In this document: in pieces, positions 1 to 64,000 of the stretch
Layout: each line of letters opens with the position of its first letter
Numbering within the stretch: position 1 is the stretch's first letter
Translations under genes and position numbers: made by a program
Source of the DNA: Psychrobacter sp. Choline-02u-9
GTDB lineage: Bacteria; Pseudomonadota; Gammaproteobacteria; Pseudomonadales; Moraxellaceae
Direction of reading: 5' to 3'
Length of the DNA stretch: 64,000 nt
NCBI RefSeq assembly: GCF_002836505.1
Contig: NZ_PJBF01000057.1
Location: 1-64,000 of the forward strand
Notes under the pieces: model-generated
The model's input: only the letters and a program-made list of their open reading frames with translations
What the model was told of the DNA's origin: nothing
Database searches by the model: none

Positions 1-24
1 GAGGTGTCTTGCTATTTTTTTTAA

Positions 25-47
25 GATTACTGCTTTGAGCAGTAATC
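25..47. repeat. Perfect short hairpin
   Basis: A 10-bp perfect inverted repeat (GATTACTGCT / AGCAGTAATC) with a 3-nt loop. The T-rich stretch lies on the 5' side of the plus strand, so it does not have the layout of a terminator on either strand. Its function is unknown; it could be the edge of a lost mobile element. Confidence 0.4.
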
Positions 48-121
48 AGGGCTATTATCATTAGGCTCAAACATGTGATTCTTGCCTTGTTCATACTCAG
101 GTTTTGAGTTAAAGTTTCACT

Positions 122-192
122 AAGTCTGTTAAAGTTTGGCATGGTCTGATTCGTCTTAAAAATTACTATTATGCCTTTGCTTTAACAGACTT
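122..192. repeat. 13-bp perfect inverted repeat with 45-nt spacer
   Basis: AAGTCTGTTAAAG at 122-134 and its exact reverse complement at 180-192, followed by a run of six T. It could be a long-loop terminator or the ends of a very small non-coding insertion. No coding sequence was recognised inside. It sits just outside the gene fragments at 285-624. Confidence 0.4.
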
Positions 193-284
193 TTTTGTTT
201 TTTTGTCGTGTGCAGAGATAAATTTCTTATTTCTTGGATTGTGTTGCTAACTTTATGAATTTACTGATGTTGAACTGGGCGGTG

Positions 285-459
285 CTACACCCGAAGTAAC
301 CCATCCCAACTAAAATAATTCTGCGTCAAACGATCTCAGCTCATACTCCAAGCACGATTTGGCAAATAACAACCACTCAATGCAATTTTAGATTTGCCGT
401 ATTTGGCTTGGATCGCTTCAAAGGCTTGCATGAGATTTTCGTTTTTTTCATGTTGACTA
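285..459 (-). pseudogene. umuC (DNA polymerase V subunit) 3' fragment
   Basis: Minus-strand translation gives about 57 residues that resemble the C-terminus of UmuC-type Y-family polymerases: a helix with LMQAFEAIQAKYGKSKIALS, then AWSMS, a stop, and DRLTQNYFSWDGLLRV before a second stop at 285-287. In UmuC relatives the segment after AWSMS continues with a basic residue, so the internal TGA looks like a nonsense change from CGA. Nothing of the polymerase core remains. It abuts an unrelated gene fragment on the plus strand at about 460, which marks a rearrangement joint. The family call rests on recall of the C-terminal motif and is moderate. Confidence 0.5.
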
Positions 460-465
460 TGGTTG

Positions 466-624
466 CTGGCAGATCGCTTAGAAAAGTTGGGTGTGGAAGT
501 GGTTAATAAAGAGATGTCGAGACAGTGTATTCAAGACCGTAAGTTAATTACAGGAGATAGTCCTTTGGCATCGAATACCTTGGGTAAAATGGCAGCACAA
601 ACGCTTTTGGCCGAGGTTCAGTAG
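466..624 (+). pseudogene. DJ-1/PfpI family protein 3' fragment
   Basis: An open frame of about 52 codons ends at the stop at 622-624. It encodes a segment with [19 protein letters not shown], then [20 protein letters not shown], the typical C-terminal end of DJ-1/PfpI class I glutamine-amidotransferase-like proteins, where LITG-SP-A--LG forms the last strand and helix. An in-frame stop lies at 454-456 and no start codon fits, so the nucleophile-cysteine half of the protein is missing. A strong terminator follows immediately, so the real 3' end of the gene has been kept. Family assignment is moderate; loss of function is clear. Confidence 0.55.
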
Positions 625-642
625 TTATATTTTCTTCAATCA

Positions 643-666
643 AGAGCGCCGTGGCGCTCTTTTTTA
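643..666 (+). terminator. Rho-independent terminator after the DJ-1/PfpI remnant
   Basis: AGAGCGCC and GGCGCTCT form a GC-rich stem followed by TTTTTAT. It lies 19 bp after the stop of the plus-strand fragment and faces the convergent minus-strand gene at 749-1510. Confidence 0.75.
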
Positions 667-748
667 TGTCCAATTTGCTTGTTAAAAGTTCGATTTTTTA
701 AGCTTGGAAACTGATCTTGAATGTGGATCAAAGATTAAAATTAAGCAC

Positions 749-1510
749 TCATTTGTTCCAACCAAACTGTTTAAAAATCGCATGGCCTTGTGCAGAGCTT
801 AAAAACGTAATAAAACTTTTTGCTTCAGGATTTTTTAGACTGTGTTGAGTTAGTGCAACACCTGCATCACGGTAAATCACCAGTTCAGGTTCGATCGGGA
901 TAATTTGCCCAATGTCTGGATTACTGACTCCCCAAATATTAAACACCAACCATGCATCATAGCTGCTGTCAGTTTCCCATGCTTTTTTCGCTGTGCCTGT
1001 ATTGGGTGCATACATGGCGATATTTTTACGGAAGGATTTTGTGAGCTGAATGTTGCCCGTTCTACCTGCAATATCTTCCCACATGCCGACTTGGCCTGCG
1101 CCATGGGTGACCAAAACTTTAGTGTTTGGCCTGCTTAGATCTTTAAATCCTTGAATATGTTTGGGATTGCCTTTTCTGACTAAAATGGCAGCAGGGCGTA
1201 GGTAAATAGGCTCAATCGAGTCCTTTACGATTTTGTCGGCAAATAAGCTTTCGAAATCAGACATCATGGCTTCCGAACCACTATAGATGACGTCGGCATC
1301 AAGCTTGGCTTTGTCGCTCCATTGTGAAGTAGGGCCCGCGGTTACATGGACATCAATCCCTGTTTTATTTTTAAATTGTTTCGCTGCTTCGTGCATCGCT
1401 GGTGCTGGTCCACCTGGACCATAGACATTAATTGCCGCTATAGCATTCATTGATAAAAAGCCCAGCATGAGCGGAAAGATATAGTGGCTGAGCTTATAAT
1501 TTTTTGACAT
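749..1510 (-). CDS. AcfC-like periplasmic substrate-binding protein
   Basis: A 253-residue exported binding protein. A signal peptide covers about residues 1-26 (positive start, hydrophobic core, cleavage after AIAA). The mature protein opens with INVYGPGGPAPAMHEAAKQF, matching the 'YGPGGP' start of accessory colonization factor AcfC and other molybdate/sulfate-type type-2 periplasmic binding proteins. Such proteins bind an oxyanion or a small organic anion; the ligand here cannot be read from the sequence. No permease or ATPase gene lies next to it, so it is an orphan. AGGGA precedes the ATG at a good distance. It stands alone between pseudogene fragments, so it may be the only intact survivor of a transferred segment. 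Confidence 0.75.
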   Translation of the reverse strand: MSKNYKLSHYIFPLMLGFLSMNAIAAINVYGPGGPAPAMHEAAKQFKNKTGIDVHVTAGPTSQWSDKAKLDADVIYSGSEAMMSDFESLFADKIVKDSIEPIYLRPAAILVRKGNPKHIQGFKDLSRPNTKVLVTHGAGQVGMWEDIAGRTGNIQLTKSFRKNIAMYAPNTGTAKKAWETDSSYDAWLVFNIWGVSNPDIGQIIPIEPELVIYRDAGVALTQHSLKNPEAKSFITFLSSAQGHAIFKQFGWNK

Positions 1511-1822
1511 TTTTATTCCCTTTATTGATATGTGAATGTTGATAATATTTGTTTTGCTGATGTATTTAAATATTTATATTGTTTTTTTTGTTAAAGAGTT
1601 TTTTAAATATTAGCGCGATTTTCTTACTTAAATTTAAGTTGTAGAAAGACAGAGACATGACGGAATTTTTAATGCACTTACTCTAAAGAAACTATCAGTG
1701 AGCGTAGTGAACTCTTTTTAACTGTAGGGGACGCTTTTGCCAAAGTCTAAGGATGAGGCCAGAAAATTGGAGCGACAGCTAAGTTGCTGGGGGAAGTTGA
1801 ATTGTAAGGTCGGACTAGGAAT
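1511..1822. other. Intergenic stretch upstream of the AcfC-like gene
   Basis: AT-rich at 1511-1640, where the promoter of the gene at 749-1510 is expected. From about 1735 to 1800 a short open stretch on the plus strand (KSKDEARKLERQL and following) looks coding-like but has no start and is not recognised; it may be another gene remnant. Confidence 0.3.
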
Positions 1823-1848
1823 AAAAAGAGTGCATCGGCGCTCTTTTT
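1823..1848. terminator. Bidirectional terminator-like hairpin
   Basis: AAAAAGAGTGC pairs with GCGCTCTTTTT across a 4-nt loop with one mismatch. A-tract on one side and T-tract on the other allow function in either direction. It ends the acyl-CoA dehydrogenase remnant on the minus strand. Confidence 0.6.
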
Positions 1849-1867
1849 ATCGTTTTGACACTATTAA

Positions 1868-1993
1868 TTAGTAGTCAAAGCTAAAGTGTTCAGCGGCCAA
1901 TGACGTCATGGTTTTTGAAGGATTGACCATTCTTCAGCATGACCTTGAGTGCGCGGTAACATGCGTTCAAAGTAGAAGTCAGCCAGAAAATAC
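1868..1993 (-). pseudogene. Acyl-CoA dehydrogenase 3' fragment, frameshifted
   Basis: On the minus strand one frame reads ADFYFERMLPRTQGHAEEW and the next frame, after a shift near 1900-1915, reads KTMTSLAAEHFSFDY followed by a stop at 1868-1870. The block FYF-R-LPRT--HA with a terminal 'MALDAEHFSF'-like tail is the usual C-terminus of long acyl-CoA dehydrogenases of beta-oxidation in Moraxellaceae. Only the last about 40 residues remain, in two frames, so it is not functional. It marks the edge of the resolvase region. Confidence 0.6.
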
Positions 1994-2085
1994 CATTACG
2001 CACAAAGTTTAGTTAAGGCCAAAAAATAACGAATGTTTGCTAGGTGAACCGTACCGGGTTTGGAGACCCTCCGACATAGTGTCGT

Positions 2086-2676
2086 CTAGCCCTGCTTTAA
2101 CACCCGATAAACCGTAGCTACCCCAACACCAACCGCCTTAGCGATCTCCTCTTTTGTCATATTGCCTTGACTGTCTAATTCTCTAATACGATTGTGTTTC
2201 GTTGTATTAGGCTTCTTACCGGAGGGCTTATAGCCACTGTTAGCCAATCCCTGCTTGATACGCTCTCTACGCTTGTCGTTATCAAGCTTTGCCATCGTTG
2301 CTAATAAGTCGATCAGCATATGGTTAATCACTGTTAGGATCTCACCTGTCATGCCTTTACTTACCGTATGCGTAGTTGGTAGATCAGCCACCACCAATCG
2401 CAAGCCCTTGTCTTTGATGCGCTGCTTTAGAATTGCAAAATCATCTTGAGATAGCCTGCTTAATCTGTCCACGCTTTCAACCAGCAGAATATCGCCTTGA
2501 TCAGCGTCTTTTAATAGCTTAGCTAATACTGGCCTATCGAGCTTTGTACCACTGAAATGCTCAACGTACTCAACATGTTTAACGTTATAGCTTTGGCTAA
2601 AGGTAATCAAGTCAGACAAGGCTCTCTTAGCGTCTTGATCCTTAGTGCTGGCTCTCACATAAATACGAACGGTCAT
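2086..2676 (-). CDS. Serine recombinase (resolvase/invertase family)
   Basis: A 196-residue small serine recombinase. The N-terminal catalytic domain starts IYVRASTKDQDAKRAL, with the nucleophile serine in 'RAST' near residue 10, and continues with DRPVLAKLL and VESVDRLSRLSQDD (the conserved D-L-R block). A long E helix follows. The C-terminal helix-turn-helix covers about residues 165-196 (MTKEEIAKAVGVGVATVYRVLKQG), as in Tn3-type resolvases. AGAGGT precedes the ATG. The type is common on Acinetobacter and Psychrobacter plasmids. The upstream region carries repeated AGTCTAATG elements suited to a resolution site. It shares the family with the gene at 8441-9079 but is clearly a different subtype. 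Confidence 0.9.
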   Translation of the reverse strand: MTVRIYVRASTKDQDAKRALSDLITFSQSYNVKHVEYVEHFSGTKLDRPVLAKLLKDADQGDILLVESVDRLSRLSQDDFAILKQRIKDKGLRLVVADLPTTHTVSKGMTGEILTVINHMLIDLLATMAKLDNDKRRERIKQGLANSGYKPSGKKPNTTKHNRIRELDSQGNMTKEEIAKAVGVGVATVYRVLKQG

Positions 2677-2693
2677 AACGCGACCTCTATTAC

Positions 2694-2820
2694 TTAGACT
2701 TAATAATTAATGTTCATTGATAATAGCAAGATATTACTATCATTTAATTTTAGAAACAAGTCTAATGATAGCTAAGTTATCGTTTAGAAGTTTTATGTTT
2801 TAGGTATAGTCTAATGGTAG
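2694..2820. promoter_or_regulatory. Candidate res site upstream of the first resolvase
   Basis: Repeated elements: TTAGACT at 2694-2700, a CTATCATT/AATGATAG inverted pair at 2737-2744 and 2764-2771, and the direct repeat AGTCTAATGrTAG at 2759-2771 and 2808-2820. Resolvases of this family bind two or three such subsites upstream of their own gene, which also represses it. The layout is seen; the role is inferred. Confidence 0.45.
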
Positions 2821-2850
2821 ATTGTCAGGCGCTTTCACTGGTTCGGTACC

Positions 2851-2863
2851 CTAGTGAGGACTT
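2851..2863 (-). repeat. Flanking motif AAGTCCTCACTAG, copy 1
   Basis: CTAGTGAGGACTT, the reverse complement of the motif found twice at 19540-19552 and 19659-19671. Here it is followed on the minus strand by GGTACCGAAC, similar to the GGAACCGCGC that follows the copy at 19659. It lies at the left edge of the metal region. Confidence 0.5.
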
Positions 2864-2874
2864 AAACCTTCAGC

Positions 2875-2902
2875 TGTAGGCTAATGATAACAATAGCCTA
2901 CA
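2875..2902. repeat. 9-bp perfect inverted repeat
   Basis: TGTAGGCTA and TAGCCTACA separated by 10 nt. There is no T-run, so it is not a classic terminator. It may belong to the same recombination or end structure as the motif at 2851. Confidence 0.35.
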
Positions 2903-2982
2903 TTATTTACAGCAGCTCATTGTACATAGCAGTGTACCTTTCAACATGAAAAAATCATTCTTTTTGAAAGACTTTTATCTTT

Positions 2983-3258
2983 TTACTTTAGGTAAGTTTT
3001 TAGGATAGATAACACATCTTCTATCTCTTGTTGTCGTTGTTGTTGGGTAATGTCTTCTGCCCCTAAATGTTCTCTTATATGCTCTTCCAAGACTTCTTTC
3101 ATAAGGCCATTCACCGCGCCCTTTAATGCCGCTATTTGCTGCAAAAGAGCCATGCATTCAGGATTACCTTCTAATGACGCTTCTATTGCTACTGACTGAC
3201 CTTTGATACGTCTGATACGTCCTAGTAGCTTGCTCTTACTGTTTTGAGTGTGTGACAT
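2983..3258 (-). CDS. dmeR: RcnR/DmeR-type nickel-cobalt-responsive repressor
   Basis: A 91-residue all-helical repressor of the CsoR/RcnR/FrmR family (DUF156). The metal-site residues fall exactly where they do in E. coli RcnR: His3 (MSHT), Cys35, His60 and His64. That fingerprint points to Ni(II)/Co(II) rather than Cu(I) or formaldehyde. The family binds G-tract operators as a tetramer and releases DNA when metal binds. The divergent gene is a DmeF-type exporter, and the shared intergenic region holds a TACT-G6-T-AGTA operator overlapping the -10 of this gene, so it should repress itself and dmeF. The length is normal for the family. Confidence 0.88.
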   Translation of the reverse strand: MSHTQNSKSKLLGRIRRIKGQSVAIEASLEGNPECMALLQQIAALKGAVNGLMKEVLEEHIREHLGAEDITQQQRQQEIEDVLSILKTYLK

Positions 3259-3274
3259 TATTTTATTGCCTTAC

Positions 3275-3316
3275 ATTATACTGGGGGGTAGTATATTTAT
3301 TAATGATGTTTATAAT
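3275..3316. promoter_or_regulatory. RcnR-type operator and divergent promoters of dmeR/dmeF
   Basis: TACTGGGGGGTAGTA at 3279-3293 matches the known RcnR site pattern TACT-G6-N-AGTA. A TATAAT on the minus strand (3275-3280 read in reverse) overlaps the left arm and serves dmeR. A plus-strand TATAAT at 3311-3316 lies 17 bp after the right arm and serves dmeF, so one tetramer could block both promoters. Confidence 0.82.
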
Positions 3317-3360
3317 ACATAAGATTGCCATCTTTTTATATACAGCTAAGGATTTAAAAC

Positions 3361-4254
3361 GTGAAAGAATCAAGTATTCAGTGGGAACACTCTCATAATT
3401 TCGGTGTCGATAGTGCCCAAAACAAATCTAAAGTAAAGATTGTATTTTGGTTGACGACGATAATCATGGTTTTAGAGATCGCTGCTGGTACATGGTCTGG
3501 CTCTATGGCATTACTTGCTGATGGGTGGCACATGGGCACACATTCAGCCGCATTTCTTATCGCTATCTTTGCTTATTCGTATGCTAAAAAGAACGCTAAT
3601 AATAAATTATTTAGTTTTGGTACGGGCAAGGTAAATTATCTCGGTGGTTTTGCGAGTGCCATTGCATTAGCCATTGTCGCATTATTAATGATTTTAGAAT
3701 CAGTCCAACGAATAATAGAGCCAAATAATATATATTTTAACGAAGCCATTATCGTTGCTGTTATTGGTCTAATCGTAAACATAGTATCGGCATTTATACT
3801 TAAAGATGACCATCACCATGACCATGACCATGACCATGACCACAATATGAAAGCGGCTTATTTACACGTTTTAGCGGATGCCCTAACTTCTGTGCTTGCT
3901 ATCGTGGCGTTATTAACCGGTAAATATATGGGCATCATCTGGATTGATCCTGTCATGGGCATTGTCGGTGCAATAGTGATTCTTCACTGGTCTTATGGAT
4001 TGATCAAAGAATCGAGTACCGTGCTTTTAGATAAATCTGTTGATGTTTCAACTTTTGAGAAGATATCGCAGACTCTCGATAAGAAAAATACGATTATTAA
4101 CGATATTCATGTCTGGAAAATTGCGTCAACCCACCAAGCTGCCATCCTTTCAGTGTCCTCACCATCCCCTTTAAGTACGGAAGAATACAAAAAAATATTA
4201 TTAGAATCCTTACCTCAACTGTCTCATATGTCTGTTGAAGTTAATAAAACCTGA
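3361..4254 (+). CDS. dmeF: DmeF-type Co/Ni cation diffusion facilitator
   Basis: A 297-residue inner-membrane metal/proton antiporter that exports Co(II) and Ni(II). Six transmembrane helices are visible. The N-terminus has the DmeF mark W-H-H-F (QWEHSHNFG). The metal site includes ALLADGWHMGTHS in helix 2 and HVLADALTS in helix 5. Between helices 4 and 5 (about residues 149-162) a loop of alternating His and Asp (DDHHHDHDHDHDH) is typical for metal delivery. The start is a GTG preceded by AAGGA at 8 nt. The divergent RcnR-type regulator and shared operator support the Ni/Co assignment. Zinc as an extra substrate cannot be excluded. Confidence 0.9.
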   Translation: MKESSIQWEHSHNFGVDSAQNKSKVKIVFWLTTIIMVLEIAAGTWSGSMALLADGWHMGTHSAAFLIAIFAYSYAKKNANNKLFSFGTGKVNYLGGFASAIALAIVALLMILESVQRIIEPNNIYFNEAIIVAVIGLIVNIVSAFILKDDHHHDHDHDHDHNMKAAYLHVLADALTSVLAIVALLTGKYMGIIWIDPVMGIVGAIVILHWSYGLIKESSTVLLDKSVDVSTFEKISQTLDKKNTIINDIHVWKIASTHQAAILSVSSPSPLSTEEYKKILLESLPQLSHMSVEVNKT

Positions 4255-4460
4255 ATAGGGTTATTTGAATCTAGGAAAGTGCCTTGATAAATCAGTAGCA
4301 TAGTAAGCTTCAGAATATCAGCGCCGTATATCATTTTTTTTGAGAAAAAGTCCTTGGTAGTGCCCTTTTCAAACACTAATGCTTCCGCAATGGCAACCCC
4401 CTTCTTGTATACAGATTCAAAATCAATGACCTGAGCTCGGCCAACGCGGATGATAGTCAT
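4224..4460 (-). CDS. Small hypothetical ORF downstream of nreB
   Basis: A 78-codon frame starting with ATG inside the last 38 bp of nreB and ending inside the last 31 bp of the convergent dmeF. The protein (MTIIRVGRAQVIDFESVY...) has a natural-looking amino-acid make-up and fills the gap between two genes, but I recognise no family and see no strong ribosome-binding site. It could be translationally coupled to nreB, a gene remnant, or chance. Confidence 0.25.
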   Translation of the reverse strand: MTIIRVGRAQVIDFESVYKKGVAIAEALVFEKGTTKDFFSKKMIYGADILKLTMLLIYQGTFLDSNNPIQVLLTSTDI

Positions 4461-5745
4461 CGACTACGAAAGGATGGGTATGTCGTATCCCGTTGGGTGT
4501 AGGAGATCCAGTAGCATGGATATGACCCTCTGGTAGATTGAAATGCTCATGTTCAATCTCTGTTAAATCAATAGACGGCCAGACTCTAAAAGCCGCCCAT
4601 ACCGCTAGTGCAGCAGCACCGCCTAATACTGCAAAAGCAACAGTCATACTGTAATGAGCACCTAACCAACCTGCCAAGGGGTAAAATACCAACCAACTGA
4701 CATGAGATAAAGCAAACTGAGCGGCAAACAGTGCTGGGCGATCTTCTTGATGTGAGGATCGCCATAGCAAGCGGCCAGAGGGAGTTTGAGCAGCAGAATA
4801 ACCCAAACCTAACACGAACCATAAGGCCATAAGTGAGTTTTGTCCCATCATCAATGTACCAGCGAACATACCCACCACTAACAGCCCTACACCGCTTAAC
4901 ATGACCCTACGGTCTGTCAGCTTACTTAGTAGGCTTGGCAAAGCCAATGCAGCAATCATAGAACCAGCGCCAAAGCTCGCTAAGGCTAATGCCACTGCAC
5001 TCTGAGTGAGTCCCATGCCACCCTGAATGATTACAACCGTATTTACAAAAACCATAGACGCTGCGGCAGAAACGGCAACATTGACTGCAAGCAATCCGCG
5101 CAATCGAGGTGTGGCTAAATAGATCCGAATACCGCGCGTAGTTCTATCATAGATGCTACGACGCTCTGGTATAGCATGTGAGGGTAGTACCACCGATACG
5201 ACCAATATGGCAGAGACTAAAAATCCCAACACTGTTCCCGTAAACAGATTATGAAAGCTCATTACTGTCAGCAATGCTGCTGCTAACATGGGACTTATCA
5301 GACTTTCCATATCGTACGCAAGGCGTGAAAGTGATAAGGCTTTAGTGTAATCCTGCTCGTCAGGCAGAACATCAGGAATAGTGGCTTGAAAAGTCGGCGT
5401 GAAGGCCGCTGAGGCAGCTTGCAATACAAAGATCAGCACGTAAACTTCCCAAATCTGCGAAACAAACGGCAAAAGCAGGGCGACACCTGCTCGTATCACA
5501 TCTAGCGTTACCAACATCGTACGTTTGGGCAGTCGTTCGGCAAAGGCTGCTGCAATTGGGGCGATACCAACATAAGCAATCATCTTGATGGCCAATGCGG
5601 TTCCCATAACGACACCAGCATTACTACCTGCCAGATCAAAAGCTAATAACCCTAGCGCCACAGTAGCGAGGCCAGTTCCAATTAAAGCAATGACTTGGGC
5701 AGCAAACAAGTGACGATAAGTTCGATTCACAAAAACACTTAGCAT
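4423..5745 (-). CDS. nreB: NreB-type MFS nickel exporter with His-rich tail
   Basis: A 440-residue major-facilitator transporter with about 12 hydrophobic helices over residues 10-390. The cytoplasmic C-terminus (about 390-440) is rich in histidine (EHEH, GHIH, HTHP, DDYHP, SSGH), as in NreB of Achromobacter, which exports Ni(II). It starts 29 bp after the end of a CsoR-family regulator gene, the nreAB arrangement. AGAGG precedes the ATG. It works beside dmeF and the HupE-like gene, which makes the region a nickel-centred block. Without the tail and the context one would only call it an MFS transporter, so the metal is an inference. Confidence 0.75.
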   Translation of the reverse strand: MLSVFVNRTYRHLFAAQVIALIGTGLATVALGLLAFDLAGSNAGVVMGTALAIKMIAYVGIAPIAAAFAERLPKRTMLVTLDVIRAGVALLLPFVSQIWEVYVLIFVLQAASAAFTPTFQATIPDVLPDEQDYTKALSLSRLAYDMESLISPMLAAALLTVMSFHNLFTGTVLGFLVSAILVVSVVLPSHAIPERRSIYDRTTRGIRIYLATPRLRGLLAVNVAVSAAASMVFVNTVVIIQGGMGLTQSAVALALASFGAGSMIAALALPSLLSKLTDRRVMLSGVGLLVVGMFAGTLMMGQNSLMALWFVLGLGYSAAQTPSGRLLWRSSHQEDRPALFAAQFALSHVSWLVFYPLAGWLGAHYSMTVAFAVLGGAAALAVWAAFRVWPSIDLTEIEHEHFNLPEGHIHATGSPTPNGIRHTHPFVVDDYHPRWPSSGH

Positions 5746-5774
5746 CCGAGCCTCTTTATTTCAGCCGATGGACC

Positions 5775-6053
5775 TTATAGATAACGGGTTATTTCCTTAA
5801 ACTCATCTAGAGAGTCTTTCTGTTCTTTGTCGACAGATCCTAGTAAATCTTCAAGGCAATGATCCAAGTGGTCCTGAATTAGAACTTTCTTAGCTTGATG
5901 AATGGCATTTTCTACAGCTTGCAGCTGCTGCGCTACATCAAGACAAGTTCGTCCATCTACTAACATCTCTATCGTACTATTCAGATGACCATTTGCTTTT
6001 TTAAGGCGTGTGATAACAGCTGGATGAGACTCGTGTATGTGCGGTTTTTTCAT
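5775..6053 (-). CDS. nreA: CsoR/NreA-family metal-sensing repressor
   Basis: A 92-residue DUF156 repressor, clearly different from the RcnR-type protein at 2983-3258. It has the C-H-C set of the CsoR/InrS branch: Cys37, His62 and Cys66. A His-rich N-terminus follows (MKKPHIHESH). InrS of cyanobacteria uses a similar set for Ni(II), while CsoR uses it for Cu(I). The downstream MFS exporter with a His-rich tail and the divergent HupE-like gene favour nickel. A CsoR-type operator (C7-TA-G4) lies upstream at 6122-6135, and a TATAAT for this gene can be read on the minus strand at 6084-6089. Confidence 0.75.
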   Translation of the reverse strand: MKKPHIHESHPAVITRLKKANGHLNSTIEMLVDGRTCLDVAQQLQAVENAIHQAKKVLIQDHLDHCLEDLLGSVDKEQKDSLDEFKEITRYL

Positions 6054-6083
6054 AATGGCAGTGTCCTTCCTCTAGAGAGCGCA

Positions 6084-6142
6084 ATTATACCCGATAAAAA
6101 CTTAATTTTTTATTGACCTAATCCCCCCCTAGGGGATATCAT
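6084..6142. promoter_or_regulatory. CsoR-type operator between nreA and the hupE-like gene
   Basis: ATCCCCCCCTAGGGGATAT (6121-6139) is a G/C-tract dyad of the CsoR family. For the plus strand it fills the spacer between TTGACC (6113-6118) and TATCAT (6137-6142), 18 bp apart. For nreA a TATAAT lies at 6084-6089 on the minus strand. Occupation should shut the hupE promoter and may also affect nreA. Confidence 0.7.
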
Positions 6143-6314
6143 CTTACTCCTTAATTGCTCGGCTTGCATTTAAAAAATTCGTATTTTATGTGCCCTATCT
6201 GTAAGAAAGTGCTTTGAGGTGCCAGTCATAATTACTTTCTATTGAATGAGTTCAAAATTTTTTATTGTATTACATTAGGCCGCGTATCCATTATTTCACA
6301 CCATAGGATTCTCA

Positions 6315-7055
6315 ATGCACAGCTATGCTCATAATAGGTCAACAAGCTCGTCATGGGCGACTTGGCAGACCCGTCTGCTGTTACTTTCGGTACTGCTTTC
6401 CTGTGTCATTTTTGGCAGTAACGAAGCTTTTGCTCACGCTGTAACCGCAGGTGATAAAGGTTATATTCAGGAAATTTCAGGAGTCAATATTTTACCCTTT
6501 ATGTACTTGGGTGCTAAGCACATGATAACGGGATATGACCATATACTGTTCCTCTTCGGGGTCATCTTCTTTCTTTACCGTATGAAACATATTGGTGTCT
6601 ATGTGAGCCTATTTGCATTGGGTCATTCCACCACGATGATTTTAGGTGTGTATTTCAACATTGGTATAAATAGTTATCTGATTGATGCAATTATTGGCCT
6701 CTCTGTTGTTTATAAAGCTTTAGACAACATTGGTGCTTTCCAGCGATGGTTCGGATATCAACCAAATACAAAAATAGCGGTACTTATATTTGGTCTTTTC
6801 CATGGCTTTGGGTTGTCAACTAAGATTCTAGAATACGATATGTCTCCTGACGGCCTGCTACCTAACTTACTCGCATTTAACGTGGGTGTGGAGATTGGGC
6901 AGCTATTAGCTCTAGCAATCATATTGATTGGCATGAGCTACTGGCGACGCACGTCAAGTTTCATCCGTAACGCTTATACCGCCAACGTTGCCATGATGAG
7001 CGCAGGATTTATTTTAGTGGGCATGCAGCTTACTGGCTATTTAATGTCTCAATAA
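6315..7055 (+). CDS. HupE/UreJ-family nickel-cobalt permease-like protein
   Basis: A 246-residue membrane protein. After a signal-like N-terminus ending EAFAHA, it carries the HupE mark H-x(5)-G-x-D-H (AKHMITGYDHILFLFG). Further conserved motifs are GHSTT and LFHGFGLS, in six or so hydrophobic segments. HupE proteins move Ni(II) across the inner membrane. It is transcribed with the next gene (16-bp gap) from a promoter overlapped by a CsoR-type operator. In a resistance block an exporter or sensor role is as likely as uptake. Metal specificity is inferred from family and neighbours. Confidence 0.8.
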   Translation: MHSYAHNRSTSSSWATWQTRLLLLSVLLSCVIFGSNEAFAHAVTAGDKGYIQEISGVNILPFMYLGAKHMITGYDHILFLFGVIFFLYRMKHIGVYVSLFALGHSTTMILGVYFNIGINSYLIDAIIGLSVVYKALDNIGAFQRWFGYQPNTKIAVLIFGLFHGFGLSTKILEYDMSPDGLLPNLLAFNVGVEIGQLLALAIILIGMSYWRRTSSFIRNAYTANVAMMSAGFILVGMQLTGYLMSQ

Positions 7056-7071
7056 CCCAAGGATTTCTAAT

Positions 7072-7695
7072 ATGTATAACAGTGACACCCCTTCACAAGC
7101 TGAGCTGCCCTCTTCAAAGCAACTCATAAAATCTACTATTCTGGCTGCAATTGCAGCAATAGTCATTTTATTTACAGTGGTTCTACCGGCAGAATATGGT
7201 ATTGATCCAACTGGGGTTGGTAAACTGCTTCGATTAACAGAGATGGGACAGATTAAGCAGCAATTGGCAGAAGAAGCTGCCGCAGATGCGGCTGGTTTAG
7301 TAGCAACCGGAACCTCAGACATTGACAATATGACAGAACAAACAATAAATACCACGCCTACTGATACTACCGTTGCTGATGGACAGTGGCGTGATGAGAT
7401 TCCCTTCACCCTGACTCCAGGTGAAGGAATAGAAATTAAAATGAAAATGTCTGAAGGTGATAAAGCAAATTACTCTTGGGCAGTCACTGGCGGTGAGGTT
7501 AATTTTGATACTCACGGTGATGCCTTGGGTAAAGCCATTAGCTATGAGAAAGGTCGCGGGGTTGCTTCTGATGAAGGCGTTTTAGAGGCCGCATTTACAG
7601 GTAATCACGGTTGGTTCTGGCGAAATCGTGGCGATTCAGATGTTCAAGTTGTTTTACGTACCCGTGGCGATTACAGCACTATTAAAACGATGTAA
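7072..7695 (+). CDS. Transmembrane anchor protein, partner of the HupE-like gene
   Basis: A 207-residue protein with one membrane helix near residues 22-42 (STILAAIAAIVILFTVVLPAEYGIDPTGVG), followed by a helical part and a linker. A C-terminal domain (about 110-207) contains TLTPGEGIEIKMKMSEG, NFDTHGD and a Trp-rich GNHGWFWRNRG block. Proteins of this layout are usually annotated 'transmembrane anchor protein' and sit next to HupE-like genes. The C-terminal domain should face the periplasm. Its role is unknown; a metal-binding accessory part of the permease is a reasonable guess. RBS-like AAGGAT precedes the ATG. Confidence 0.7.
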   Translation: MYNSDTPSQAELPSSKQLIKSTILAAIAAIVILFTVVLPAEYGIDPTGVGKLLRLTEMGQIKQQLAEEAAADAAGLVATGTSDIDNMTEQTINTTPTDTTVADGQWRDEIPFTLTPGEGIEIKMKMSEGDKANYSWAVTGGEVNFDTHGDALGKAISYEKGRGVASDEGVLEAAFTGNHGWFWRNRGDSDVQVVLRTRGDYSTIKTM

Positions 7696-7813
7696 AAACG
7701 TGCACTAATAATCTAAATAAATCCTAGCAGCAAAACACATTAGGTTAGCCGCTGAAAATGCATTAAAAAAATGCTTGTTAGGAAAAATACTAAACGATGT
7801 GCTCACAGCTACA

Positions 7814-8203
7814 TCAAGCGTTCGTGGCTGTGACCAACCATTTCACCAACTCACGGGCAGAAGCCTTATTCAAGCACTGCGGACAATTCAGATAGGTCAT
7901 CACGCAGTCATTCAAATCAGTTAGCATATGTAACAATAACCCCAAACCAATTATTTTATAGGTCTTAGGTAGAAATAGCATAGCCGCATATGCTGCCATT
8001 GCATAATAAGTATGCAGCGGATGAAAGTTAATACTACAGCGATTGGGCGAAAAAATAGGCGTGGCTAGCAAATGATCTAAGTCTACTAGCATAGTGGCTA
8101 AAAGAATCAAATATACTCGTTTATAGTCGTCACGAAAAAATATATAGGCAACCATCAACGGCATGCCAAAGTGTAGAAAATAATGGATAACGGTTTGAAT
8201 CAT
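7814..8203 (-). CDS. DUF6122-like small membrane protein
   Basis: A 129-residue protein with three to four hydrophobic segments. It has conserved His/Asp-containing motifs: DLDHLLATPIF near residue 42, FHPLHTYYAM near 60 and HMLTDLNDCVMTYLNC near 92. A Cys pair (NCPQC) lies near the C-terminus. This matches DUF6122 proteins, which resemble membrane-bound YbcI/DUF457-type metal hydrolases. It is convergent to the hupE pair and not part of that operon. Function is unknown. Confidence 0.65.
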   Translation of the reverse strand: MIQTVIHYFLHFGMPLMVAYIFFRDDYKRVYLILLATMLVDLDHLLATPIFSPNRCSINFHPLHTYYAMAAYAAMLFLPKTYKIIGLGLLLHMLTDLNDCVMTYLNCPQCLNKASARELVKWLVTATNA

Positions 8204-8402
8204 CGTTTTTTCCGATTCAAGATAGTTTGTAGTGGCACAACAGTCTCAGATAAAACATAAGATATTTTTGTCTTTCGACTGCATGTGAAATATATGCATC
8301 ATACATACACTCACTCTCTTATTATTGTACCTGTCCAAAAAAACACTAGCTAATATAGGACATATCCCAGCGGAACCAACTAAAAAGGCTTATTAATCAA
8401 TT

Positions 8403-8443
8403 AACAGACTACTTATAGTAGACTGCCGTAGTGGAACCACTTA
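8403..8443. repeat. Inverted repeats overlapping the resolvase stop
   Basis: CAGACTACTTATAGTAGACTG is a near-palindrome around 8405-8425. GGAACCACTTA at 8433-8443 is the exact reverse complement of TAAGTGGTTCC found upstream of the same gene near 9097. The resolvase gene is therefore bracketed by one motif in inverted orientation. Confidence 0.4.
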
Positions 8444-9079
8444 ATGAGTACTGAGCATCTTCGGTCTTTCCTTGGCCACATCAGCGATCAGATGCCGTGA
8501 GCACTTGGTCATTTTTTGAATATCAGAATAGCTATGACCTGATTTGAGCAGACTAGCGATGATCTTGCGCTTTTCCGTATCTTTCCTACGTCCTGAATAC
8601 TTACCTTCTGCCTTAGCACGAGCAATACCTTGCATCTGACGGTTACGGCGATCTTCATAGTCTTTTCGAGCAATGGCTGCGAGCATATCCAGCATCATCG
8701 AGTTAATGGCCTGCAATACACTGCTCATAAATTCTGTACTGCTTTCAGATTGAAGCGCCATATATGAGGTCGGCAGCTCTTTTGATACGATAGAGAGCTT
8801 TTTCTCTGATAGCATTCTTTTTAGCGTATCCCAATCAGCTTGGTTCAAACGCGCCAAGCGATCAATCTGCTCAACTAAGATCACATCGCCCTTATGAGCG
8901 TCTTCAATCAGCTGCATCAGCTTTGGTCGCGCCAAGATAGCGCCTGATTCGTTTTCGACATAGAAGGCAGCAATTTTGTGGCCATGATCGTTGGCAAATG
9001 CTATGAGCTCGCTTTTGGCACGCTTAGCATCTTGTTCTTTGGTAGACGCTCGTAGATACGCTCTAATAAACATAAACAC
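8441..9079 (-). CDS. Second serine recombinase (resolvase family)
   Basis: A 212-residue resolvase with RAYLRASTKEQDAKRAKSEL at the start (catalytic Ser in 'RAST'), then ARPKLMQLIEDAHKGDVILVEQIDRLARLNQADW. A long helix follows, and an HTH-like end (SGHSYSDIQKMTKCSRHLIADVAK). It shares the fold but little close identity with the resolvase at 2086-2676. It lies between the nickel block and the mer operon, with short repeats of the TAAGTGGTTCC type on both sides, so it may be the resolution gene of one of the two segments. Confidence 0.9.
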   Translation of the reverse strand: MFMFIRAYLRASTKEQDAKRAKSELIAFANDHGHKIAAFYVENESGAILARPKLMQLIEDAHKGDVILVEQIDRLARLNQADWDTLKRMLSEKKLSIVSKELPTSYMALQSESSTEFMSSVLQAINSMMLDMLAAIARKDYEDRRNRQMQGIARAKAEGKYSGRRKDTEKRKIIASLLKSGHSYSDIQKMTKCSRHLIADVAKERPKMLSTH

Positions 9080-9086
9080 CTAAAAT

Positions 9087-9131
9087 AGTCTGTTATAAGT
9101 GGTTCCATTATACCAGTCTGTTTTAAGTGGT
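9087..9131. promoter_or_regulatory. Candidate res site upstream of the second resolvase
   Basis: Direct repeat AGTCTGTTwTAAGTGGT at 9087-9103 and 9115-9131, 28 bp apart, directly upstream of the minus-strand resolvase start. The repeat spacing and position fit resolvase subsites. A further GGTTCCC lies at about 9162-9168. Confidence 0.4.
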
Positions 9132-9401
9132 CTGTTAATAGGTTTGAAGGGTGAAATAGGTGGTTCCCTTAGGGTATACTCATGTAGAACTGCATGTAAT
9201 AACACTAATTTGGACTTTGATAATGAAAAAGGATAAACCATACATTGTTGTGGTTTAATATTGTTGTAACAACGGTAACTTTACTTATTTAATAGAAGAA
9301 AAAACAAAATCAATTAGCGATGTTTAAACTGGTATTCATTGATGGTCACTTTAATTAGATATAAAGTAAGTAAACAAAAAGTCAGTAAGGTAATTGATAA
9401 C

Positions 9402-9794
9402 GTGTCTAAACGAACCATAAGTATGTTGGCTAAAGAACTGAGTGTAAATGTCGAAACAATTCGCTTTTATGAACGCAAAGGCTTAATTAAACAACCACCA
9501 AAGCCTATGCAGGGCTATAGACATTACCCGAAAGAAACGGTAAATAGAATGCATTTTATCAAGCGTTCTCAAGAATTAGGTTTTACGCTAAATGAGATTG
9601 AAGGGTTACTTGCGTTAAACGATAGTCCATGTAGTAAAGTACAAGAATTAGCTAATAAAAAACTGATCGCAGTACAAAAAAAGATGGCTGACTTGTTGTT
9701 GTTAGAACACGCTTTGGAAGAACATTTAGGACAATGCCAAAATAATGATGACGATAGCCACTGCCCAATAATTGATTCGTTGCAACCGAAGTAA
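9402..9794 (+). CDS. merR: Mercury-responsive MerR regulator
   Basis: A MerR-family activator/repressor of the mer operon. The winged helix reads VNVETIRFYERKGLIKQP, followed by a coiled-coil dimerisation helix. The Hg(II) cysteines are Cys77, Cys112 and Cys121, with the same 35- and 9-residue spacing as in Tn501 MerR. I chose the GTG at 9402, which leaves 14 residues before the DNA-binding helix as in relatives. An ATG at 9342 would add about 20 residues with no known counterpart and has no clear ribosome-binding site. Unlike most Gram-negative mer operons, merR lies in the same direction as merTPCA. Confidence 0.88.
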   Translation: MSKRTISMLAKELSVNVETIRFYERKGLIKQPPKPMQGYRHYPKETVNRMHFIKRSQELGFTLNEIEGLLALNDSPCSKVQELANKKLIAVQKKMADLLLLEHALEEHLGQCQNNDDDSHCPIIDSLQPK

Positions 9795-9925
9795 ATGATT
9801 CACTTAACTACCATTTCCCACTAAAACAGCATATCCAATTTTACTTCTGCGCCTTAATTCAAGTTAGCTTATTCCCCGTATCTGTCGTAGCAGATTATCA
9901 AAGATAAATTTTTTATAAATCACCC

Positions 9926-9956
9926 TTGACTCCGTACTTAGGTACATGCAATACAC
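9926..9956 (+). promoter_or_regulatory. mer operator-promoter
   Basis: TTGACTCCGTACTTAGGTAC begins at 9926, a close match to the classic PmerT. It has a -35 TTGACT and a MerR dyad GTAC-TTAG-GTAC (9934-9945) inside an overlong spacer. ATACAC at 9951-9956 as -10 gives the 19-bp spacing that MerR-Hg corrects by twisting DNA. merT starts 25 bp downstream. Confidence 0.88.
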
Positions 9957-9981
9957 TTGCATTATCTAATGAGGTATCTAT

Positions 9982-10329
9982 ATGAATCAAAAAGAATCAA
10001 ACCTTCCAATGATAGGAGGCATCATAGCAGCATTAGGCGCAGGCGTATGCTGTGTAGGTCCTTTGCTCCTGTTATTACTTGGGGTAAGTGGCTCATGGAT
10101 TGGTAATTTAACTGCATTTGAACCCTATAGGCCATTATTTATCGCATTTGTAGTGTTGTTGTTTGGTTACTCAGGTTGGAAAATTTACCGTCCTGTAGAA
10201 GAGTGTGAGCCGGGAACGGCCTGTGCAATTCCTAAGAAACAGCAACAACGAAAAGTCATTTTCTGGCTGAGCGCTATAGTTGCGACAATTTTAGTGACCA
10301 GTAATTATTGGATACTTTTGTTTGCTTAA
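9982..10329 (+). CDS. merT: MerT mercuric transport protein
   Basis: A 115-residue inner-membrane Hg(II) importer with three hydrophobic helices. The paired cysteines Cys23-Cys24 (GVCCVGPLLL) lie in helix 1, and the second pair, Cys75 and Cys81 (EECEPGTACAIP), lies in the cytoplasmic loop, as in Tn501/Tn21 MerT. It takes Hg(II) from MerP and passes it to MerA. GAGG precedes the ATG. It is the first structural gene after the mer promoter. Confidence 0.93.
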   Translation: MNQKESNLPMIGGIIAALGAGVCCVGPLLLLLLGVSGSWIGNLTAFEPYRPLFIAFVVLLFGYSGWKIYRPVEECEPGTACAIPKKQQQRKVIFWLSAIVATILVTSNYWILLFA

Positions 10330-10375
10330 TATACAGATCAAGAAATTTATAACATTTTAAAATTTGGAGCTAATT

Positions 10376-10660
10376 ATGAAAAAATTATTATTAACCGCAC
10401 TGCTTTCACTTTCTAGTTTTGGTGCTTTTGCTGAAGTAAAAACAGTTACACTGGAAGTGCCAACGATGAACTGTGCGACATGTCCAATCACAGTTAAAAA
10501 GTCATTAGAAAATGTTGATGGCGTTGAAAATGCGAAAGTTACCTACAAGCCTAAGCTAGCTGTTGTTTCTTTTGATGACACTAAAACCAACATCAATGCA
10601 TTAATTGCAGCGACTACCAACGCTGGCTACCCTTCAAATTTAAAAAGTGAAAATAAGTAA
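10376..10660 (+). CDS. merP: MerP periplasmic mercury-binding protein
   Basis: A 94-residue protein with a signal peptide (MKKLLLTALLSLSSFGAFA, cleavage before Glu20) and one HMA domain. The binding motif MNCATCP gives Cys33 and Cys36. It captures Hg(II) in the periplasm and hands it to MerT. The start at 10376 gives a normal signal peptide with GGAGC upstream; a frame opening 4 codons earlier (10364) is unlikely. Confidence 0.93.
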   Translation: MKKLLLTALLSLSSFGAFAEVKTVTLEVPTMNCATCPITVKKSLENVDGVENAKVTYKPKLAVVSFDDTKTNINALIAATTNAGYPSNLKSENK

Positions 10661-10731
10661 TATTTAGCCCCTTAGAACTAGTTACGCGTATCGGAGATAA
10701 AGCAGGCTCTATAGGTGCACTTGTTTCGGCA

Positions 10732-11079
10732 ATGGGATGCGCCATGTGTTTTCCCGCGATAGCTAGTCTTGGTGCGGCAATTGGGATGGGATTTCTTAGT
10801 CAGTGGGAAGGGGTATTTATCAATACGTTGTTACCACTGTTTGCAGTATTAGCGCTGGCAATGAATATCTTAGGCTGGTTTAGCCATCGTCAATGGCACC
10901 GTAGTTTTATCGGTTCAATTGGCCCCATTTTGGTTTTACTCTCTTTATACCCTTGGTTCCAGTACGGGTGGAGTTCATACGTTACTTATACGGGGCTAGG
11001 ACTAATGGTTGCTGTATCAATTTGGGACATGGTTTCTCCTGCGAATAAACGCTGTGATGATGAAACTTGTACCGCTTAA
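10732..11079 (+). CDS. merC: MerC mercury transporter, start codon unclear
   Basis: An inner-membrane Hg(II) uptake protein. The conserved MGCAMCFPAIASLGAAIGMGFLSQ (Cys pair in helix 1), GWFSHRQWHRS and WDMVSPANKRC blocks match MerC. Family members start about 20 residues earlier with a segment like LVTRIGDKAGSIGALVSA. That segment is present here in frame from about 10678, but no ATG, GTG or TTG lies between the in-frame stop at 10654-10656 and the ATG at 10732. The codon at the expected start is TTA (10672-10674). Either a rare start is used, or the protein begins at 10732 and lacks part of helix 1. The rest is intact. Confidence 0.8.
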   Translation: MGCAMCFPAIASLGAAIGMGFLSQWEGVFINTLLPLFAVLALAMNILGWFSHRQWHRSFIGSIGPILVLLSLYPWFQYGWSSYVTYTGLGLMVAVSIWDMVSPANKRCDDETCTA

Positions 11080-11096
11080 CTTTTTAAGAGGAATAA

Positions 11097-12539
<1,443 letters not shown>

Positions 12540-12569
12540 TCATTTAACGGTAATGTACTTACAGAAATG

Positions 12570-12587
12570 TTAATGGAGTGCCATTAA
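12570..12587 (+). terminator. Hairpin after merA
   Basis: TTAATGG-AGTG-CCATTAA, a perfect 7-bp stem 30 bp after the merA stop. The T-run behind it is weak, so termination is only likely, not clear. Confidence 0.45.
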
Positions 12588-12593
12588 TAGCTG

Positions 12594-12776
12594 TTATTTC
12601 AAATAATTTTCTAGCGGTTTTTTCTCAAAATCTTCAGGATACATAGTAATAAAATTCTTCATTTCATTTCTGAATGTGTCTGTATCCCGCTTACCCTCGC
12701 CTGACAAACGATGGTAATTATTATAGTCCGCTTCAAATTTCTTTGAGCGCACGATAGGAGGCTGCGCAAAATTCAT
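12594..12776 (-). CDS. Small hypothetical protein
   Basis: A 60-codon frame with a hydrophilic, natural-looking composition (MNFAQPPIVRSKKFEADYNNYHR...YPEDFEKKPLENYLK) and no recognised domain. The ribosome-binding site is poor. A second short frame with a good AAGGA and a GTG start lies just upstream (12798-12899, 33 residues). The two could be parts of one broken gene or two tiny genes. Kept at low confidence. Confidence 0.3.
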   Translation of the reverse strand: MNFAQPPIVRSKKFEADYNNYHRLSGEGKRDTDTFRNEMKNFITMYPEDFEKKPLENYLK

Positions 12777-13144
12777 CCCAGTAGTGCTATGACATTTTTA
12801 GAGTGTATCGACTATATAAGGGTAAGACTTTTTAACGCTGTCTCTTGTTTTTTTTCTAAGGCTGTGAATTTTTTCAATAGTTGGCTGAGTCTGTGACACT
12901 GTATTTTCCTTTTGTTATTATCAATAAAGAATTTATGGATTATTCAATTTCTCTATAATAATGGCTCTACGCAGAGCTTTTAAGTATTGAGTTTTAAGAC
13001 CTAAAATGAGTGAGTACCTATACCAGTCATACATTACCTTCCAGTTCACATTTTATAAACATACTCAAGTATAAAAAGTATTTTTCCGTATAGAGTGAAT
13101 ACGACGCTAGTTCATTTTGTTTGTGATAATCGGCATCAATGTGC
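12777..13144. other. Spacer between the mer block and lspA
   Basis: AT-rich, with a 33-codon GTG-started frame on the minus strand (12798-12899) as its only coding-like content. No IS end, tRNA or clear terminator was seen. Confidence 0.3.
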
Positions 13145-13852
13145 TTATTTATTACGCTTACTTTCTAAAAATATCATGTCAATTATAATCAATGCGACAC
13201 CGACACAGACACCTATATCTGCAACATTGAAAAGAGGATAATTCCAGACATCAGCATAATGCACATGGATAAAGTCAACCACTTTACCAATTCTTAAACG
13301 ATCGATTAAGTTGCCAATCGCACCACCAAGCATTAAGGCCAACCCCATAGATAATAGCTTGGCTGCACGTGGCGCTTTGATTAAATAAACCGTTAAAAAG
13401 ATAGCCATTACAAAAGCTAAGCCTGAGAAAAACCATTTCTGCCAACCGCCAGCGTTGGCTAAAAAGCTAAATGCTGCCCCATAGTTATAAGCGAGTGTCC
13501 AGTTGAGAAATGGTTCAATGACCGGTACGGGGTCATTGAACGCTAATGTGGTTTGGGCCAACCACTTAGTCCATTGATCAAGTATTAATACCATTATCGC
13601 CAACAAATACCAGATAAAAGCGCGACTGCCATTGGCAACCATTTTTGGCATTTTGTCCAACTTATCTTTAGGTGTTATTGAGTTGCCTGAAGTCACGTAC
13701 ATAGCTTTAGGCGTATGATTTATGGTTTTAGAGTCAATCGATTGATGAGTACTACTCACAGCTATAGGTACCTTCTTGTCAGCAATATTAGTACTAGCCG
13801 ATTCAACGCTATTCAATTTAGTACTATCTAATCTGTCGGTAGATTCAGTCAT
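13145..13852 (-). CDS. lspA: Lipoprotein signal peptidase (signal peptidase II)
   Basis: A 235-residue inner-membrane aspartyl protease that cleaves signal peptides of prolipoproteins. The core (about residues 76-230) has four or five hydrophobic helices. Conserved blocks are DQWTKWLA, NYGAAFSFL, GGAIGNLIDRL (catalytic Asp) and FNVADIGVCVG (second catalytic Asp). The first about 75 residues are a polar, Ser/Thr/Lys-rich extension; AAGGA before the ATG at 13852 supports its translation. lspA usually follows ileS, which is absent here, so the gene is displaced or an extra copy. LspA paralogs occur in lead/cadmium resistance clusters (PbrC), so either a cargo or a housekeeping role is possible. 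Confidence 0.9.
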   Translation of the reverse strand: MTESTDRLDSTKLNSVESASTNIADKKVPIAVSSTHQSIDSKTINHTPKAMYVTSGNSITPKDKLDKMPKMVANGSRAFIWYLLAIMVLILDQWTKWLAQTTLAFNDPVPVIEPFLNWTLAYNYGAAFSFLANAGGWQKWFFSGLAFVMAIFLTVYLIKAPRAAKLLSMGLALMLGGAIGNLIDRLRIGKVVDFIHVHYADVWNYPLFNVADIGVCVGVALIIIDMIFLESKRNK

Positions 13853-13991
13853 AGTTGTTTCCTTTATCTATGTTTATACAATGAACAATGTTAAACGTAT
13901 ATGTTTTTGGTATACGATTATTAATCGCGCCACTTTCATAAACGGCTCCACTTACCGCTCTGGTATTATGAAACTTACGGTAATAATTTTT

Positions 13992-14699
13992 GGGGCTGTC
14001 CTAGATAACTAGTTCAAACCCTGTTTAACCCATTGTTTTAATTGTAGTAATTGCGACTTTGGGTCACTGTGATTAAAACGCCACTCACATTCCTTTAAAT
14101 AGAGGTGAAAATGTTCTTTTGGAACTCCGTTAAACTTACGTAGATGCCGTTTAGCTTGGTTCCAAAAGTTCTCTATACCATTAATGTGATTCTTGTCATT
14201 AACAAAGGTTTTGGAGTGGTTGATACGATAATGAGTAAACTCACTGACATCTAATGCGTTATAGCTTTTAAATGAGTCAGTATAAACAATGCTATCAGGC
14301 TTCACTTTTTCTCTTATAATGGGGATCAAAGTATCTGCTTTAGCATTGGGTATAATACAAGCGTAGACCTTGCCATTACGCTTTAATAGACCAAACACGG
14401 GCACTTTGCTACCAGCACCTCGCCCTCGCTTGCCTTTACGAGTGCCATCAAAGTATGATTCGTCTACTTCGATTTCGCCCTCAAATAGACCAGGGTCTTG
14501 ACTATTCTCGTAAATAAGCAGTCTTAGCCTATGAAAGTAATAACTGGCTGTGGTTTTATTAACACCGACTAGGCTTGCTGCTGTTCTCGCGGTAGAACCG
14601 GCAACAAATAGCTCGATGAGTCTGTTTTGTTTATACCAACTTAGTTTACTCTTTCTCATAGTGCTATCCTAAATAATTTTACTTATCTAGGACAGCCCC
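13992..14699 (-). mobile_element. IS1595-family element, IS1016-like (708 bp)
   Basis: Terminal inverted repeats GGGGCTGTCCTAGATAA (13992-14008) and TTATCTAGGACAGCCCC (14683-14699) bracket one transposase gene. The small size and the ends fit the IS1016 subgroup. The 8 bp on the two sides (TAATTTTT and TTACTTGA) are not alike, so there is no target duplication. The right flank begins in the middle of an IS982 copy and the left flank is unrelated. This implies a deletion starting at the left end after insertion into IS982. Confidence 0.88.
14009..14659 (-). CDS. IS1595-family (IS1016-like) transposase
   Basis: A 216-residue transposase. An N-terminal HTH-like region (TARTAASLVGVNKTTASYYFHRLR) precedes the ISXO2-type DDE/DDN-like domain: EGEIEVDESYFDGTRKGKRGRG with the first Asp, VYTDSFKSYNAL with the second, and HINGIENFWNQAKRHLRKFNG with the terminal Asn/Glu. 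The gene is full length and appears intact. Confidence 0.9.
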   Translation of the reverse strand: MRKSKLSWYKQNRLIELFVAGSTARTAASLVGVNKTTASYYFHRLRLLIYENSQDPGLFEGEIEVDESYFDGTRKGKRGRGAGSKVPVFGLLKRNGKVYACIIPNAKADTLIPIIREKVKPDSIVYTDSFKSYNALDVSEFTHYRINHSKTFVNDKNHINGIENFWNQAKRHLRKFNGVPKEHFHLYLKECEWRFNHSDPKSQLLQLKQWVKQGLN

Positions 14700-14962
14700 T
14701 TACTTGAGCCTATGGATGAGGTACTACTCAATCATCGCTCTTTGGTTGAAACGGTGTTTGGGGAGCTTAAAAACTTGTGCCAAATCGAACACTCACGCCA
14801 TCGTAGTGTCACGGGGTTTATCACAAACTTGCTGTCAGGTTTAATTGCTTATTGCTGGTTTCCCTATAAACCCACCATCAAAAATATGCCTCAGCAGGGA
14901 CAGGTAGCAACATTGTAAATAGTGTCAATGAGTTACAATGTGGCTTATCCCGAACTGGGGTT
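14700..14962 (+). pseudogene. IS982 right-end remnant
   Basis: The last about 263 bp of an IS982 copy, beginning exactly where the IS1016-like element ends. It encodes the last about 70 transposase residues (MDEVLLNHRSLVETVFGELK...), one residue different from the complete copy at 17409-18290 (V for A), and ends with the inverted repeat CTTATCCCGAACTGGGGTT. The left three quarters are missing. Confidence 0.88.
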
Positions 14963-15031
14963 GTAAATAGACAAGTCCATACAGACAGTGAATTGGTCAA
15001 TTCGAATTTTGGTAATAATAGGTAGCCCTTC

Positions 15032-17203
15032 ATGTCCCTTAAGAGCGCAGAAAAGTCTCCGTCATTAACGCAAAATAAATCGTCGAAAAAATCTTATCTG
15101 TTGGCGTTCGCTTTCAGCGCGGGCTCATTATTGACAGGGCTAGGAGCTACTGGGCTGACGGTTGCGCCAGTGGCATCGCAAGCGGCAGGATTGGGCGATT
15201 TATTTAGCAGTGATAAAAGCGCGACCCAACCGAAATTTTTGCCCGTTAACGAAGCGTTTCAAGTTAGCAGTAGCAGCAAACCGACCAATAATGGCACGCG
15301 CTTAGCCATTAACTTTGACATTACGCCTGAGCACTATGTTTATAGAGGCCAAATTAAGCTAACGTTACCTGCTGGCGTGAGCGCTGCACCTTTTACCTTT
15401 AGCCAAAAGCCAGTCTCCATTGATGATCCAACCTTTGGGCAAGTATTGGTCTTTGACCAAGCCAATATGGTTGCTAGCACTATATTGAGTAGTAGTAATG
15501 GTAAGGTGATAAATAATGCCGCCGTGACGATAGGTTGGCAAGGCTGTGCCAAAGCGGGTCTATGCTATCCACCGGAGAAAATAAAAACCACAGTCAATAT
15601 TGCTGCTGCGTCACAATCGGCAGCCAATAGCTCAAGTAGCACTGCTACAGATTCTGCGAGCAATAATAGCAATGCAGAAACTGCGCAAGCCTCTACAGAG
15701 GCGACAGTTACCAATAATATTGCTACAGAGCAAACTACGCCAGATGACGAGGTGATTGATTATGCCTTGTTAGATGACGAAGCGTTAGATACAGAGCTTG
15801 GTGCGACCAATACCATCTCTGGTGCCGATGAAGAAGCTGTAGGCGATAATGTTACAAGTGAAGCAGCGAACAATGACGCTGTCATAAATAATGCTGCTGC
15901 AACAAACAATACCGTTGTTGGCGATAATGCGATTGATAGCGACCCTTTTGGCTTAGCCTCGCATCCGTGGTTGGCATTGGTGTTATTATTTTTGGCAGGG
16001 TTGGGCTTAGCATTGACGCCGTGCGTGTTACCGATGCTACCGATTGTTGCCAATATCGTCGCGCGTGAAGACAATCCAACGGTAAAACGCGGTGTTATTT
16101 TAACGACCAGCTACGCTATTGGTGTTGCTATCGCTTATGGTATTTTAGGTGCGGTCATTGCTATATTTGGTGAATCGTTAGGCATTATCGGTTGGCTACA
16201 AAACCCGATTATACTAATTGCCTTTGCCATCGTTTTTGTCTTATTAGCCCTTTATATGTTGGGCGTATTTAGCATTCGTCTGCCAAGATTCATCAGTAGT
16301 AAAATGCAGGGTCTAAGCCAAGCGGGGGATAGCAAGCTTGGTAGTACGGGCGGCAGTTTAATTGCGGGATTCTTATCGGCGCTCGTGGTATCGCCTTGTG
16401 TTTCGGCACCCTTATTTGGGGCGCTGCTTGCTGTATCAACGATTGGAAGTCCATTACTTGGCTTTGCGGCTTTATTTATGCTCGGTTTTGGTTTATCAGC
16501 GCCGCTTATTTTAATCGGCGCGACCCAAGGTAAAATCATGCCAAAAGCGGGTGAGTGGATGAACTGGGTCAAGCAGGGCTTTGCTTTGTTGCTTTTTGCC
16601 GTGGCATTGTTATTAATTGAACGCGTCTTTATCTCGCCTGTGATGCTGATGGTTTGGGCGCTGTGGTTTATGGTCGTGGCGATGTGGGCGTGGAGCTGGC
16701 TAGGCAAAGGTCGGATGCTGACCCAAGCGCTAGGCTTAATCGCTGGTATTTGGGCGACGTGTTTAATCGTCGGCGCCGCATTGGGCAATGACGACAGCTT
16801 GCATCCGCTTGCCTCCCTAACTGCGGTTCCGGTGCTGCAGACAACTGCTGGTCAACCAGCCACCAGTAATGCAACCGATAAGACGGTCACGACGCTGGCT
16901 GAGTTAGATGCCATTGTCGCCGCCAATCCTAAAGTGCTGGTCGATGTCACCGCCGAATGGTGTATTGCATGCCGGACTATGGAGAAAAACTTATTTCATA
17001 ATCGCCCTGCGCAAATGCAAGATTGGCAATTGGTCAGACTTGATATCACGGAGACTACGGCTGATTCAAAAGCAATCTTAGCGCGTTATAAACTATTTGG
17101 TCCGCCAGCATTGCTGTATTATCAAGACGGGCAATTGGTCAATCAGCAAGTGGGTGAAATCGGGCGCGCAGCGTTTGAGCAAACCTTAACCGCGCTAAAT
17201 TAA
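15032..17203 (+). CDS. dsbD: DsbD thiol:disulfide interchange protein
   Basis: A 723-residue inner-membrane protein that carries electrons from cytoplasmic thioredoxin to periplasmic DsbC/CcmG-type proteins. After a long signal region come three parts. The N-terminal domain has WQGCAKAGLCYPP (Cys about 171 and 177). The eight-helix part has LTPCVLPMLP (about 331) and VVSPCVSAPL (about 455). The C-terminal thioredoxin domain has EWCIACR (about 644 and 647). Residues about 190-300 form an Ala/Asn/Thr-rich, acidic low-complexity linker, longer than in E. coli. The gene lies between an IS982 remnant and a complete IS982 in opposite orientation, so it may have moved with them. AGGTAG precedes the ATG. 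Confidence 0.93.
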   Translation: MSLKSAEKSPSLTQNKSSKKSYLLAFAFSAGSLLTGLGATGLTVAPVASQAAGLGDLFSSDKSATQPKFLPVNEAFQVSSSSKPTNNGTRLAINFDITPEHYVYRGQIKLTLPAGVSAAPFTFSQKPVSIDDPTFGQVLVFDQANMVASTILSSSNGKVINNAAVTIGWQGCAKAGLCYPPEKIKTTVNIAAASQSAANSSSSTATDSASNNSNAETAQASTEATVTNNIATEQTTPDDEVIDYALLDDEALDTELGATNTISGADEEAVGDNVTSEAANNDAVINNAAATNNTVVGDNAIDSDPFGLASHPWLALVLLFLAGLGLALTPCVLPMLPIVANIVAREDNPTVKRGVILTTSYAIGVAIAYGILGAVIAIFGESLGIIGWLQNPIILIAFAIVFVLLALYMLGVFSIRLPRFISSKMQGLSQAGDSKLGSTGGSLIAGFLSALVVSPCVSAPLFGALLAVSTIGSPLLGFAALFMLGFGLSAPLILIGATQGKIMPKAGEWMNWVKQGFALLLFAVALLLIERVFISPVMLMVWALWFMVVAMWAWSWLGKGRMLTQALGLIAGIWATCLIVGAALGNDDSLHPLASLTAVPVLQTTAGQPATSNATDKTVTTLAELDAIVAANPKVLVDVTAEWCIACRTMEKNLFHNRPAQMQDWQLVRLDITETTADSKAILARYKLFGPPALLYYQDGQLVNQQVGEIGRAAFEQTLTALN

Positions 17204-17251
17204 TCGTTTAAATGTAGATAAATTCCACATCATTTCTACCCATTAAAAAGC

Positions 17252-17285
17252 CAACGTCCTTTGATAATAGGACGTTGTCTTTTTC
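17252..17285 (+). terminator. Rho-independent terminator of dsbD
   Basis: CAACGTCCT and AGGACGTTG form a perfect 9-bp stem with an 8-nt loop, followed by TCTTTTTC. It lies 48 bp after the dsbD stop. Confidence 0.85.
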
Positions 17286-17364
17286 AATCTTACTAAATAG
17301 CCTTTTTAATATAGACGCTAAATCCTTGGTTTAACGTTATTTATTACTATTCATTTAACTACTT

Positions 17365-18392
17365 AACCCCAGTTCGGGATAAGCCACATTGTAACTCATT
17401 GATACTATTTACAATGTGGCTACCTGTCCCTGCTGAGGCATGTTTTTGATGGTGGGCTTATAGGGAAACCAGCAATAAGCAATTAAACCTGACAGCAAGT
17501 TTGTGATAAACCCCGTGACACTACGATGGCGTGAGTGTTCGATTTGGCACAAGTTTTTAAGCTCCCCAAACACCGTTTCAACCAAAGAGCGATGATTGAG
17601 TAGTGCCTCATCCATAGGCTCAAGTAATTGGGGTTTCATATTACGCCGAAGTTTGGTTATCAACGTGGTATCATTGTGTTTTGTGAGCCACTCGTTTAGG
17701 GCTTTACTGATATAGCCTCTATCCCCAAACACCTTGCCAAACACAGGCGTTGCCATATCCTTAACAGGCACTCTGTCATCCGTATTACCCGCAGTGACTT
17801 TAACAGATACAAGCTCGCCCTTATGATTGATAATGGCATGCAGCTTAAAGCCGTAAAACCAGCCCATACTACCTTTACCTCTTTGCGCCATACTCTCAAA
17901 GACTTTGTGACGGTAGATACGCTTGTTATGACAAACTGCTATCTTGGTTGAATCAATATAGCTGATACCCGTACAGTCGCCCATCATGCTTTGCAAGTAG
18001 CTGCACAGTGGTATGATACTGCGCGGTATAAGCTCTATAAATCGCGAGTAGCTCGGCAGATTTGGAAACTCCCGTTTCATCATGCCAAGCATGTGATGGT
18101 AGTAAAACGCCTTAAACTGTCGATAACGTAATTGATGAAACAGTATCAAGATGGTCATAATCTCTGCTACACTTATCTGGCATGCTCTTAACCTTTGGTG
18201 TCCCGTTGCGATTAAATGAGCGTCAAACTCAGGTTTGAATTGCTGATAAAAGTCGTCAATATGGCAGTATAGTTCGGTTAGGTTGTCCATGTAAGAAGTC
18301 CTTGTTGTGAAGTTTGTCTTGGTAAACTCACTTTAGCAACTTCGGACTTCTTTTTTTATCTTTTTTTTGAGCCCTTATCCCGAACTGGGGTT
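17365..18392 (-). mobile_element. Complete IS982-family element
   Basis: Inverted repeats AACCCCAGTTCGGGATAAG (17365-17383) and CTTATCCCGAACTGGGGTT (18374-18392) enclose one intact transposase. The length is about 1.03 kb, normal for the family. No convincing target duplication is visible (ACTTA on the left, ATTTA on the right). Together with the remnant at 14700-14962 it brackets dsbD. Its right end sits only 70 bp before the start of the CDF transporter. Confidence 0.9.
17409..18290 (-). CDS. IS982-family transposase
   Basis: A 293-residue DDE transposase. Visible blocks: ISYIDSTKIAVCHNKR (first Asp), GWFYGFKLHAIINHKGELV, VFGDRGYIS (second Asp) and HRSLVETVFGELKNLCQIEHSRHRS (Glu), matching IS982. 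Full length and uninterrupted, so probably active. Confidence 0.93.
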   Translation of the reverse strand: MDNLTELYCHIDDFYQQFKPEFDAHLIATGHQRLRACQISVAEIMTILILFHQLRYRQFKAFYYHHMLGMMKREFPNLPSYSRFIELIPRSIIPLCSYLQSMMGDCTGISYIDSTKIAVCHNKRIYRHKVFESMAQRGKGSMGWFYGFKLHAIINHKGELVSVKVTAGNTDDRVPVKDMATPVFGKVFGDRGYISKALNEWLTKHNDTTLITKLRRNMKPQLLEPMDEALLNHRSLVETVFGELKNLCQIEHSRHRSVTGFITNLLSGLIAYCWFPYKPTIKNMPQQGQVATL

Positions 18393-18462
18393 ATTTATCA
18401 ATTTCTCAGCCTGTTTTTTTTCAGCCTACTTTTTGAACCACCACCCGGATATAAATGTAACT

Positions 18463-19296
18463 ATGAATAAAACAACTTTTAAAATATCGAAGATGGACTG
18501 CCCTTCGGAGGAAAACCTAATCCGAATGAAATTAGAGGGCCACTCGAATATTGAACATCTTGAGTTCGACATTCCTAACCGTCAATTAACTGTGTTTCAT
18601 CATGACAATATAGAAGGGATAGAGACTGCTATTCATGACCTAAAATTAGGAGACACCCTACTCTCGACCGAAACCATTGACCCCTCTGATCCCAACAATA
18701 ATTTTAAAATTGATGCTGACTCTAGTCACAAAAAAGATGCTGAGCAAAGAAAGCTACTATGGATAGTGCTGGTCATTAACTTTGCTTTCTTTATTATTGA
18801 AATGAGCACGGGACTGATTTCTCGTTCGATGGGGTTGGTCGCCGACAGCTTAGATATGTTAGCAGATAGCTTCGTGTACGGAATTAGCTTATTTGCGGTC
18901 GGTGGAACGGTCATTAAGAAAAAACGGATTGCTAGAATTGCCGGATATTTTCAAATTACGCTAGCGATTCTTGGTTTTTTAGAAGTACTAAGACGTTTCT
19001 TTGGCAATGAGCAGTTACCTGACTTTTCTACCATGATAGTCATATCGATTCTTGCGCTAATTGCAAACTTGATTTGCCTCTATTTACTACAAAAATCGAA
19101 AAGCAAAGAAGAAGAAGCCCATATGCAAGCCAGTATGATTTTCACTTCAAACGATGTGATTATCAATTTAGGGGTAATTGTTGCAGGGATTTTGGTTAAT
19201 TGGTTACACTCTAGTACGCCTGATTTGATTATTGGTAGCATCGTATTTGCTTTAGTTATTCAGGGCGCCTTTAGAATATTGAAGTTGAGTAAGTAG
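18463..19296 (+). CDS. HMA-domain cation diffusion facilitator
   Basis: A 277-residue metal exporter. Residues 1-65 form an HMA-like domain (TFKISKMDCPSEENLIRMKL, one cysteine instead of the usual CxxC). A CDF-type membrane part follows from about 95, with NFAFFIIEMSTGLISRSMGLVADSLDMLADS (metal-site DS-D-AD) and FTSNDVIINLGVIVAG. The frame is open upstream into the IS982 end, but the ATG at 18463 gives the proper HMA start. Proteins of this type occur with lspA and MerR/CadR-type regulators in zinc/cadmium modules of Acinetobacter. Here IS982 may have replaced the promoter. The metal is not determined. Confidence 0.8.
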   Translation: MNKTTFKISKMDCPSEENLIRMKLEGHSNIEHLEFDIPNRQLTVFHHDNIEGIETAIHDLKLGDTLLSTETIDPSDPNNNFKIDADSSHKKDAEQRKLLWIVLVINFAFFIIEMSTGLISRSMGLVADSLDMLADSFVYGISLFAVGGTVIKKKRIARIAGYFQITLAILGFLEVLRRFFGNEQLPDFSTMIVISILALIANLICLYLLQKSKSKEEEAHMQASMIFTSNDVIINLGVIVAGILVNWLHSSTPDLIIGSIVFALVIQGAFRILKLSK

Positions 19297-19468
19297 CTTA
19301 ATTAAACCGCTAAGTGTAAAGTAACTGGGTTTGAAGCAAATAAACATCATAAGGATATGAGACCTCAAGCAATGATTGAACAAACTTTAAATCTAGTCAC
19401 CACCAAAGACCATCAGCAAGTTGCCGTTTGGCGAATAATAGATGATGAAGTCTTTGATAAGAATCTGG

Positions 19469-19536
19469 GAGACCTTCCTAAATTTTGTGTAAGTATTTAA
19501 TCTAAACGTCAGTTACACAGAATCTGGGATGGTCTC
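19469..19536. repeat. 68-bp mini-element with IS256-like terminal inverted repeats
   Basis: Two 24-bp ends (19469-19492 and 19513-19536) are inverted copies with 4 mismatches, both starting GAGACC and running inward to TGTGTAA, with 20 nt between. Such ends (…TGTGTAA) are typical of IS256-family elements, so this looks like an extreme internal deletion or a MITE. No target duplication is seen. Confidence 0.5.
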
Positions 19537-19682
19537 TTCAAGTCCTCACTAGCGCACCGATCATAGATAGAATATCTATGGTAAGTACATCATGAAGTAC
19601 ACTGTGGCTATCTCAGCAAGTTGAAACCTTAATATCATTAGCTCACAGCCAAAGATTCAAGTCCTCACTAGGGAACCGCGCA
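19537..19682. repeat. Direct repeats of the AAGTCCTCACTAG motif, copies 2 and 3
   Basis: TTCAAGTCCTCACTAG occurs at 19537-19552 and again at 19656-19671, 119 bp apart. The similarity continues into CGCACCG and GGAACCG. Copy 1 lies in inverted orientation at 2851-2863. The first copy begins directly at the end of the mini-element. Confidence 0.6.
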
Positions 19683-19683
19683 T

Positions 19684-19712
19684 TCTGCGCATAAAGCTGC
19701 ATTATGGTAAAT
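19684..19712 (+). other. dif/pdif-like XerC-XerD site candidate
   Basis: TCTGCGCATAA (19684-19694), 7-nt spacer AGCTGCA, TTATGGTAAAT (19702-19712). The arms agree with E. coli dif (GGTGCGCATAA and TTATGTTAAAT) at 9 of 11 and 10 of 11 positions. The spacer is one longer than the usual 6, which weakens the case. It lies 14 bp after the third AAGTCCTCACTAG repeat. Confidence 0.4.
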
Positions 19713-19925
19713 GGTTTTAGATAGAATGATTCGGTTTCATTGGATCCATTGGGGCATAGCCTGTTGATAAGTTATTAAGACAATTAGTTGTTACGAACAG
19801 GTTTGTACAATTGAGCCTTGAAACTTTATAATGCTCAATGAAATCATGAGGTAAAATGTGTTGTGATCACGGGCAATAAGAAATTACCTCACGAGAAAAG
19901 TATACAGTCCAATTAAGGTTATTGA

Positions 19926-20777
19926 ATGAAACAATATCTAGATTTATGTCAACGTATAGTTGATGAGGGTGTATGGGTCGAGAATGAACGGACTGGAAAA
20001 CGCTGCTTAACCGTTATTAATGCTGATTTAAACTACAATGTAGGAGCTAATGAGTTTCCCTTAGTAACTACTCGAAAGAGTTATTGGAAAGCAGCTATCG
20101 CAGAATTATTAGGGTATCTACGTGGTTATGATAGCGCAGCTCAGTTTCGAGCTATTGGATGTAATACATGGAACGCTAATGCCAATGAAAATGAAGCTTG
20201 GTTAGCTAATCCTTATCGTAAAGGTGAGGATGATATGGGCCGAGTATATGGTGTACAGGGCCGCAGGTGGCGTAATTCAGTAGGAGAGGAGTTTGACCAG
20301 CTTCGTAAGATTTATGATAACTTGCGGAACGGTATTGATGATCGAGGTGAAATCCTAACTTTCTATAATCCAGGTGAGTTTCATATGGGATGTTTACGTC
20401 CTTGTATGCATACTCATACATTTTCGTTGTTAGGTGGCAAGCTTTATTTGACTTCATCACAACGTTCCTGTGATGTGCCATTAGGTCAAAATTTCAATCA
20501 AGTCCAGGTTTTTACTTTATTGGCTTTAATGGCTCAAATTACGGGGCATGAGGCTGGAAAAGCTTATCACAAGATTGTAAATGCACATATATATGAAGAC
20601 CAATTAGAGTTAATGCGTGATGTGCAATTAAAACGCGAACCGTATCCAGCCCCTAAACTTCACATTAACCCTGAAATTAAGTCTCTCGAAGATATTGAGA
20701 CATGGGTAACATTGGACGATTTTGAAGTGGAAGGGTATCAGTATCATGAGTCTATCGCGTATCCATTCTCAGTTTGA
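19926..20777 (+). CDS. thyA: Thymidylate synthase, complete island-borne copy
   Basis: A 283-residue enzyme making dTMP from dUMP with methylene-tetrahydrofolate. The catalytic cysteine is Cys160 ([10 protein letters not shown]), followed by the phosphate-binding QRS (179-181) and the Asn191 (QNFN) that marks dUMP rather than dCMP use. It ends YPFSV. The sequence type ([32 protein letters not shown]) is the long form known from Vibrio, Pseudoalteromonas and Shewanella. It differs strongly from the resident ThyA remnant at 27345-27935. It sits beside the recombinase operon, convergent with it, and probably replaces the broken resident gene. AAGGTT precedes the ATG. Confidence 0.93.
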
Positions 20778-20948
20778 TACAAATATAAATTAAAAGTTAA
20801 GAAAGATGATAAATTTCTGTTAGGCATAAAGTATTAATATATGTGATTTATGCTATAAGGTATATATTTGTTAGCTAAGCTCTTGCTAGCTTTTAAGTAC
20901 AAGGAAATTAAGTTTATACTTTTTATAGCATAGGTAGTTTTCGATAGA

Positions 20949-21461
20949 TTAGTGCATCAGCTGGTTCGGTGTTGCATCTTTTAAAGCTAACATTTGTCTC
21001 AGTTTTTTAATCTCCTGTCTAGCTTCTAATAACGACCTTTTATCTGTATCAGATTGTGTTTTATAATAATCTCGTGACTCTTTCATTTTTTGTAACCGTT
21101 TATCTGAGTGTTGAGTGACTCTTTTTATATCTTGATATTCATTAAACCAGTAGATAACCTCATTTTGTGCTTGAATCATTTTTGCTTCAAGCGCATTCTT
21201 AACATCAGCGTTATCTATAGCTTTTTTTTCTTTACGCGATTTCTCTTCAGCTTTTCTGATATCTTTGATCTGATTTAGCTTTTGGACAGGCCAACCACGG
21301 TTTGTAATAGTATTTCGATGAATACCAGTCATCTTCGAAAGTTGCGCTATAGTGGGTTTTAGTTTTTTATTATTTTCAAGATCTATTAGGGCAATATTTA
21401 GAGCAGAAGTTATTGCTTCATAGTCGTCATTATTTTTTTGATCATAAGCTTCATTACTCAT
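20949..21461 (-). CDS. ginD: GinD-like small HTH/coiled-coil recombination protein
   Basis: A 170-residue last gene of the recombinase operon; its ATG overlaps the ginC stop by 4 bp. Residues about 30-60 hold an HTH-like segment (LKPTIAQLSKMTGIHRNTITNRGWPVQKLNQI). Residues about 65-160 form a long, charged coiled coil (EEKSRKEKK...ARQEIKKLRQML). It resembles TnpC of Tn554-type elements and GinD of GInt islands, which are needed for recombination next to the three recombinases but have no catalytic motif. A DNA-binding accessory role is inferred. Family recall is from layout as much as sequence. Confidence 0.65.
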   Translation of the reverse strand: MSNEAYDQKNNDDYEAITSALNIALIDLENNKKLKPTIAQLSKMTGIHRNTITNRGWPVQKLNQIKDIRKAEEKSRKEKKAIDNADVKNALEAKMIQAQNEVIYWFNEYQDIKRVTQHSDKRLQKMKESRDYYKTQSDTDKRSLLEARQEIKKLRQMLALKDATPNQLMH

Positions 21462-23566
21462 AGTTCGATTGCCTCACCAAGATTTTCCAATACCATTTTG
21501 GCCTCGTTCATTGCTGATAGAATTTGCTCTCGATTGTCTGAATATTCTGGTTTATTGAGGTTGGTTTTATTTAACATGTAAACTTCACGCCATTTAGGAG
21601 CATGCTTAGTAGTTACAACGGCTTGTTTGCATCGAGCTGGGTTACAACGCAGTGAACCAATACATGGTAGGCTTGAGTCATACTCTTCTGCTCTACCACC
21701 ATAGCAAAGCCCTTGTCCCATATAGACCATGGCAACCCCTTGATCTACCATAGCCTCATAAATCTCATCCTCTGTGTATCCTTCAGCCATATATCCACTA
21801 AACGTCTTGATCAGACCTTTTTTATGCTCACTCGCTTTACCACCATAATATGTACCATTTGGATTATGGGCAGTTTTAATAGCATCTAATTCAGCTGCTC
21901 GGCGCAGTGATTTCGTATCACCTTTTCGGTTGCCGTCTTTTGACAGCATCTCACCTATATCACCGTAGCCTAACGTAACTGACGAGGTGGCGCCAGTAGA
22001 TGTGTACTTAGAGATGCTCTCTACAAAATGTTTCAATTGAAACGATATAAGAGGCAATCCAACTTCAGCCTTAAACAATTGATATGTTAATGTGTGTCTT
22101 AACATATATGGATTGAATTTTAGTTCTTTAGCAACTTTTTCGCCTAAGAGTTGGCTAATAAAGTTATTCATTTGATACACGATACCAGTACTAGTCATTG
22201 ACTGGGGGGAGTTATCAGGTTTAACAGTATCTACATTAGAAATTAAGTAGGGCGACGCCTTAATTTTTGAGATATACGAAGCTGCTAATACTGCATCCTT
22301 AACAATTGGTATAGCTACCCATCTGTCGTCAAACAAACCTGTACTAACTTCATCTTTATGCTTTTTGACCGTACTTTCAATCAGCCAGACGGAGTCACTT
22401 TGAATTAAGCACGAACAATCCTGAACTCTTATTTCTGATAGTTCAGATGGTCTCATACCTGTATATTGACCCACTAAATACGCGCAGGCATACGCTACGA
22501 GGTTAAAGTATTCTCTAAGATTATCTAACTTGTAACCACGTTTTTTCAATGCGTTACGTAAAGTTCGTCCACCCATGACACTAGAGTCTTTTTTGAGCAT
22601 CCAATCATAGGGTTCAATTATGTTTGTAATGAAACTTGAAGGATAGCCTTTAGTTCCTAATCTCATAGCAATATAAGCATTTAAAATTTCGTGGGTTACT
22701 CCTTCTTCGTTTGCCCATGAAACGTGGTTGCTTGTATTAAATCTTTCTAAGGAGTTAGGATCTGATATCTTTGCTGAAGCTCCTGTAGCGTTTAAAAAGT
22801 CCACTATGATAAAGGAAGCCATTTTCGAGAGAGATTCAAATACCAGATCTGGCAGTACTTGTTCTTTTTTCGAAGTATTAGTATTAGCAAGTTTCTTCCA
22901 TTTCAGGCTATTTAACTCTACATAAGCGATAGGTTTTTCAAATACATACTTGACAGAAGCCGGGCTGCGTAGATATTTGAAAAATTTATCTAGCTCCACA
23001 CCTTTTACGCGATCATAGTTTTCAGCAGCTTTGGAATACAGTTCGGGTGTTATATCGGAGAGTGTTCTGATTTTTTCCTGAACAAACTCATAGCCTAGCT
23101 CATGAGATGCCTGTTTAAATATTTCATTAATAAACGTTAATCCATTTTCAAAAATTGTAATTAAAGAGTTTGCTTTTAAGACTTTTTTTGTTCGACTTTG
23201 GCCTTCCTTACTTTGAAGCTTGAAAATCGAATTGTTTAGCAAGGCCAACTCGAATATGATTTTTATTTCTATTAAAACGAATCTTGGGATATCTGTATAC
23301 TTTGAAAAACTAATGCGGAGCTTTGCGCCCTGAACATTTCGTGCAGCATTAGGATAGTCGTCATTAAAGTCCCAAAAGTCGTCAGAAAACTTTGATAATT
23401 TCGATACAGGTTTGTCCATAAGGTACGTCACATACTCTATGTCATCTGTGTAATTATTTTGAAGGTGCTTCTTCTTTTGAACTGTAGCATGGTCTAGAGC
23501 ATCTAAAACATATAAACGATGTTCTGCAAAACCTGTTAATACATTCAGCTTTTTTTCATAGTCCAT
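21458..23566 (-). CDS. ginC: GinC-like large tyrosine recombinase
   Basis: A 702-residue protein with an integrase fold in the middle: box I Arg in QYTGMRPSELSEI (about residue 369), box II YMLRHTLTY (about 490), then ISFQLKHF. The catalytic tyrosine is less obvious (KYTSTG or LGYGDI near 510-525). The C-terminal about 100 residues are Cys-rich (GLCYGGR, LPCIGSLRCNPARCKQAV), probably a zinc site. The start ATG overlaps the ginB stop by one base. It is the third of three co-directional recombinases and should act with ginA, ginB and ginD in island integration and excision. Confidence 0.8.
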   Translation of the reverse strand: MDYEKKLNVLTGFAEHRLYVLDALDHATVQKKKHLQNNYTDDIEYVTYLMDKPVSKLSKFSDDFWDFNDDYPNAARNVQGAKLRISFSKYTDIPRFVLIEIKIIFELALLNNSIFKLQSKEGQSRTKKVLKANSLITIFENGLTFINEIFKQASHELGYEFVQEKIRTLSDITPELYSKAAENYDRVKGVELDKFFKYLRSPASVKYVFEKPIAYVELNSLKWKKLANTNTSKKEQVLPDLVFESLSKMASFIIVDFLNATGASAKISDPNSLERFNTSNHVSWANEEGVTHEILNAYIAMRLGTKGYPSSFITNIIEPYDWMLKKDSSVMGGRTLRNALKKRGYKLDNLREYFNLVAYACAYLVGQYTGMRPSELSEIRVQDCSCLIQSDSVWLIESTVKKHKDEVSTGLFDDRWVAIPIVKDAVLAASYISKIKASPYLISNVDTVKPDNSPQSMTSTGIVYQMNNFISQLLGEKVAKELKFNPYMLRHTLTYQLFKAEVGLPLISFQLKHFVESISKYTSTGATSSVTLGYGDIGEMLSKDGNRKGDTKSLRRAAELDAIKTAHNPNGTYYGGKASEHKKGLIKTFSGYMAEGYTEDEIYEAMVDQGVAMVYMGQGLCYGGRAEEYDSSLPCIGSLRCNPARCKQAVVTTKHAPKWREVYMLNKTNLNKPEYSDNREQILSAMNEAKMVLENLGEAIEL

Positions 23567-26019
23567 TAGATTACTCCATCAACTAGTGTGGTCGTTTCAA
23601 TGTATTCTGCTAAACGCCGTCCATTTTCTAATTCTTCTAAGGAAAAATTAGATAGTTCAGGTTCTGTAATACCTTTTATCAGTTCTAAATTCTCTGAAAT
23701 AACATGCCCATAGGGTGTATCCATGACACGGGAGTGCTCTTTCAAAAGCGTATAGTCACGCTTCATTGCAAAAATTTCAGGCAGATTCTTAGCTGTAATA
23801 ATGACATTGTCACAACCCAAACATTTGTTATATTGTGAGCATGGAGTACCAGGTATGTAGGATGAAAGATTTTTTACAAAATCTGGTGGGTCAAAAATAT
23901 TTCTGCATTCAGCTAGAGGAGTATGAAAGGTTGTTACCAACTCATCATTTTTTTTGGACTCTATATCTTCTGGCACTTTCTCAACTTTTTTATCCAGAGT
24001 CGATTGATGTATCTCTTCTAATTCATCATTTATCTTCATTCTACTCATGGAGTTAAAATCTAGAGAATCTATATAACCGAGAGTTGTTTGGAGTGAGGAG
24101 TGACCCAACATGAGTTGAATTTCACGTACAGTTACGCCATTTCTAAGCATCTCACTAACAAATGTTGGTCTAAAGCGACTTATTGTAAGAGTTAGGGGAT
24201 CTCCTGCATCATTTTTTAAATTATATTTCTTAACAAACCTGGACAAACTAGCTCCCAATGCTTCTGTATTTTTTTCTTTGTTTCCTAATAGTGGAGATAC
24301 TCTGCCGTGCTTTTTTGTACTATTCGACTGATAGATAAACAACCTATCTTTAAAAGCATTATCTTCAATGTCTTGTCGAAAACTACTCGTCAATTGGACT
24401 AATTCTTCAAAAATAATTTTTATAGACTTAGCTTGAGATGACGTAAGCCATGTCAGTTCTGCATTAAAAAGATCGAGGTGGTATTCTTTATGACCATCAG
24501 ACCTTTCTTTCCAATATCTAAGACAAGGCCGCGATGTTGCCGGATGGGAATCTACATAATCGTTTATATCAAGAGAAAGTAAAGGATTTGCATTTAAACC
24601 AGTAATTTGAGCAAGCCTTAAAACGTAAGGCGTTAGTGTATCCATATTTATCATTGGGGTAATGCCCCAGTCGTTGTATACCTCTATCAAACCCTTATCT
24701 GAATCATTAATAATTCTTAAGAAAGACTTTTCAATAGGTGATTTAGCTGTATTATAATGAACTGGCTTACACATTAAGCGGTTTTCAAAGAGCCATCGCG
24801 CATTCTCTAGTGTCGAAAGGCCTCTAATGACTGAACCCTTTTCGTCCAAAGGATTGCTACCTAAACCCGTTTTCTTATAAGGTTTGAGGGCTTTTCTAGA
24901 TTCGCTCAATCCTTTTTCAATAGCCTCTAATATTCGAAGTCGCTCGTTCATTGTAAATGGCTTTTTAACATCTGTTTCTCTAGTTGTAGCAAATCCATTT
25001 ATATTGAAAAAGCTATATTCTATATCGCGTACTTGAGTCAGCCGATTCAATGTTATACGGACTGAACTCAAAACTGTATTTGCATGATGACTTGATATTT
25101 CTTTATTTATTACCTTGCCCTCTAAATATTTCCGATATCTAGATAATAGGTATTCATCAAAAGTTGTTACGATTCTAAAGGGTTTATTTCCATACAGTTT
25201 AGATAAGAACTCTATAAATGAACTACTCGCAACTCTATAATTACTCTTGCCTGATTTTGAAGAGACAGTTTTGCTACTACAAGCAAACAGTTGCTCAACC
25301 TGAATAAACGGTTCTAATTTTGAAGGAGGGAAGAAGTCATCAGCTGCATTTAGCTCTCTTGCTGCGAGTCTATGAAAACGCTCTATCTGACTTTCACTAT
25401 GATTTATTCTATTGACATTCGCTTCGCTTGTTCTTTCAGCAACGCTTTTATAATTTGGATCAATAATTCCAATTTTTTCTAAGTCTTTGTGAATGAATTC
25501 CCAAGCATCTTTAACAACATTAAATCTTAAGGATTCTTTTTTTATAGGTAGTTGTTCTGGAGACATTTTTCCTATCGAAATTTTGTTGCCGAAAATAGGT
25601 AAAGTGTGCTTTTCCTCTACAGTTAGCTTTCTGTACCAATTCAAAAGTTTTCTAGTGTTTTCGATGCCAGCCGCTTCGTAGCTTTCACTTGGTATTACTA
25701 GAATCCCTTCTTCAATCATCCTTCCAATTAAAGGAGTAGTAAGACCCCTATATTTTTGTGCAACAGAGTATGAGACACCTACAGCACTCTGAATATGCTT
25801 AACAGCTACACTGAAGCCCAAAGTATTATCCGCTTTACTAATTGGTATTTCCCATAGTGCTTCTTTATCTCCAGCTGTTTTCGATACCCATTCTATAACA
25901 GCTGCTTCGGCGTCTTTAATCGGTTGTTTTTCTTCAACGTTCTTAAAGTCTGCACCTAAAATTCCTGGCTCAGGAAAATCCTCATGAATCTCATCAATGG
26001 TTATTCCAATGTTTTTCAT
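23566..26019 (-). CDS. ginB: GinB-like large tyrosine recombinase
   Basis: An 817-residue tyrosine recombinase, far larger than phage integrases. The N-terminal about 400 residues carry a SAM-like DNA-binding part. The catalytic part has LAQITGLNANPLLSLD (about 476), TISRFRPTFVSEMLRNG (about 616), LMLGHSSLQTTLGYIDSLD with LGH (about 638) and the Tyr (about 648). In box I the usual Arg of TGLR is Asn, and box II has RFRPT instead of HxLRHT, so catalysis may be altered. Near the C-terminus PCSQYNKCLGC looks like a zinc knuckle, as in TnpB of Tn554. Its ATG overlaps the ginA stop by 4 bp. Confidence 0.8.
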   Translation of the reverse strand: MKNIGITIDEIHEDFPEPGILGADFKNVEEKQPIKDAEAAVIEWVSKTAGDKEALWEIPISKADNTLGFSVAVKHIQSAVGVSYSVAQKYRGLTTPLIGRMIEEGILVIPSESYEAAGIENTRKLLNWYRKLTVEEKHTLPIFGNKISIGKMSPEQLPIKKESLRFNVVKDAWEFIHKDLEKIGIIDPNYKSVAERTSEANVNRINHSESQIERFHRLAARELNAADDFFPPSKLEPFIQVEQLFACSSKTVSSKSGKSNYRVASSSFIEFLSKLYGNKPFRIVTTFDEYLLSRYRKYLEGKVINKEISSHHANTVLSSVRITLNRLTQVRDIEYSFFNINGFATTRETDVKKPFTMNERLRILEAIEKGLSESRKALKPYKKTGLGSNPLDEKGSVIRGLSTLENARWLFENRLMCKPVHYNTAKSPIEKSFLRIINDSDKGLIEVYNDWGITPMINMDTLTPYVLRLAQITGLNANPLLSLDINDYVDSHPATSRPCLRYWKERSDGHKEYHLDLFNAELTWLTSSQAKSIKIIFEELVQLTSSFRQDIEDNAFKDRLFIYQSNSTKKHGRVSPLLGNKEKNTEALGASLSRFVKKYNLKNDAGDPLTLTISRFRPTFVSEMLRNGVTVREIQLMLGHSSLQTTLGYIDSLDFNSMSRMKINDELEEIHQSTLDKKVEKVPEDIESKKNDELVTTFHTPLAECRNIFDPPDFVKNLSSYIPGTPCSQYNKCLGCDNVIITAKNLPEIFAMKRDYTLLKEHSRVMDTPYGHVISENLELIKGITEPELSNFSLEELENGRRLAEYIETTTLVDGVI

Positions 26020-27251
26020 TTGATGTCCTTAATGCCAATTCTTAACTGTGTCTGTTCAGATAAGCGCTTCATTTTCTCAGCTTTGGTTAATGTATCACCA
26101 TTCTCGTCACACATGCTCTTGTAGATATCTTGAGGGATATTAGTGTATATCTGTGTAGTACTAAGATGGTTGTGGCCTAAGCAATTCTGCACAATAGCAA
26201 GCCGATCTACATAGTTAGGCCCTAAATCCTTTGACTGTAGTATTGAATAAGCGTTGCCATGCCGTAGCTTGTGGGGAGAAATCAGTCGATTGAGTCGACC
26301 GTGTTTGATTGCGCGTTTACTTATACGTTCAAGTAGCTTACTGATTGAATTTGGGGTGTAAGGAGTGCCTTCAGCATTAAGGAACGCTGGTGTTTCAGAC
26401 GGCTTTAAATATTTACGAGCGTATTTTTTATACAAGGGAGATGCGTGGTATTTTTCCACACGTTTGATAGTTACTAAGCTAAGCAAAGTCCAGCGTGGCT
26501 TAATTTGATTACCACGGCCCTTACTTCCTTTAACTTTCAAAGATACATAGTCGGGATGAATAGGCAGGTCAGTATCGCGGGAAATATATTTTTCAGAATT
26601 AAGGCTAGTAATATCTTTAAAGTCTTGAAGAGTAACTCTAGGTAGTTCTGAACGACGTAAGCCAGAGTCGTATAAAAACTGGAGTAAAGCTCTTTCTCGT
26701 TCTGAATCAGTAAATTCAATCAATATGAAAAGGTCATCAAGTGTGCAAGAGCTAATCGGTGTGCGCTTTGGTGGTTTTGATAGCAAGCCATCGCTATATG
26801 GGTTATCTTGTCTAAGCTTATCACGGTCTTCTGTAGGGCTACAAAGGTATTCGATGAAGGCATGTATTGTCTCATCTCGACTTCTAACAGTAGATGAGTT
26901 CTTATGGTCTTCACGGATTAAAAATGTCAGGTATTCTTGAATTACGTATTTTGGAACTGTAATAAATACTTCATCAGATTCACTGTCATCATAATCTGGA
27001 CGACTACGAATATAACTTAAGAAGTAGCTTAGGTTTCTACCATAAGTAACTGCTGATTTATAAGAGATTATTTGATGTTTGGTTCGATACGACAAATACT
27101 CAGAAACAAGAGGAAGGATCTTGCCATCATCATCAAATACTCCAACACCATTCACTGTTACGGTTTTGTTCAATGATAAATTTGGAATCTCATTGAGTAA
27201 ACAAGACTTAGATAAATCTAACTTTGTATCAAAACAAACTTTAACATCCAT
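26016..27251 (-). CDS. ginA: GinA-like tyrosine recombinase
   Basis: A tyrosine site-specific recombinase of 411 residues from the ATG at 27251; a GTG at 27260 would add three. The catalytic set is complete (numbering from the GTG): Arg202 (DSGLRRSEL), His330 and Arg333 (SPHKLRH), His363 (NCLGHNHLS) and Tyr372 (TQIYTNI). An N-terminal SAM-like core-binding region spans about 45-150. It is the first gene of the operon and lies next to the island boundary, 94 bp from the cut in thyA, the usual place of an integrase gene beside its att site. A 9-bp inverted repeat directly upstream could be its operator or a binding site. Confidence 0.88.
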   Translation of the reverse strand: MDVKVCFDTKLDLSKSCLLNEIPNLSLNKTVTVNGVGVFDDDGKILPLVSEYLSYRTKHQIISYKSAVTYGRNLSYFLSYIRSRPDYDDSESDEVFITVPKYVIQEYLTFLIREDHKNSSTVRSRDETIHAFIEYLCSPTEDRDKLRQDNPYSDGLLSKPPKRTPISSCTLDDLFILIEFTDSERERALLQFLYDSGLRRSELPRVTLQDFKDITSLNSEKYISRDTDLPIHPDYVSLKVKGSKGRGNQIKPRWTLLSLVTIKRVEKYHASPLYKKYARKYLKPSETPAFLNAEGTPYTPNSISKLLERISKRAIKHGRLNRLISPHKLRHGNAYSILQSKDLGPNYVDRLAIVQNCLGHNHLSTTQIYTNIPQDIYKSMCDENGDTLTKAEKMKRLSEQTQLRIGIKDIK

Positions 27252-27265
27252 AATAATCACTATCT

Positions 27266-27291
27266 CAATACATAGACTAAGTTATGTATTG
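27266..27291. promoter_or_regulatory. Perfect 9-8-9 inverted repeat upstream of ginA
   Basis: CAATACATA (27266-27274), 8-nt spacer, TATGTATTG (27283-27291). Two 9-bp inverted arms around 8 bp is the classic form of a tyrosine recombinase core site. It could equally be a repressor operator over the ginA promoter. A related GTATTG-CATTAT occurs again at 27315-27329. Confidence 0.5.
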
Positions 27292-27324
27292 CATTATATA
27301 CGATCTATTACTCCGTATTGTGCA

Positions 27325-27350
27325 TTATTGTTATGGGGGTATAATAAAAA
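27325..27350. other. Candidate att core at the island-thyA joint
   Basis: TTATTGTTAT (27325-27334), GGGGGT, ATAATAAAAA (27341-27350): inverted arms with 8 of 10 matches around 6 bp, spanning the position (27344/27345) where ThyA similarity ends. The right arm uses thyA sequence (codons for Leu-Phe-Leu). The exact crossover point is inferred. Confidence 0.45.
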
Positions 27351-27935
27351 TAAGTCAGCCGAACGCTGATACAGCTGGCATGACAGCTTATTGTCTGCGA
27401 CAAAGAACTGAAATAACGTATGACATGGTGGTAGGGCTACTTGCTCTGCCTCACCTGGATTCCAGCCTGACACAATCAAGCGGCGCGAATTCGGATTGTT
27501 CTTTATCTGTTCAACGACTTGTGCGATTTGATCGACGCCATCAGCGTTATAACTGGCATCTTCATTTTTGGTCGCGCCGTAGTTACGCCATTGATGACCA
27601 TAGATAGGACCCAAATCACCAGCAGGTCTGTTGAAGCGTGCTGTCTGTTCTGCTGTCGCCCACTCATTCCAGATACGAACATTATTCTGTTGTAGATAAT
27701 CGACATGAGTGCTGCCACTTAAAAACCACAATAGCTCATAAGCGATAGATTTAAAGTGAACCTTTTTGGTTGTTAGCAGTGGAAATCCATCTGCTAAGTC
27801 AAAGCGTAGCTGTGCGCCGAAATGGCTAAGCGTACCAGTACCAGTACGATCGCCTTTTTCAGTGCCATTGTCGAGAACGTGGCGTAGTAAATCTAAATAG
27901 CCTTGCTCGTTATTACTTTGGGTGCCATTGATCAT
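27345..27935 (-). pseudogene. thyA: Resident thyA, 3' end cut off by the island
   Basis: The first 197 codons of the chromosomal thymidylate synthase ([36 protein letters not shown]...), including the catalytic Cys in [11 protein letters not shown] and the QRSAD phosphate-binding site. After QRSADLFL the family sequence should go on with GLPFN, but the frame runs 17 codons into island DNA ([11 protein letters not shown]...) and stops at 27294. The C-terminal third, with the dUMP-binding Asn and the closing C-terminus, is lost, so the product should be inactive. It lies downstream of lgt on the same strand, the common lgt-thyA order. Confidence 0.92.
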
Positions 27936-28083
27936 AAAATGCTCTTTAGTTACTGCTGACAGCGCATACAGGCTAGATGGGTAGTCGATATAGACACTGT
28001 CATTATTGAAAGTATTGCTAGGATAAGCGTTTTGACAGCTTACCCTATTTTAAGTCATCAGCCTTTATCACAAAAAGGCAGGC

Positions 28084-28968
28084 TTAGTAAGAAGCTTGCT
28101 TACCCCAGTCGTAGATGCCACGTTTGTAAGCGTAACCGATCAAGAACAGACCGATAATTATCATTGGGGCGCTTAGTATCTGACCTTTGGTCATCCAACC
28201 CAGCAAGATGAATCCTTGGTCGATGTCTGGCTGGCGGAAGAACTCAATGATAAAGCGGCTAAAGCCATAACCAAGCATAAAGACACCAGTCACTGCCATC
28301 CGAGGACGGGGTTTCGATGAGTACCACCACAAGAATAGAAACAACAGTAGACCTTCTGCAAGGGCTTCATACAATTGAGACGGGTGACGAGGCAACAGGT
28401 ACTGGCCATTGACCTCAGTCATAAGGTCTTGTAGCGCAGGATTGGCTTGTAGCTGCTGCATATCAACACTAGCGGCCTGCGGGAAGTAGGTCAACCAGTT
28501 ATAGCCACCATCAGAGACGCGGCCCCATAGCTCTGCATTGATGTAGTTACCAATACGTCCGAACAATAAACCAGTTGGTACACAGGGAACGACAAAATCG
28601 AGTACTTGGAAAGGTGTCTTTTTATATTTTCGGGCAAAATACAGCATACCCAACATGACACCAATCAGGCCGCCATGGAATGACATGCCGCCTTCCCAGA
28701 CCTTGAACAGGTAAGCAGGGTTTTGGAGTAGCTCGCTGAACTGATAAAACAATACATAGCCGACACGGCCACCTAATATCACACCAAGTGCGCCAAAGAA
28801 CACTAGGTCGGAGACCATATCTGTTGTCCAGCCTTCACGCTTGGTACTGCGATACCATGCCAGTCCGTAGGCGGCGGCAAATGCCAACAAATACATCAGC
28901 CCATACCAATGGACTTCGACAGGTCCAACTGCTAATGCTACAGGATCGTACTGAGGATGAATCATCAT
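28084..28968 (-). CDS. lgt: Prolipoprotein diacylglyceryl transferase
   Basis: A 294-residue inner-membrane enzyme that adds diacylglycerol from phosphatidylglycerol to the lipobox cysteine of prolipoproteins. About seven hydrophobic segments are visible. The Lgt signature is present as LLFGRIGNYINAELWGRVSDG (about residues 134-155), with the catalytic-region HGGLIGV near 98 and RHPSQLYEA near 207. Length is normal. It precedes the truncated thyA and has its own upstream region to the right. Confidence 0.95.
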   Translation of the reverse strand: MMIHPQYDPVALAVGPVEVHWYGLMYLLAFAAAYGLAWYRSTKREGWTTDMVSDLVFFGALGVILGGRVGYVLFYQFSELLQNPAYLFKVWEGGMSFHGGLIGVMLGMLYFARKYKKTPFQVLDFVVPCVPTGLLFGRIGNYINAELWGRVSDGGYNWLTYFPQAASVDMQQLQANPALQDLMTEVNGQYLLPRHPSQLYEALAEGLLLFLFLWWYSSKPRPRMAVTGVFMLGYGFSRFIIEFFRQPDIDQGFILLGWMTKGQILSAPMIIIGLFLIGYAYKRGIYDWGKQASY

Positions 28969-29270
28969 AAAGGCATCATAATATTGATAATAAAATGCTG
29001 ACTATAATAGCAAATTTCGTTCAATGGGCATACATAATTGCTATGACGCCAATCAGAGGGTATTGGTAATGTGAGTTTTTGAAATGGCACAGAATATATA
29101 GGCTAAGAGTCAAAAAATAAGAAGTGAGGTAAAAGAGTGACTTTAATTGGGGTGCATTTTCGTGATGATATGTAATCTTGGTAGCTACTAGCTTGGGATA
29201 AAAATGCCATTTTTAGCATTATCGAGCGTTCACTACCAAGTTGTACTATTACATCTATTATTAAAAGGAA
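28969..29270. other. Spacer between urtE end and lgt start
   Basis: No gene. It should hold the lgt promoter near 29000. A CTTGGTAG/CTACCAAG inverted repeat (about 29178-29241) with an inner AATGC/GCATT hairpin and a T-run on the minus strand is a likely end of the urt operon. Confidence 0.4.
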
Positions 29271-29969
29271 TTAGATGGCGACCAGATCTTGTACGTTATT
29301 TTCGACCATCGTATCGCCTGCACCTTGTGACACTACCTTACCACGTGATAGTACCGTGTAATTGTCAGCTAGTTCTTCGGCAAATTCATAGAACTGCTCA
29401 ACCAGTACAATGGCCATGTCACCTTTGTCAGCCAAGTCACGCAGGACTCGGCCAATGTCTTTAATAATAGAGGGTTGGATACCTTCAGTTGGCTCGTCCA
29501 AAATTAACACAGTCGGCTCAGAGGCTAGGGCACGGGCGATAGCAAGCTGCTGCTGCTGACCACCAGACAGATCACCACCGCGGCGATGTTTCATCTCATC
29601 TAGTACTGGAAAAATATCGTATAAATGCTTAGGTACATGTTTGGCCTTACTGCGTGAAAACTTAGCCATACCAATTAATATATTTTCTTCTACGGTCAGT
29701 GTCGAAAAAATATCGCGTCCTTGTGGTACATAAGCTAAACCTGCTCGGACACGTTGCTCTGGAGACATCTTGCTGATGTCTTTATCATTGAGCAGAATCT
29801 CTCCTGATTTAATGGGTAATATTCCCATCAAACATTTGAGTAGGGTGGTTTTACCCACGCCGTTACGGCCGAGTACCACGCTGCATGCGCCTACAGGTGC
29901 TGTAAACGAGACATCTCGTAAAATATGGCTGCCACCATAGTATTGATTGATATCGTTAACTTGTAACAT
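29271..29969 (-). CDS. urtE: Urea ABC transporter ATP-binding protein UrtE
   Basis: A 232-residue ABC ATPase of the LivF type: Walker A LGRNGVGKTTLL (about 34-45), signature LSGGQQQQLAIARAL (about 130), Walker B TVLILDEPTEGIQPS with the UrtE-type 'EGIQPS' end, and an H-loop region LVEQFYEFA (Gln-Phe variant). It pairs with UrtD to drive urea import through UrtBC. Last gene of urtABCDE. Confidence 0.92.
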   Translation of the reverse strand: MLQVNDINQYYGGSHILRDVSFTAPVGACSVVLGRNGVGKTTLLKCLMGILPIKSGEILLNDKDISKMSPEQRVRAGLAYVPQGRDIFSTLTVEENILIGMAKFSRSKAKHVPKHLYDIFPVLDEMKHRRGGDLSGGQQQQLAIARALASEPTVLILDEPTEGIQPSIIKDIGRVLRDLADKGDMAIVLVEQFYEFAEELADNYTVLSRGKVVSQGAGDTMVENNVQDLVAI

Positions 29970-30047
29970 GGCTGTCTCCTAAACTCTAAAACTTTTCTAA
30001 TATTTTAAAGGGAATATTCGTTTGGCTCGTCTAGATGATTCGTTCGG

Positions 30048-30902
30048 CTATCGACCTAAGTAGGACTCAATCACTGCCTCATTGGCTTGCACTTCCGCTA
30101 ATGTACCTTCGGCCAAAATCGCCCCTTGTGCCAATACTGTGACTTTTTCACTGATGGCATCGATAAAGGTCATGTCGTGTTCGACTACTACTAATGTATG
30201 GTTCTTTTTAAGCCGTAGACACAGTTCAGCGGTATGTTCTGTTTCGGCATCGGTCATACCTGCCACAGGCTCATCAAGCAGAATCAGTTTGGGATTCTGC
30301 ATCAGTAGCATACCAATCTCTAGCCATTGCTTTTGTCCATGTGAAAGCAATCCAGCGGGCTTGTTGATCTTATCGGTCAGGCGGATTTGCTGTAGAGTCG
30401 CGTCGAGGGTATCGCGAGTATCGGCATTGAGTTTATTGAACAAGCTTTTGACCACACGTTTGTCTTTTGGTGCAGCAAGTAACAGATTATCCATTACCGT
30501 AAAATTTTCAAAGACAGTAGGTTTTTGAAACTTACGGCCGATACCCGCTTCAGCGATTTGTTCGGTAGATAAGCTGGCAAGGTTATGAGTCTGACCAAAA
30601 AACACGCTGCCTTCCGTAGGGCGGGTTTTACCTGTAATGACATCCATTAGTGTGGTTTTGCCAGCGCCGTTGGGGCCGATAATACAGCGTAGCTCGCCTT
30701 CTTCGATATAGAGCGACAGGTTGTTGAGTGCGCGAAACGAATCAAACCAGACGCTCACGTCTTCTAAGTACAGAGCAATACCATGGCTAAAGTCGACGCC
30801 TGATTTTTTGGGATGACTGAGACCGTCACGTCCATCAGTATGATCATATTCGGATAGCGCTTTGGTCGATTGTTCAGTCGATGAGGACTTATCGTTTAGC
30901 AT
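30048..30902 (-). CDS. urtD: Urea ABC transporter ATP-binding protein UrtD
   Basis: A 284-residue ABC ATPase of the LivG type: Walker A IIGPNGAGKTTLMDVITG, signature LLSHGQKQWLEIGMLL, Walker B KLILLDEPVAGMTDAETE, H-loop VVEHDMTFI. The 'AGMTDAE' block is typical of UrtD. I start it at the ATG at 30902, which overlaps the urtC stop as TAATG and follows AGGAG. An upstream frame opening at 31001 inside urtC is not the start. The first about 45 residues are a polar extension. Confidence 0.92.
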   Translation of the reverse strand: MLNDKSSSTEQSTKALSEYDHTDGRDGLSHPKKSGVDFSHGIALYLEDVSVWFDSFRALNNLSLYIEEGELRCIIGPNGAGKTTLMDVITGKTRPTEGSVFFGQTHNLASLSTEQIAEAGIGRKFQKPTVFENFTVMDNLLLAAPKDKRVVKSLFNKLNADTRDTLDATLQQIRLTDKINKPAGLLSHGQKQWLEIGMLLMQNPKLILLDEPVAGMTDAETEHTAELCLRLKKNHTLVVVEHDMTFIDAISEKVTVLAQGAILAEGTLAEVQANEAVIESYLGR

Positions 30903-31972
30903 TATTGTTTCTCCTTTTTGAATCGATCGAACAAGCCCATAATGCCATTGGGCAAAAACAACGTCACGACGACGAACAGTCCGCCTAATATCAATAGCCA
31001 AAATTCAGGGTAGGCAACCGTAAAGTAGGTTTTCACAGCGTTAACCACGCCAGTACCTAAGATCGCGCCAATTAAGCTTCCTCGACCACCAGTTGCTACC
31101 CAGACAGCTATCTCAATCGAGTTCACTGGGTTCATTTCACTCGGATTGATAATGCCTACTTGCGGTACGTATAGCGCACCTGCGATACCAGCAATGACAG
31201 CGGATAATACCCAAGCAGATAGCTTGTACCACAGAGTACGGTAGCCCAGATATTGCAGGCGGTTTTCGCTGTCACGAATGGCACCGAGTACTCGCCCATA
31301 AGGTTGGTTCATTAAATGACGCAAACCCATATAAGAGACTAACAATGCTAAGGCCGTGACAAAACACAGCATTGAGCGAGTAGAGGCAGCGGTAATGTCG
31401 TAGCCGAGAAGGGTAGTAAAACCAGTAAAGCCGTTATTGCCACCAAAGCCTGTCTCATTACGGAAGAACAGCAAGGCTGCCGCGTAGACCATGGCTTGAG
31501 TGATGATAGAAAAATAAACGCCTTTGATTTTGGAGCGAAAGGCAAAGAAACCAAAGATAAATGCAACCAAGCCAGGCACTAATACAACCAGTGCGACTGC
31601 CCACCAAAAGTGCTGCGTGCCAGCCCAATACCAGGGCATTTCAGTCCAGCTCAAGAACCGCATAAAGTCCGGTAAGCCATCGCCTGCTGTCTCACGTGTT
31701 AGGTACATGCCAAACGCATAACCACCCAAAGCAAAGTACAGACCATGTCCCAAGCTCAAAATACCGGCATAGCCCCAAACGAGATCTAGTGCCAAAGCCA
31801 CCATCGCTAGCGCCATGATTTTGCCAATTAGGGTAATCCAGTAGGCTGAAAGGTGAAAGGATGAAGTCTCTGGCATAAGATGTAGCCAAGGCAGTATCAG
31901 TAGTACGGCAAAACATAAGCCAATTAAAACAGCACTACGCGGGGTATCAGACAGTAATTTGGTCAGTATCAT
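30902..31972 (-). CDS. urtC: Urea ABC transporter permease UrtC
   Basis: A 356-residue LivM-type permease with about ten hydrophobic helices. Characteristic parts are LVWGYAGILSLGHGLYFALGGYAFGMYL, GNNGFTGF and VWVATGGRGSLIGAILGTGVVN. It forms the membrane pore with UrtB. AAGGAG lies 6 bp before the ATG at 31972, so the frame opening at 32011 is not used. It starts 10 bp after the urtB stop. Confidence 0.92.
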   Translation of the reverse strand: MILTKLLSDTPRSAVLIGLCFAVLLILPWLHLMPETSSFHLSAYWITLIGKIMALAMVALALDLVWGYAGILSLGHGLYFALGGYAFGMYLTRETAGDGLPDFMRFLSWTEMPWYWAGTQHFWWAVALVVLVPGLVAFIFGFFAFRSKIKGVYFSIITQAMVYAAALLFFRNETGFGGNNGFTGFTTLLGYDITAASTRSMLCFVTALALLVSYMGLRHLMNQPYGRVLGAIRDSENRLQYLGYRTLWYKLSAWVLSAVIAGIAGALYVPQVGIINPSEMNPVNSIEIAVWVATGGRGSLIGAILGTGVVNAVKTYFTVAYPEFWLLILGGLFVVVTLFLPNGIMGLFDRFKKEKQ

Positions 31973-31982
31973 AGGATTCTCC

Positions 31983-33812
31983 TTATTCGACAAAGCGGCC
32001 TTTAAGTGCAAATAAACCTTGTGGCCGTTTCTGAATAAACAGAATCACAAGAACCAATAATACAATCTTAGCCAGTACCGCACCGATACCAATCTCAAGT
32101 ACCGTACCACTCACACCAAGTCCTAAGGCGGCCAATACTGCGCCCCAGACTTGTCCGACGCCGCCAACGACGACGACCAAAAACGTATCAATGATATAGG
32201 TTTGACCCAGATCAGGACCTACGTTGCCGACTTGGGCAAGGGCACAGCCTGCCATACCAGCCAGCCCAGAGCCCAAACCAAACGCCATCATATCGATACG
32301 TGCAGAAGGGATGCCGACAGCACGTGCCATTTGGCGATTTTGAGTGACAGCTCGTATAAACAATCCAAAGCGCGTTTTGTTAAGTAAGTAAACCAATAGC
32401 GCTACGACGATGACCGTGAATACGATAATGGCAATACGGTTGTAAGGCAGTACCAAACTTGATGACACTTGATATGCGCCGCTTAACCATGCCACGTTAC
32501 TGACTTCAACGTTCTGCGCACCAAAAATCATCCGTACCAACTGCATCAATATTAAACTCACGCCGAATGTCGCCAATAATGTCTCTAGCTCACGACCATA
32601 TAATGGGCGAATGACAATGCGCTCGATAATCATACCGATGACAGCGCTGACTAAAAACGCAGCTGGAATAGCAGCAAGCAAATACCAACCTGCCATATCT
32701 GGCATATAAGCTTGAAAGAAGTTTTGCACCATATAAGTGGTATAAGCGCCAATCATAATTAGCTCACCGTGCGCCATATTAATCACACCAAGCAAACCAA
32801 AGGTAATGGCGAGACCAAGCGCTGCTAGCAGCAAAATACTAGCGGTACTCATACCGGTGAAAATATGACCCGTCCATGTGCTTATTTCAATACGGCGTGA
32901 CACGCTAGATTCAGCATCGATAAGTGCAGCTTTGAGCGAGGCATCTAAGTTATCCGCAGCGAGGGCAGACTCGATATCGACCAATACTTGTGGGTTATCA
33001 CTATCAGCGAGCAGATTGACCGCTGCAATTTGAGTGGGCAGGTCGCCGTTTTTGAAATCAATACGCGCCTGTAGAGCAGTTAGTGCCTTTTTGACTTTAG
33101 CGCTGTCCTCATTTCCTGCTGCGATCATAATAATAGCTGGATCTACTTGGTCAATATTGTCAGCCAAAATCTCTACAGCTTGCAGGCGCTGTGCGGGCTT
33201 GTCAGAAGCTAGCTTTACCTTAGCCTGTCCAAAGATGAGCGCTGAGCGAAGGGCATTAGTCAGGGTGATTTGTGATAAATCACTTGGCCAATCGTTAGTC
33301 CCTTTTTTATCAGGATAAGTAAACAGCTGATCTTCTTTATTCAATAAATACGTTTGCCCACCATTACCTTGATACAGCTCATCATTGGCAATGAATTCAA
33401 CCAAACTATCTAAACTCTCAACGGATCCTGGCCAATCACTTAGCATAGCTTGACGCTTACTAAAATCACCTGCCACGAATTGTTGAATGGCATCGCCTGA
33501 ACTTGTAGAAGTTGCTGTCGAGGTATCGGAGATGCTGGCTTGAGTAGAAGTGGCTACGTTGACAGGTGTGACCAAAGATTGCTCACTATGAACGGTATCC
33601 GTATCGTGGTCATGTACCTGACCATCATGATCCGCATACGCTGTGGTGGTGAAAGTTGTTATGCATAATGCCATCAATGCAAGTAATCGCAGAGGCGCAT
33701 GAATTGAAAAACGTGCCACATACTGCATGACTTCACTGGCTGATGCTTGTGGGTTATTTCCATTTTTGGACGATGTTTGCCCTACAAACGGGCGTAAAGT
33801 ATGGTGCTGCAT
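31983..33812 (-). CDS. urtB: Urea ABC transporter permease UrtB
   Basis: A 609-residue LivH-type permease. A signal-like segment (about 40-60, ending TTAYA) leads into a His/Asp-rich stretch (DHDGQVHDHDTDTVHS) and a periplasmic HEAT-like domain (about 100-315), as is usual for UrtB and unlike LivH. The membrane part follows (GLAITFGLLGVINMAHGELIMIGAYTTY, ERIVIRPLYGRELETLLATFGVSL, VVVVGGVGQVWGAVLAALGLG). GGAG precedes the ATG at 33812, ten codons inside the longest frame. It is separated from urtA by a hairpin. Confidence 0.92.
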   Translation of the reverse strand: MQHHTLRPFVGQTSSKNGNNPQASASEVMQYVARFSIHAPLRLLALMALCITTFTTTAYADHDGQVHDHDTDTVHSEQSLVTPVNVATSTQASISDTSTATSTSSGDAIQQFVAGDFSKRQAMLSDWPGSVESLDSLVEFIANDELYQGNGGQTYLLNKEDQLFTYPDKKGTNDWPSDLSQITLTNALRSALIFGQAKVKLASDKPAQRLQAVEILADNIDQVDPAIIMIAAGNEDSAKVKKALTALQARIDFKNGDLPTQIAAVNLLADSDNPQVLVDIESALAADNLDASLKAALIDAESSVSRRIEISTWTGHIFTGMSTASILLLAALGLAITFGLLGVINMAHGELIMIGAYTTYMVQNFFQAYMPDMAGWYLLAAIPAAFLVSAVIGMIIERIVIRPLYGRELETLLATFGVSLILMQLVRMIFGAQNVEVSNVAWLSGAYQVSSSLVLPYNRIAIIVFTVIVVALLVYLLNKTRFGLFIRAVTQNRQMARAVGIPSARIDMMAFGLGSGLAGMAGCALAQVGNVGPDLGQTYIIDTFLVVVVGGVGQVWGAVLAALGLGVSGTVLEIGIGAVLAKIVLLVLVILFIQKRPQGLFALKGRFVE

Positions 33813-33925
33813 GTGCGGCTCCCTGTTTTTCACAGACAACAAACCTTTAGCTTTTACTGCTTAGCGTTTTAAGCGATAGAAGAGTTGATAAGGTTTGGTG
33901 TTATTTAAAAGTTAAGAATAAGTGT

Positions 33926-33979
33926 AAAAAGTAGGCGTTAGGACGGTTATTGGTATCGTTTATCCATCCGCCTACTTTT
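33926..33979 (-). terminator. Hairpin between urtA and urtB (attenuator or partial terminator)
   Basis: AAAAGTAGGCG (33927-33937) and CGCCTACTTTT (33969-33979) form a perfect 11-bp stem; on the minus strand it ends in a run of five T. Placed between the binding protein and permease genes, it would give more UrtA than UrtBCDE. Confidence 0.7.
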
Positions 33980-34026
33980 CAGTTACTATATACGTGCTTT
34001 TCAGTACTGATTTATTTAGGGATAGC

Positions 34027-35379
34027 CTATTTAAGAATGTACTCGCTCCATGGCTGGGCTTGGATAACTTCTGGCGTTTTGAAAATCGTATCAAACTGTC
34101 CGTCGGCACGAATTTGACCAATCATCACAGGCTTCCATAGATGATGGTTTTCTTCATCCATTTTTAGCGTGTAGCCAGAAGGTGCATCGAATGTTTGTCC
34201 CGCCATGCTAACACGTACTTTATCGACATCAGTTGTACCTGCTTTTTCGACAGCTTGCTTCCACATATTGATACCGACATAAGTAGCTTCCATTGGATCA
34301 TTGGTCACGACTTTTTCAGCATTTGGTAGTTTTTGGTCCAATGCATACTGCTTATAGCGTTTGGTGAAGGCACTGTTGGTTGGGTTTTTGATCGACATAA
34401 AGTAGTTCCATGCCGCTAAATGCCCTTGTAGCAGACTGGTATCGATACCGCGTAGCTCTTCTTCACCAACTGAGAACGCCATGACTGGAATGTCTGACGC
34501 TTTGATACCTTGGTTGGCAAGCTCACGATAGAACGGAACGTTTGAGTCGCCATTGATAGTAGAGATAACGGCAGTCTTTTTACCCGTTGAGAATTTTTTG
34601 ACGTTAGATACGATGGTTTGATAATTGCTGAAACCAAATGGCGTGTATTCTTCCATGATGTCTGCATCAGCCACGCCTTTCGATTTCAAAAATGCCTTTA
34701 AAATCTGGTTGGTGGTGCGTGGATAGACATAATCAGTACCTAGCAATACGAAGCGCTCTGCACCGCCGCCTTCTTCACTCATTAAGTACTCTACCGCCGG
34801 AATGGCTTGCTGATTTGGTGCAGCACCCGTGTAAAAAATATTTTCTGATTGCTCTTGTCCTTCATACTGCACTGGATAAAACATTAATCCATTTAGTTCT
34901 TCTACCACTGGCAGTACTGATTTGCGTGATACCGATGTCCAACCACCAAAGATGACATCTACTTTGTCTTGAGTGAGCAGCTGACGGGCTTTTTCGGCAA
35001 ACAATGGCCAATCAGAAGCAGGGTCGACGACGACTGGTTCTAGTTGCTTACCGAGTACACCGCCATTGGCATTGATCTCATCAATGGTCATGAGTGCCGT
35101 GTCTTTTAGAGAAGTTTCAGAGATGGCCATGGTGCCAGATAGCGAATGTAAGATGCCCACTTTGATCGTGTCGCCATCAGCGGCAGGGGTAGTCGTTGTC
35201 TCTGTAGTGGTTTCGGCTGTTGTCTCTGTGGCTGTCGCCGTTTCGGCAGGCTTTTGACAGCCAGCGAGACTCAAGCTACCAACGACGGCAATCGCTAATA
35301 ATGAGAAGCGTGATTTGATTTTGCCTTGCAGATGAGTCTCAACAAACTGAGGATTGGCTAAAGTTGGTAACGAAAACAT
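34027..35379 (-). CDS. urtA: Urea ABC transporter substrate-binding lipoprotein UrtA
   Basis: A 450-residue type-1 periplasmic binding protein for urea. A signal peptide with lipobox LSLAGC gives a lipid-anchored Cys. A Thr/Ala/Glu-rich linker follows (about 45-70). The binding domain starts DTIKVGILHSLSGTMAISE and includes FGGWTSVSRKSVLPVVE, FYPVQYEGQE and NDPMEATYVGINMW, all typical of UrtA. AGGAG fits the ATG at 35379 better than the one two codons earlier. It is the first gene of the operon, behind a candidate sigma-54 promoter. Confidence 0.94.
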   Translation of the reverse strand: MFSLPTLANPQFVETHLQGKIKSRFSLLAIAVVGSLSLAGCQKPAETATATETTAETTTETTTTPAADGDTIKVGILHSLSGTMAISETSLKDTALMTIDEINANGGVLGKQLEPVVVDPASDWPLFAEKARQLLTQDKVDVIFGGWTSVSRKSVLPVVEELNGLMFYPVQYEGQEQSENIFYTGAAPNQQAIPAVEYLMSEEGGGAERFVLLGTDYVYPRTTNQILKAFLKSKGVADADIMEEYTPFGFSNYQTIVSNVKKFSTGKKTAVISTINGDSNVPFYRELANQGIKASDIPVMAFSVGEEELRGIDTSLLQGHLAAWNYFMSIKNPTNSAFTKRYKQYALDQKLPNAEKVVTNDPMEATYVGINMWKQAVEKAGTTDVDKVRVSMAGQTFDAPSGYTLKMDEENHHLWKPVMIGQIRADGQFDTIFKTPEVIQAQPWSEYILK

Positions 35380-35438
35380 GGACATCTCCTAAATAAACAC
35401 AAAAGATAAAATATGGCTCCTGAACACTTATTAAGCGT

Positions 35439-35453
35439 TCAAGTTCCGTGCCA
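35439..35453 (-). promoter_or_regulatory. Candidate sigma-54 promoter of urtABCDE
   Basis: On the minus strand TGGCACGGAACTTGA: the -24 GG and a -12 GA with 10 bp between, matching TGGCACG-N4-TTGC except for the last base. It lies 60 bp before the urtA start. Confidence 0.65.
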
Positions 35454-35542
35454 AGTAGAAAAAGCCAATAATCGTGTAATAATTGAGCAATAATTAAGTA
35501 TTGTTTAATATATTCATTAATTTAGTGCAGGAAGGTTAATAA

Positions 35543-35583
35543 ACTGCACCATAAAGGGGAGATGAACAAAAAAATGGTGCAGT
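35543..35583. promoter_or_regulatory. NtrC-like enhancer region of urtABCDE
   Basis: ACTGCACCAT (35543-35552) and its exact inverse ATGGTGCAGT (35574-35583). The NtrC consensus is TGCACC-N5-GGTGCA; here the strong half-sites are 21 bp apart, each with a weak partner (GGGG and TGAAC). The position about 90-130 bp upstream of the sigma-54 site is right for an enhancer. Confidence 0.6.
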
Positions 35584-35792
35584 ATTAAAAAACAAATTTT
35601 AAAAATTGAATAGCTATCATATGAAGAGATTTATCGTTAAAAGTGCTTATTGCTAAAAGTGCAGTTTGCCAAAAGCATTTATTGCCAAAGACCTGTAAAA
35701 CGGCTACGGTAATATCTCTAAGATAGTTGCTATTTTGCGCGTTGAGCCAATGCGTGACTGCCATGAGGGATTTTACTGCTAAGGAATGATGT

Positions 35793-37445
35793 ATGAACGC
35801 ACAATTAACAGAGTCATCTGTCTCAACAGGCCATGGCAGCGTATTGCCGCCGCTTAATCAAATGACTAGATTTGCTATCCTGCCATTTGTACTTGGTAGT
35901 AGTGCTATTTTGGGATTGTCTTCGGCACAAGCGGCCACCAGTAGCGTCGAGCAAGTGACTATTTATCAAGGGCTGGCGAGCGTGACGAGCGCATTGCCAG
36001 TCACAGGTAGCGGTGAGCAAACGGTGGTGTTTTCGTGCCTGTCACCTTATATGGATAAAGAAAGCCTAAGCGTACAGGCGACAGGCAGTGTCAACGTTGG
36101 GGAAGTTAGTATTGAAGAGCTGACAGGTGAGCAGGCAGCCCAGTGCCAATATCAAGGTGACGCCAAAGTACAGACACAGCAAAATACCCTAGCCAATATC
36201 AATGCAGAATTGGAAGCAGCACGGTTAGCAAAGGCCTACTTGCAAAATCTGACCAAAGCCACGCAAGTCAATACAGACAGTACGATTGCCAATAATGCCC
36301 GCGATATAGAAACTCAAGCGTCCAGTATTAACCAAAGAATTTTAGAGATTCAACAGCGACAAGCTCGTGCCCAAGACGCACTGAATCAACTGATGGCAGG
36401 CAGCGCGACATCGACCTTTAACAAGGTGACACAGGTGAGTGTACGTACGGCAAGTCGCTCGCCGAGTAGCGTTAAGTTGCATTATCAAGTGCAAGGTGCA
36501 GGTTGGGAGCCTGCGTATCAAGCTCGTCTAAACACAAATAGTGACCAACTGAGTATCACAGCTTCTGCGATTATTGCTCAGCAAACTGGCGAGAACTGGA
36601 CAAATGTTCCTGTCACTCTCAGTACAGCCAACCCCAACCAGCGCGCGACAGGACGACTACCTCATGTGCCGCGCCTATCACTTTATGAAGAAAACCAAAA
36701 TGTTGAGTATGCAATACCTATGTCGGATAACACGCCTGTCGTAGTATCTGCCAGAGAAGGTTATAGCGACGATTCTAGAGCACCAAATATGGCACCACTG
36801 CCGAACTTTACGGTCAGTAGCCAAAATAAAAACGGTATTATTGAATATCGCTTGCCGCAGCGAGTGACGATACCCAGTGGTGGCAGGCGAGTGCGTACTG
36901 TCATTGGCGAGCAGTCTGGCAGCAGTAAGCTGTGGGTTCGTAGTACCCCGAGCGTTGAGACGGCCGCCTATTGGTATGCATCAGCGCCATTTCTGACGCC
37001 AGAGTGGGTGGACGGCTCACTACAGCTGTACCGTGATGACAATTATGTTGGACAATCGCGCTATAACTATCAAATGCTAAAAGAGCAGGGAATTGGATTT
37101 GGTCGTGACTCAAATATGCTCGTAAAAGAGCTGACCAATGAAGATAAGCAAGGTGAAAAAGGTGTGCTAAACCGTACGCAAACACTGACGACCACCAAGG
37201 CCTATCAATTTACCAATCAGCACAATCGTAGCGTACGCTTGCAAGTACTGGGCAGTGAGCCTATCAGTCGTGACGATAGTTTAAAAGTTGCGGTGACACA
37301 TACGCCGCCTGTCACCGAGCGAGATTGGAATAACAATCAAGGCATGGTAGCGTGGGAATTTGACTTACCAAGTAAACAATCACAAGTAATACGTTCAATC
37401 TCCCAAATTAGTTATCCTGCTAATAAATTATTGACTGGCAATTAA
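35793..37445 (+). CDS. DUF4139 (MuiA-like) secreted protein
   Basis: A 550-residue exported protein. The signal peptide (about 24-48, ending SSAQA) is preceded by a polar lead. An N-terminal DUF4140-like strand domain opens VEQVTIYQGLASVTSALPV, a coiled coil covers about 120-200 (TQQNTLANINAELEAARLAKAYLQ...), and the DUF4139 domain covers about 215-540 (VKLHYQVQGAGWEPAYQARLN, GENWTNVPVTLSTANP, VAWEFDLPSKQSQVI). The family is often called mucoidy inhibitor MuiA-like, but no firm function is known. AAGGA precedes the ATG. Confidence 0.85.
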   Translation: MNAQLTESSVSTGHGSVLPPLNQMTRFAILPFVLGSSAILGLSSAQAATSSVEQVTIYQGLASVTSALPVTGSGEQTVVFSCLSPYMDKESLSVQATGSVNVGEVSIEELTGEQAAQCQYQGDAKVQTQQNTLANINAELEAARLAKAYLQNLTKATQVNTDSTIANNARDIETQASSINQRILEIQQRQARAQDALNQLMAGSATSTFNKVTQVSVRTASRSPSSVKLHYQVQGAGWEPAYQARLNTNSDQLSITASAIIAQQTGENWTNVPVTLSTANPNQRATGRLPHVPRLSLYEENQNVEYAIPMSDNTPVVVSAREGYSDDSRAPNMAPLPNFTVSSQNKNGIIEYRLPQRVTIPSGGRRVRTVIGEQSGSSKLWVRSTPSVETAAYWYASAPFLTPEWVDGSLQLYRDDNYVGQSRYNYQMLKEQGIGFGRDSNMLVKELTNEDKQGEKGVLNRTQTLTTTKAYQFTNQHNRSVRLQVLGSEPISRDDSLKVAVTHTPPVTERDWNNNQGMVAWEFDLPSKQSQVIRSISQISYPANKLLTGN

Positions 37446-37564
37446 TAAGTACTATCTATAAAGGCTACCTCATTAATAGGTAAAGTCAGGAATAATATTT
37501 TTGCCTTATTTTTACCTTTATTAAAAATTACCCGAATAACGAAAATTATTATAAAAGGAAAGCT

Positions 37565-38386
37565 ATGTGTATTGTCGCTATTGCTTGGCAATTATTTGAT
37601 GAGCTACCGCTGGTACTACTGTCTAATCGTGATGAGTTTTTGCAGCGTCCAACTGAGCCGCTCCACCAGTGGTCTGATCAACCTATTTATGCTGGACGCG
37701 ATAAACAAAGCGGTGGCACGTGGTTAGGCATTCATCAGCAAGTGTCACCAGCGCAGAGTGCAGAGTATTATGAACAGAATGGTCGTTGGGCTGCAGTATT
37801 AAATTTCCGTGATGGGGTGCAAGCAAGCAGTGATGAGCGCTCACGTGGTGCACTGGTCACTGAATTCTTGACAGGGACTCTAAGTCCGATGGATTTTGCA
37901 CGGCAGATTGATTTGCAAGATTATGCGGGCTTTAATCTGATCATTGGTGATGCTGCGCAAGCTGTGATCGTCAATAACCGCGGTCATGCACCTACGCCAT
38001 TATATGCAGGTCTACATGTTATCTCTAATGGTCAACCAGAGGACAGTTGGTTTAAGACAGAGCGGTTGCGCGGGCGACTACGTCAAGAAGTGCTGCCCTT
38101 GATTGCGGAGGATAGCTCACCTGCGTACTGGCAAGCGGCGGCTTTTAATGTCTTGTCAGATAGTACCAAAGCACCAGAAGACAAATTGCCTGTTACTGGC
38201 GTAGCATTTGAAGTAGAGCAGATGTTATCGTCTGTTTATATTGAACCTGTCGCTTTTGGCGACACTGAAACTAGTAAACCTACTTATGGTACCCGCACTC
38301 AAAGCATCTTAACGTTGCGCAAAGAGAGAGATACGGGAGCAAACTATAAGGCGAATATTATTAGCCGAGAGTTTGATAATCACTGA
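37565..38386 (+). CDS. NRDE (TANGO2-like) family protein
   Basis: A 273-residue protein that begins MCIVAIAW with an N-terminal-nucleophile-type cysteine. It carries the name-giving motif SNRDEFLQRPTEP (about residues 20-32), then GRDKQSGGTWLGI and GRWAAVLNFRDG. Eukaryotic TANGO2 relatives are linked to Golgi and lipid/heme handling; the bacterial role is not established. AAGGAAAG precedes the ATG. It ends before a strong two-way terminator. Confidence 0.88.
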   Translation: MCIVAIAWQLFDELPLVLLSNRDEFLQRPTEPLHQWSDQPIYAGRDKQSGGTWLGIHQQVSPAQSAEYYEQNGRWAAVLNFRDGVQASSDERSRGALVTEFLTGTLSPMDFARQIDLQDYAGFNLIIGDAAQAVIVNNRGHAPTPLYAGLHVISNGQPEDSWFKTERLRGRLRQEVLPLIAEDSSPAYWQAAAFNVLSDSTKAPEDKLPVTGVAFEVEQMLSSVYIEPVAFGDTETSKPTYGTRTQSILTLRKERDTGANYKANIISREFDNH

Positions 38387-38409
38387 CAATGACTGTTAGT
38401 AGATAATAA

Positions 38410-38459
38410 AAAACACCCACGGTAATTGCTAACATTCTAGCTACTATCGTGGGTGTTTT
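38410..38459. terminator. Bidirectional terminator between the NRDE gene and rppH
   Basis: AAAACACCCACG (38410-38421) and CGTGGGTGTTTT (38448-38459), a perfect 12-bp stem, serves two convergent genes. Confidence 0.85.
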
Positions 38460-38482
38460 GCATCGTACTATTAAGTGACTCA

Positions 38483-39001
38483 TTACATAAGCAAATGATT
38501 ATTTTGCTCAGGAATGATCAGCTCTTGCTTTAGGGGGAGTTCGCGTACCAATTCTTGCAAGGCACGACGATAAACGCCTCGTTTAAAGTGAATCACTTGT
38601 CCGAGTGGATACCAGTAGCTGACCCATTGCCAATGGTCAAATTCAGGTTTCCCTTCATCAAAGCGGATATGTTGAGTATTTGGCTCATCTAAGCGTAGCA
38701 AAAACCATTTTTGTTTTTGCCCAATACATAAGGGATGCTGACCATGACGTACATAACGTTTTGGCAAACGATAGCGCAACCAGTCTTGCGTGACTGCCAA
38801 TAAGTCTACGTGACGCGGATGTAAGCCGACCTCTTCCCAGAGCTCGCGATACATTGCATCCATCGGCGTCTCCCCGCGGTCGATACCACCCTGCGGAAAT
38901 TGCCAAGCGTTGTGACCAATACGTTTTGCCCACAGAACCTGCCCTTGTGTATTTGCCAAGATGATGCCGACGTTGGCGCGAAAGCCGTCTGCATCTATCA
39001 T
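38483..39001 (-). CDS. rppH: RNA pyrophosphohydrolase RppH
   Basis: A 172-residue Nudix hydrolase that removes 5' pyrophosphate from mRNA and so starts RNase E decay. The N-terminus [15 protein letters not shown] is typical. The Nudix box is [23 protein letters not shown] (about 38-60), followed by [12 protein letters not shown] and [10 protein letters not shown]. Length agrees with the gamma-proteobacterial family. Confidence 0.95.
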
Positions 39002-39476
39002 GACTAAACCTTTTAATTTGTTTAAAAATAGCTTGTTTTGACTTGAAACCGTGACAGCAATCGTAATTATTATAAGGTGATTGTTATCGATATTCGCTCA
39101 AAACAAGATTCATTACCGTTATTAAACCAAGAAACAAGCAAAATGTGTAACAGTATTTTGCTATAAAATGTTTCACGAGTTTTACCTTTTAAAATCAACT
39201 ATTTATAAGCAGACTTTTGTAGGTTTTTTATACGGAATTTTTAGGCAAGTGTTGAAGAGTAGTAATAGGCGGATGAACATACATTATTTAATAAACTGTC
39301 GAAGTCCACTATTGCGATATTTATAAAGTGATAAAAGCACAGATTTCACTGGCGAGCTAACAGCAAAACAATGAGCCTATAAAATCTTGCTTTGGCTTAT
39401 GCTACACTAGCTGGGCAATATATCATTCACACAATAATAATAGGCAATACGCCATTTAAAATAAGGAACATCTACA
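39002..39476. other. Intergenic region rppH / osmC-like gene
   Basis: A 475-bp AT-rich divergent region without a coding frame of note. TATGCTACACT (about 39395-39405) has the look of an extended -10 for the plus-strand gene. The rppH promoter should be near 39050. Confidence 0.35.
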
Positions 39477-39890
39477 ATGTCAGAATCAAAAGCAAGCGTC
39501 ATATGGCAAGAGAATAAAGCCTTTATGGGTGTGTCACCATCAGGACATAATGTACAAATCGATGCTGATAAAGAAAAAGGCTCAAGCCCGATGGAGCTTA
39601 TTTTGTTAGGACTAGGTGGTTGCGCCAGTTATGACGTCGTAGAGATTTTACAAAAATCACGCCAAGCAGTGACGGATGTACGTTGTGAGCTAACCGCCCA
39701 GCGCGCTGAAACCGTACCAGCGGTCTATACCGATATTCATATGCATTTCGTTGTCACTGGTCAAGGTGTCAAAGAAAAACAAGTCGAAAAAGCCATCCAG
39801 TTATCAGCAGAAAAATACTGTTCTGCCAGCCGTATGTTAGTAGCAGGTGGGGTCAATATCACCCATGATTTCGAAGTGGTTGCAGGCTAG
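39477..39890 (+). CDS. OsmC family protein (YhfA-like)
   Basis: A 137-residue OsmC/Ohr-fold protein. It has GSSPMELILLGLGGCASYDVVEIL with one of the two conserved cysteines (about Cys54) and AEKYCSASRMLVAG with the second (about Cys118), as in the YhfA branch. OsmC proteins reduce organic hydroperoxides, though the YhfA branch is not well characterised. AAGGAAC precedes the ATG. It is followed after 11 bp by a MAPEG gene, so the two may be co-transcribed. Confidence 0.88.
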   Translation: MSESKASVIWQENKAFMGVSPSGHNVQIDADKEKGSSPMELILLGLGGCASYDVVEILQKSRQAVTDVRCELTAQRAETVPAVYTDIHMHFVVTGQGVKEKQVEKAIQLSAEKYCSASRMLVAGGVNITHDFEVVAG

Positions 39891-39901
39891 GGACTTATAT
39901 A

Positions 39902-40330
39902 ATGATAAGTGCATTCTTTGAGTTGGTAACTGATAAAGTGGCATCTGCCATTTTAGCCATGGTGGTAGCAAGCTTACTGCCATGGGTGGTGTCAATCGTT
40001 GCAAAAGTATCTGGTGGCTTCAGAATCAGAAATAATGCACATCCTCGCGAATTTTTTCAAAATGCGACAGGCATGGCAGCACGTGCTAATGCAGCACAAC
40101 AAAACAGTTATGAAACCTTGCCAGTGTTTTTGGCGGCGGTGATAGTTGCTATGCTGTTCTTTGTACCGCAGTCGATTATCAACATATTGGCTTGGCTGTA
40201 TGTGATGATACGAATTGGTTTTTGTGTGGCATATATTACTAACTTGGCAATGTTCCGCTCTATCCTCTGGGTATTATCAATAGCATGTTGTCTGATGCTA
40301 TTTTATTTAGCGATACGAGTCAGCGTCTAG
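39902..40330 (+). CDS. MAPEG family membrane protein
   Basis: A 142-residue protein with four hydrophobic helices. Between helices 1 and 2 it has NNAHPREFF and AARANAAQQNSYETLPVFLAA, matching the MAPEG marks N-P-R-E and R-A--N--E--P-F. MAPEG proteins are glutathione-dependent or related membrane enzymes; bacterial members are mostly uncharacterised. The gene follows the OsmC-like gene closely, which suggests an oxidative or lipid-peroxide role. Confidence 0.85.
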   Translation: MISAFFELVTDKVASAILAMVVASLLPWVVSIVAKVSGGFRIRNNAHPREFFQNATGMAARANAAQQNSYETLPVFLAAVIVAMLFFVPQSIINILAWLYVMIRIGFCVAYITNLAMFRSILWVLSIACCLMLFYLAIRVSV

Positions 40331-40534
40331 GGCATGCCCTCAATTCAAATGACAGTTATTTAAACGGATTAAAAATGGCTAAATTTTGCCAAACAGCGTC
40401 AAATCGCTTGCTAGTATCTCGATATTATCTACGCTATTTTTCTCGTTTAACGGCAATTTATCTCATTTTTATCTCCATTTTTGAAATGAGGACACACCCT
40501 AGTAAAAATACCCGTAACCGCCAAAACGCTCAAA

Positions 40535-40570
40535 TACAAGCAAGTGATTAATCTCGTACGCTTGCTTGTA
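40535..40570. repeat. Inverted repeat over the dusC stop
   Basis: TACAAGCAAG and CTTGCTTGTA with a 16-nt loop, covering the end of dusC. The T-run on the minus strand is weak (TATTTG), so it is only a possible terminator. Confidence 0.4.
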
Positions 40571-41582
40571 GGGCGCTAATAATAACCGCTTTATTTTTCT
40601 CTCGTTTAATACCTTCCCATACTGTCTGCGCCTCAACGTAGCCTTTGGTAAGCATACCTAGCCATTGCTTATAGCGTCCGACTAACACCACATCGTTCTT
40701 TGCTTCCCCTTCTAAAAACTTGATCTGATGCGCGATTAAATCCTGCCATAATAATGTAGCCGTACTCTCTCCGCTGTCAGTACTGTTTTCAGTATCACTA
40801 TCAACCTGTGCCACTAAATCAGGACGTGTTACTGCGCCGCGACCTAACATTAAATGCTGTGTACCTGCTTGTGTCATACAGTTTTGCGCATGCTCAAAGT
40901 TCCAAATTTCTCCATTGGCAATGACTGGAATATCGAGCGCATTAAAGCTCTGGATTTTGTCCCAATAGGCAGGTGGCTTATAGCCTTGGGTTTTAGTGCG
41001 TGCATGAATGGTTAGCCAGTCGGCGCCACTGTCGTTAATTGCGCCGCGAATATCATCCATTCGGCTAGTATCGGTATAGCCTAGACGAATCTTAGCTGAT
41101 ACTGGTATGTCAGTGGGAACGGCTTGACGTACGGCACTGATAATCTGATACATGGTTTCAGGTTCATCTAACAATACAGAACCACCACGATGGCTATTGA
41201 CCGTTTTTGCAGGACAGCCAAAGTTGATGTCGATAGCAGGCGCACCAAGCTCACAAGCGTACGCGGCGTTTTCTGCCATCAGCTGTGCTTCACTACCGAG
41301 TAGTTGAACATGAATGGGCGTACCAGAAGCCGTTTTGGCATCGTGATGTAGCTCAGGCACATATTTATAAAACACATGCGCAGGCAAGACGTGTTGAGTG
41401 ATACGAATAAATTCACTAACTGACCAATCATAAGGACGACCCAAGTCAGACGCAATCTGCGTTAAAATTTGGCGCATTAATGGATCGGTCAAGCCCTCCA
41501 TAGGTGCGAGAAGGCGGACGGGAGCTGCAAATAACTGATTAATAGTATTTTGACGCGTTTGAAGTTGCTGGCTATTATTCAT
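40548..41582 (-). CDS. dusC: tRNA-dihydrouridine synthase DusC
   Basis: A 344-residue FMN enzyme reducing uridine (position 16 in E. coli) in tRNA. The TIM barrel starts LLAPMEGLTDPLMRQIL. The catalytic motif is DINFGCPAKTVNSHRGGSVLL with the active Cys (about 123). AKIRLGYTD, TIHARTKTQGYKPPAYWD, PVIANGEIW and LMLGRGAVTRPDL follow. The 'W' motifs and NFGCPAKTVN fit DusC better than DusA or DusB. An acidic insert (about 258-275) is small and unusual. Confidence 0.9.
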   Translation of the reverse strand: MNNSQQLQTRQNTINQLFAAPVRLLAPMEGLTDPLMRQILTQIASDLGRPYDWSVSEFIRITQHVLPAHVFYKYVPELHHDAKTASGTPIHVQLLGSEAQLMAENAAYACELGAPAIDINFGCPAKTVNSHRGGSVLLDEPETMYQIISAVRQAVPTDIPVSAKIRLGYTDTSRMDDIRGAINDSGADWLTIHARTKTQGYKPPAYWDKIQSFNALDIPVIANGEIWNFEHAQNCMTQAGTQHLMLGRGAVTRPDLVAQVDSDTENSTDSGESTATLLWQDLIAHQIKFLEGEAKNDVVLVGRYKQWLGMLTKGYVEAQTVWEGIKREKNKAVIISALQASVRD

Positions 41583-41657
41583 GCTGGTGATTCACTGCTA
41601 AAGGGTCGTTATAAGAGAGATTGAATAAAACTTGAGACTGATAGAGGTAGAGAGTAA

Positions 41658-43157
41658 TTAAGTATTGCCAAAAATCACTTTTTTGCCCGTCTGCAATCCT
41701 GATATCAGGTCTTTAATATTATGAATATCCAAATTACTTTGCGCACGCGTGCAAGCAACGTAGAGCAAACGCAGCTCTTCTGGACTGACCTTAACCGCAT
41801 TGGTGGTCACATCGTAGTAAAAATCATCATCTAACTGTACTTTCCCCCATTCGAGCCCTTTGGCTTTATGCGCGGTAGAGATGACATAGTCAGCGTTTTC
41901 AATGCTGGTCAGACTATTGACCGCTTGACTCAAGACATTGGTACCGTGGTCATCGACCAGTTTGACCAGTGTTTTTAGATCACTACCTTCGTTAGTCTCA
42001 GCGTACTCTTGCACATCACTCCAGTTATAAAAATACGCCAGCTCAGGTACACCGTAAGCTGATTTACCATTTTTTAAGTTTTCGGCTGCCTGACAGAATT
42101 TGAGCATACGGTCGGTATCTGCTTGTAATGCCACTCGATGCCCGTGCTTTAAACCTGTCAACAGCTGCGACATGGCAGCCGCATTGGTACGGCATAAAAT
42201 AGCATCTTTTTTACTATGTACCATGCCCTTATCGGTAGAGGACTGTTTATTCGGATTGCCTTTTAGCGGTACGTCTTCTTGTAGTGCTTTTAATAAGGTA
42301 TTGGCCACTTCTGCAATCGGCTCACCAAAGCGAAAAGACTGCGTCAATAATGTCTGCGGTAATGGCAACTTTTTCATCGCATTGACCGCGCCGCGCCATT
42401 CATAAATCTGCTGATGGGCATCACCCACATAGATGACTTGTCTCGACTGCTGGGTCAAGATACCCATCATCAATGGGTCGGCATCCTGTGCTTCATCAAA
42501 TAAGATGAAGTCCGCTGGAATACTGGGCTTAGACAACGCCCAAAGCTTGAGATAAATATCATGGCCAATACCAGCAGGGTGACGCGCATCAATCGACTGT
42601 AACCAGCGCTGCTCGACAGCAGGGTAGAGCATCTCGCGGAGCTGCTCTGCATCTGAGTCATCGAGCCAGCTTGGGAACAGTATGTGCCTTGGCGCAGGGT
42701 AGCTGGCATGTGTGCTACAGAAATTACTTACTGCATCGCTGACGAACCGAGATAATCGTGCGGGTGTCAGCGTAATGTATTTATTAACCCCATCCATTTG
42801 TCGACGCACTTGTACAGGCTGTAGTCCCAAATCATCACCAAGGCGTTTAGGTGAAAAGCGCGGCAGAGATAGCTTGGCGGTAATATCACGAGCAACATGA
42901 CGATAAGCTAATGAGTGAAAAGTACGACACTCTACATGCGGCGGAAACTTTGAACGAGCATCATTGGCGATCGCTTTGTTAAAGGCTAGATACAGTCCGC
43001 GGCCACGTAAGCGCTCACCGATTAGCTTGAGCGTCGTTGTCTTACCGGCGCCCGCATAAGCGACCACTTTAAACGACTTGTGATCCATCGCCATATTCAG
43101 CGCGCTCAGCTGCTCGTCAGTGGGATCGCTCATATAAGCTGGCATAGATGCGGACAT
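41658..43157 (-). CDS. UvrD/Rep-like ATP-dependent DNA helicase
   Basis: A 499-residue superfamily-1 helicase, shorter than UvrD. Motif I VVAYAGAGKTTTLKLI (about 33-48), Ia YLAFNKAIANDA, motif II FILFDEAQDADPLM, motif III VIYVGDAHQQIYEWRGA, motif IV region LTQSFRFG, motif V ISTAHKAKGLEWGKVQL and motif VI LRLLYVACTRAQ are all present. The accessory domains 1B and 2B are reduced, as in bacterial Fbh1-like helicases. The ATG at 43157 is chosen because AGGTAGC precedes it; the frame opens earlier at 43214. Confidence 0.87.
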   Translation of the reverse strand: MSASMPAYMSDPTDEQLSALNMAMDHKSFKVVAYAGAGKTTTLKLIGERLRGRGLYLAFNKAIANDARSKFPPHVECRTFHSLAYRHVARDITAKLSLPRFSPKRLGDDLGLQPVQVRRQMDGVNKYITLTPARLSRFVSDAVSNFCSTHASYPAPRHILFPSWLDDSDAEQLREMLYPAVEQRWLQSIDARHPAGIGHDIYLKLWALSKPSIPADFILFDEAQDADPLMMGILTQQSRQVIYVGDAHQQIYEWRGAVNAMKKLPLPQTLLTQSFRFGEPIAEVANTLLKALQEDVPLKGNPNKQSSTDKGMVHSKKDAILCRTNAAAMSQLLTGLKHGHRVALQADTDRMLKFCQAAENLKNGKSAYGVPELAYFYNWSDVQEYAETNEGSDLKTLVKLVDDHGTNVLSQAVNSLTSIENADYVISTAHKAKGLEWGKVQLDDDFYYDVTTNAVKVSPEELRLLYVACTRAQSNLDIHNIKDLISGLQTGKKVIFGNT

Positions 43158-43373
43158 AATAAAGCTACCTAAATACAAAAATTGATTAAAAACAAAAGGG
43201 GCAAAAAAAGCCACTGGGTAAACAATGGCTTATAGATGATGGTGATGCTAAAACGTGATAATAAGCAATCAGCTTACTAATGAGGCAAGAATAAAACGGT
43301 GTAATGGTAGTTTAACGCATAGCTATATGTAATCAATAACTTTATTTTAGTCTAGATTAGACTGGTAAGTGTT

Positions 43374-44264
43374 TTATTCTTTGTCTGTCGACACGAGAGT
43401 AGGACTAGGCTCTTCTTTGATTAGAATCTTCGCCAAAAACAAACCAAGCTCAAACAACAACCACATCGGAATCGCTAGCATGAGCATCGATACGCCATCT
43501 GGCGGCGTGACAACAGCAGCCACAGCAAAACAACCCACAATGATATAACGACGTTTTTCTTCTAAGCTCTGAATGGAGACAATACCTGCCAATATCAATA
43601 GCAAAGTGACGACTGGAATCTCAAAGGTTAAGCCGAATACCATAAATAATTTTAAGGCAAAACTGAGATAGCTGTCGATATCCGTCATGGGTAGTACGTT
43701 TTGCGGGGCAAACATGATAAAAAACTTTAAGACCCCTTTGAGCACAATAAAGTAAGAAAAAGCCACACCAGCATAAAATAAAAATATAGAAGATAGCAGT
43801 ACTGGAATCGCGATTTTCTTTTCTTTTTTATACAGACCGGGCGCTACAAATGACCAAATTTGATAAAGAATGTAGGGCATTGCCAAAAACGCGGCTACGA
43901 ATACGGTCAGACGTATCGGAGCCATAAAGTTTGACGTGATATCAGTGGCAATCATGGTCGAGTTGGCAGGTAACTGCGCAACTAGTGGATCAGATAACAA
44001 GTTATATAGCTCGCGCGAATAGCCGACCAAGCCTAAAAATATTATCAGTACCGCCACACATATTTTGATCAAATGCCGACGCAGCTCAATCAAATGCTCG
44101 GTAATAGGCATATCAGCCAAAGGGCTTAAGACGTCATCTGATGATTCGTTTTGAGTGCTATCAGTTGTTGCTTTATCGTCTTGATCAATAACGTCTTGGT
44201 CAGTAATGGCAGAAACAGCGATTTTCTCTTGACGACTTTTTTTGCGCTTGAATAATGACATCAA
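43374..44264 (-). CDS. tatC: Sec-independent translocase subunit TatC
   Basis: A 296-residue six-helix membrane protein that recognises twin-arginine signal peptides. MPITEHLIELRRHLIKI at about residue 53 is the conserved start of TatC; SFVAPGLYKKEKK and FGLTFEIPVV follow. It carries an N-terminal acidic extension of about 50 residues and overlaps tatB by 4 bp. Confidence 0.95.
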   Translation of the reverse strand: MMSLFKRKKSRQEKIAVSAITDQDVIDQDDKATTDSTQNESSDDVLSPLADMPITEHLIELRRHLIKICVAVLIIFLGLVGYSRELYNLLSDPLVAQLPANSTMIATDITSNFMAPIRLTVFVAAFLAMPYILYQIWSFVAPGLYKKEKKIAIPVLLSSIFLFYAGVAFSYFIVLKGVLKFFIMFAPQNVLPMTDIDSYLSFALKLFMVFGLTFEIPVVTLLLILAGIVSIQSLEEKRRYIIVGCFAVAAVVTPPDGVSMLMLAIPMWLLFELGLFLAKILIKEEPSPTLVSTDKE

Positions 44265-44971
44265 TCAGTCTCCTGCTTATGGTCAGAAGTCTGCATGTTG
44301 GCAGGACTGTTGAGTAGAGCGTCCGCTTTATAGTTTGGCACATATGGCGGCATTGGGAGCCGACGTGCTTTGTCATAAGCACCAAGTCGAAACCACATGT
44401 TTTCCCATGGACGGGTAGTGATGGTCTGAACAACTGGCGCTGCCTTGGCGTTGTCACCTATATTTGCATCACCTACATTTGCATCATCCACATCGTCACC
44501 GCTGTGACCGCGCTTCGATAAGTGACCATTTTCTAATGTATCTGGCTGCTCTTCAGTGGCATAAGCATAGTCGAATGCTTTTGGCGTGGCTGGTTGCTGC
44601 TTTTGTGTGCGGTTATTTTCATGAGCTTCGTCACCCTTACTATTTTCAGCATTCGTAGATGCTTCAGAAGCTATCGAAGCAGGACTATGTGAGCTTTCAA
44701 AAGCTTTCATATTGCCGCGCATTTCAGCCATTTCACGCCTCATCTCAGCTTCGGTCTGGCGAATTTTGGCGAGCTCTTTCTGCATTTGCTGACGCGTCTC
44801 AGCCAAGTCAAGCTCAGCCTCTATTTCAGACTGCAATGTTGAGACTGTACGGCGAATTTTGGCGTACCATTGCCCAGCCGTGCGCGCTGCCTGCGGCAGT
44901 TTTTCTGGGCCCAGTACGATTAGGGCGATAACGCCGAAGAGAAGTAGTTCAGAAAACCCGATATCAAACAT
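44261..44971 (-). CDS. tatB: Sec-independent translocase subunit TatB
   Basis: A 236-residue protein with an N-terminal membrane helix (MFDIGFSELLLFGVIALIVLGPEKLPQAARTAG, with the conserved Glu8 and GPEKLP), an amphipathic helix, a long charged coiled coil (about 45-100) and a polar tail. It forms the substrate-binding complex with TatC. It lies between tatA (26-bp gap) and tatC. Confidence 0.94.
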   Translation of the reverse strand: MFDIGFSELLLFGVIALIVLGPEKLPQAARTAGQWYAKIRRTVSTLQSEIEAELDLAETRQQMQKELAKIRQTEAEMRREMAEMRGNMKAFESSHSPASIASEASTNAENSKGDEAHENNRTQKQQPATPKAFDYAYATEEQPDTLENGHLSKRGHSGDDVDDANVGDANIGDNAKAAPVVQTITTRPWENMWFRLGAYDKARRLPMPPYVPNYKADALLNSPANMQTSDHKQETD

Positions 44972-44997
44972 AATGGTCCGATGTCACTGTTTAGATG

Positions 44998-45237
44998 CTA
45001 TACGTTATGCTTATCATCAACCTTGGTGGTTGAGCGCTCTTCAGTGTGTGCCGTCGCATCGTGGTCAAGAACCGCGTGTTTTTTGGCATGCTCTGTATTT
45101 TCATCTTTAACAGCTTCTTTAAAACCTTTGACAGCACCGCCCAAATCTTTACCAGCATTTCTGAGTTTTGAGGTGCCAAACACGACAATGACAACGACCA
45201 ATAGTATCAGCCAATGTGTAATAGAAAAACTACCCAT
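44998..45237 (-). CDS. tatA: Sec-independent translocase subunit TatA
   Basis: A 79-residue pore-forming subunit: [43 protein letters not shown] has the TatA helix, the FG hinge and the amphipathic helix. The tail is His/Asp/Lys-rich. First gene of tatABC. Confidence 0.94.
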
Positions 45238-45455
45238 AATGGTATCCTTGTGACTTGGTTTTGTGACCTAGTTTTGTGACTTGGTTTTCAGTCTTTATAT
45301 GCCTGCTTTTAGTTTGCAAAAAGGTTTATCTAGCAAACAAAAAGCATCGACATATAATGCGAGATAAAACAGAGCTATATTATAACCTGCACTTATTACA
45401 AATAGGTGAAAGCAACAATAATCAAATAAAATAGACGTTTATTTTTTATTTAGGC

Positions 45456-46313
45456 TTATCTAGCGGCTTTTTCATCGATACCGGATAACCCAAAACGTCT
45501 GCCTAGCTCGTTTAACACGGCATCCGACTCTATATCAAACCATGCTAGCCCAACCAAGGTATGGAACCAGACATCGGCGACTTCATAGATCAGCTCATGA
45601 CGAGCTTCATCATAGCTTGCTTTGTCTGTACTCTCATCACAGTTAGCAAAATCTTTGGCAGCGATGATACTCTCTGTGCTCTCTTCACCGACTTTTTCTA
45701 ATATCTTATTTAATCCTTTGGCATACAGACTGGCCACATAAGAGCTGTCGGCATCGGCTTGTTTACGCTCTGCTAATACGCTATCAAGCTGCTGTAAGAC
45801 AGAGGCTTTATCGACTTGCGCTTGAGCTGTATCAGGTTGTGCTTGGATGGTATCAGAGTCAGTATTCGCGCCAGTGTTTTCAATTTCATGAGTGTCGCTA
45901 GTAGATTCATGAGAATGATAAATATCCGCAGGGTCTTTCAATACTTTATCGACGGTTTGCCATTCAGGCGTTTGACCTGATAAATCCAAACGCTGATAAA
46001 AGCACGACTCGCGTCCTGTATGGCAAGCAATGCCGCCAGCTTGAGTGACACTAAGCACAATCACATCTGCATCACAGTCTAGACGAATATCATGCACAGT
46101 TTGTGTATGACCTGATGACTCACCTTTATGCCACAGTTTGGCACGTGAGCGCGAAAAATAAACCGCTGTCTGTGTTTGTGCAGTGAGCTGTAATGCTTCT
46201 GCATTCATCCACGCCATCATCAAAATACGACCTGTCTGATGATCTTGAGCAATTGCAGGAATCAAACCATCATCATTAAAAGTTACGGCAGTCAGCCAAG
46301 CAGGTAAAGTCAT
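45456..46313 (-). CDS. hisIE: Bifunctional histidine biosynthesis protein HisIE
   Basis: A 285-residue fusion for steps two and three of histidine synthesis. The HisI domain (about 1-120; phosphoribosyl-AMP cyclohydrolase) has [34 protein letters not shown] and HTGRESCFY (zinc ligands). The HisE domain (about 172-275; phosphoribosyl-ATP pyrophosphatase) has [23 protein letters not shown] and [16 protein letters not shown] polar Asp/Thr/Gln-rich linker of about 45 residues separates them, longer than in E. coli. It stands alone, not in a his operon. Confidence 0.93.
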
Positions 46314-46501
46314 AATGTATTTGTCGTCTTATAGGTAGAAAGTGAAAAAGAGTGATAAGCAATTATACTACTTATGATTAAAGCGGGGAGATTATCTGAA
46401 ATGCTCTGCAATATGCTGACAGCTAGCAATATGATGTCAACTAAATGTGCTATAGAGTGCAACTATGCTAAATGACAGCATACTATTTATAACAAGCGAT
46501 T

Positions 46502-46945
46502 CTACAGTCTAAATAAATGCGGATACAACGCTTCTTTGATCGTATTATCAAGCTTAGTCACTTTATTGAGGTTAAAGTCGTAACCTCGAAAGTGCTGGCG
46601 CGCTTTTGCTACTATCTCGCCCGTGTGCATCCGCGTGACCTTTAGGATTATATTACCGCCATTATCATATATTGGCTCAACACCAACTTCAAATAACAGC
46701 TCTTCTCGTACGCGGATACGGCTCACAATATCTAGCTGCAATTTATCAATAATCAAGCCTTGATGGTCTGCGTTGATTTCTTTGATACCTTTAGCGTATA
46801 GAAATCTTAGCCGTGCTTCGGACAATAGCGCTGTCAGAGATTCGACCGTCATATGCTGTCCTGCGTCGGCTTCCGTATGACGTACACGCATCACTGTCTC
46901 AAAAACAAACAAGTCGTCGTCGAATACTAACTCTTGTTTTGACAC
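46502..46945 (-). CDS. 4-hydroxybenzoyl-CoA-thioesterase-like (hotdog) protein
   Basis: A 147-residue hotdog-fold protein. VFETVMRVRHTEADAGQHMTVESLTALLSEARLRFL corresponds to the N-terminal strand and the catalytic-region helix of acyl-CoA thioesterases, although the usual Asp-x(3)-His pattern appears as ADAGQHM. The substrate is unknown. The frame opens with a TTG at 46969, but a GTG at 46945 follows AGGAG at 5 nt and is the better start. Single gene. Confidence 0.72.
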   Translation of the reverse strand: MSKQELVFDDDLFVFETVMRVRHTEADAGQHMTVESLTALLSEARLRFLYAKGIKEINADHQGLIIDKLQLDIVSRIRVREELLFEVGVEPIYDNGGNIILKVTRMHTGEIVAKARQHFRGYDFNLNKVTKLDNTIKEALYPHLFRL

Positions 46946-47379
46946 ACTATCTCCTAGAGTGATGGCCAAAGATTATTCTATTTATCGTGCTGTAGGTTAT
47001 CAGCACTGTTATCGTTATGACTATACATTACAGTCTAAGTATTCATGGTAAATAAGCTGTTTTAATGGTGTTTATATGAAGATATAGCTTAGTCTCTACT
47101 TAAGCACAGCTTAGGCTGACATTCAATCTATTTGGATAAAAATCAGCCGTTTTATTGGTGCTTTTAGGAGAGCCGCTATCGCTTATTTGATGCTGATTAC
47201 TTGTCTATATTGACTACTAAAACCTCGCCAAAACTTTACTTGGCAAAACAAGGCACTATCTGCTAAAATAGCGCCTCCCACCTCGAGGCAAATAGAGGTT
47301 TAGTGGTTATTTATATAACGATTATTCAGCATGACTATTTGACGACCAGGTTCTAAAACAGAAAAAGAGGCAAATCATC
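46946..47379. other. Upstream region of rpmI-rplT
   Basis: No gene; infC, which often precedes rpmI, is not here. A sigma-70 promoter TTGGCA (47240-47245), 18 bp, TAAAAT (47264-47269) lies about 110 bp before rpmI. A small ACCTC/GAGGT hairpin is in the leader, which could be a regulatory leader. Confidence 0.55.
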
Positions 47380-47577
47380 ATGAAAGTTAAGATGAAAACC
47401 AGAAGCGGCGCAGCTAAACGCTTCAAAAAAACAGCGAATGGCTTCAAGCGTAAGCAAGCATTCAAAAGCCATATTTTGACCAAGAAATCAGCTAAGCGTA
47501 TTCGCCAATTGCGTGGTCTTAAGTTGGTGCACAAGTCTGACGAAGCAGCAGTTCGTCGTATGTGCCCATACATTTAA
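47380..47577 (+). CDS. rpmI: 50S ribosomal protein L35
   Basis: A 65-residue basic protein: [21 protein letters not shown] and [16 protein letters not shown] are the L35 marks. AGAGG precedes the ATG. Followed by rplT after 119 bp. Confidence 0.96.
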
Positions 47578-47696
47578 TAGCCTACCGTCATCTATCTTTG
47601 ATTGAAAATATTTGACTTTGCAATCTGACAATGATGTTTATTATTTAACGGCATCATCACTCGCTTAACAGTGATTAAAAAATCTTGGAGTAAATT

Positions 47697-48053
47697 ATGG
47701 CCCGTGTAAAACGTGGTGTACAGGCAAATCGCCGTCACAAAAAAATCTTAAAGCGCGCAAAAGGCTACTACGGTGCCCGTTCACGTGTTTACCGCGTAGC
47801 GGTACAGGCAGTGACCAAAGCTGGTCAATATGCTTATCGTGACCGTCGCAACAAGAAACGTACTTTCCGTCGTCTTTGGATCGCACGTATCAATGCTGGT
47901 GCACGCTTAAACGGCTTAAGCTATAGCCGCTTCATCAATGGCATGAAAAAAGCAAACATCGCAATCGATCGTCGCGTCCTAGCAGACATCGCTATGCATG
48001 ATGCAGCGACTTTCACAGCATTGGTCGAAAAAGCAAAAGCGGAATTGGCCTAA
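47697..48053 (+). CDS. rplT: 50S ribosomal protein L20
   Basis: A 118-residue 23S rRNA-binding protein: [35 protein letters not shown] and [18 protein letters not shown] are standard L20. TTGGAG precedes the ATG. A terminator follows. Confidence 0.97.
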
Positions 48054-48151
48054 ATATTAACCGTCCTTTAGGTATGATGCTTTTAAATAATTATTTATAA
48101 GCAATTGTCTAAATGGATAGGACTAATATTGATTAATAGTATGATATTAAT

Positions 48152-48182
48152 AAAAGCTACCGCTGGTCGGTGGCTTTTTTTA
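48152..48182 (+). terminator. Terminator after rplT
   Basis: AAAAGCTACCG (48152-48162) pairs with CGGTGGCTTTT (48168-48178) with one G-T position, followed by more T. It separates rpmI-rplT from pheST. The rest of the 48054-48371 gap is AT-rich and should hold the pheS promoter. Confidence 0.8.
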
Positions 48183-48305
48183 TATTAAATTATTTTAAGC
48201 GTGCTCTATATTGAACTTTGTCTAGCAAAAATACGCTTATCATCGTCTAAATATTCAAGCCATTCTTATAACCAGCCTTTATATTAATCTTTTATATAAA
48301 CATAA

Positions 48306-49436
<1,131 letters not shown>

Positions 49437-49624
49437 AGTTTTTTTTATAGCTATATAGTCAGTTCAAGATAATTTAGATCCAAGGAAAGTGAGTGAAAGT
49501 GCTACAAATCGTAGACTGAGCGAGCCTGACGCTGTATCTAATTTATATAGGATTGACTATAGCAAATGAATTCGCCAAGCTTTACTCCAACATCTTTATT
49601 ATAAAATTCTGATCCGAGATATTT

Positions 49625-52024
49625 ATGAAAATTAGCGAACAGTGGCTACGTCAGTGGGTAAACCCTACAAATACTAGCGAACAGTTAGCCGAACAGTTGA
49701 CTATGGCAGGTCTTGAGATTGATGATCGCTATGCAGTTGCCCGTGCTTTTAGCGGTGTGGTTGTCGGTGAAGTCATCAGCGTTGAGCAGCATCCTGATGC
49801 AGATAAATTACGTGTTACTCAGGTAAATATCGGTGACGCTGAGCCATTACAAATTGTCTGCGGCGCGCCTAACGTGACCGTCGGTATGAAAGCACCGGTT
49901 GCTACCGTTGGTGCGGTATTGCCAAGCGATGATAAGAAAGGGTTTAAAATCAAAAAGAGTAAGCTACGCGGTGTGGCCTCAAATGGCATGCTATGTGGCG
50001 CTTCTGAAATTGATTTAGTCGATGATATAGATGGCTTGCTTGAGTTGCCTAAAGATGCACCAGTTGGTACAGATATTCGTGAATATCTAGGTTTAGATAA
50101 TCAAATATTGGATATCTCAATCACCCCAAACCGTGGTGATTGCTTTAGCGTACGTGGTATCGCTCGTGAAATATCTGTCATCAACGATTTATCTGTACAA
50201 ATGCCAGAAATCTCGGCCAATACTGCTGGCACTGCTGCAACGCCGGCTGTGACAGTTGATGCAAAGGAAGCGTGCCCTCGCTATCTGTTGCAGTCGATTC
50301 ACAATATTGACCGTAGCATCGATACTCCAAAATGGATGCAAGATGCGCTGGTACAATCAGGACTACGTTCACACAACTTCTTGGTCGATGTGACCAACTA
50401 TGTGTTGATGGAGTTGGGTCAACCGCTACATGCGTTTGACGCAGACACGATCGAAGGTGATATCGTGGTACGTTTGGCACAGCCTGATGAAACCATTACT
50501 TTGCTAAATGAGCAAACCGTTACCTTGACCGGTGATGAGCTTGTGATTGCTGATGATAAAGGTGCCTTGGCACTGGCTGGTATTATGGGTGGTCAGCGTA
50601 GCAGTGTCACTGATAGCACTACCAATATCGTTGTAGAAAGTGCTTTCTTTAATCAGCTAGCTATCGCTGCGCGCGCACGCCGTTTCGGGCTACATACGGA
50701 TGCATCACAGCGTTTTGAGCGTGGCGTCGACTTTGAATTACCAGCATTGGCGTTGGCACGAGCTTGTGATTTAATCACCAGTATTACTGGCGGGGAAGCA
50801 GGTCAAATAGTCACGGCCGAAAACCTTGAGCATTTGCCAGCACGTGCACCGATTACATTGCCAATCGCGAAAGTGCGTGATGTCATTGGGATTGATATTG
50901 AACCAACTGAGATGGTACGTATCTTGACCCAACTGGGTTTTGACGTAGAGCAGCAGAGCGATTCACTAGTTTGCAAGCCGCCATCTTACCGTTTTGATAT
51001 GAGTATCCGCGAGGATTTAATCGAAGAGATTGCTCGTATCTATGGCTATGACAATATTCCAAGCGTCCTGCCACATTTACAAGTAAGTATGGATTATGAT
51101 GATACTGCGGATTTGACCCATGAGATGAAGCTCGCATTGGTCGACAACGGCTATATGGAAGCGATTAGCTTTAGCTTTAGTGATGCAAAACTAGAAGCAT
51201 TGCTTGATGACGAAGCGCTAGGGGAGGTGTTGGCACTGGCAAACCCTATCTCTAGTGATTTAGCCGTTATGCGTCGTACTTTGCTATCGAGCCTATTGCC
51301 TTGCGTGCAATATAATTTAAATCGTCAGCAGCCGCGCGTACGTTTCTTCGAGACAGGTCTTAGCTTTGTTGGACAAAGTATTAGTGACTTAGTGCAAACG
51401 CCAAGTATTGCGTTGGTGGCAGTTGGTGATATATGGAGCGAACAAGCGTATCAGAACCGCGCCTTAGATTTTTATGATCTAAAGCATGATATTGAGCAGC
51501 TATTGCCAGCACAAATCGATAGCGCACGTATCCGCTACGAGCGTAGTACGCTGAGCTTCCTGCATCCAGGACAAAGCGCTGAGTTATATATCGATGATGT
51601 ATATGTTGGTTGGTTGGGTCAGTTGCACCCAAATACTGCTAAGCAGTTAGATCTGCCGACTACCTGGGTCGCTCAATTGTCACTGGCACCGCTATTGACG
51701 ACTGCACGTGAGCAGCATGCTATCACTACACCAAGCAAGTTCCCACAAGTACGCCGTGATATTGCTATCTTAGTAGACAGTGACATCAGTTTGCAGACAC
51801 TAGAGACAACGGTGCGAACTGCGGCAGGTGATTTGTTGACTGATCTTTGGTTATTTGATGTCTATCAAGGTGACAAAGTACCAGAAGGTCAGCGCTCACT
51901 AGCGTTTGCACTAATATGGCAAGACAGTACGCAAACGTTGTCTGACGAAGCCGTCAAGACTGCCACAGATAAAGTGGTACAAGCGCTAACTGACCAGCAT
52001 TCTGTACAGCTGCGCGACAGCTAA
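49625..52024 (+). CDS. pheT: Phenylalanyl-tRNA synthetase beta subunit
   Basis: A 799-residue subunit: EMAP-like tRNA-binding domain (about 40-150, GEVISVEQHPDADKLRVTQVN), B3/B4 editing domain (about 210-380, HNFLVDVTNYVLMELGQPLHAFD), B5 (about 400-475), a degenerate synthetase core, and the C-terminal anticodon-binding domain (about 705-799, KFPQVRRDIAILVDSDIS). Follows pheS by 188 bp. Confidence 0.96.
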   Translation: MKISEQWLRQWVNPTNTSEQLAEQLTMAGLEIDDRYAVARAFSGVVVGEVISVEQHPDADKLRVTQVNIGDAEPLQIVCGAPNVTVGMKAPVATVGAVLPSDDKKGFKIKKSKLRGVASNGMLCGASEIDLVDDIDGLLELPKDAPVGTDIREYLGLDNQILDISITPNRGDCFSVRGIAREISVINDLSVQMPEISANTAGTAATPAVTVDAKEACPRYLLQSIHNIDRSIDTPKWMQDALVQSGLRSHNFLVDVTNYVLMELGQPLHAFDADTIEGDIVVRLAQPDETITLLNEQTVTLTGDELVIADDKGALALAGIMGGQRSSVTDSTTNIVVESAFFNQLAIAARARRFGLHTDASQRFERGVDFELPALALARACDLITSITGGEAGQIVTAENLEHLPARAPITLPIAKVRDVIGIDIEPTEMVRILTQLGFDVEQQSDSLVCKPPSYRFDMSIREDLIEEIARIYGYDNIPSVLPHLQVSMDYDDTADLTHEMKLALVDNGYMEAISFSFSDAKLEALLDDEALGEVLALANPISSDLAVMRRTLLSSLLPCVQYNLNRQQPRVRFFETGLSFVGQSISDLVQTPSIALVAVGDIWSEQAYQNRALDFYDLKHDIEQLLPAQIDSARIRYERSTLSFLHPGQSAELYIDDVYVGWLGQLHPNTAKQLDLPTTWVAQLSLAPLLTTAREQHAITTPSKFPQVRRDIAILVDSDISLQTLETTVRTAAGDLLTDLWLFDVYQGDKVPEGQRSLAFALIWQDSTQTLSDEAVKTATDKVVQALTDQHSVQLRDS

Positions 52025-52044
52025 CATTTAGTAAGTATTATACC

Positions 52045-52086
52045 CAATGCTCTGTAGTCTTTTTACCATGAGGCTACGGAGCATTG
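52045..52086 (+). other. Hairpin between pheT and ihfA
   Basis: CAATGCTCTGTAG and CTACGGAGCATTG form a 13-bp stem with one mismatch and a 16-nt loop containing TTTTT. No T-run follows, so it is an RNA hairpin that may set transcript ends or stability rather than a clear terminator. Confidence 0.5.
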
Positions 52087-52239
52087 CTATTCATAGAATA
52101 AGTTAAGTGGTTATTAATAAAGGATTTTAATGAAGACTTTGTTAAAAAACAGTCAAAAAACCTTTATAATAGCTAGCCTTAACCCTCATACCGCTAAACC
52201 ATGATATTCGACATCACGACATAGCATAGGAGTCGTACT

Positions 52240-52539
52240 GTGAGCACCTTAACCAAATCTGACATGATTGAGCATTTGATGAGTCACCTAAACCTAACAC
52301 GCCAAGAAGGCCGCTGTCTGGTGGAGAACTTTTTTGATGAGCTGTCAGAGAGTTTGATTGATGGCAAAGAGGTCAAGCTTTCAGGCTTTGGCAACTTTGA
52401 GCTTAAAGATAAAAACAGCCGTCCAGGCCGTAACCCGAAAACAGGGGAGCCTGTTGCAGTATCCGCACGCCGTGTGGTTACTTTCAAAACAGGGCAGAAA
52501 TTTCGTCAGAAGGTTGACGAGCGTTTGTTTGATAGCTAA
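52240..52539 (+). CDS. ihfA: Integration host factor alpha subunit
   Basis: A 99-residue DNA-bending protein: [80 protein letters not shown] has the HU/IHF beta arm with the intercalating Pro in [13 protein letters not shown] start after AGGAG. The pheST-ihfA order is normal. Confidence 0.96.
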
Positions 52540-52723
52540 TACCTAGTTTGGCACTGCGCTGAACGATAGTGTGTCTGTTTTATCGTGAGTTTATAAGAAT
52601 GCTAGTGCGTATTTGCACTTAGTTATTTTTGCGTACATCTATATATTTCGATATTGCAGCACGCATCGCATATTAGGGTTATCTATAAAGTAGAAACCTA
52701 CTAAAATCATAAATGATAGACAT

Positions 52724-52754
52724 AAAAAAAGAGAGCATAGGCTCTCTTTTTTTT
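52724..52754. terminator. Bidirectional terminator
   Basis: AAAAAAAGAGAGC, loop ATA, GGCTCTCTTTTTTT: strong stem with A and T tracts on both sides. It ends ihfA and the convergent lipoprotein gene. Confidence 0.88.
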
Positions 52755-52785
52755 ACTACAGTTTATCTATTGTATGAACAATAAA

Positions 52786-53145
52786 TTACTGAGCTTCTTC
52801 AACTACTACTTCGTCAGAAGCTTCAACAGCAGCAGTATCAGTTTCGCTAGCTACGTCTACGCTAGTGGTGTCGCCGTCTACAGGAACTTCAGCGTCCATT
52901 TCGTCAGTAGCAGTTGCTTCTTGAGCATCAGCGATGTCAGCTTCAGCGTCAGCAACAGCAGCGTCAGCATCAGCAGGGATAGCTTCACCGTCAGCAGCGC
53001 CTTCAGCTAGCTCTTCTTGTGCGTCTTGCACTTCTTCTTGCGCGTCAGATAAATCTTCAGCAGCGTTTTCTTTGCTGCTATCACAGGCAGTAAGGCCCAT
53101 AGTTGCAGTCATGATACCAGCTAGAGCAAGTAATTTAAGTTTCAT
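52786..53145 (-). CDS. Acidic Ala/Glu/Asp-rich small lipoprotein
   Basis: A 119-residue protein with a lipoprotein signal (MKLKLLALAGIMTATMGLTAC, lipid on Cys21). The mature part is almost only Ala, Asp, Glu, Val, Thr and Ser, strongly acidic, with heptad-like repeats (DAQEEVQDAQEELAEGAADGEA; ADADAAVADAEADIADAQEA). No conserved domain is recognised. It is probably an extended or helical periplasmic lipoprotein. GGAGAAAACC precedes the ATG. Confidence 0.75.
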   Translation of the reverse strand: MKLKLLALAGIMTATMGLTACDSSKENAAEDLSDAQEEVQDAQEELAEGAADGEAIPADADAAVADAEADIADAQEATATDEMDAEVPVDGDTTSVDVASETDTAAVEASDEVVVEEAQ

Positions 53146-53689
53146 ATGGTTTTCTCCGGAAAAATGAAATGAGCAGTAGCAGCAACAAAGGTCGAAATCC
53201 GAGATTTCTCAGAATTCAACTAGTCTTAGTCGCAGCTACTCAGCTTCCACGCATTCTATAGGTTTTCTAAGTAAATAGAAATAGCCTGTACAATTAAGTA
53301 ACAATAAAATTTAAAATAATATTTTACTTTGGCTATCCGATATACTTTTTAATACAAGAGGCTAGATTAATCGACGTATAATCAATGACATCAGAGGGAT
53401 TAAGACCTCTTTTGGTTCTCATTTTTTGTCTCGAATTGTTGATATTAGCCCCGTTTTTATGGGTAAGAATTGAATTAAATAGTCCGATTATGGTCCTATA
53501 TTACATAAATCCTAGTTAAGTTAGCAATTTTATAGGTTTCTACTTGCTTTTAGGATAGTAGACTAGGTCATAGCGTGAGTTAACTGGTCAAATAACATAT
53601 AACATAAGTAAAGATTAATAGAAGTAGTGGCTAATAGAGATAGTAGTTAATAGAAATAGTGAATCAATCTATATTTGAGGAATAGAATT
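53146..53689. other. Divergent upstream region
   Basis: A 540-bp AT-rich region between two divergent genes with no coding frame of note. Short GTTAATAGA-type repeats occur at about 53610-53660 before the plus-strand start. Confidence 0.35.
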
Positions 53690-54577
53690 ATGAAATGGCA
53701 AGGTAGACGAGGTAGCTCTAATGTGCGCTCTAGCACAGGTGGCGGTAAGATGATCGGCGGTGGTATTGGGGGTATCATTATCGCTGGTATTTTATGGTTG
53801 GTATTTGGCGTAAACCCAATGACCGCATTACAGACAGGTCAAGCGGTTACAGGTGGTAGTAGTGAATCATCTACTGAGCTGGCAACCAGCACAGACCGAG
53901 ACACGCAGTTTGTGAAAGTTGTACTAGCAGATACAGAAGAAGTCTGGCATCAAATCTTTAATGAAGCTGGTAGTACTTATCAAGAACCGTCATTGATTTT
54001 GTTTAATGGTCAGGTCAGCTCAGCATGTGGTAGTGCTAGCTCTGCAACCGGTCCATTTTATTGTCCAGGGGATCAGACTGTTTATTTGGATACGTCATTC
54101 TTTGTAGAGATGCGTCAGAATCTTGGTATTTCAGGCGATCAGCAAGGCTCTGGTGGTGAAGAGAACCAAGGCAAGGCTGGCGATTTCGCACAGGCCTACG
54201 TGATAGCGCATGAGGTCGGTCATCATGTTCAGACGCTACTGGGCATTAGCCAACAGGTCAATGAAGCTCGTCAGCAAGTGACCCAAGCACAGTCCAATAA
54301 GCTATCAGTATTGCAAGAGTTGCAAGCGGATTGTTTTGCTGGTGTATGGGCACAGCGCAATCAAGAGCGTGTACAGTTTTTAGAAGCTGGAGATCTTGAT
54401 GAAGCGGTGAATGCAGCTAGTCAAATTGGTGATGATCGTCTAGCGAAAGCGAGTGGTGGTGCAGTAGTGCCCGATAACTTTACTCATGGTACCAGTCAAC
54501 AACGTGTCGAATGGTTCACCCGTGGTCTAGAAAGCGGTAATGTACAATCTTGCGATACGTTCAGCGGTGCACTTTAA
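53690..54577 (+). CDS. YpfJ-type neutral zinc metallopeptidase
   Basis: A 295-residue membrane-anchored protease-like protein. MKWQGRRGSSNVR and a Gly-rich stretch lead to one membrane helix (about 23-42). The zinc motif is AYVIAHEVGHHVQTLLG (HExxH, about 178-182), followed by LQELQADCFAGVWA with the third-ligand Glu/Asp region and GTSQQRVEWFTRG. This is the 'neutral zinc metallopeptidase' (ypfJ) family of unknown substrate. The ATG at 53690 after TGAGG is preferred over a TTG five codons upstream. Confidence 0.88.
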   Translation: MKWQGRRGSSNVRSSTGGGKMIGGGIGGIIIAGILWLVFGVNPMTALQTGQAVTGGSSESSTELATSTDRDTQFVKVVLADTEEVWHQIFNEAGSTYQEPSLILFNGQVSSACGSASSATGPFYCPGDQTVYLDTSFFVEMRQNLGISGDQQGSGGEENQGKAGDFAQAYVIAHEVGHHVQTLLGISQQVNEARQQVTQAQSNKLSVLQELQADCFAGVWAQRNQERVQFLEAGDLDEAVNAASQIGDDRLAKASGGAVVPDNFTHGTSQQRVEWFTRGLESGNVQSCDTFSGAL

Positions 54578-54683
54578 TGGCCATATGTATTAATAACTGT
54601 GTATTTGACTAATGATGTATTTCTAATAATAATGTTTTTGATTATAAGTCTAGCGCATGGACTTATAATCAAAATTAAGACAT

Positions 54684-54715
54684 AAAAAAGTCTGCAACGA
54701 ATTGCAGGCTTTTTT
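54684..54715. terminator. Bidirectional terminator
   Basis: AAAAAAGTCTGCAA and TTGCAGGCTTTTTT with a 4-nt loop. It ends the metallopeptidase gene and serves the convergent small lipoprotein gene. Confidence 0.85.
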
Positions 54716-54773
54716 ATCATCTTTTATCTGATATTACTCAATCAATTGTCAAATAATATCAGCGTAGAAAGAT

Positions 54774-55001
54774 TTAGTTGTTGTCAAGAACATAACCACC
54801 AGCACCGCCAATCGCTGCACCAGCCAATGCGCCACGAGCGATATCTTTGCTGTCGCCTTTGCTTCTAATAAGAGCACCAGCTGCTGCGCCAGCGGTAGCA
54901 CCTTTAGCTGTATTGCTCATACCGCTATAAGAGTTACAACCAGTCATGATTAGGGCTGAGCTAGTAATTGCAGTCATTGCGATCGTTTTAGCAAATTTCA
55001 T
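54774..55001 (-). CDS. Glycine-zipper small lipoprotein (OsmB-like)
   Basis: A 75-residue outer-membrane-type lipoprotein. The signal MKFAKTIAMTAITSSALIMTGC has the lipid Cys22. Two Gly/Ala zipper segments follow (AKGATAGAAAGALI and ARGALAGAAIGGAGGYVL). Similar to OsmB/SlyB-type glycine zippers. The ATG at 55001 follows AGGTGAT; an earlier frame opening at 55046 would spoil the signal peptide. Confidence 0.82.
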   Translation of the reverse strand: MKFAKTIAMTAITSSALIMTGCNSYSGMSNTAKGATAGAAAGALIRSKGDSKDIARGALAGAAIGGAGGYVLDNN

Positions 55002-55254
55002 ATTATCACCTATTAAGTCATCAAGTTTAAAATACAATACCTTCAAAATACTGTGTCCATGATATTTTCAAGTATATTCCTACTGTCTGTCATAATAGTC
55101 GGTTACTAATAATATAGTCGTAGTAAAAGCGCTAAACTTTGCAAACGAGATGTAAGCGATGTTGCCGTACTGTATCATCACCAATAGCTGTAAACGACAG
55201 AAGGAATTACATTTTAATGGGTTTAACTATTAATATTTTGATGCTGTCATAAAA

Positions 55255-55276
55255 AAGACTACCTATAGGTAGTCTT
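55255..55276 (-). terminator. Terminator of rho
   Basis: The 22-bp perfect palindrome AAGACTACCTATAGGTAGTCTT is followed on the minus strand by TTTTAT. It lies 45 bp after the rho stop. The remaining 55002-55320 gap holds no gene. Confidence 0.82.
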
Positions 55277-55320
55277 AATTTCAAATCAAAGCTGAATATG
55301 TTTAACAAGTTAACTAAGAA

Positions 55321-56589
55321 TTAGTTTTGTGATTTACGCTTCATTTGCTCAAAGAATTCATCATTGGTTTTCGCTTCTTTTAGGCGATCCAATAAGAACT
55401 CAGTGGCTTGTACGCCATCCATCGGTTGAAGCAGTTTGCGTAAAATCCATACTTTACGCAGCTTGTCTTCGTCCAATAGACGCTCTTCGCGGCGTGTACC
55501 AGATTTTTTGATATTAATCGCAGGGAATACACGTTTTTCAGCCAAGTCACGCTCAAGCGTAATCTCTTGGTTACCCGTTCCCTTAAACTCTTCAAAAATG
55601 ACGCTATCCATCTTACTGCCAGTATCAATCAATGCACTGGCAATAATGGTCAAACTACCACCTTCTTCCACGTTACGCGCAGCACCAAAGAAACGTTTTG
55701 GACGTTCTAGAGCATTGGCATCCAGACCACCGGTCAATACTTTACCTGACGACGGAATGACCGTGTTATAAGCACGTGCTAGACGCGTAATTGAATCAAG
55801 TAAAATCACCACGTCTTGCTTATGTTCAACCAAACGCTTGGCTTTTTCGATGACCATTTCAGCCACTTGTACGTGACGCTGTGGCGGCTCATCAAAAGTA
55901 GAAGCAACCACTTCACCGCGTACTGTACGCACCATCTCGGTGACTTCTTCTGGACGTTCATCAATCAATAATACGATTAAATAGCATTCAGGATTATTAC
56001 GAGTGATTGATTGTGCGATGGTCTGTAGCAACATCGTTTTACCCGCTTTTGGCGGTGCAACGATGATAGAACGCTGACCTTTACCAATCGGAGCGATTAG
56101 ATCGATGATACGACCAGTCAAATCTTCAGTGGTTCCGTTACCAAGCTCAAGTTTTAAATGCTCAGTTGGGAATAGGGGTGTCAGGTTCTCAAAGATAAGC
56201 TTATGACGTGAGCGATCTGGCGTATCAAAGTTAATCTCGCCGACTTTCAATAATGCAAAATAACGCTCAGAATCTTTTGGTGGACGAATCGTACCAGCGA
56301 TACTGTCACCAGTTTTTAGACTGAAACGGCGAATTTGGCTAGGGCTGACATAAATATCATCAGGACCGGCTAAATATGAGCCTTCTGATGAGCGCAAAAA
56401 TCCAAAACCATCAGGAAGAACCTCAAGTACGCCGTCACCATAAATGGCTTCACCGTTACGCGCATGGGTTTTTAAAATAGCAAAGATAATGTCCTGTTTA
56501 CGGCTACGAGCCATATTATCAAGACCCATTTCTTTGGCGATAGCCAATAGCTCAGCGATTGATTTTTTCTTTAATTCAGTAAGATTCAT
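55321..56589 (-). CDS. rho: Transcription termination factor Rho
   Basis: A 422-residue hexameric RNA helicase. N-terminal helical part [42 protein letters not shown]-binding cold-shock domain [26 protein letters not shown]; Walker [14 protein letters not shown]; Walker [18 protein letters not shown]-loop and R-loop region [28 protein letters not shown]. Length is normal. Confidence 0.97.
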
Positions 56590-57028
56590 AGATAGGTCAT
56601 TAGCAATTGATCAGATGAGAGATGCCATTAGCAGCACAAGTCACGACAGTGATTAAAATAACGGTAATATGATGATATGGGTGTGTGCACAGCGCTGTAG
56701 TTTATGTAGTTTTGGTTTTATATGTCTGCTTATGTACGCATTGCCATCATTGGAGGCAAGGTAATAAGAAATAAGGATAAAAAAGGCTACATAAGAGTCT
56801 GCGTCAAAAACTCAATATCAGTAATTGCGTTTAGTCATTTTGTTCAGCAATGGTGTTTATAATGACGATTGTGTTTTTGTTGATAAACACGAGGAGAATA
56901 GCGACAAGATACTTAGGAAAACAGTTGGTTTTCTCTTGTCAGCAGACTATACGGTCTTCACAATAGCGTTGTCAATAAATTTTGCCAAAAAAGTCACATT
57001 ATCGAGTTTTTTGCACAAAAAACAAGCA
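56590..57028. other. Upstream region of rho
   Basis: About 440 bp with no supported gene. A 73-codon frame at 56825-57046 starts with TTG, has no ribosome-binding site and runs into the trxA terminator. The rho promoter and leader should lie here. Confidence 0.35.
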
Positions 57029-57062
57029 AAAAAGCCACTATCTTAGTCAGATAATGGCTTTC
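57029..57062 (-). terminator. Terminator of trxA
   Basis: AAAGCCACTATCT pairs with AGATAATGGCTTT with one mismatch; on the minus strand a run of six T follows. It lies about 55 bp after the trxA stop. Confidence 0.78.
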
Positions 57063-57114
57063 TCGGTTATTCTATTTTACCCGCTCAAGGTAACCTAGAG
57101 CGAGCAAATGTAAC

Positions 57115-57441
57115 TTATAAATGCTTGTCTAATACTTTAGCCAATTCAGCTTTTGGCTGTAGGCCCATTACTGAATCAACTTTTTCGCCATCTTTGAATA
57201 CAAATAGCGTTGGGATGTTACGAATACCGAAACGGCTAGCCGCTTGTGGGTTGTTGTCTACGTCTACTTTAACGATTTTAACTTTACCTTGGTACTCAGT
57301 CGCTAGATCTTCTAAAATAGGAGCAATGGCTTTACAAGGACCACACCATGGCGCCCAGAAGTCTACTAGTACAGGTACGTCTGATTGTAGAACGTCTTGA
57401 TCAAAGTCTGTGTCGGTAGTATGTACAATAAGGTCTGACAT
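57115..57441 (-). CDS. trxA: Thioredoxin
   Basis: A 108-residue thioredoxin: [24 protein letters not shown] with the redox pair WCGPC (Cys33, Cys36), then [28 protein letters not shown] with the cis-Pro. It supplies electrons to ribonucleotide reductase, and to DsbD if that is expressed. Confidence 0.97.
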
Positions 57442-57921
57442 AATTTTATCTCTCTTGTTTTATTACTTCTATCACCACTCATCAACATATATATTGGTTT
57501 AATAATAAATCAGTTGGTGGTCAAAGAATTGTTTAGAAGGGGTGAAAATGTGCCATTATATTAACATGTTTGCCCTAATTTGACAGATACAGGCTGGTTA
57601 AATTGTTTAACAACTAGTATTAGCACAATAAATCGAAACGGTGCAGCACAAGAGTGTCTAATCTGTTATTTAATACGATTATCCTTATCAAAGTATGTAT
57701 CTCAGCAAGGTAGAAGTCTTATGTTTACCTCGTTTATATAGTAGCTAGTGATTAGTAGCTAGCGATATTAATGACATTAAAAATCAGTCAAAGTTTTGCC
57801 CTTTTGTCCATATAACCGTTGCTCATAAAGTGGCTATCGTGCCAAATATAGCTATCATGTCCAAAAGATTAACCACCAAAAATCCTTATCTTAAAACCAA
57901 TTTACATAAGTAGTTAAATTT
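57442..57921. other. Intergenic region trxA / rluA-like gene
   Basis: A 480-bp AT-rich divergent region with promoters expected for both genes. A TAGCTAGTGATTAGTAGCTAGCGAT repeat pair (two TAGCTAG units, 57739-57766) is the only structure seen. Confidence 0.35.
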
Positions 57922-58635
57922 ATGCCTTTTACCGATGAAGAAGTTAATGCCCTCAATGCCCAAGAAGGCGCTTATCCGCTTGAGTTTTTCAAAAAATTTG
58001 CGCAAGAAATTACGGTTTATGAAGACGATGACATTTGGGTGGTTGATAAACCTGCAGGCCTATTAAGCGTCGATGGTAAAACACTCAAAGTCAGTCTGCT
58101 TGCTCGTCTTGAGCGCGCCAATCCAGCTGTCAAATTGATTCATCGTTTAGATATGGACACCTCGGGACTGCTTATTTTTGCAAAAAACGCAGCAGCGCAA
58201 ACCAATATCAGTAAGCAATTCATCGAGCGTCTACCGCAAAAGAAATACCAAGCACGTGTTTTTGGTGAATGGGAGCAGGTCGGCGCAACTGGTGAGATAT
58301 CAGTGCCAGTGCGCTATGAGCCAAGTACCAAACCGCGCCATATCGTCGACCACGACTGGTCAAAGCATGCGCTGACGTTATATGAAGTTGTGGCTCACGA
58401 AACCTGTAATGGCGAGGCAGTCACTCGGGTCATGCTAAAGCCAGTCACGGGCCGTAGTCATCAGCTACGCGTACATATGGTGCATGTCGACCATGTGATG
58501 ATTGGCGATCCGATTTATGCTGAAGGTGCTGCACTAGAGATAGCCCCGAGGCTCAACTTACATGCACAGCAATTGCGTTTAAAGCATCCGGTACTGGGTG
58601 CTTGGATGGATTGGGAAAGTCCCTGCCCATTTTAA
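57922..58635 (+). CDS. RluA-family RNA pseudouridine synthase
   Basis: A 237-residue synthase. WVVDKPAGLLSVDGKT, LIHRLDMDTSGLLIFAKNAAAQ with the catalytic Asp (HRLDMDTSG, about 77), and GRSHQLRVHMVHVDHVMIGDPIYAEGAAL place it in the RluA branch, which modifies 23S U746 and tRNA U32 in E. coli. No S4 domain, as in RluA. The exact target is inferred. Confidence 0.9.
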   Translation: MPFTDEEVNALNAQEGAYPLEFFKKFAQEITVYEDDDIWVVDKPAGLLSVDGKTLKVSLLARLERANPAVKLIHRLDMDTSGLLIFAKNAAAQTNISKQFIERLPQKKYQARVFGEWEQVGATGEISVPVRYEPSTKPRHIVDHDWSKHALTLYEVVAHETCNGEAVTRVMLKPVTGRSHQLRVHMVHVDHVMIGDPIYAEGAALEIAPRLNLHAQQLRLKHPVLGAWMDWESPCPF

Positions 58636-58729
58636 ATCGTTAGATTTTACCGCTTGCGGTTAATAGATGCGATAAATGGCTCTAAAGCCAGCTATAAAAT
58701 GCCAGTCATGCAAACACAAGGATGAAAGT

Positions 58730-60355
58730 ATGCTTGATATCACCACTACCAAACAGGCCATCAAAAACCGCCTTAAAGGTAGAAGTTCAAAGACGGGTAA
58801 GGTAGCCGACTATGAAGTATTGATCATCGGTGCGGGTATTGCAGGTATTGGCATGGCTTGCCGTTTACAGCAACAGCAGCATAAAGGCTTATTCGGTCAT
58901 AAAGCCCCAAAAAAGCAAAAGCAGGCAAAACCGACTAATAAGCAAAAACCTCCACAGCGCTTTGCTATCTTAGAAAAGCGTGCTGATTTGGGTGGTACAT
59001 GGGATTTATTTACCTATCCTGGGATTCGCTCTGACTCTGACGCCCTGACCTTTGGCTATAATTTTAGGCCATGGCTTGATTATAGAATGCTTGCAGCAGG
59101 CGATGATATCAAGCGCTATATCGCCGATACGGCACACGAGTTTGGGGTGACCAAACATATCCATTATCAGCATGAAGTTCAGCAGATATCATGGTCTAGT
59201 GAGGATCAACAGTGGTCAGCGACCATCAAAAACCATGCAAGCGGTGAGATGTTTGTTAAGACTGCCAAGTTTATCGTAGGTGCCACTGGCTATTATGACT
59301 ATGAGCAAGGCTATCGCCCTCACTTTGAGGGAGAAGAGAATTTCCACGGTCAAATCGTCCATCCACAGCACTGGAATAATCTAGACTATAATGATAAAAA
59401 AGTCGTCGTTATTGGTAGCGGTGCCACAGCGATGACGTTGCTACCTGCGCTAGTAGATAAAGACAGTAATCAGTGTGCACGTCATGTCACGATGCTACAG
59501 CGTACGCCGACCTATGTGGCGAGCGTGCCGGGTGATGACCATGCTATGGACTGGCTATCAGGCAAGTTTTCACCATTATCAAAAGAGCAGGCTTATACGG
59601 CACTACGCGCGCGCAACGTGTTACGGCAACAAGGCCTGTACAAAGTTGCGACTCATGCACCCAAGGTGATGAAAGCAGTCTTAAAAAATGGAGTAAAAAA
59701 AGAGTTAAAGGGTAGCGGCGTTGATAGCAACCATTTTATGCCTGACTATAATCCGTGGGATCAACGAGTATGCGCGGTACCTGACGGTGATTTATTCAAG
59801 GCCTTGCAGGACAAACGTGCAACAGTGGTAACCGATCAAATCAGCCACTTTACTGAGACAGGAGTTATGCTGCAATCTGGCCAGCATCTCGACGCTGATA
59901 TCATCGTTACTGCGACTGGCTTAAAGCTACAGATGTTGGGCGGGGCTGTGGTATATATCGATGGTCAAGCTGTCGATATTGGCACGCGTATGACCTACAA
60001 AGCGGTCATGATAGAAGGCATACCTAATCTGGCAGCACTGTTTGGCTATACCAATGCTTCGTGGACACTAAAAATCGATTTGGCTTGTCAATATGTAGTG
60101 AGGCTGTTGGGGTATATGCATAAAAACCATTATCAAGTCGCCATGCCACAAGCACAGACTGACGATATGACAGCCTGTGCTCAAGCAGATACCGTGATGG
60201 GTTCGCTATCGTCTGGTTATGTCAGACGCGGCAAAGACGAGCTACCTAAGCAAGGCGATCGCTATCCTTGGTTCGTGACCAACAACTATTTAAGCGATCG
60301 AATCATGCTTAAGTATCGTAAGGTAAAAGACGACTGGTTACGGTTCAGTCGTTAG
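58730..60355 (+). CDS. Flavin-containing monooxygenase (Baeyer-Villiger type)
   Basis: A 541-residue FAD/NADPH enzyme. The first Rossmann motif VLIIGAGIAGIGMACRL is at about 32-48, followed by an unusual Lys/Gln-rich insert (about 52-80), DLGGTWDLFTYPGIRSDSD, the BVMO fingerprint FHGQIVHPQHW (F-x-G-x3-H-x3-W, about 204), the second Rossmann motif VVVIGSGATAMTLLPAL (about 226), and ATGLKLQMLGG. These enzymes insert oxygen into ketones or oxidise sulfur and nitrogen; the substrate is unknown. The ATG at 58730 follows AGGATGA; the frame opens earlier at 58676. Confidence 0.87.
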   Translation: MLDITTTKQAIKNRLKGRSSKTGKVADYEVLIIGAGIAGIGMACRLQQQQHKGLFGHKAPKKQKQAKPTNKQKPPQRFAILEKRADLGGTWDLFTYPGIRSDSDALTFGYNFRPWLDYRMLAAGDDIKRYIADTAHEFGVTKHIHYQHEVQQISWSSEDQQWSATIKNHASGEMFVKTAKFIVGATGYYDYEQGYRPHFEGEENFHGQIVHPQHWNNLDYNDKKVVVIGSGATAMTLLPALVDKDSNQCARHVTMLQRTPTYVASVPGDDHAMDWLSGKFSPLSKEQAYTALRARNVLRQQGLYKVATHAPKVMKAVLKNGVKKELKGSGVDSNHFMPDYNPWDQRVCAVPDGDLFKALQDKRATVVTDQISHFTETGVMLQSGQHLDADIIVTATGLKLQMLGGAVVYIDGQAVDIGTRMTYKAVMIEGIPNLAALFGYTNASWTLKIDLACQYVVRLLGYMHKNHYQVAMPQAQTDDMTACAQADTVMGSLSSGYVRRGKDELPKQGDRYPWFVTNNYLSDRIMLKYRKVKDDWLRFSR

Positions 60356-60366
60356 TATCTTGGTAA

Positions 60367-61314
60367 TTATTGATGATGGTTGTCGATGAAATCGGCCACT
60401 TGCTTGCTTAACATCTGCCACAAGGTCTCTTGAGCGCTTTTGCTGCCCCATGCATTATGCGGACTAAAGATAACACGCGGATGGTCGCTGATATTGAGCA
60501 AAGGGTCATTATCGGCGATCGGTTCTTGTTCAAACACATCGCTAGCATAGCCGATGATTTGCTCATTATTAACCGCGTCAGTTAATGCCTGGCTATCAAC
60601 GATGCCGCCACGGGCGACGTTGACAATGAGCGGTTGTTTAACCATTTTTGCCAGAGTATCTTTATTAATAAGATGCTCAGTTTGTTCGTTCAATGGGCAG
60701 TGCAGACTGATCACATCCGCACGCGCCAGCACTTCATCAAACGCGGTATAGTCGTCGCTGCGTGGTTCACGTCCTTGGTGCTCTGCCCACAGTACGGTCA
60801 TACCAAAGGCACGAGCAATCTCGGTCACGCGCTTGCCGATAGTGCCAATACCGATAATACCTAATGTCTTATCTTCCAAATCAATCAGCGGAATATCCAG
60901 CAGGCAAAAATTACCGTTTGCCAGCCACGTGCCATCAGCGACTTTCTGATGATAATGAATACCAGCACGCATCGCTGTCAGCATGAGCATAAATGTGTGT
61001 TCGGGAACGCTTTTGACCGCATAACCAGCGACATTGAACAGCGCAACATCGTGCTTATCGCAAGCGGCTTGATCGACGTTGTTCATGCCAGTGGCAGTCA
61101 GTTGGATCAGCTTAAGTTTCGGTAATTGCTTTATCACCTCAGCACCAATTTGTACTTTATTGGTGATAATAATATCGGCGTCTTTGCAGCGCTCAATGAT
61201 GACAGCCGTGTCTTTTGGCGTGTCGTTATAAGTGATGTAATCGCTCACACCTATTGGCGCTGGCAGGTCAATACCATCAGAAAACGTACCTTTATCTAAA
61301 AAAACGGCTTGCAT
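60367..61314 (-). CDS. D-2-hydroxyacid dehydrogenase (glycerate dehydrogenase-like)
   Basis: A 315-residue NAD-dependent dehydrogenase. NAD motif TLGIIGIGTIGKRVTEIARAFG (about 149-170), catalytic Arg region LIVNVARGGIVDSQAL, Glu in SDVFEQEPI and His in FSPHNAWGS (catalytic triad R-E-H). Closest by look to HprA/glycerate or hydroxypyruvate reductases. It is convergent with the monooxygenase gene, 11 bp apart. Confidence 0.88.
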   Translation of the reverse strand: MQAVFLDKGTFSDGIDLPAPIGVSDYITYNDTPKDTAVIIERCKDADIIITNKVQIGAEVIKQLPKLKLIQLTATGMNNVDQAACDKHDVALFNVAGYAVKSVPEHTFMLMLTAMRAGIHYHQKVADGTWLANGNFCLLDIPLIDLEDKTLGIIGIGTIGKRVTEIARAFGMTVLWAEHQGREPRSDDYTAFDEVLARADVISLHCPLNEQTEHLINKDTLAKMVKQPLIVNVARGGIVDSQALTDAVNNEQIIGYASDVFEQEPIADNDPLLNISDHPRVIFSPHNAWGSKSAQETLWQMLSKQVADFIDNHHQ

Positions 61315-61768
61315 GGCTAGTCCTTACTTATTGTTGTCTTATAGATAATTAGCGAATAAATGGCTATCGCATGATTTCTTATCGGCTTAATGTAGCACGT
61401 TGATATTTTTAGTCAAAAACGAATTGGCCAAATATCGATTGAATAGATATAAGCTGCTGTTGAAATAGGATAATCTGTATTATTTAACAATCGTATATTG
61501 GTCTGACATAGTATCGATTAAATAGCTGATAAAATCATAGCTATCGCAAGCTGCCTCTTGAAAAGTCAACTTAACGCACTCATCTACCCGCTAACGTTAT
61601 ATAATGGTTGGGCTGAACGATTGGCTTGATTGGTGTTGTGGCACTTCTTCTATGTCTTTTTGACATTTTATGATGTGAACAACCTTATTTAGCTATTGTT
61701 AGCCGCCATTGCTGTTTTCTAAGCTATCTATCTAAATTTCATTATCTGAGTACAAAAGACATCGCCTT
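61315..61768. other. Intergenic region before rapA
   Basis: A 454-bp divergent region without a supported gene. Promoters of the dehydrogenase and rapA should lie here. No terminator or repeat stood out. Confidence 0.35.
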
Positions 61769-64000
61769 ATGACTATCTCTATTGCTTCATTGCACAGTAC
61801 TGAATTCGCCGTTGGTCAACGTTATTTATCTGATACGGAGTCTGAGCTTGGCTTAGGTGTGGTCATCGATGTTGACGATCGGTGTGTGCATATTTTATTT
61901 CCGCAAAGTGAAGAGACACGCGTCTACGCAAAAAACTCTGCGCCATTATCGCGCGTGGTGTTTAAAGTAGGCGATAGCATCTACGATCAAGATGGAAAAA
62001 GCTATACGGTCAATGCCGTTGATGAAGTGATGGGCGTACTTAAATATGGCGTCGATGAGCACGAGCGCGGCATCATGGAAACCCGCCTTGCTGCCAATAT
62101 CACATTGGCCAAGCCGCTTGAACGCTTGCTTGCTGGCCGTATTGAGCGCGGTGACTGGTATGAGCTGCGTCAAGACATCTTGCGCATGCAGTCAGCGCTA
62201 GCAGGCCACCCACTAAAAGGCCTAATGGGTGCACGTGTCGATATCATCGAGCATCAGCTATATATCGCACATGAAGTCGGTAAGCGTATCGCGCCGCGTG
62301 TATTATTGGCTGATGAAGTTGGCCTTGGTAAGACCATCGAAGCGGGCATGATTATTCATCAGCAGTTGCTAACGGGCAAAGCTGAGCGTGTGTTGATTTT
62401 GGTACCAGATAGTTTGCAGTATCAATGGATGATTGAGCTGCGTCGCCGCTTTAACCTAAACTTTGCCTTGTTTGATCTAGTGCGTACTGCGGCTATTAAA
62501 GAACACGATCCTGAACAAAACGTCTTTGCCACTGAGCAATGTATCATTGGTGGTATGGATCTATTGCTTGATCACCCAGACTTATATGACCAAGCGATGG
62601 ATGCAGGGTTTGATTTATTGGTTGTTGATGAAGCGCATCATCTGCATTGGGATGAAGCACAGGGCGGCAATGATAAGTATGACTTGATTGCAGATTTCGC
62701 CGAAGAAACGCCAGGCGTGATGCTGTTGACAGCAACGCCAGAGCAGCTCGGTGCGCAAAGCCACTTTGCCCGTCTGCGTCTGCTTGATCCAGATCGTTTT
62801 GATGATTTAGATGAGTTTATCGATGGTCAAGAAGCTTTTGCAGAGACAGCAGCAGTTGCTGGTGTCTTAATAGAAGAAAAGCCATTGAATGAAGGTCAAA
62901 TCGCTGCCTTAAGTAGCTTATTAGATATTAGTATTGAAGAACTATCTTCAATCAATGAAGATGAAAAACTAAGAACTCATGCACTAAATGAGCTATTAGA
63001 TCGTCATGGTACAGGTCGTATTTTGTTCCGTAATACTCGTGAGAGCGTCAAAGGGTTCTATGGCCGTAGTAGCCAACCATATCCACTGCCACTTCCTGAG
63101 GCATGGAAAGACAGCTATCAAACCAATGGTAAGTTGCGTGAGCAGCTATGGGGCGAAGAAAACCAACCAGACGGTGGCTGGCTAGAAGATGATCCACGCG
63201 TTTCTTGGTTGATTGATATCTTACGCGGTGAGCTTAAGCATCAAAAAGTGCTATTAATCGCTCGTAGTGGGGCGACGGTAGAGAGTTTAGAAGCGGTATT
63301 GCGTCTGCATGCAGGTATCAAAACAGCTATCTTTACTGAGCAAATGACTTTGCTTGAGCGTGACCAAGCAGCTGCATTCTTTGCAGATAGCGAAGGCGCG
63401 CAGATACTACTATGTTCAGAGATTGGTTCAGAAGGTCGTAACTTCCAGTTTGCAAGCCAGTTAATACTATGGGATTTGCCTGCTAATCCAGATACGTTAG
63501 AGCAGCGTATCGGCCGTCTAGATCGTATCGGTCAGACGCAGCAAATTATGCTACATGTACCTTACGTACAAGGTACAGCGCAAGAGCGTCTGTATCAGTG
63601 GTATAACGATGCGCTGAACATGTTCAATCAGATATCGCCAACCGCACAAAGCGTACAAGAGCAATATATTCAAGAGCTTAAGCCAATGCTTGAGGGTGCT
63701 GATACTTCTGAGAACAATGTCATCTTGCAAGACATTATTGACGAGGCGCTACAGACACGTTTGGGACTAGAAGCACAGCTACAAGCTGGTCGTGATCGTC
63801 TGTTAGAGTACAACTCATGTCGTCCGCGTGTCGCAGGTCGTATCGCCGATGCTATGCGTGACTTCGATGGTAATAATTTGCTGCCGCACTTTATTGAGCG
63901 TTTCTTTGCCTCTGCCAATATCGATCACAACATTCAACGTGATGGCTCGTGGGTGATCGCACCTATCGATAGCACCGAGATCAGTGACTATATTGATGGT
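61769..64000 (+). CDS. rapA: RNA polymerase-associated helicase RapA, 3' end outside the window
   Basis: The first 744 codons of a Swi2/Snf2 ATPase that recycles RNA polymerase. Tandem Tudor-like N-terminal domain (EFAVGQRYLSDTESELGLGVVIDVDDRCVHILFP), Walker A LLADEVGLGKTIEAGMI (about 177-193), motif II LLVVDEAHHLHW (about 283-294), motif III LLTATPEQLG, and helicase C-terminal motifs ILLCSEIGSEGRNFQFA and LEQRIGRLDRIGQ. The frame is open to the last base; the family is about 950-970 residues long. Confidence 0.95.
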   Translation, partial: MTISIASLHSTEFAVGQRYLSDTESELGLGVVIDVDDRCVHILFPQSEETRVYAKNSAPLSRVVFKVGDSIYDQDGKSYTVNAVDEVMGVLKYGVDEHERGIMETRLAANITLAKPLERLLAGRIERGDWYELRQDILRMQSALAGHPLKGLMGARVDIIEHQLYIAHEVGKRIAPRVLLADEVGLGKTIEAGMIIHQQLLTGKAERVLILVPDSLQYQWMIELRRRFNLNFALFDLVRTAAIKEHDPEQNVFATEQCIIGGMDLLLDHPDLYDQAMDAGFDLLVVDEAHHLHWDEAQGGNDKYDLIADFAEETPGVMLLTATPEQLGAQSHFARLRLLDPDRFDDLDEFIDGQEAFAETAAVAGVLIEEKPLNEGQIAALSSLLDISIEELSSINEDEKLRTHALNELLDRHGTGRILFRNTRESVKGFYGRSSQPYPLPLPEAWKDSYQTNGKLREQLWGEENQPDGGWLEDDPRVSWLIDILRGELKHQKVLLIARSGATVESLEAVLRLHAGIKTAIFTEQMTLLERDQAAAFFADSEGAQILLCSEIGSEGRNFQFASQLILWDLPANPDTLEQRIGRLDRIGQTQQIMLHVPYVQGTAQERLYQWYNDALNMFNQISPTAQSVQEQYIQELKPMLEGADTSENNVILQDIIDEALQTRLGLEAQLQAGRDRLLEYNSCRPRVAGRIADAMRDFDGNNLLPHFIERFFASANIDHNIQRDGSWVIAPIDSTEISDYIDG

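Follow-up and report, generated by a model that had tools for sequence, protein, structure and literature searches.

The usual view of mobile elements is that they keep away from essential genes or settle at harmless sites, and both thyA and nadE are established essential genes. How, then, can a lineage live with an element that sits in the middle of its thymidylate synthase gene? The question is raised by the window analysed here, a stretch of 64,000 nucleotides of Psychrobacter sp. Choline-02u-9 that makes up positions 1-64000 of a 93,894-nt contig (C71) in a draft assembly of 71 contigs. Our reading of the sequences, which we consider very probable, is that an island of the GInt type splits thyA at a fixed codon and survives through a thyA that travels with it, and that the carried enzyme follows the target.

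Resident thyA is cut at one codon

The features at the cut are:

27345-27935, minus strand: N-terminal part of resident thyA, 197 codons, cut after ...QRSADLFL, with the same codon cut in 31 loci
27314-27353, minus strand: left att junction and element end, TTTTTA followed by TTATACCCCCATAACAATAATGCACAATACG, which in inverted orientation imperfectly matches the right end of the island on contig C17 (L004, about 3806-3842)

On C71 the lgt gene lies upstream of resident thyA. The open reading frame at 27294-27935 (minus strand, 213 aa) is ThyA through residue 197 and is thereafter written in letters coded by the element. The C-terminal part of the gene, about 92 codons long, lies on contig C17 (L004 3811-4119) together with folA and uvrC, which follow it; C17 holds the other island end, with further island DNA preceding the thyA fragment. 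Comparison of the junctions indicates that the left and right ends have in common an imperfect core of about 6-9 nt, for example TTCCTA. When the genome was searched with PF00303, exactly three matches were obtained, namely the resident N-terminal part, the resident C-terminal part and a thyA carried by the island. The initial annotation had placed the cut after 197 codons at QRSADLFL, and this is borne out: because the identical codon is cut in 31 separately fetched loci (11 + 20), the cut is more than a chance event.

In many of the 31 left junctions the truncated ThyA frame continues into a short element-coded tail of similar sequence (..AQY....A; positions 27294-27345 in the window), a likeness that probably reflects a recombinase binding site in this DNA.

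Two rival explanations, namely that the resident halves still assemble into a working enzyme or that the split is an artefact of assembly, we regard as extremely improbable. Working halves would fit with the fact that each half is an open reading frame in the window genome, but the analogous halves of tmk contributed nothing in the experiments described in PMC10653934. An artefact is difficult to reconcile with the presence of the split in many assemblies, nine of which carry the two halves on a single contig, separated by 17-51 kb.

A GInt-like operon lies at one end of the island

Directly inside the cut are four genes on the minus strand:

26016-27260, minus strand: ginA, tyrosine recombinase, 414 aa from a GTG or 411 aa from the next ATG; Pfam Phage_integrase above the cut-off
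23566-26019, minus strand: ginB, tyrosine recombinase, 817 aa, overlapping ginA by 4 nt; Pfam Phage_integrase above the cut-off
21458-23566, minus strand: ginC, tyrosine-recombinase-like, 702 aa; 26.9 bits against a Pfam cut-off of 27.1
20949-21461, minus strand: ginD, small protein of 170 aa, matching neither Pfam nor NCBIfam

Throughout ginABCD (20949-27260) neighbouring genes overlap, the operon sits at one end of the island and cargo begins directly after ginD. GInts, as described by Bardaji et al. (2017; PMC5385486), have three genes of the tyrosine-recombinase type and a small fourth one (ginABCD) in a single operon at the island end, with cargo right after ginD, high specificity of insertion and flanking imperfect direct repeats of 10-17 nt. 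According to the same article the recombinases have RHRHY residues, the first Arg being missing from GinC. Matched against that description, the window island has the same operon make-up, end position, cargo after ginD and site specificity, its left and right ends sharing the imperfect core of about 6-9 nt given above, and the earlier assignment to the GInt type holds, as GInt-like, on the strength of the layout, the position at one end and the fixed site. The three overlapping tyrosine recombinases of 411, 817 and 702 residues were likewise correctly called, with GinC falling 0.2 bit under the Pfam cut-off. In GinA, residues R202, K247, H330, R333, H363 and Y372 are conserved in 33/33 aligned rows, the alignment comprising 33 of 38 rows after exclusion of five short or interrupted ones, and R372 of GinC is conserved in all 31 of its rows, an Arg that does not readily agree with the published account of GinC. 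The description of GinD as an HTH/coiled-coil protein was not confirmed: the window protein has no match in Pfam or NCBIfam, and the hints amount to a weak helix-turn-helix match, below the cut-off, in two of its homologues.

The island carries a second, complete thyA

Beyond ginD the window contains:

19926-20777, plus strand: carried complete thyA, 283 aa, NCBIfam NF002498 subtype, full Pfam match; convergent with ginD, 171 nt apart
19803-19832, plus strand: promoter-like sequence pattern TTGTAC-N18-TATAAT upstream of the carried thyA
1-19796, strand not assigned: probable island cargo, with mercury, cation-efflux, resolvase and transposase genes as read from translations

The observation of a complete and divergent thyA at the far side of the operon was correct, with an identity between carried and resident ThyA of 29% over 190 aa in the window genome. 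The promoter-like site, with a spacer of 17-18, is present at -123/-124 in all 11 Psychrobacter islands and in both of the relics described below; it was not found upstream of the carried thyA in the two Acinetobacter islands. The carried gene is under purifying selection, with dN/dS values of 0.02-0.07 in all 15 computable pairs (21 thyA pairs were tried, of which one was identical and five had saturated dS; several of the 15 have dS >1 and are rough).

The island extends left of 19926, probably to the start of the contig, and the presence of its far end on C17 implies that it continues past the left limit of C71. Further genes, including a response regulator/sensor kinase pair identified by reading, occupy about 3.8 kb of C17, and we regard them as cargo. 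If all of C71:1-27345 belongs to it, the island would measure at least about 31 kb, with an assembly gap inside. Genes for mercury resistance (MerR-, MerT-, MerP- and MerA-like, from translations) are seen at 9339-12539 as probable cargo, and transposase-like open reading frames, IS5-like and IS1595-like by eye, lie on the cargo side at 17409-18290 and 14009-14659.

The same arrangement recurs in Psychrobacter

Our genome samples contain one genome per species. A search of 105 Psychrobacter genomes with GinA gave a strong match (72-100% identity) in 11; nearly all 105 also show a weak similarity, chiefly over the C-terminal part of GinA, which we read as chromosomal Xer-type recombinases. A split thyA, with its N-terminal part beside ginA, and a 283-aa thyA are found together in all 11 GinA genomes. 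Among the other 94 genomes a split thyA is seen in none and the 283-aa type in two, the relics G076 and G101. The left junction codon is identical in 11/11. The C-terminal part of thyA was found in 10 of the 11, and the right junction agrees in these 10; it was not detected in G029, where the contig ends inside the island. Psychrobacter islands with both thyA parts on one contig are about 28-51 kb long (G027, G099, G025 and G015).

Genomes free of gin, other than the relics, have one full-length thyA match, with a few exceptions: G049 has a frameshifted thyA, G016, G089 and G103 give an extra weak match, and the search gave no match in G062, which is 83% complete. G057, also gin-free, has two full-length thyA genes, the second being an open reading frame of 290 aa that is 76% like the resident N-terminal part (L094, G057:C5:60000-76000).

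An intact resident thyA elsewhere in the genome, a finding by which the initial annotation would have been refuted, was not found in any of the 16 gin-bearing genomes searched for it. The alternative thymidylate synthase gene thyX (PF02511) was found in none of 18 genomes, these 16 and the two relic genomes. The proposal that the island targets an essential gene and supplies its replacement is therefore supported at the level of sequence, by the insertion itself and by the location of the only intact thyA on the island.

Relics keep the carried gene

In G076 and G101 a 283-aa thyA lies between lgt and folA in the orientation that it has in the island, with the promoter-like site kept. Neither a strong GinA or GinC match nor a piece of resident thyA was found in these two genomes. 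The relic flanks retain 326 bp like a resolvase gene of the window cargo and 88 bp like the right end of the island. Since their ThyAs are 99.3% identical, we count the two relics as probably a single event.

Gin loci in other genera and at other sites

Searching 348 genomes of the family with GinC returned the 11 Psychrobacter loci and two from Acinetobacter (A. variabilis NIPH 2171 and A. puyangensis ANC 4466), both of which have the same thyA cut, the gin operon and a 283-aa thyA. An order-level sample of 390 genomes added three further loci (G551, G641 and G675), and a class-level sample of 369 genomes returned the window's own genome and none that was new. GinA-like matches occur in 20 of 328 sampled genomes of the genus of G675, which we take to be Pseudomonas because its elements closely match a copy on a P. 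putida plasmid, and in 4 of 124 genomes of the genus of G641. A scan of IMG/VR for GinA relatives gave none, and two GinA queries against a plasmid collection matched nothing but the P. putida megaplasmid.

The 38 gin loci thus assembled fall into five groups by site: the thyA site of the window (site 1) has 31, a second thyA site has one, nadE has three, a DUF808 gene has two and a plasmid open reading frame has one. Those at site 1 come from Psychrobacter (11), Acinetobacter (2), the genus taken as Pseudomonas (15) and the genus of G641 (3); the C-terminal part of thyA was searched in 16 of these 31 genomes, the remaining 15 being examined on the N-terminal side. The second thyA site, in G1431, is used in the opposite orientation by an element whose GinA is 29% identical, and is placed solely by the last ~57 ThyA residues beside ginA. 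The two elements inserted in DUF808 genes (G1347, L190, and G1187, L191) have distant gin operons and cut the gene after the same motif, KGAIRTDFIL; the identity of the gene is given by a Pfam match for G1187 and by reading for G1347.

The plasmid copy (L127, NZ_CP061724.1 63386-88546) lies in another open reading frame of the 603-kb P. putida plasmid and carries thyA. The link between carrying thyA and residing in thyA is therefore not absolute. This copy may represent an insertion at a secondary site and a route of transfer. We observed in addition that its element end sequence resembles that of the thyA-inserted islands.

The carried thyA mostly lies beside ginD and is of two subtypes

The initial annotation had asked whether the same pairing of gin operon and thyA recurs and always sits in thyA. 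All 31 site-1 loci come with a complete second thyA, as do all 32 thyA-inserted elements taken together, and likewise the plasmid copy, making 33 carriers. In 32 of these the carried gene adjoins ginD, although transposase genes intervene in one Acinetobacter case; in G094 it is on another contig and its position is a presumed one. With respect to ginD it is on the same strand in 20 cases and convergent in 12, and the two frames overlap by 1-4 nt in 16 of the 33 carriers, all of them same-strand.

Two subtypes of carried thyA, of 283 and 277 aa and 30% identical to each other, occupy the same slot. The 283-aa type is found in Psychrobacter, Acinetobacter and the genus of G641 and belongs to NF002498 in all three proteins tested, and the 277-aa type is found in the genus of G675 and on the plasmid, with NF002497 as the best match in both tested. 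An intact resident ThyA of Psychrobacter, the one tested, likewise has NF002497 as its best match. Carried and resident proteins are 28-30% identical in the Psychrobacter, Acinetobacter and G641 pairs, 52% in G675 and 75% in G551.

These counts bear on the view that thyA is ordinary, random cargo. Varied cargo is indeed known in GInts (PMC5385486), yet thyA accompanies 32/32 thyA-inserted elements against 0/5 of those in other chromosomal genes (in the fetched DNA), a difference with a Fisher p of 2e-6, as calculated with a test that overstates independence for elements that are relatives. The chance that the gene is random cargo appears to us to be negligible. We accordingly rejected random cargo, a faulty assembly and a joining of the resident halves into a working enzyme, on the basis of the 32/32 association, of the occurrence of the split in many assemblies and of the tmk analogy.

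Elements in nadE carry a NAD synthetase

Three elements (G1139, G1396 and G1168) are inserted in nadE. The resident nadE is split in 3/3, with the N-terminal part adjoining ginA and the C-terminal part at the far end, 33 kb away in G1396, 42 kb away in G1139 and on another contig in G1168. All three have a complete NAD synthetase of 565-607 aa with an amidase domain, the frame of which begins about 0.15-0.3 kb inside the far end. This carried enzyme is of the glutamine-dependent type and belongs to NF010588 in both proteins tested, and the intact short nadE of one control genome belongs to NF001979. In four control genomes no full-length nadE match had an open frame above 449 aa; in G1347 there are two, both short. 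The DNA fetched around gin of the nadE members, which extends 4.7 kb beyond ginD in one and 5.0 kb in another, showed no thyA; the stretch fetched for G1168 contains ginA and part of ginB, and neither ginC nor ginD was seen there.

In a GinA tree, rooted at the midpoint, the nadE elements cluster together with full support and fall among thyA-inserted elements; the tree contains long branches, including the rows for the second thyA site, DUF808, G551 and G1345, and joins between long branches may be false. Because the nadE group is nested among thyA members, it seems from the sequences that the target was switched within the family and that the replacement was switched alongside it.

Related operons at other sites and without thyA, which the initial annotation had named as evidence against its proposal, do exist: there are five in the fetched DNA, three in nadE and two in DUF808 genes. 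They do not refute the idea of replacement, since the nadE elements carry a NAD synthetase instead.

How the island may enter and persist

According to the model that we favour, GinA-D, that is three tyrosine recombinases and GinD, would recombine the island into one fixed codon of resident thyA and thereby split the gene, and the carried, divergent thymidylate synthase, provided that it is active and sufficient, would take over dTMP synthesis from the moment of entry. The island may still be mobile. Divergence at the att codons would lower self-targeting of the carried gene, which is plausible for the 283-aa type and less so for some of the 277-aa type, where some carried genes resemble the target at these codons. 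The replacement would follow the target, such that thyA-inserted elements carry thyA and nadE-inserted elements carry NAD synthetase.

This joint change of target and carried enzyme is also what argues against an alternative in which the carried thyA was acquired for some other benefit, such as antifolate tolerance or better dTMP supply, and covers the break incidentally. The 283-aa type of ThyA is frequent among phages, with matches in 864 of 50,697 phage records (E up to 1e-40) at up to 75% identity, many of them Vibrio or Salmonella phages, and thyA is thus often mobile for other reasons; the plasmid element, moreover, carries the gene while outside thyA. However, besides the joint change, the one slot holds two distant thyA subtypes, and we judge this explanation to be quite unlikely.

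The initial annotation went further and saw in the arrangement an addiction strategy, in which loss of the island other than by clean excision would be lethal for want of thymine. One part of that proposal stands: the only intact thymidylate synthase found is the island-borne copy, and from what is established about thyA a disruptive deletion would leave the cell needing thymine. On the other hand, clean excision should rebuild the target, and the relics have lost the recombinases and most of the cargo and have retained thyA. That addiction is the main point of the arrangement we therefore regard as possible, though doubtful. Since a clean excision would be expected to do no harm, and since thyA is what survives when the island decays, the arrangement would render thyA indispensable and not the whole island. 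A simpler view is that the carried gene allows a cell to survive insertion into a conserved essential gene, with retention as a by-product.

If replacement of this kind occurs as we propose, repeated invasion and decay would give bacterial lineages a way to exchange essential genes for versions that are distant or unrelated. It would provide a mechanism for essential-gene replacement of which the intermediate state, the island, and the end state, the relic, are both visible within one genus.

Comparison with known systems

Integrases of phages and ICEs can restore the end of their target, thus mending the damage to a conserved gene. Those elements rebuild the same gene with a homologous end, whereas the break is here left unrepaired and the function would pass to a different enzyme. 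The SEs described in PMC10214605 are, like the window island, multi-gene tyrosine-recombinase islands of Gammaproteobacteria; compared by description, they differ in that Tfp/Srap fall into clusters apart from GinC/GinD in that article.

The sites reported for GInts are gene ends (ssb, nrdA, ABC transporter) or intergenic, and in P. aeruginosa PA_D16 GInts adjoin the end of a ribonucleotide reductase gene that is duplicated (PMC5385486). The account given there, in contrast to what is seen in the window island, does not present GInts as bearing a substitute for the target gene. The terms 'thyA', 'thymidylate' and 'nadE' are absent, by term search, from the main text of PMC5385486 and of PMC10214605, and a literature search covering open-licence articles and abstract openings showed, among the papers listed, none with thyA or nadE as target or cargo of a GInt.

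The closest likeness is to the tmk islands. In KT2440 it was demonstrated experimentally that an island-borne dNMPK (PP_1964) is the essential thymidylate kinase, tmk being split by the island (Wirth et al., 2023; PMC10653934), a case that its authors call a first-case example. As reported there, such islands occur in Pseudomonas, Acinetobacter, Psychrobacter and Halomonas with variable cargo and constant recombinases, the replacement is non-orthologous and phage-like, and some strains keep only dNMPK at the tmk locus. Both systems thus have a split essential gene, an island-borne replacement that is the only intact enzyme found, and relics with the replacement alone; compared by description they differ in target and enzyme, tmk with dNMPK there and thyA or nadE with ThyA or NAD synthetase here. 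By analogy, the thyA and nadE islands look like the same strategy applied to two further essential genes, in which a change of target accompanied by a change of replacement can be seen. We think it likely that there is, among GInt-type elements, a general class that usurps essential genes, with recombinases directed at conserved codons within essential metabolic genes and with a slot for a divergent, often phage-like replacement that is exchanged together with the target; its members would be thyA with either thyA subtype, nadE with glutamine-dependent NadE and perhaps tmk with dNMPK. With a family that inserts in the middle of essential genes, and in which target and enzyme vary together, the single tmk case would become a testable rule with predictive value for other GInts.
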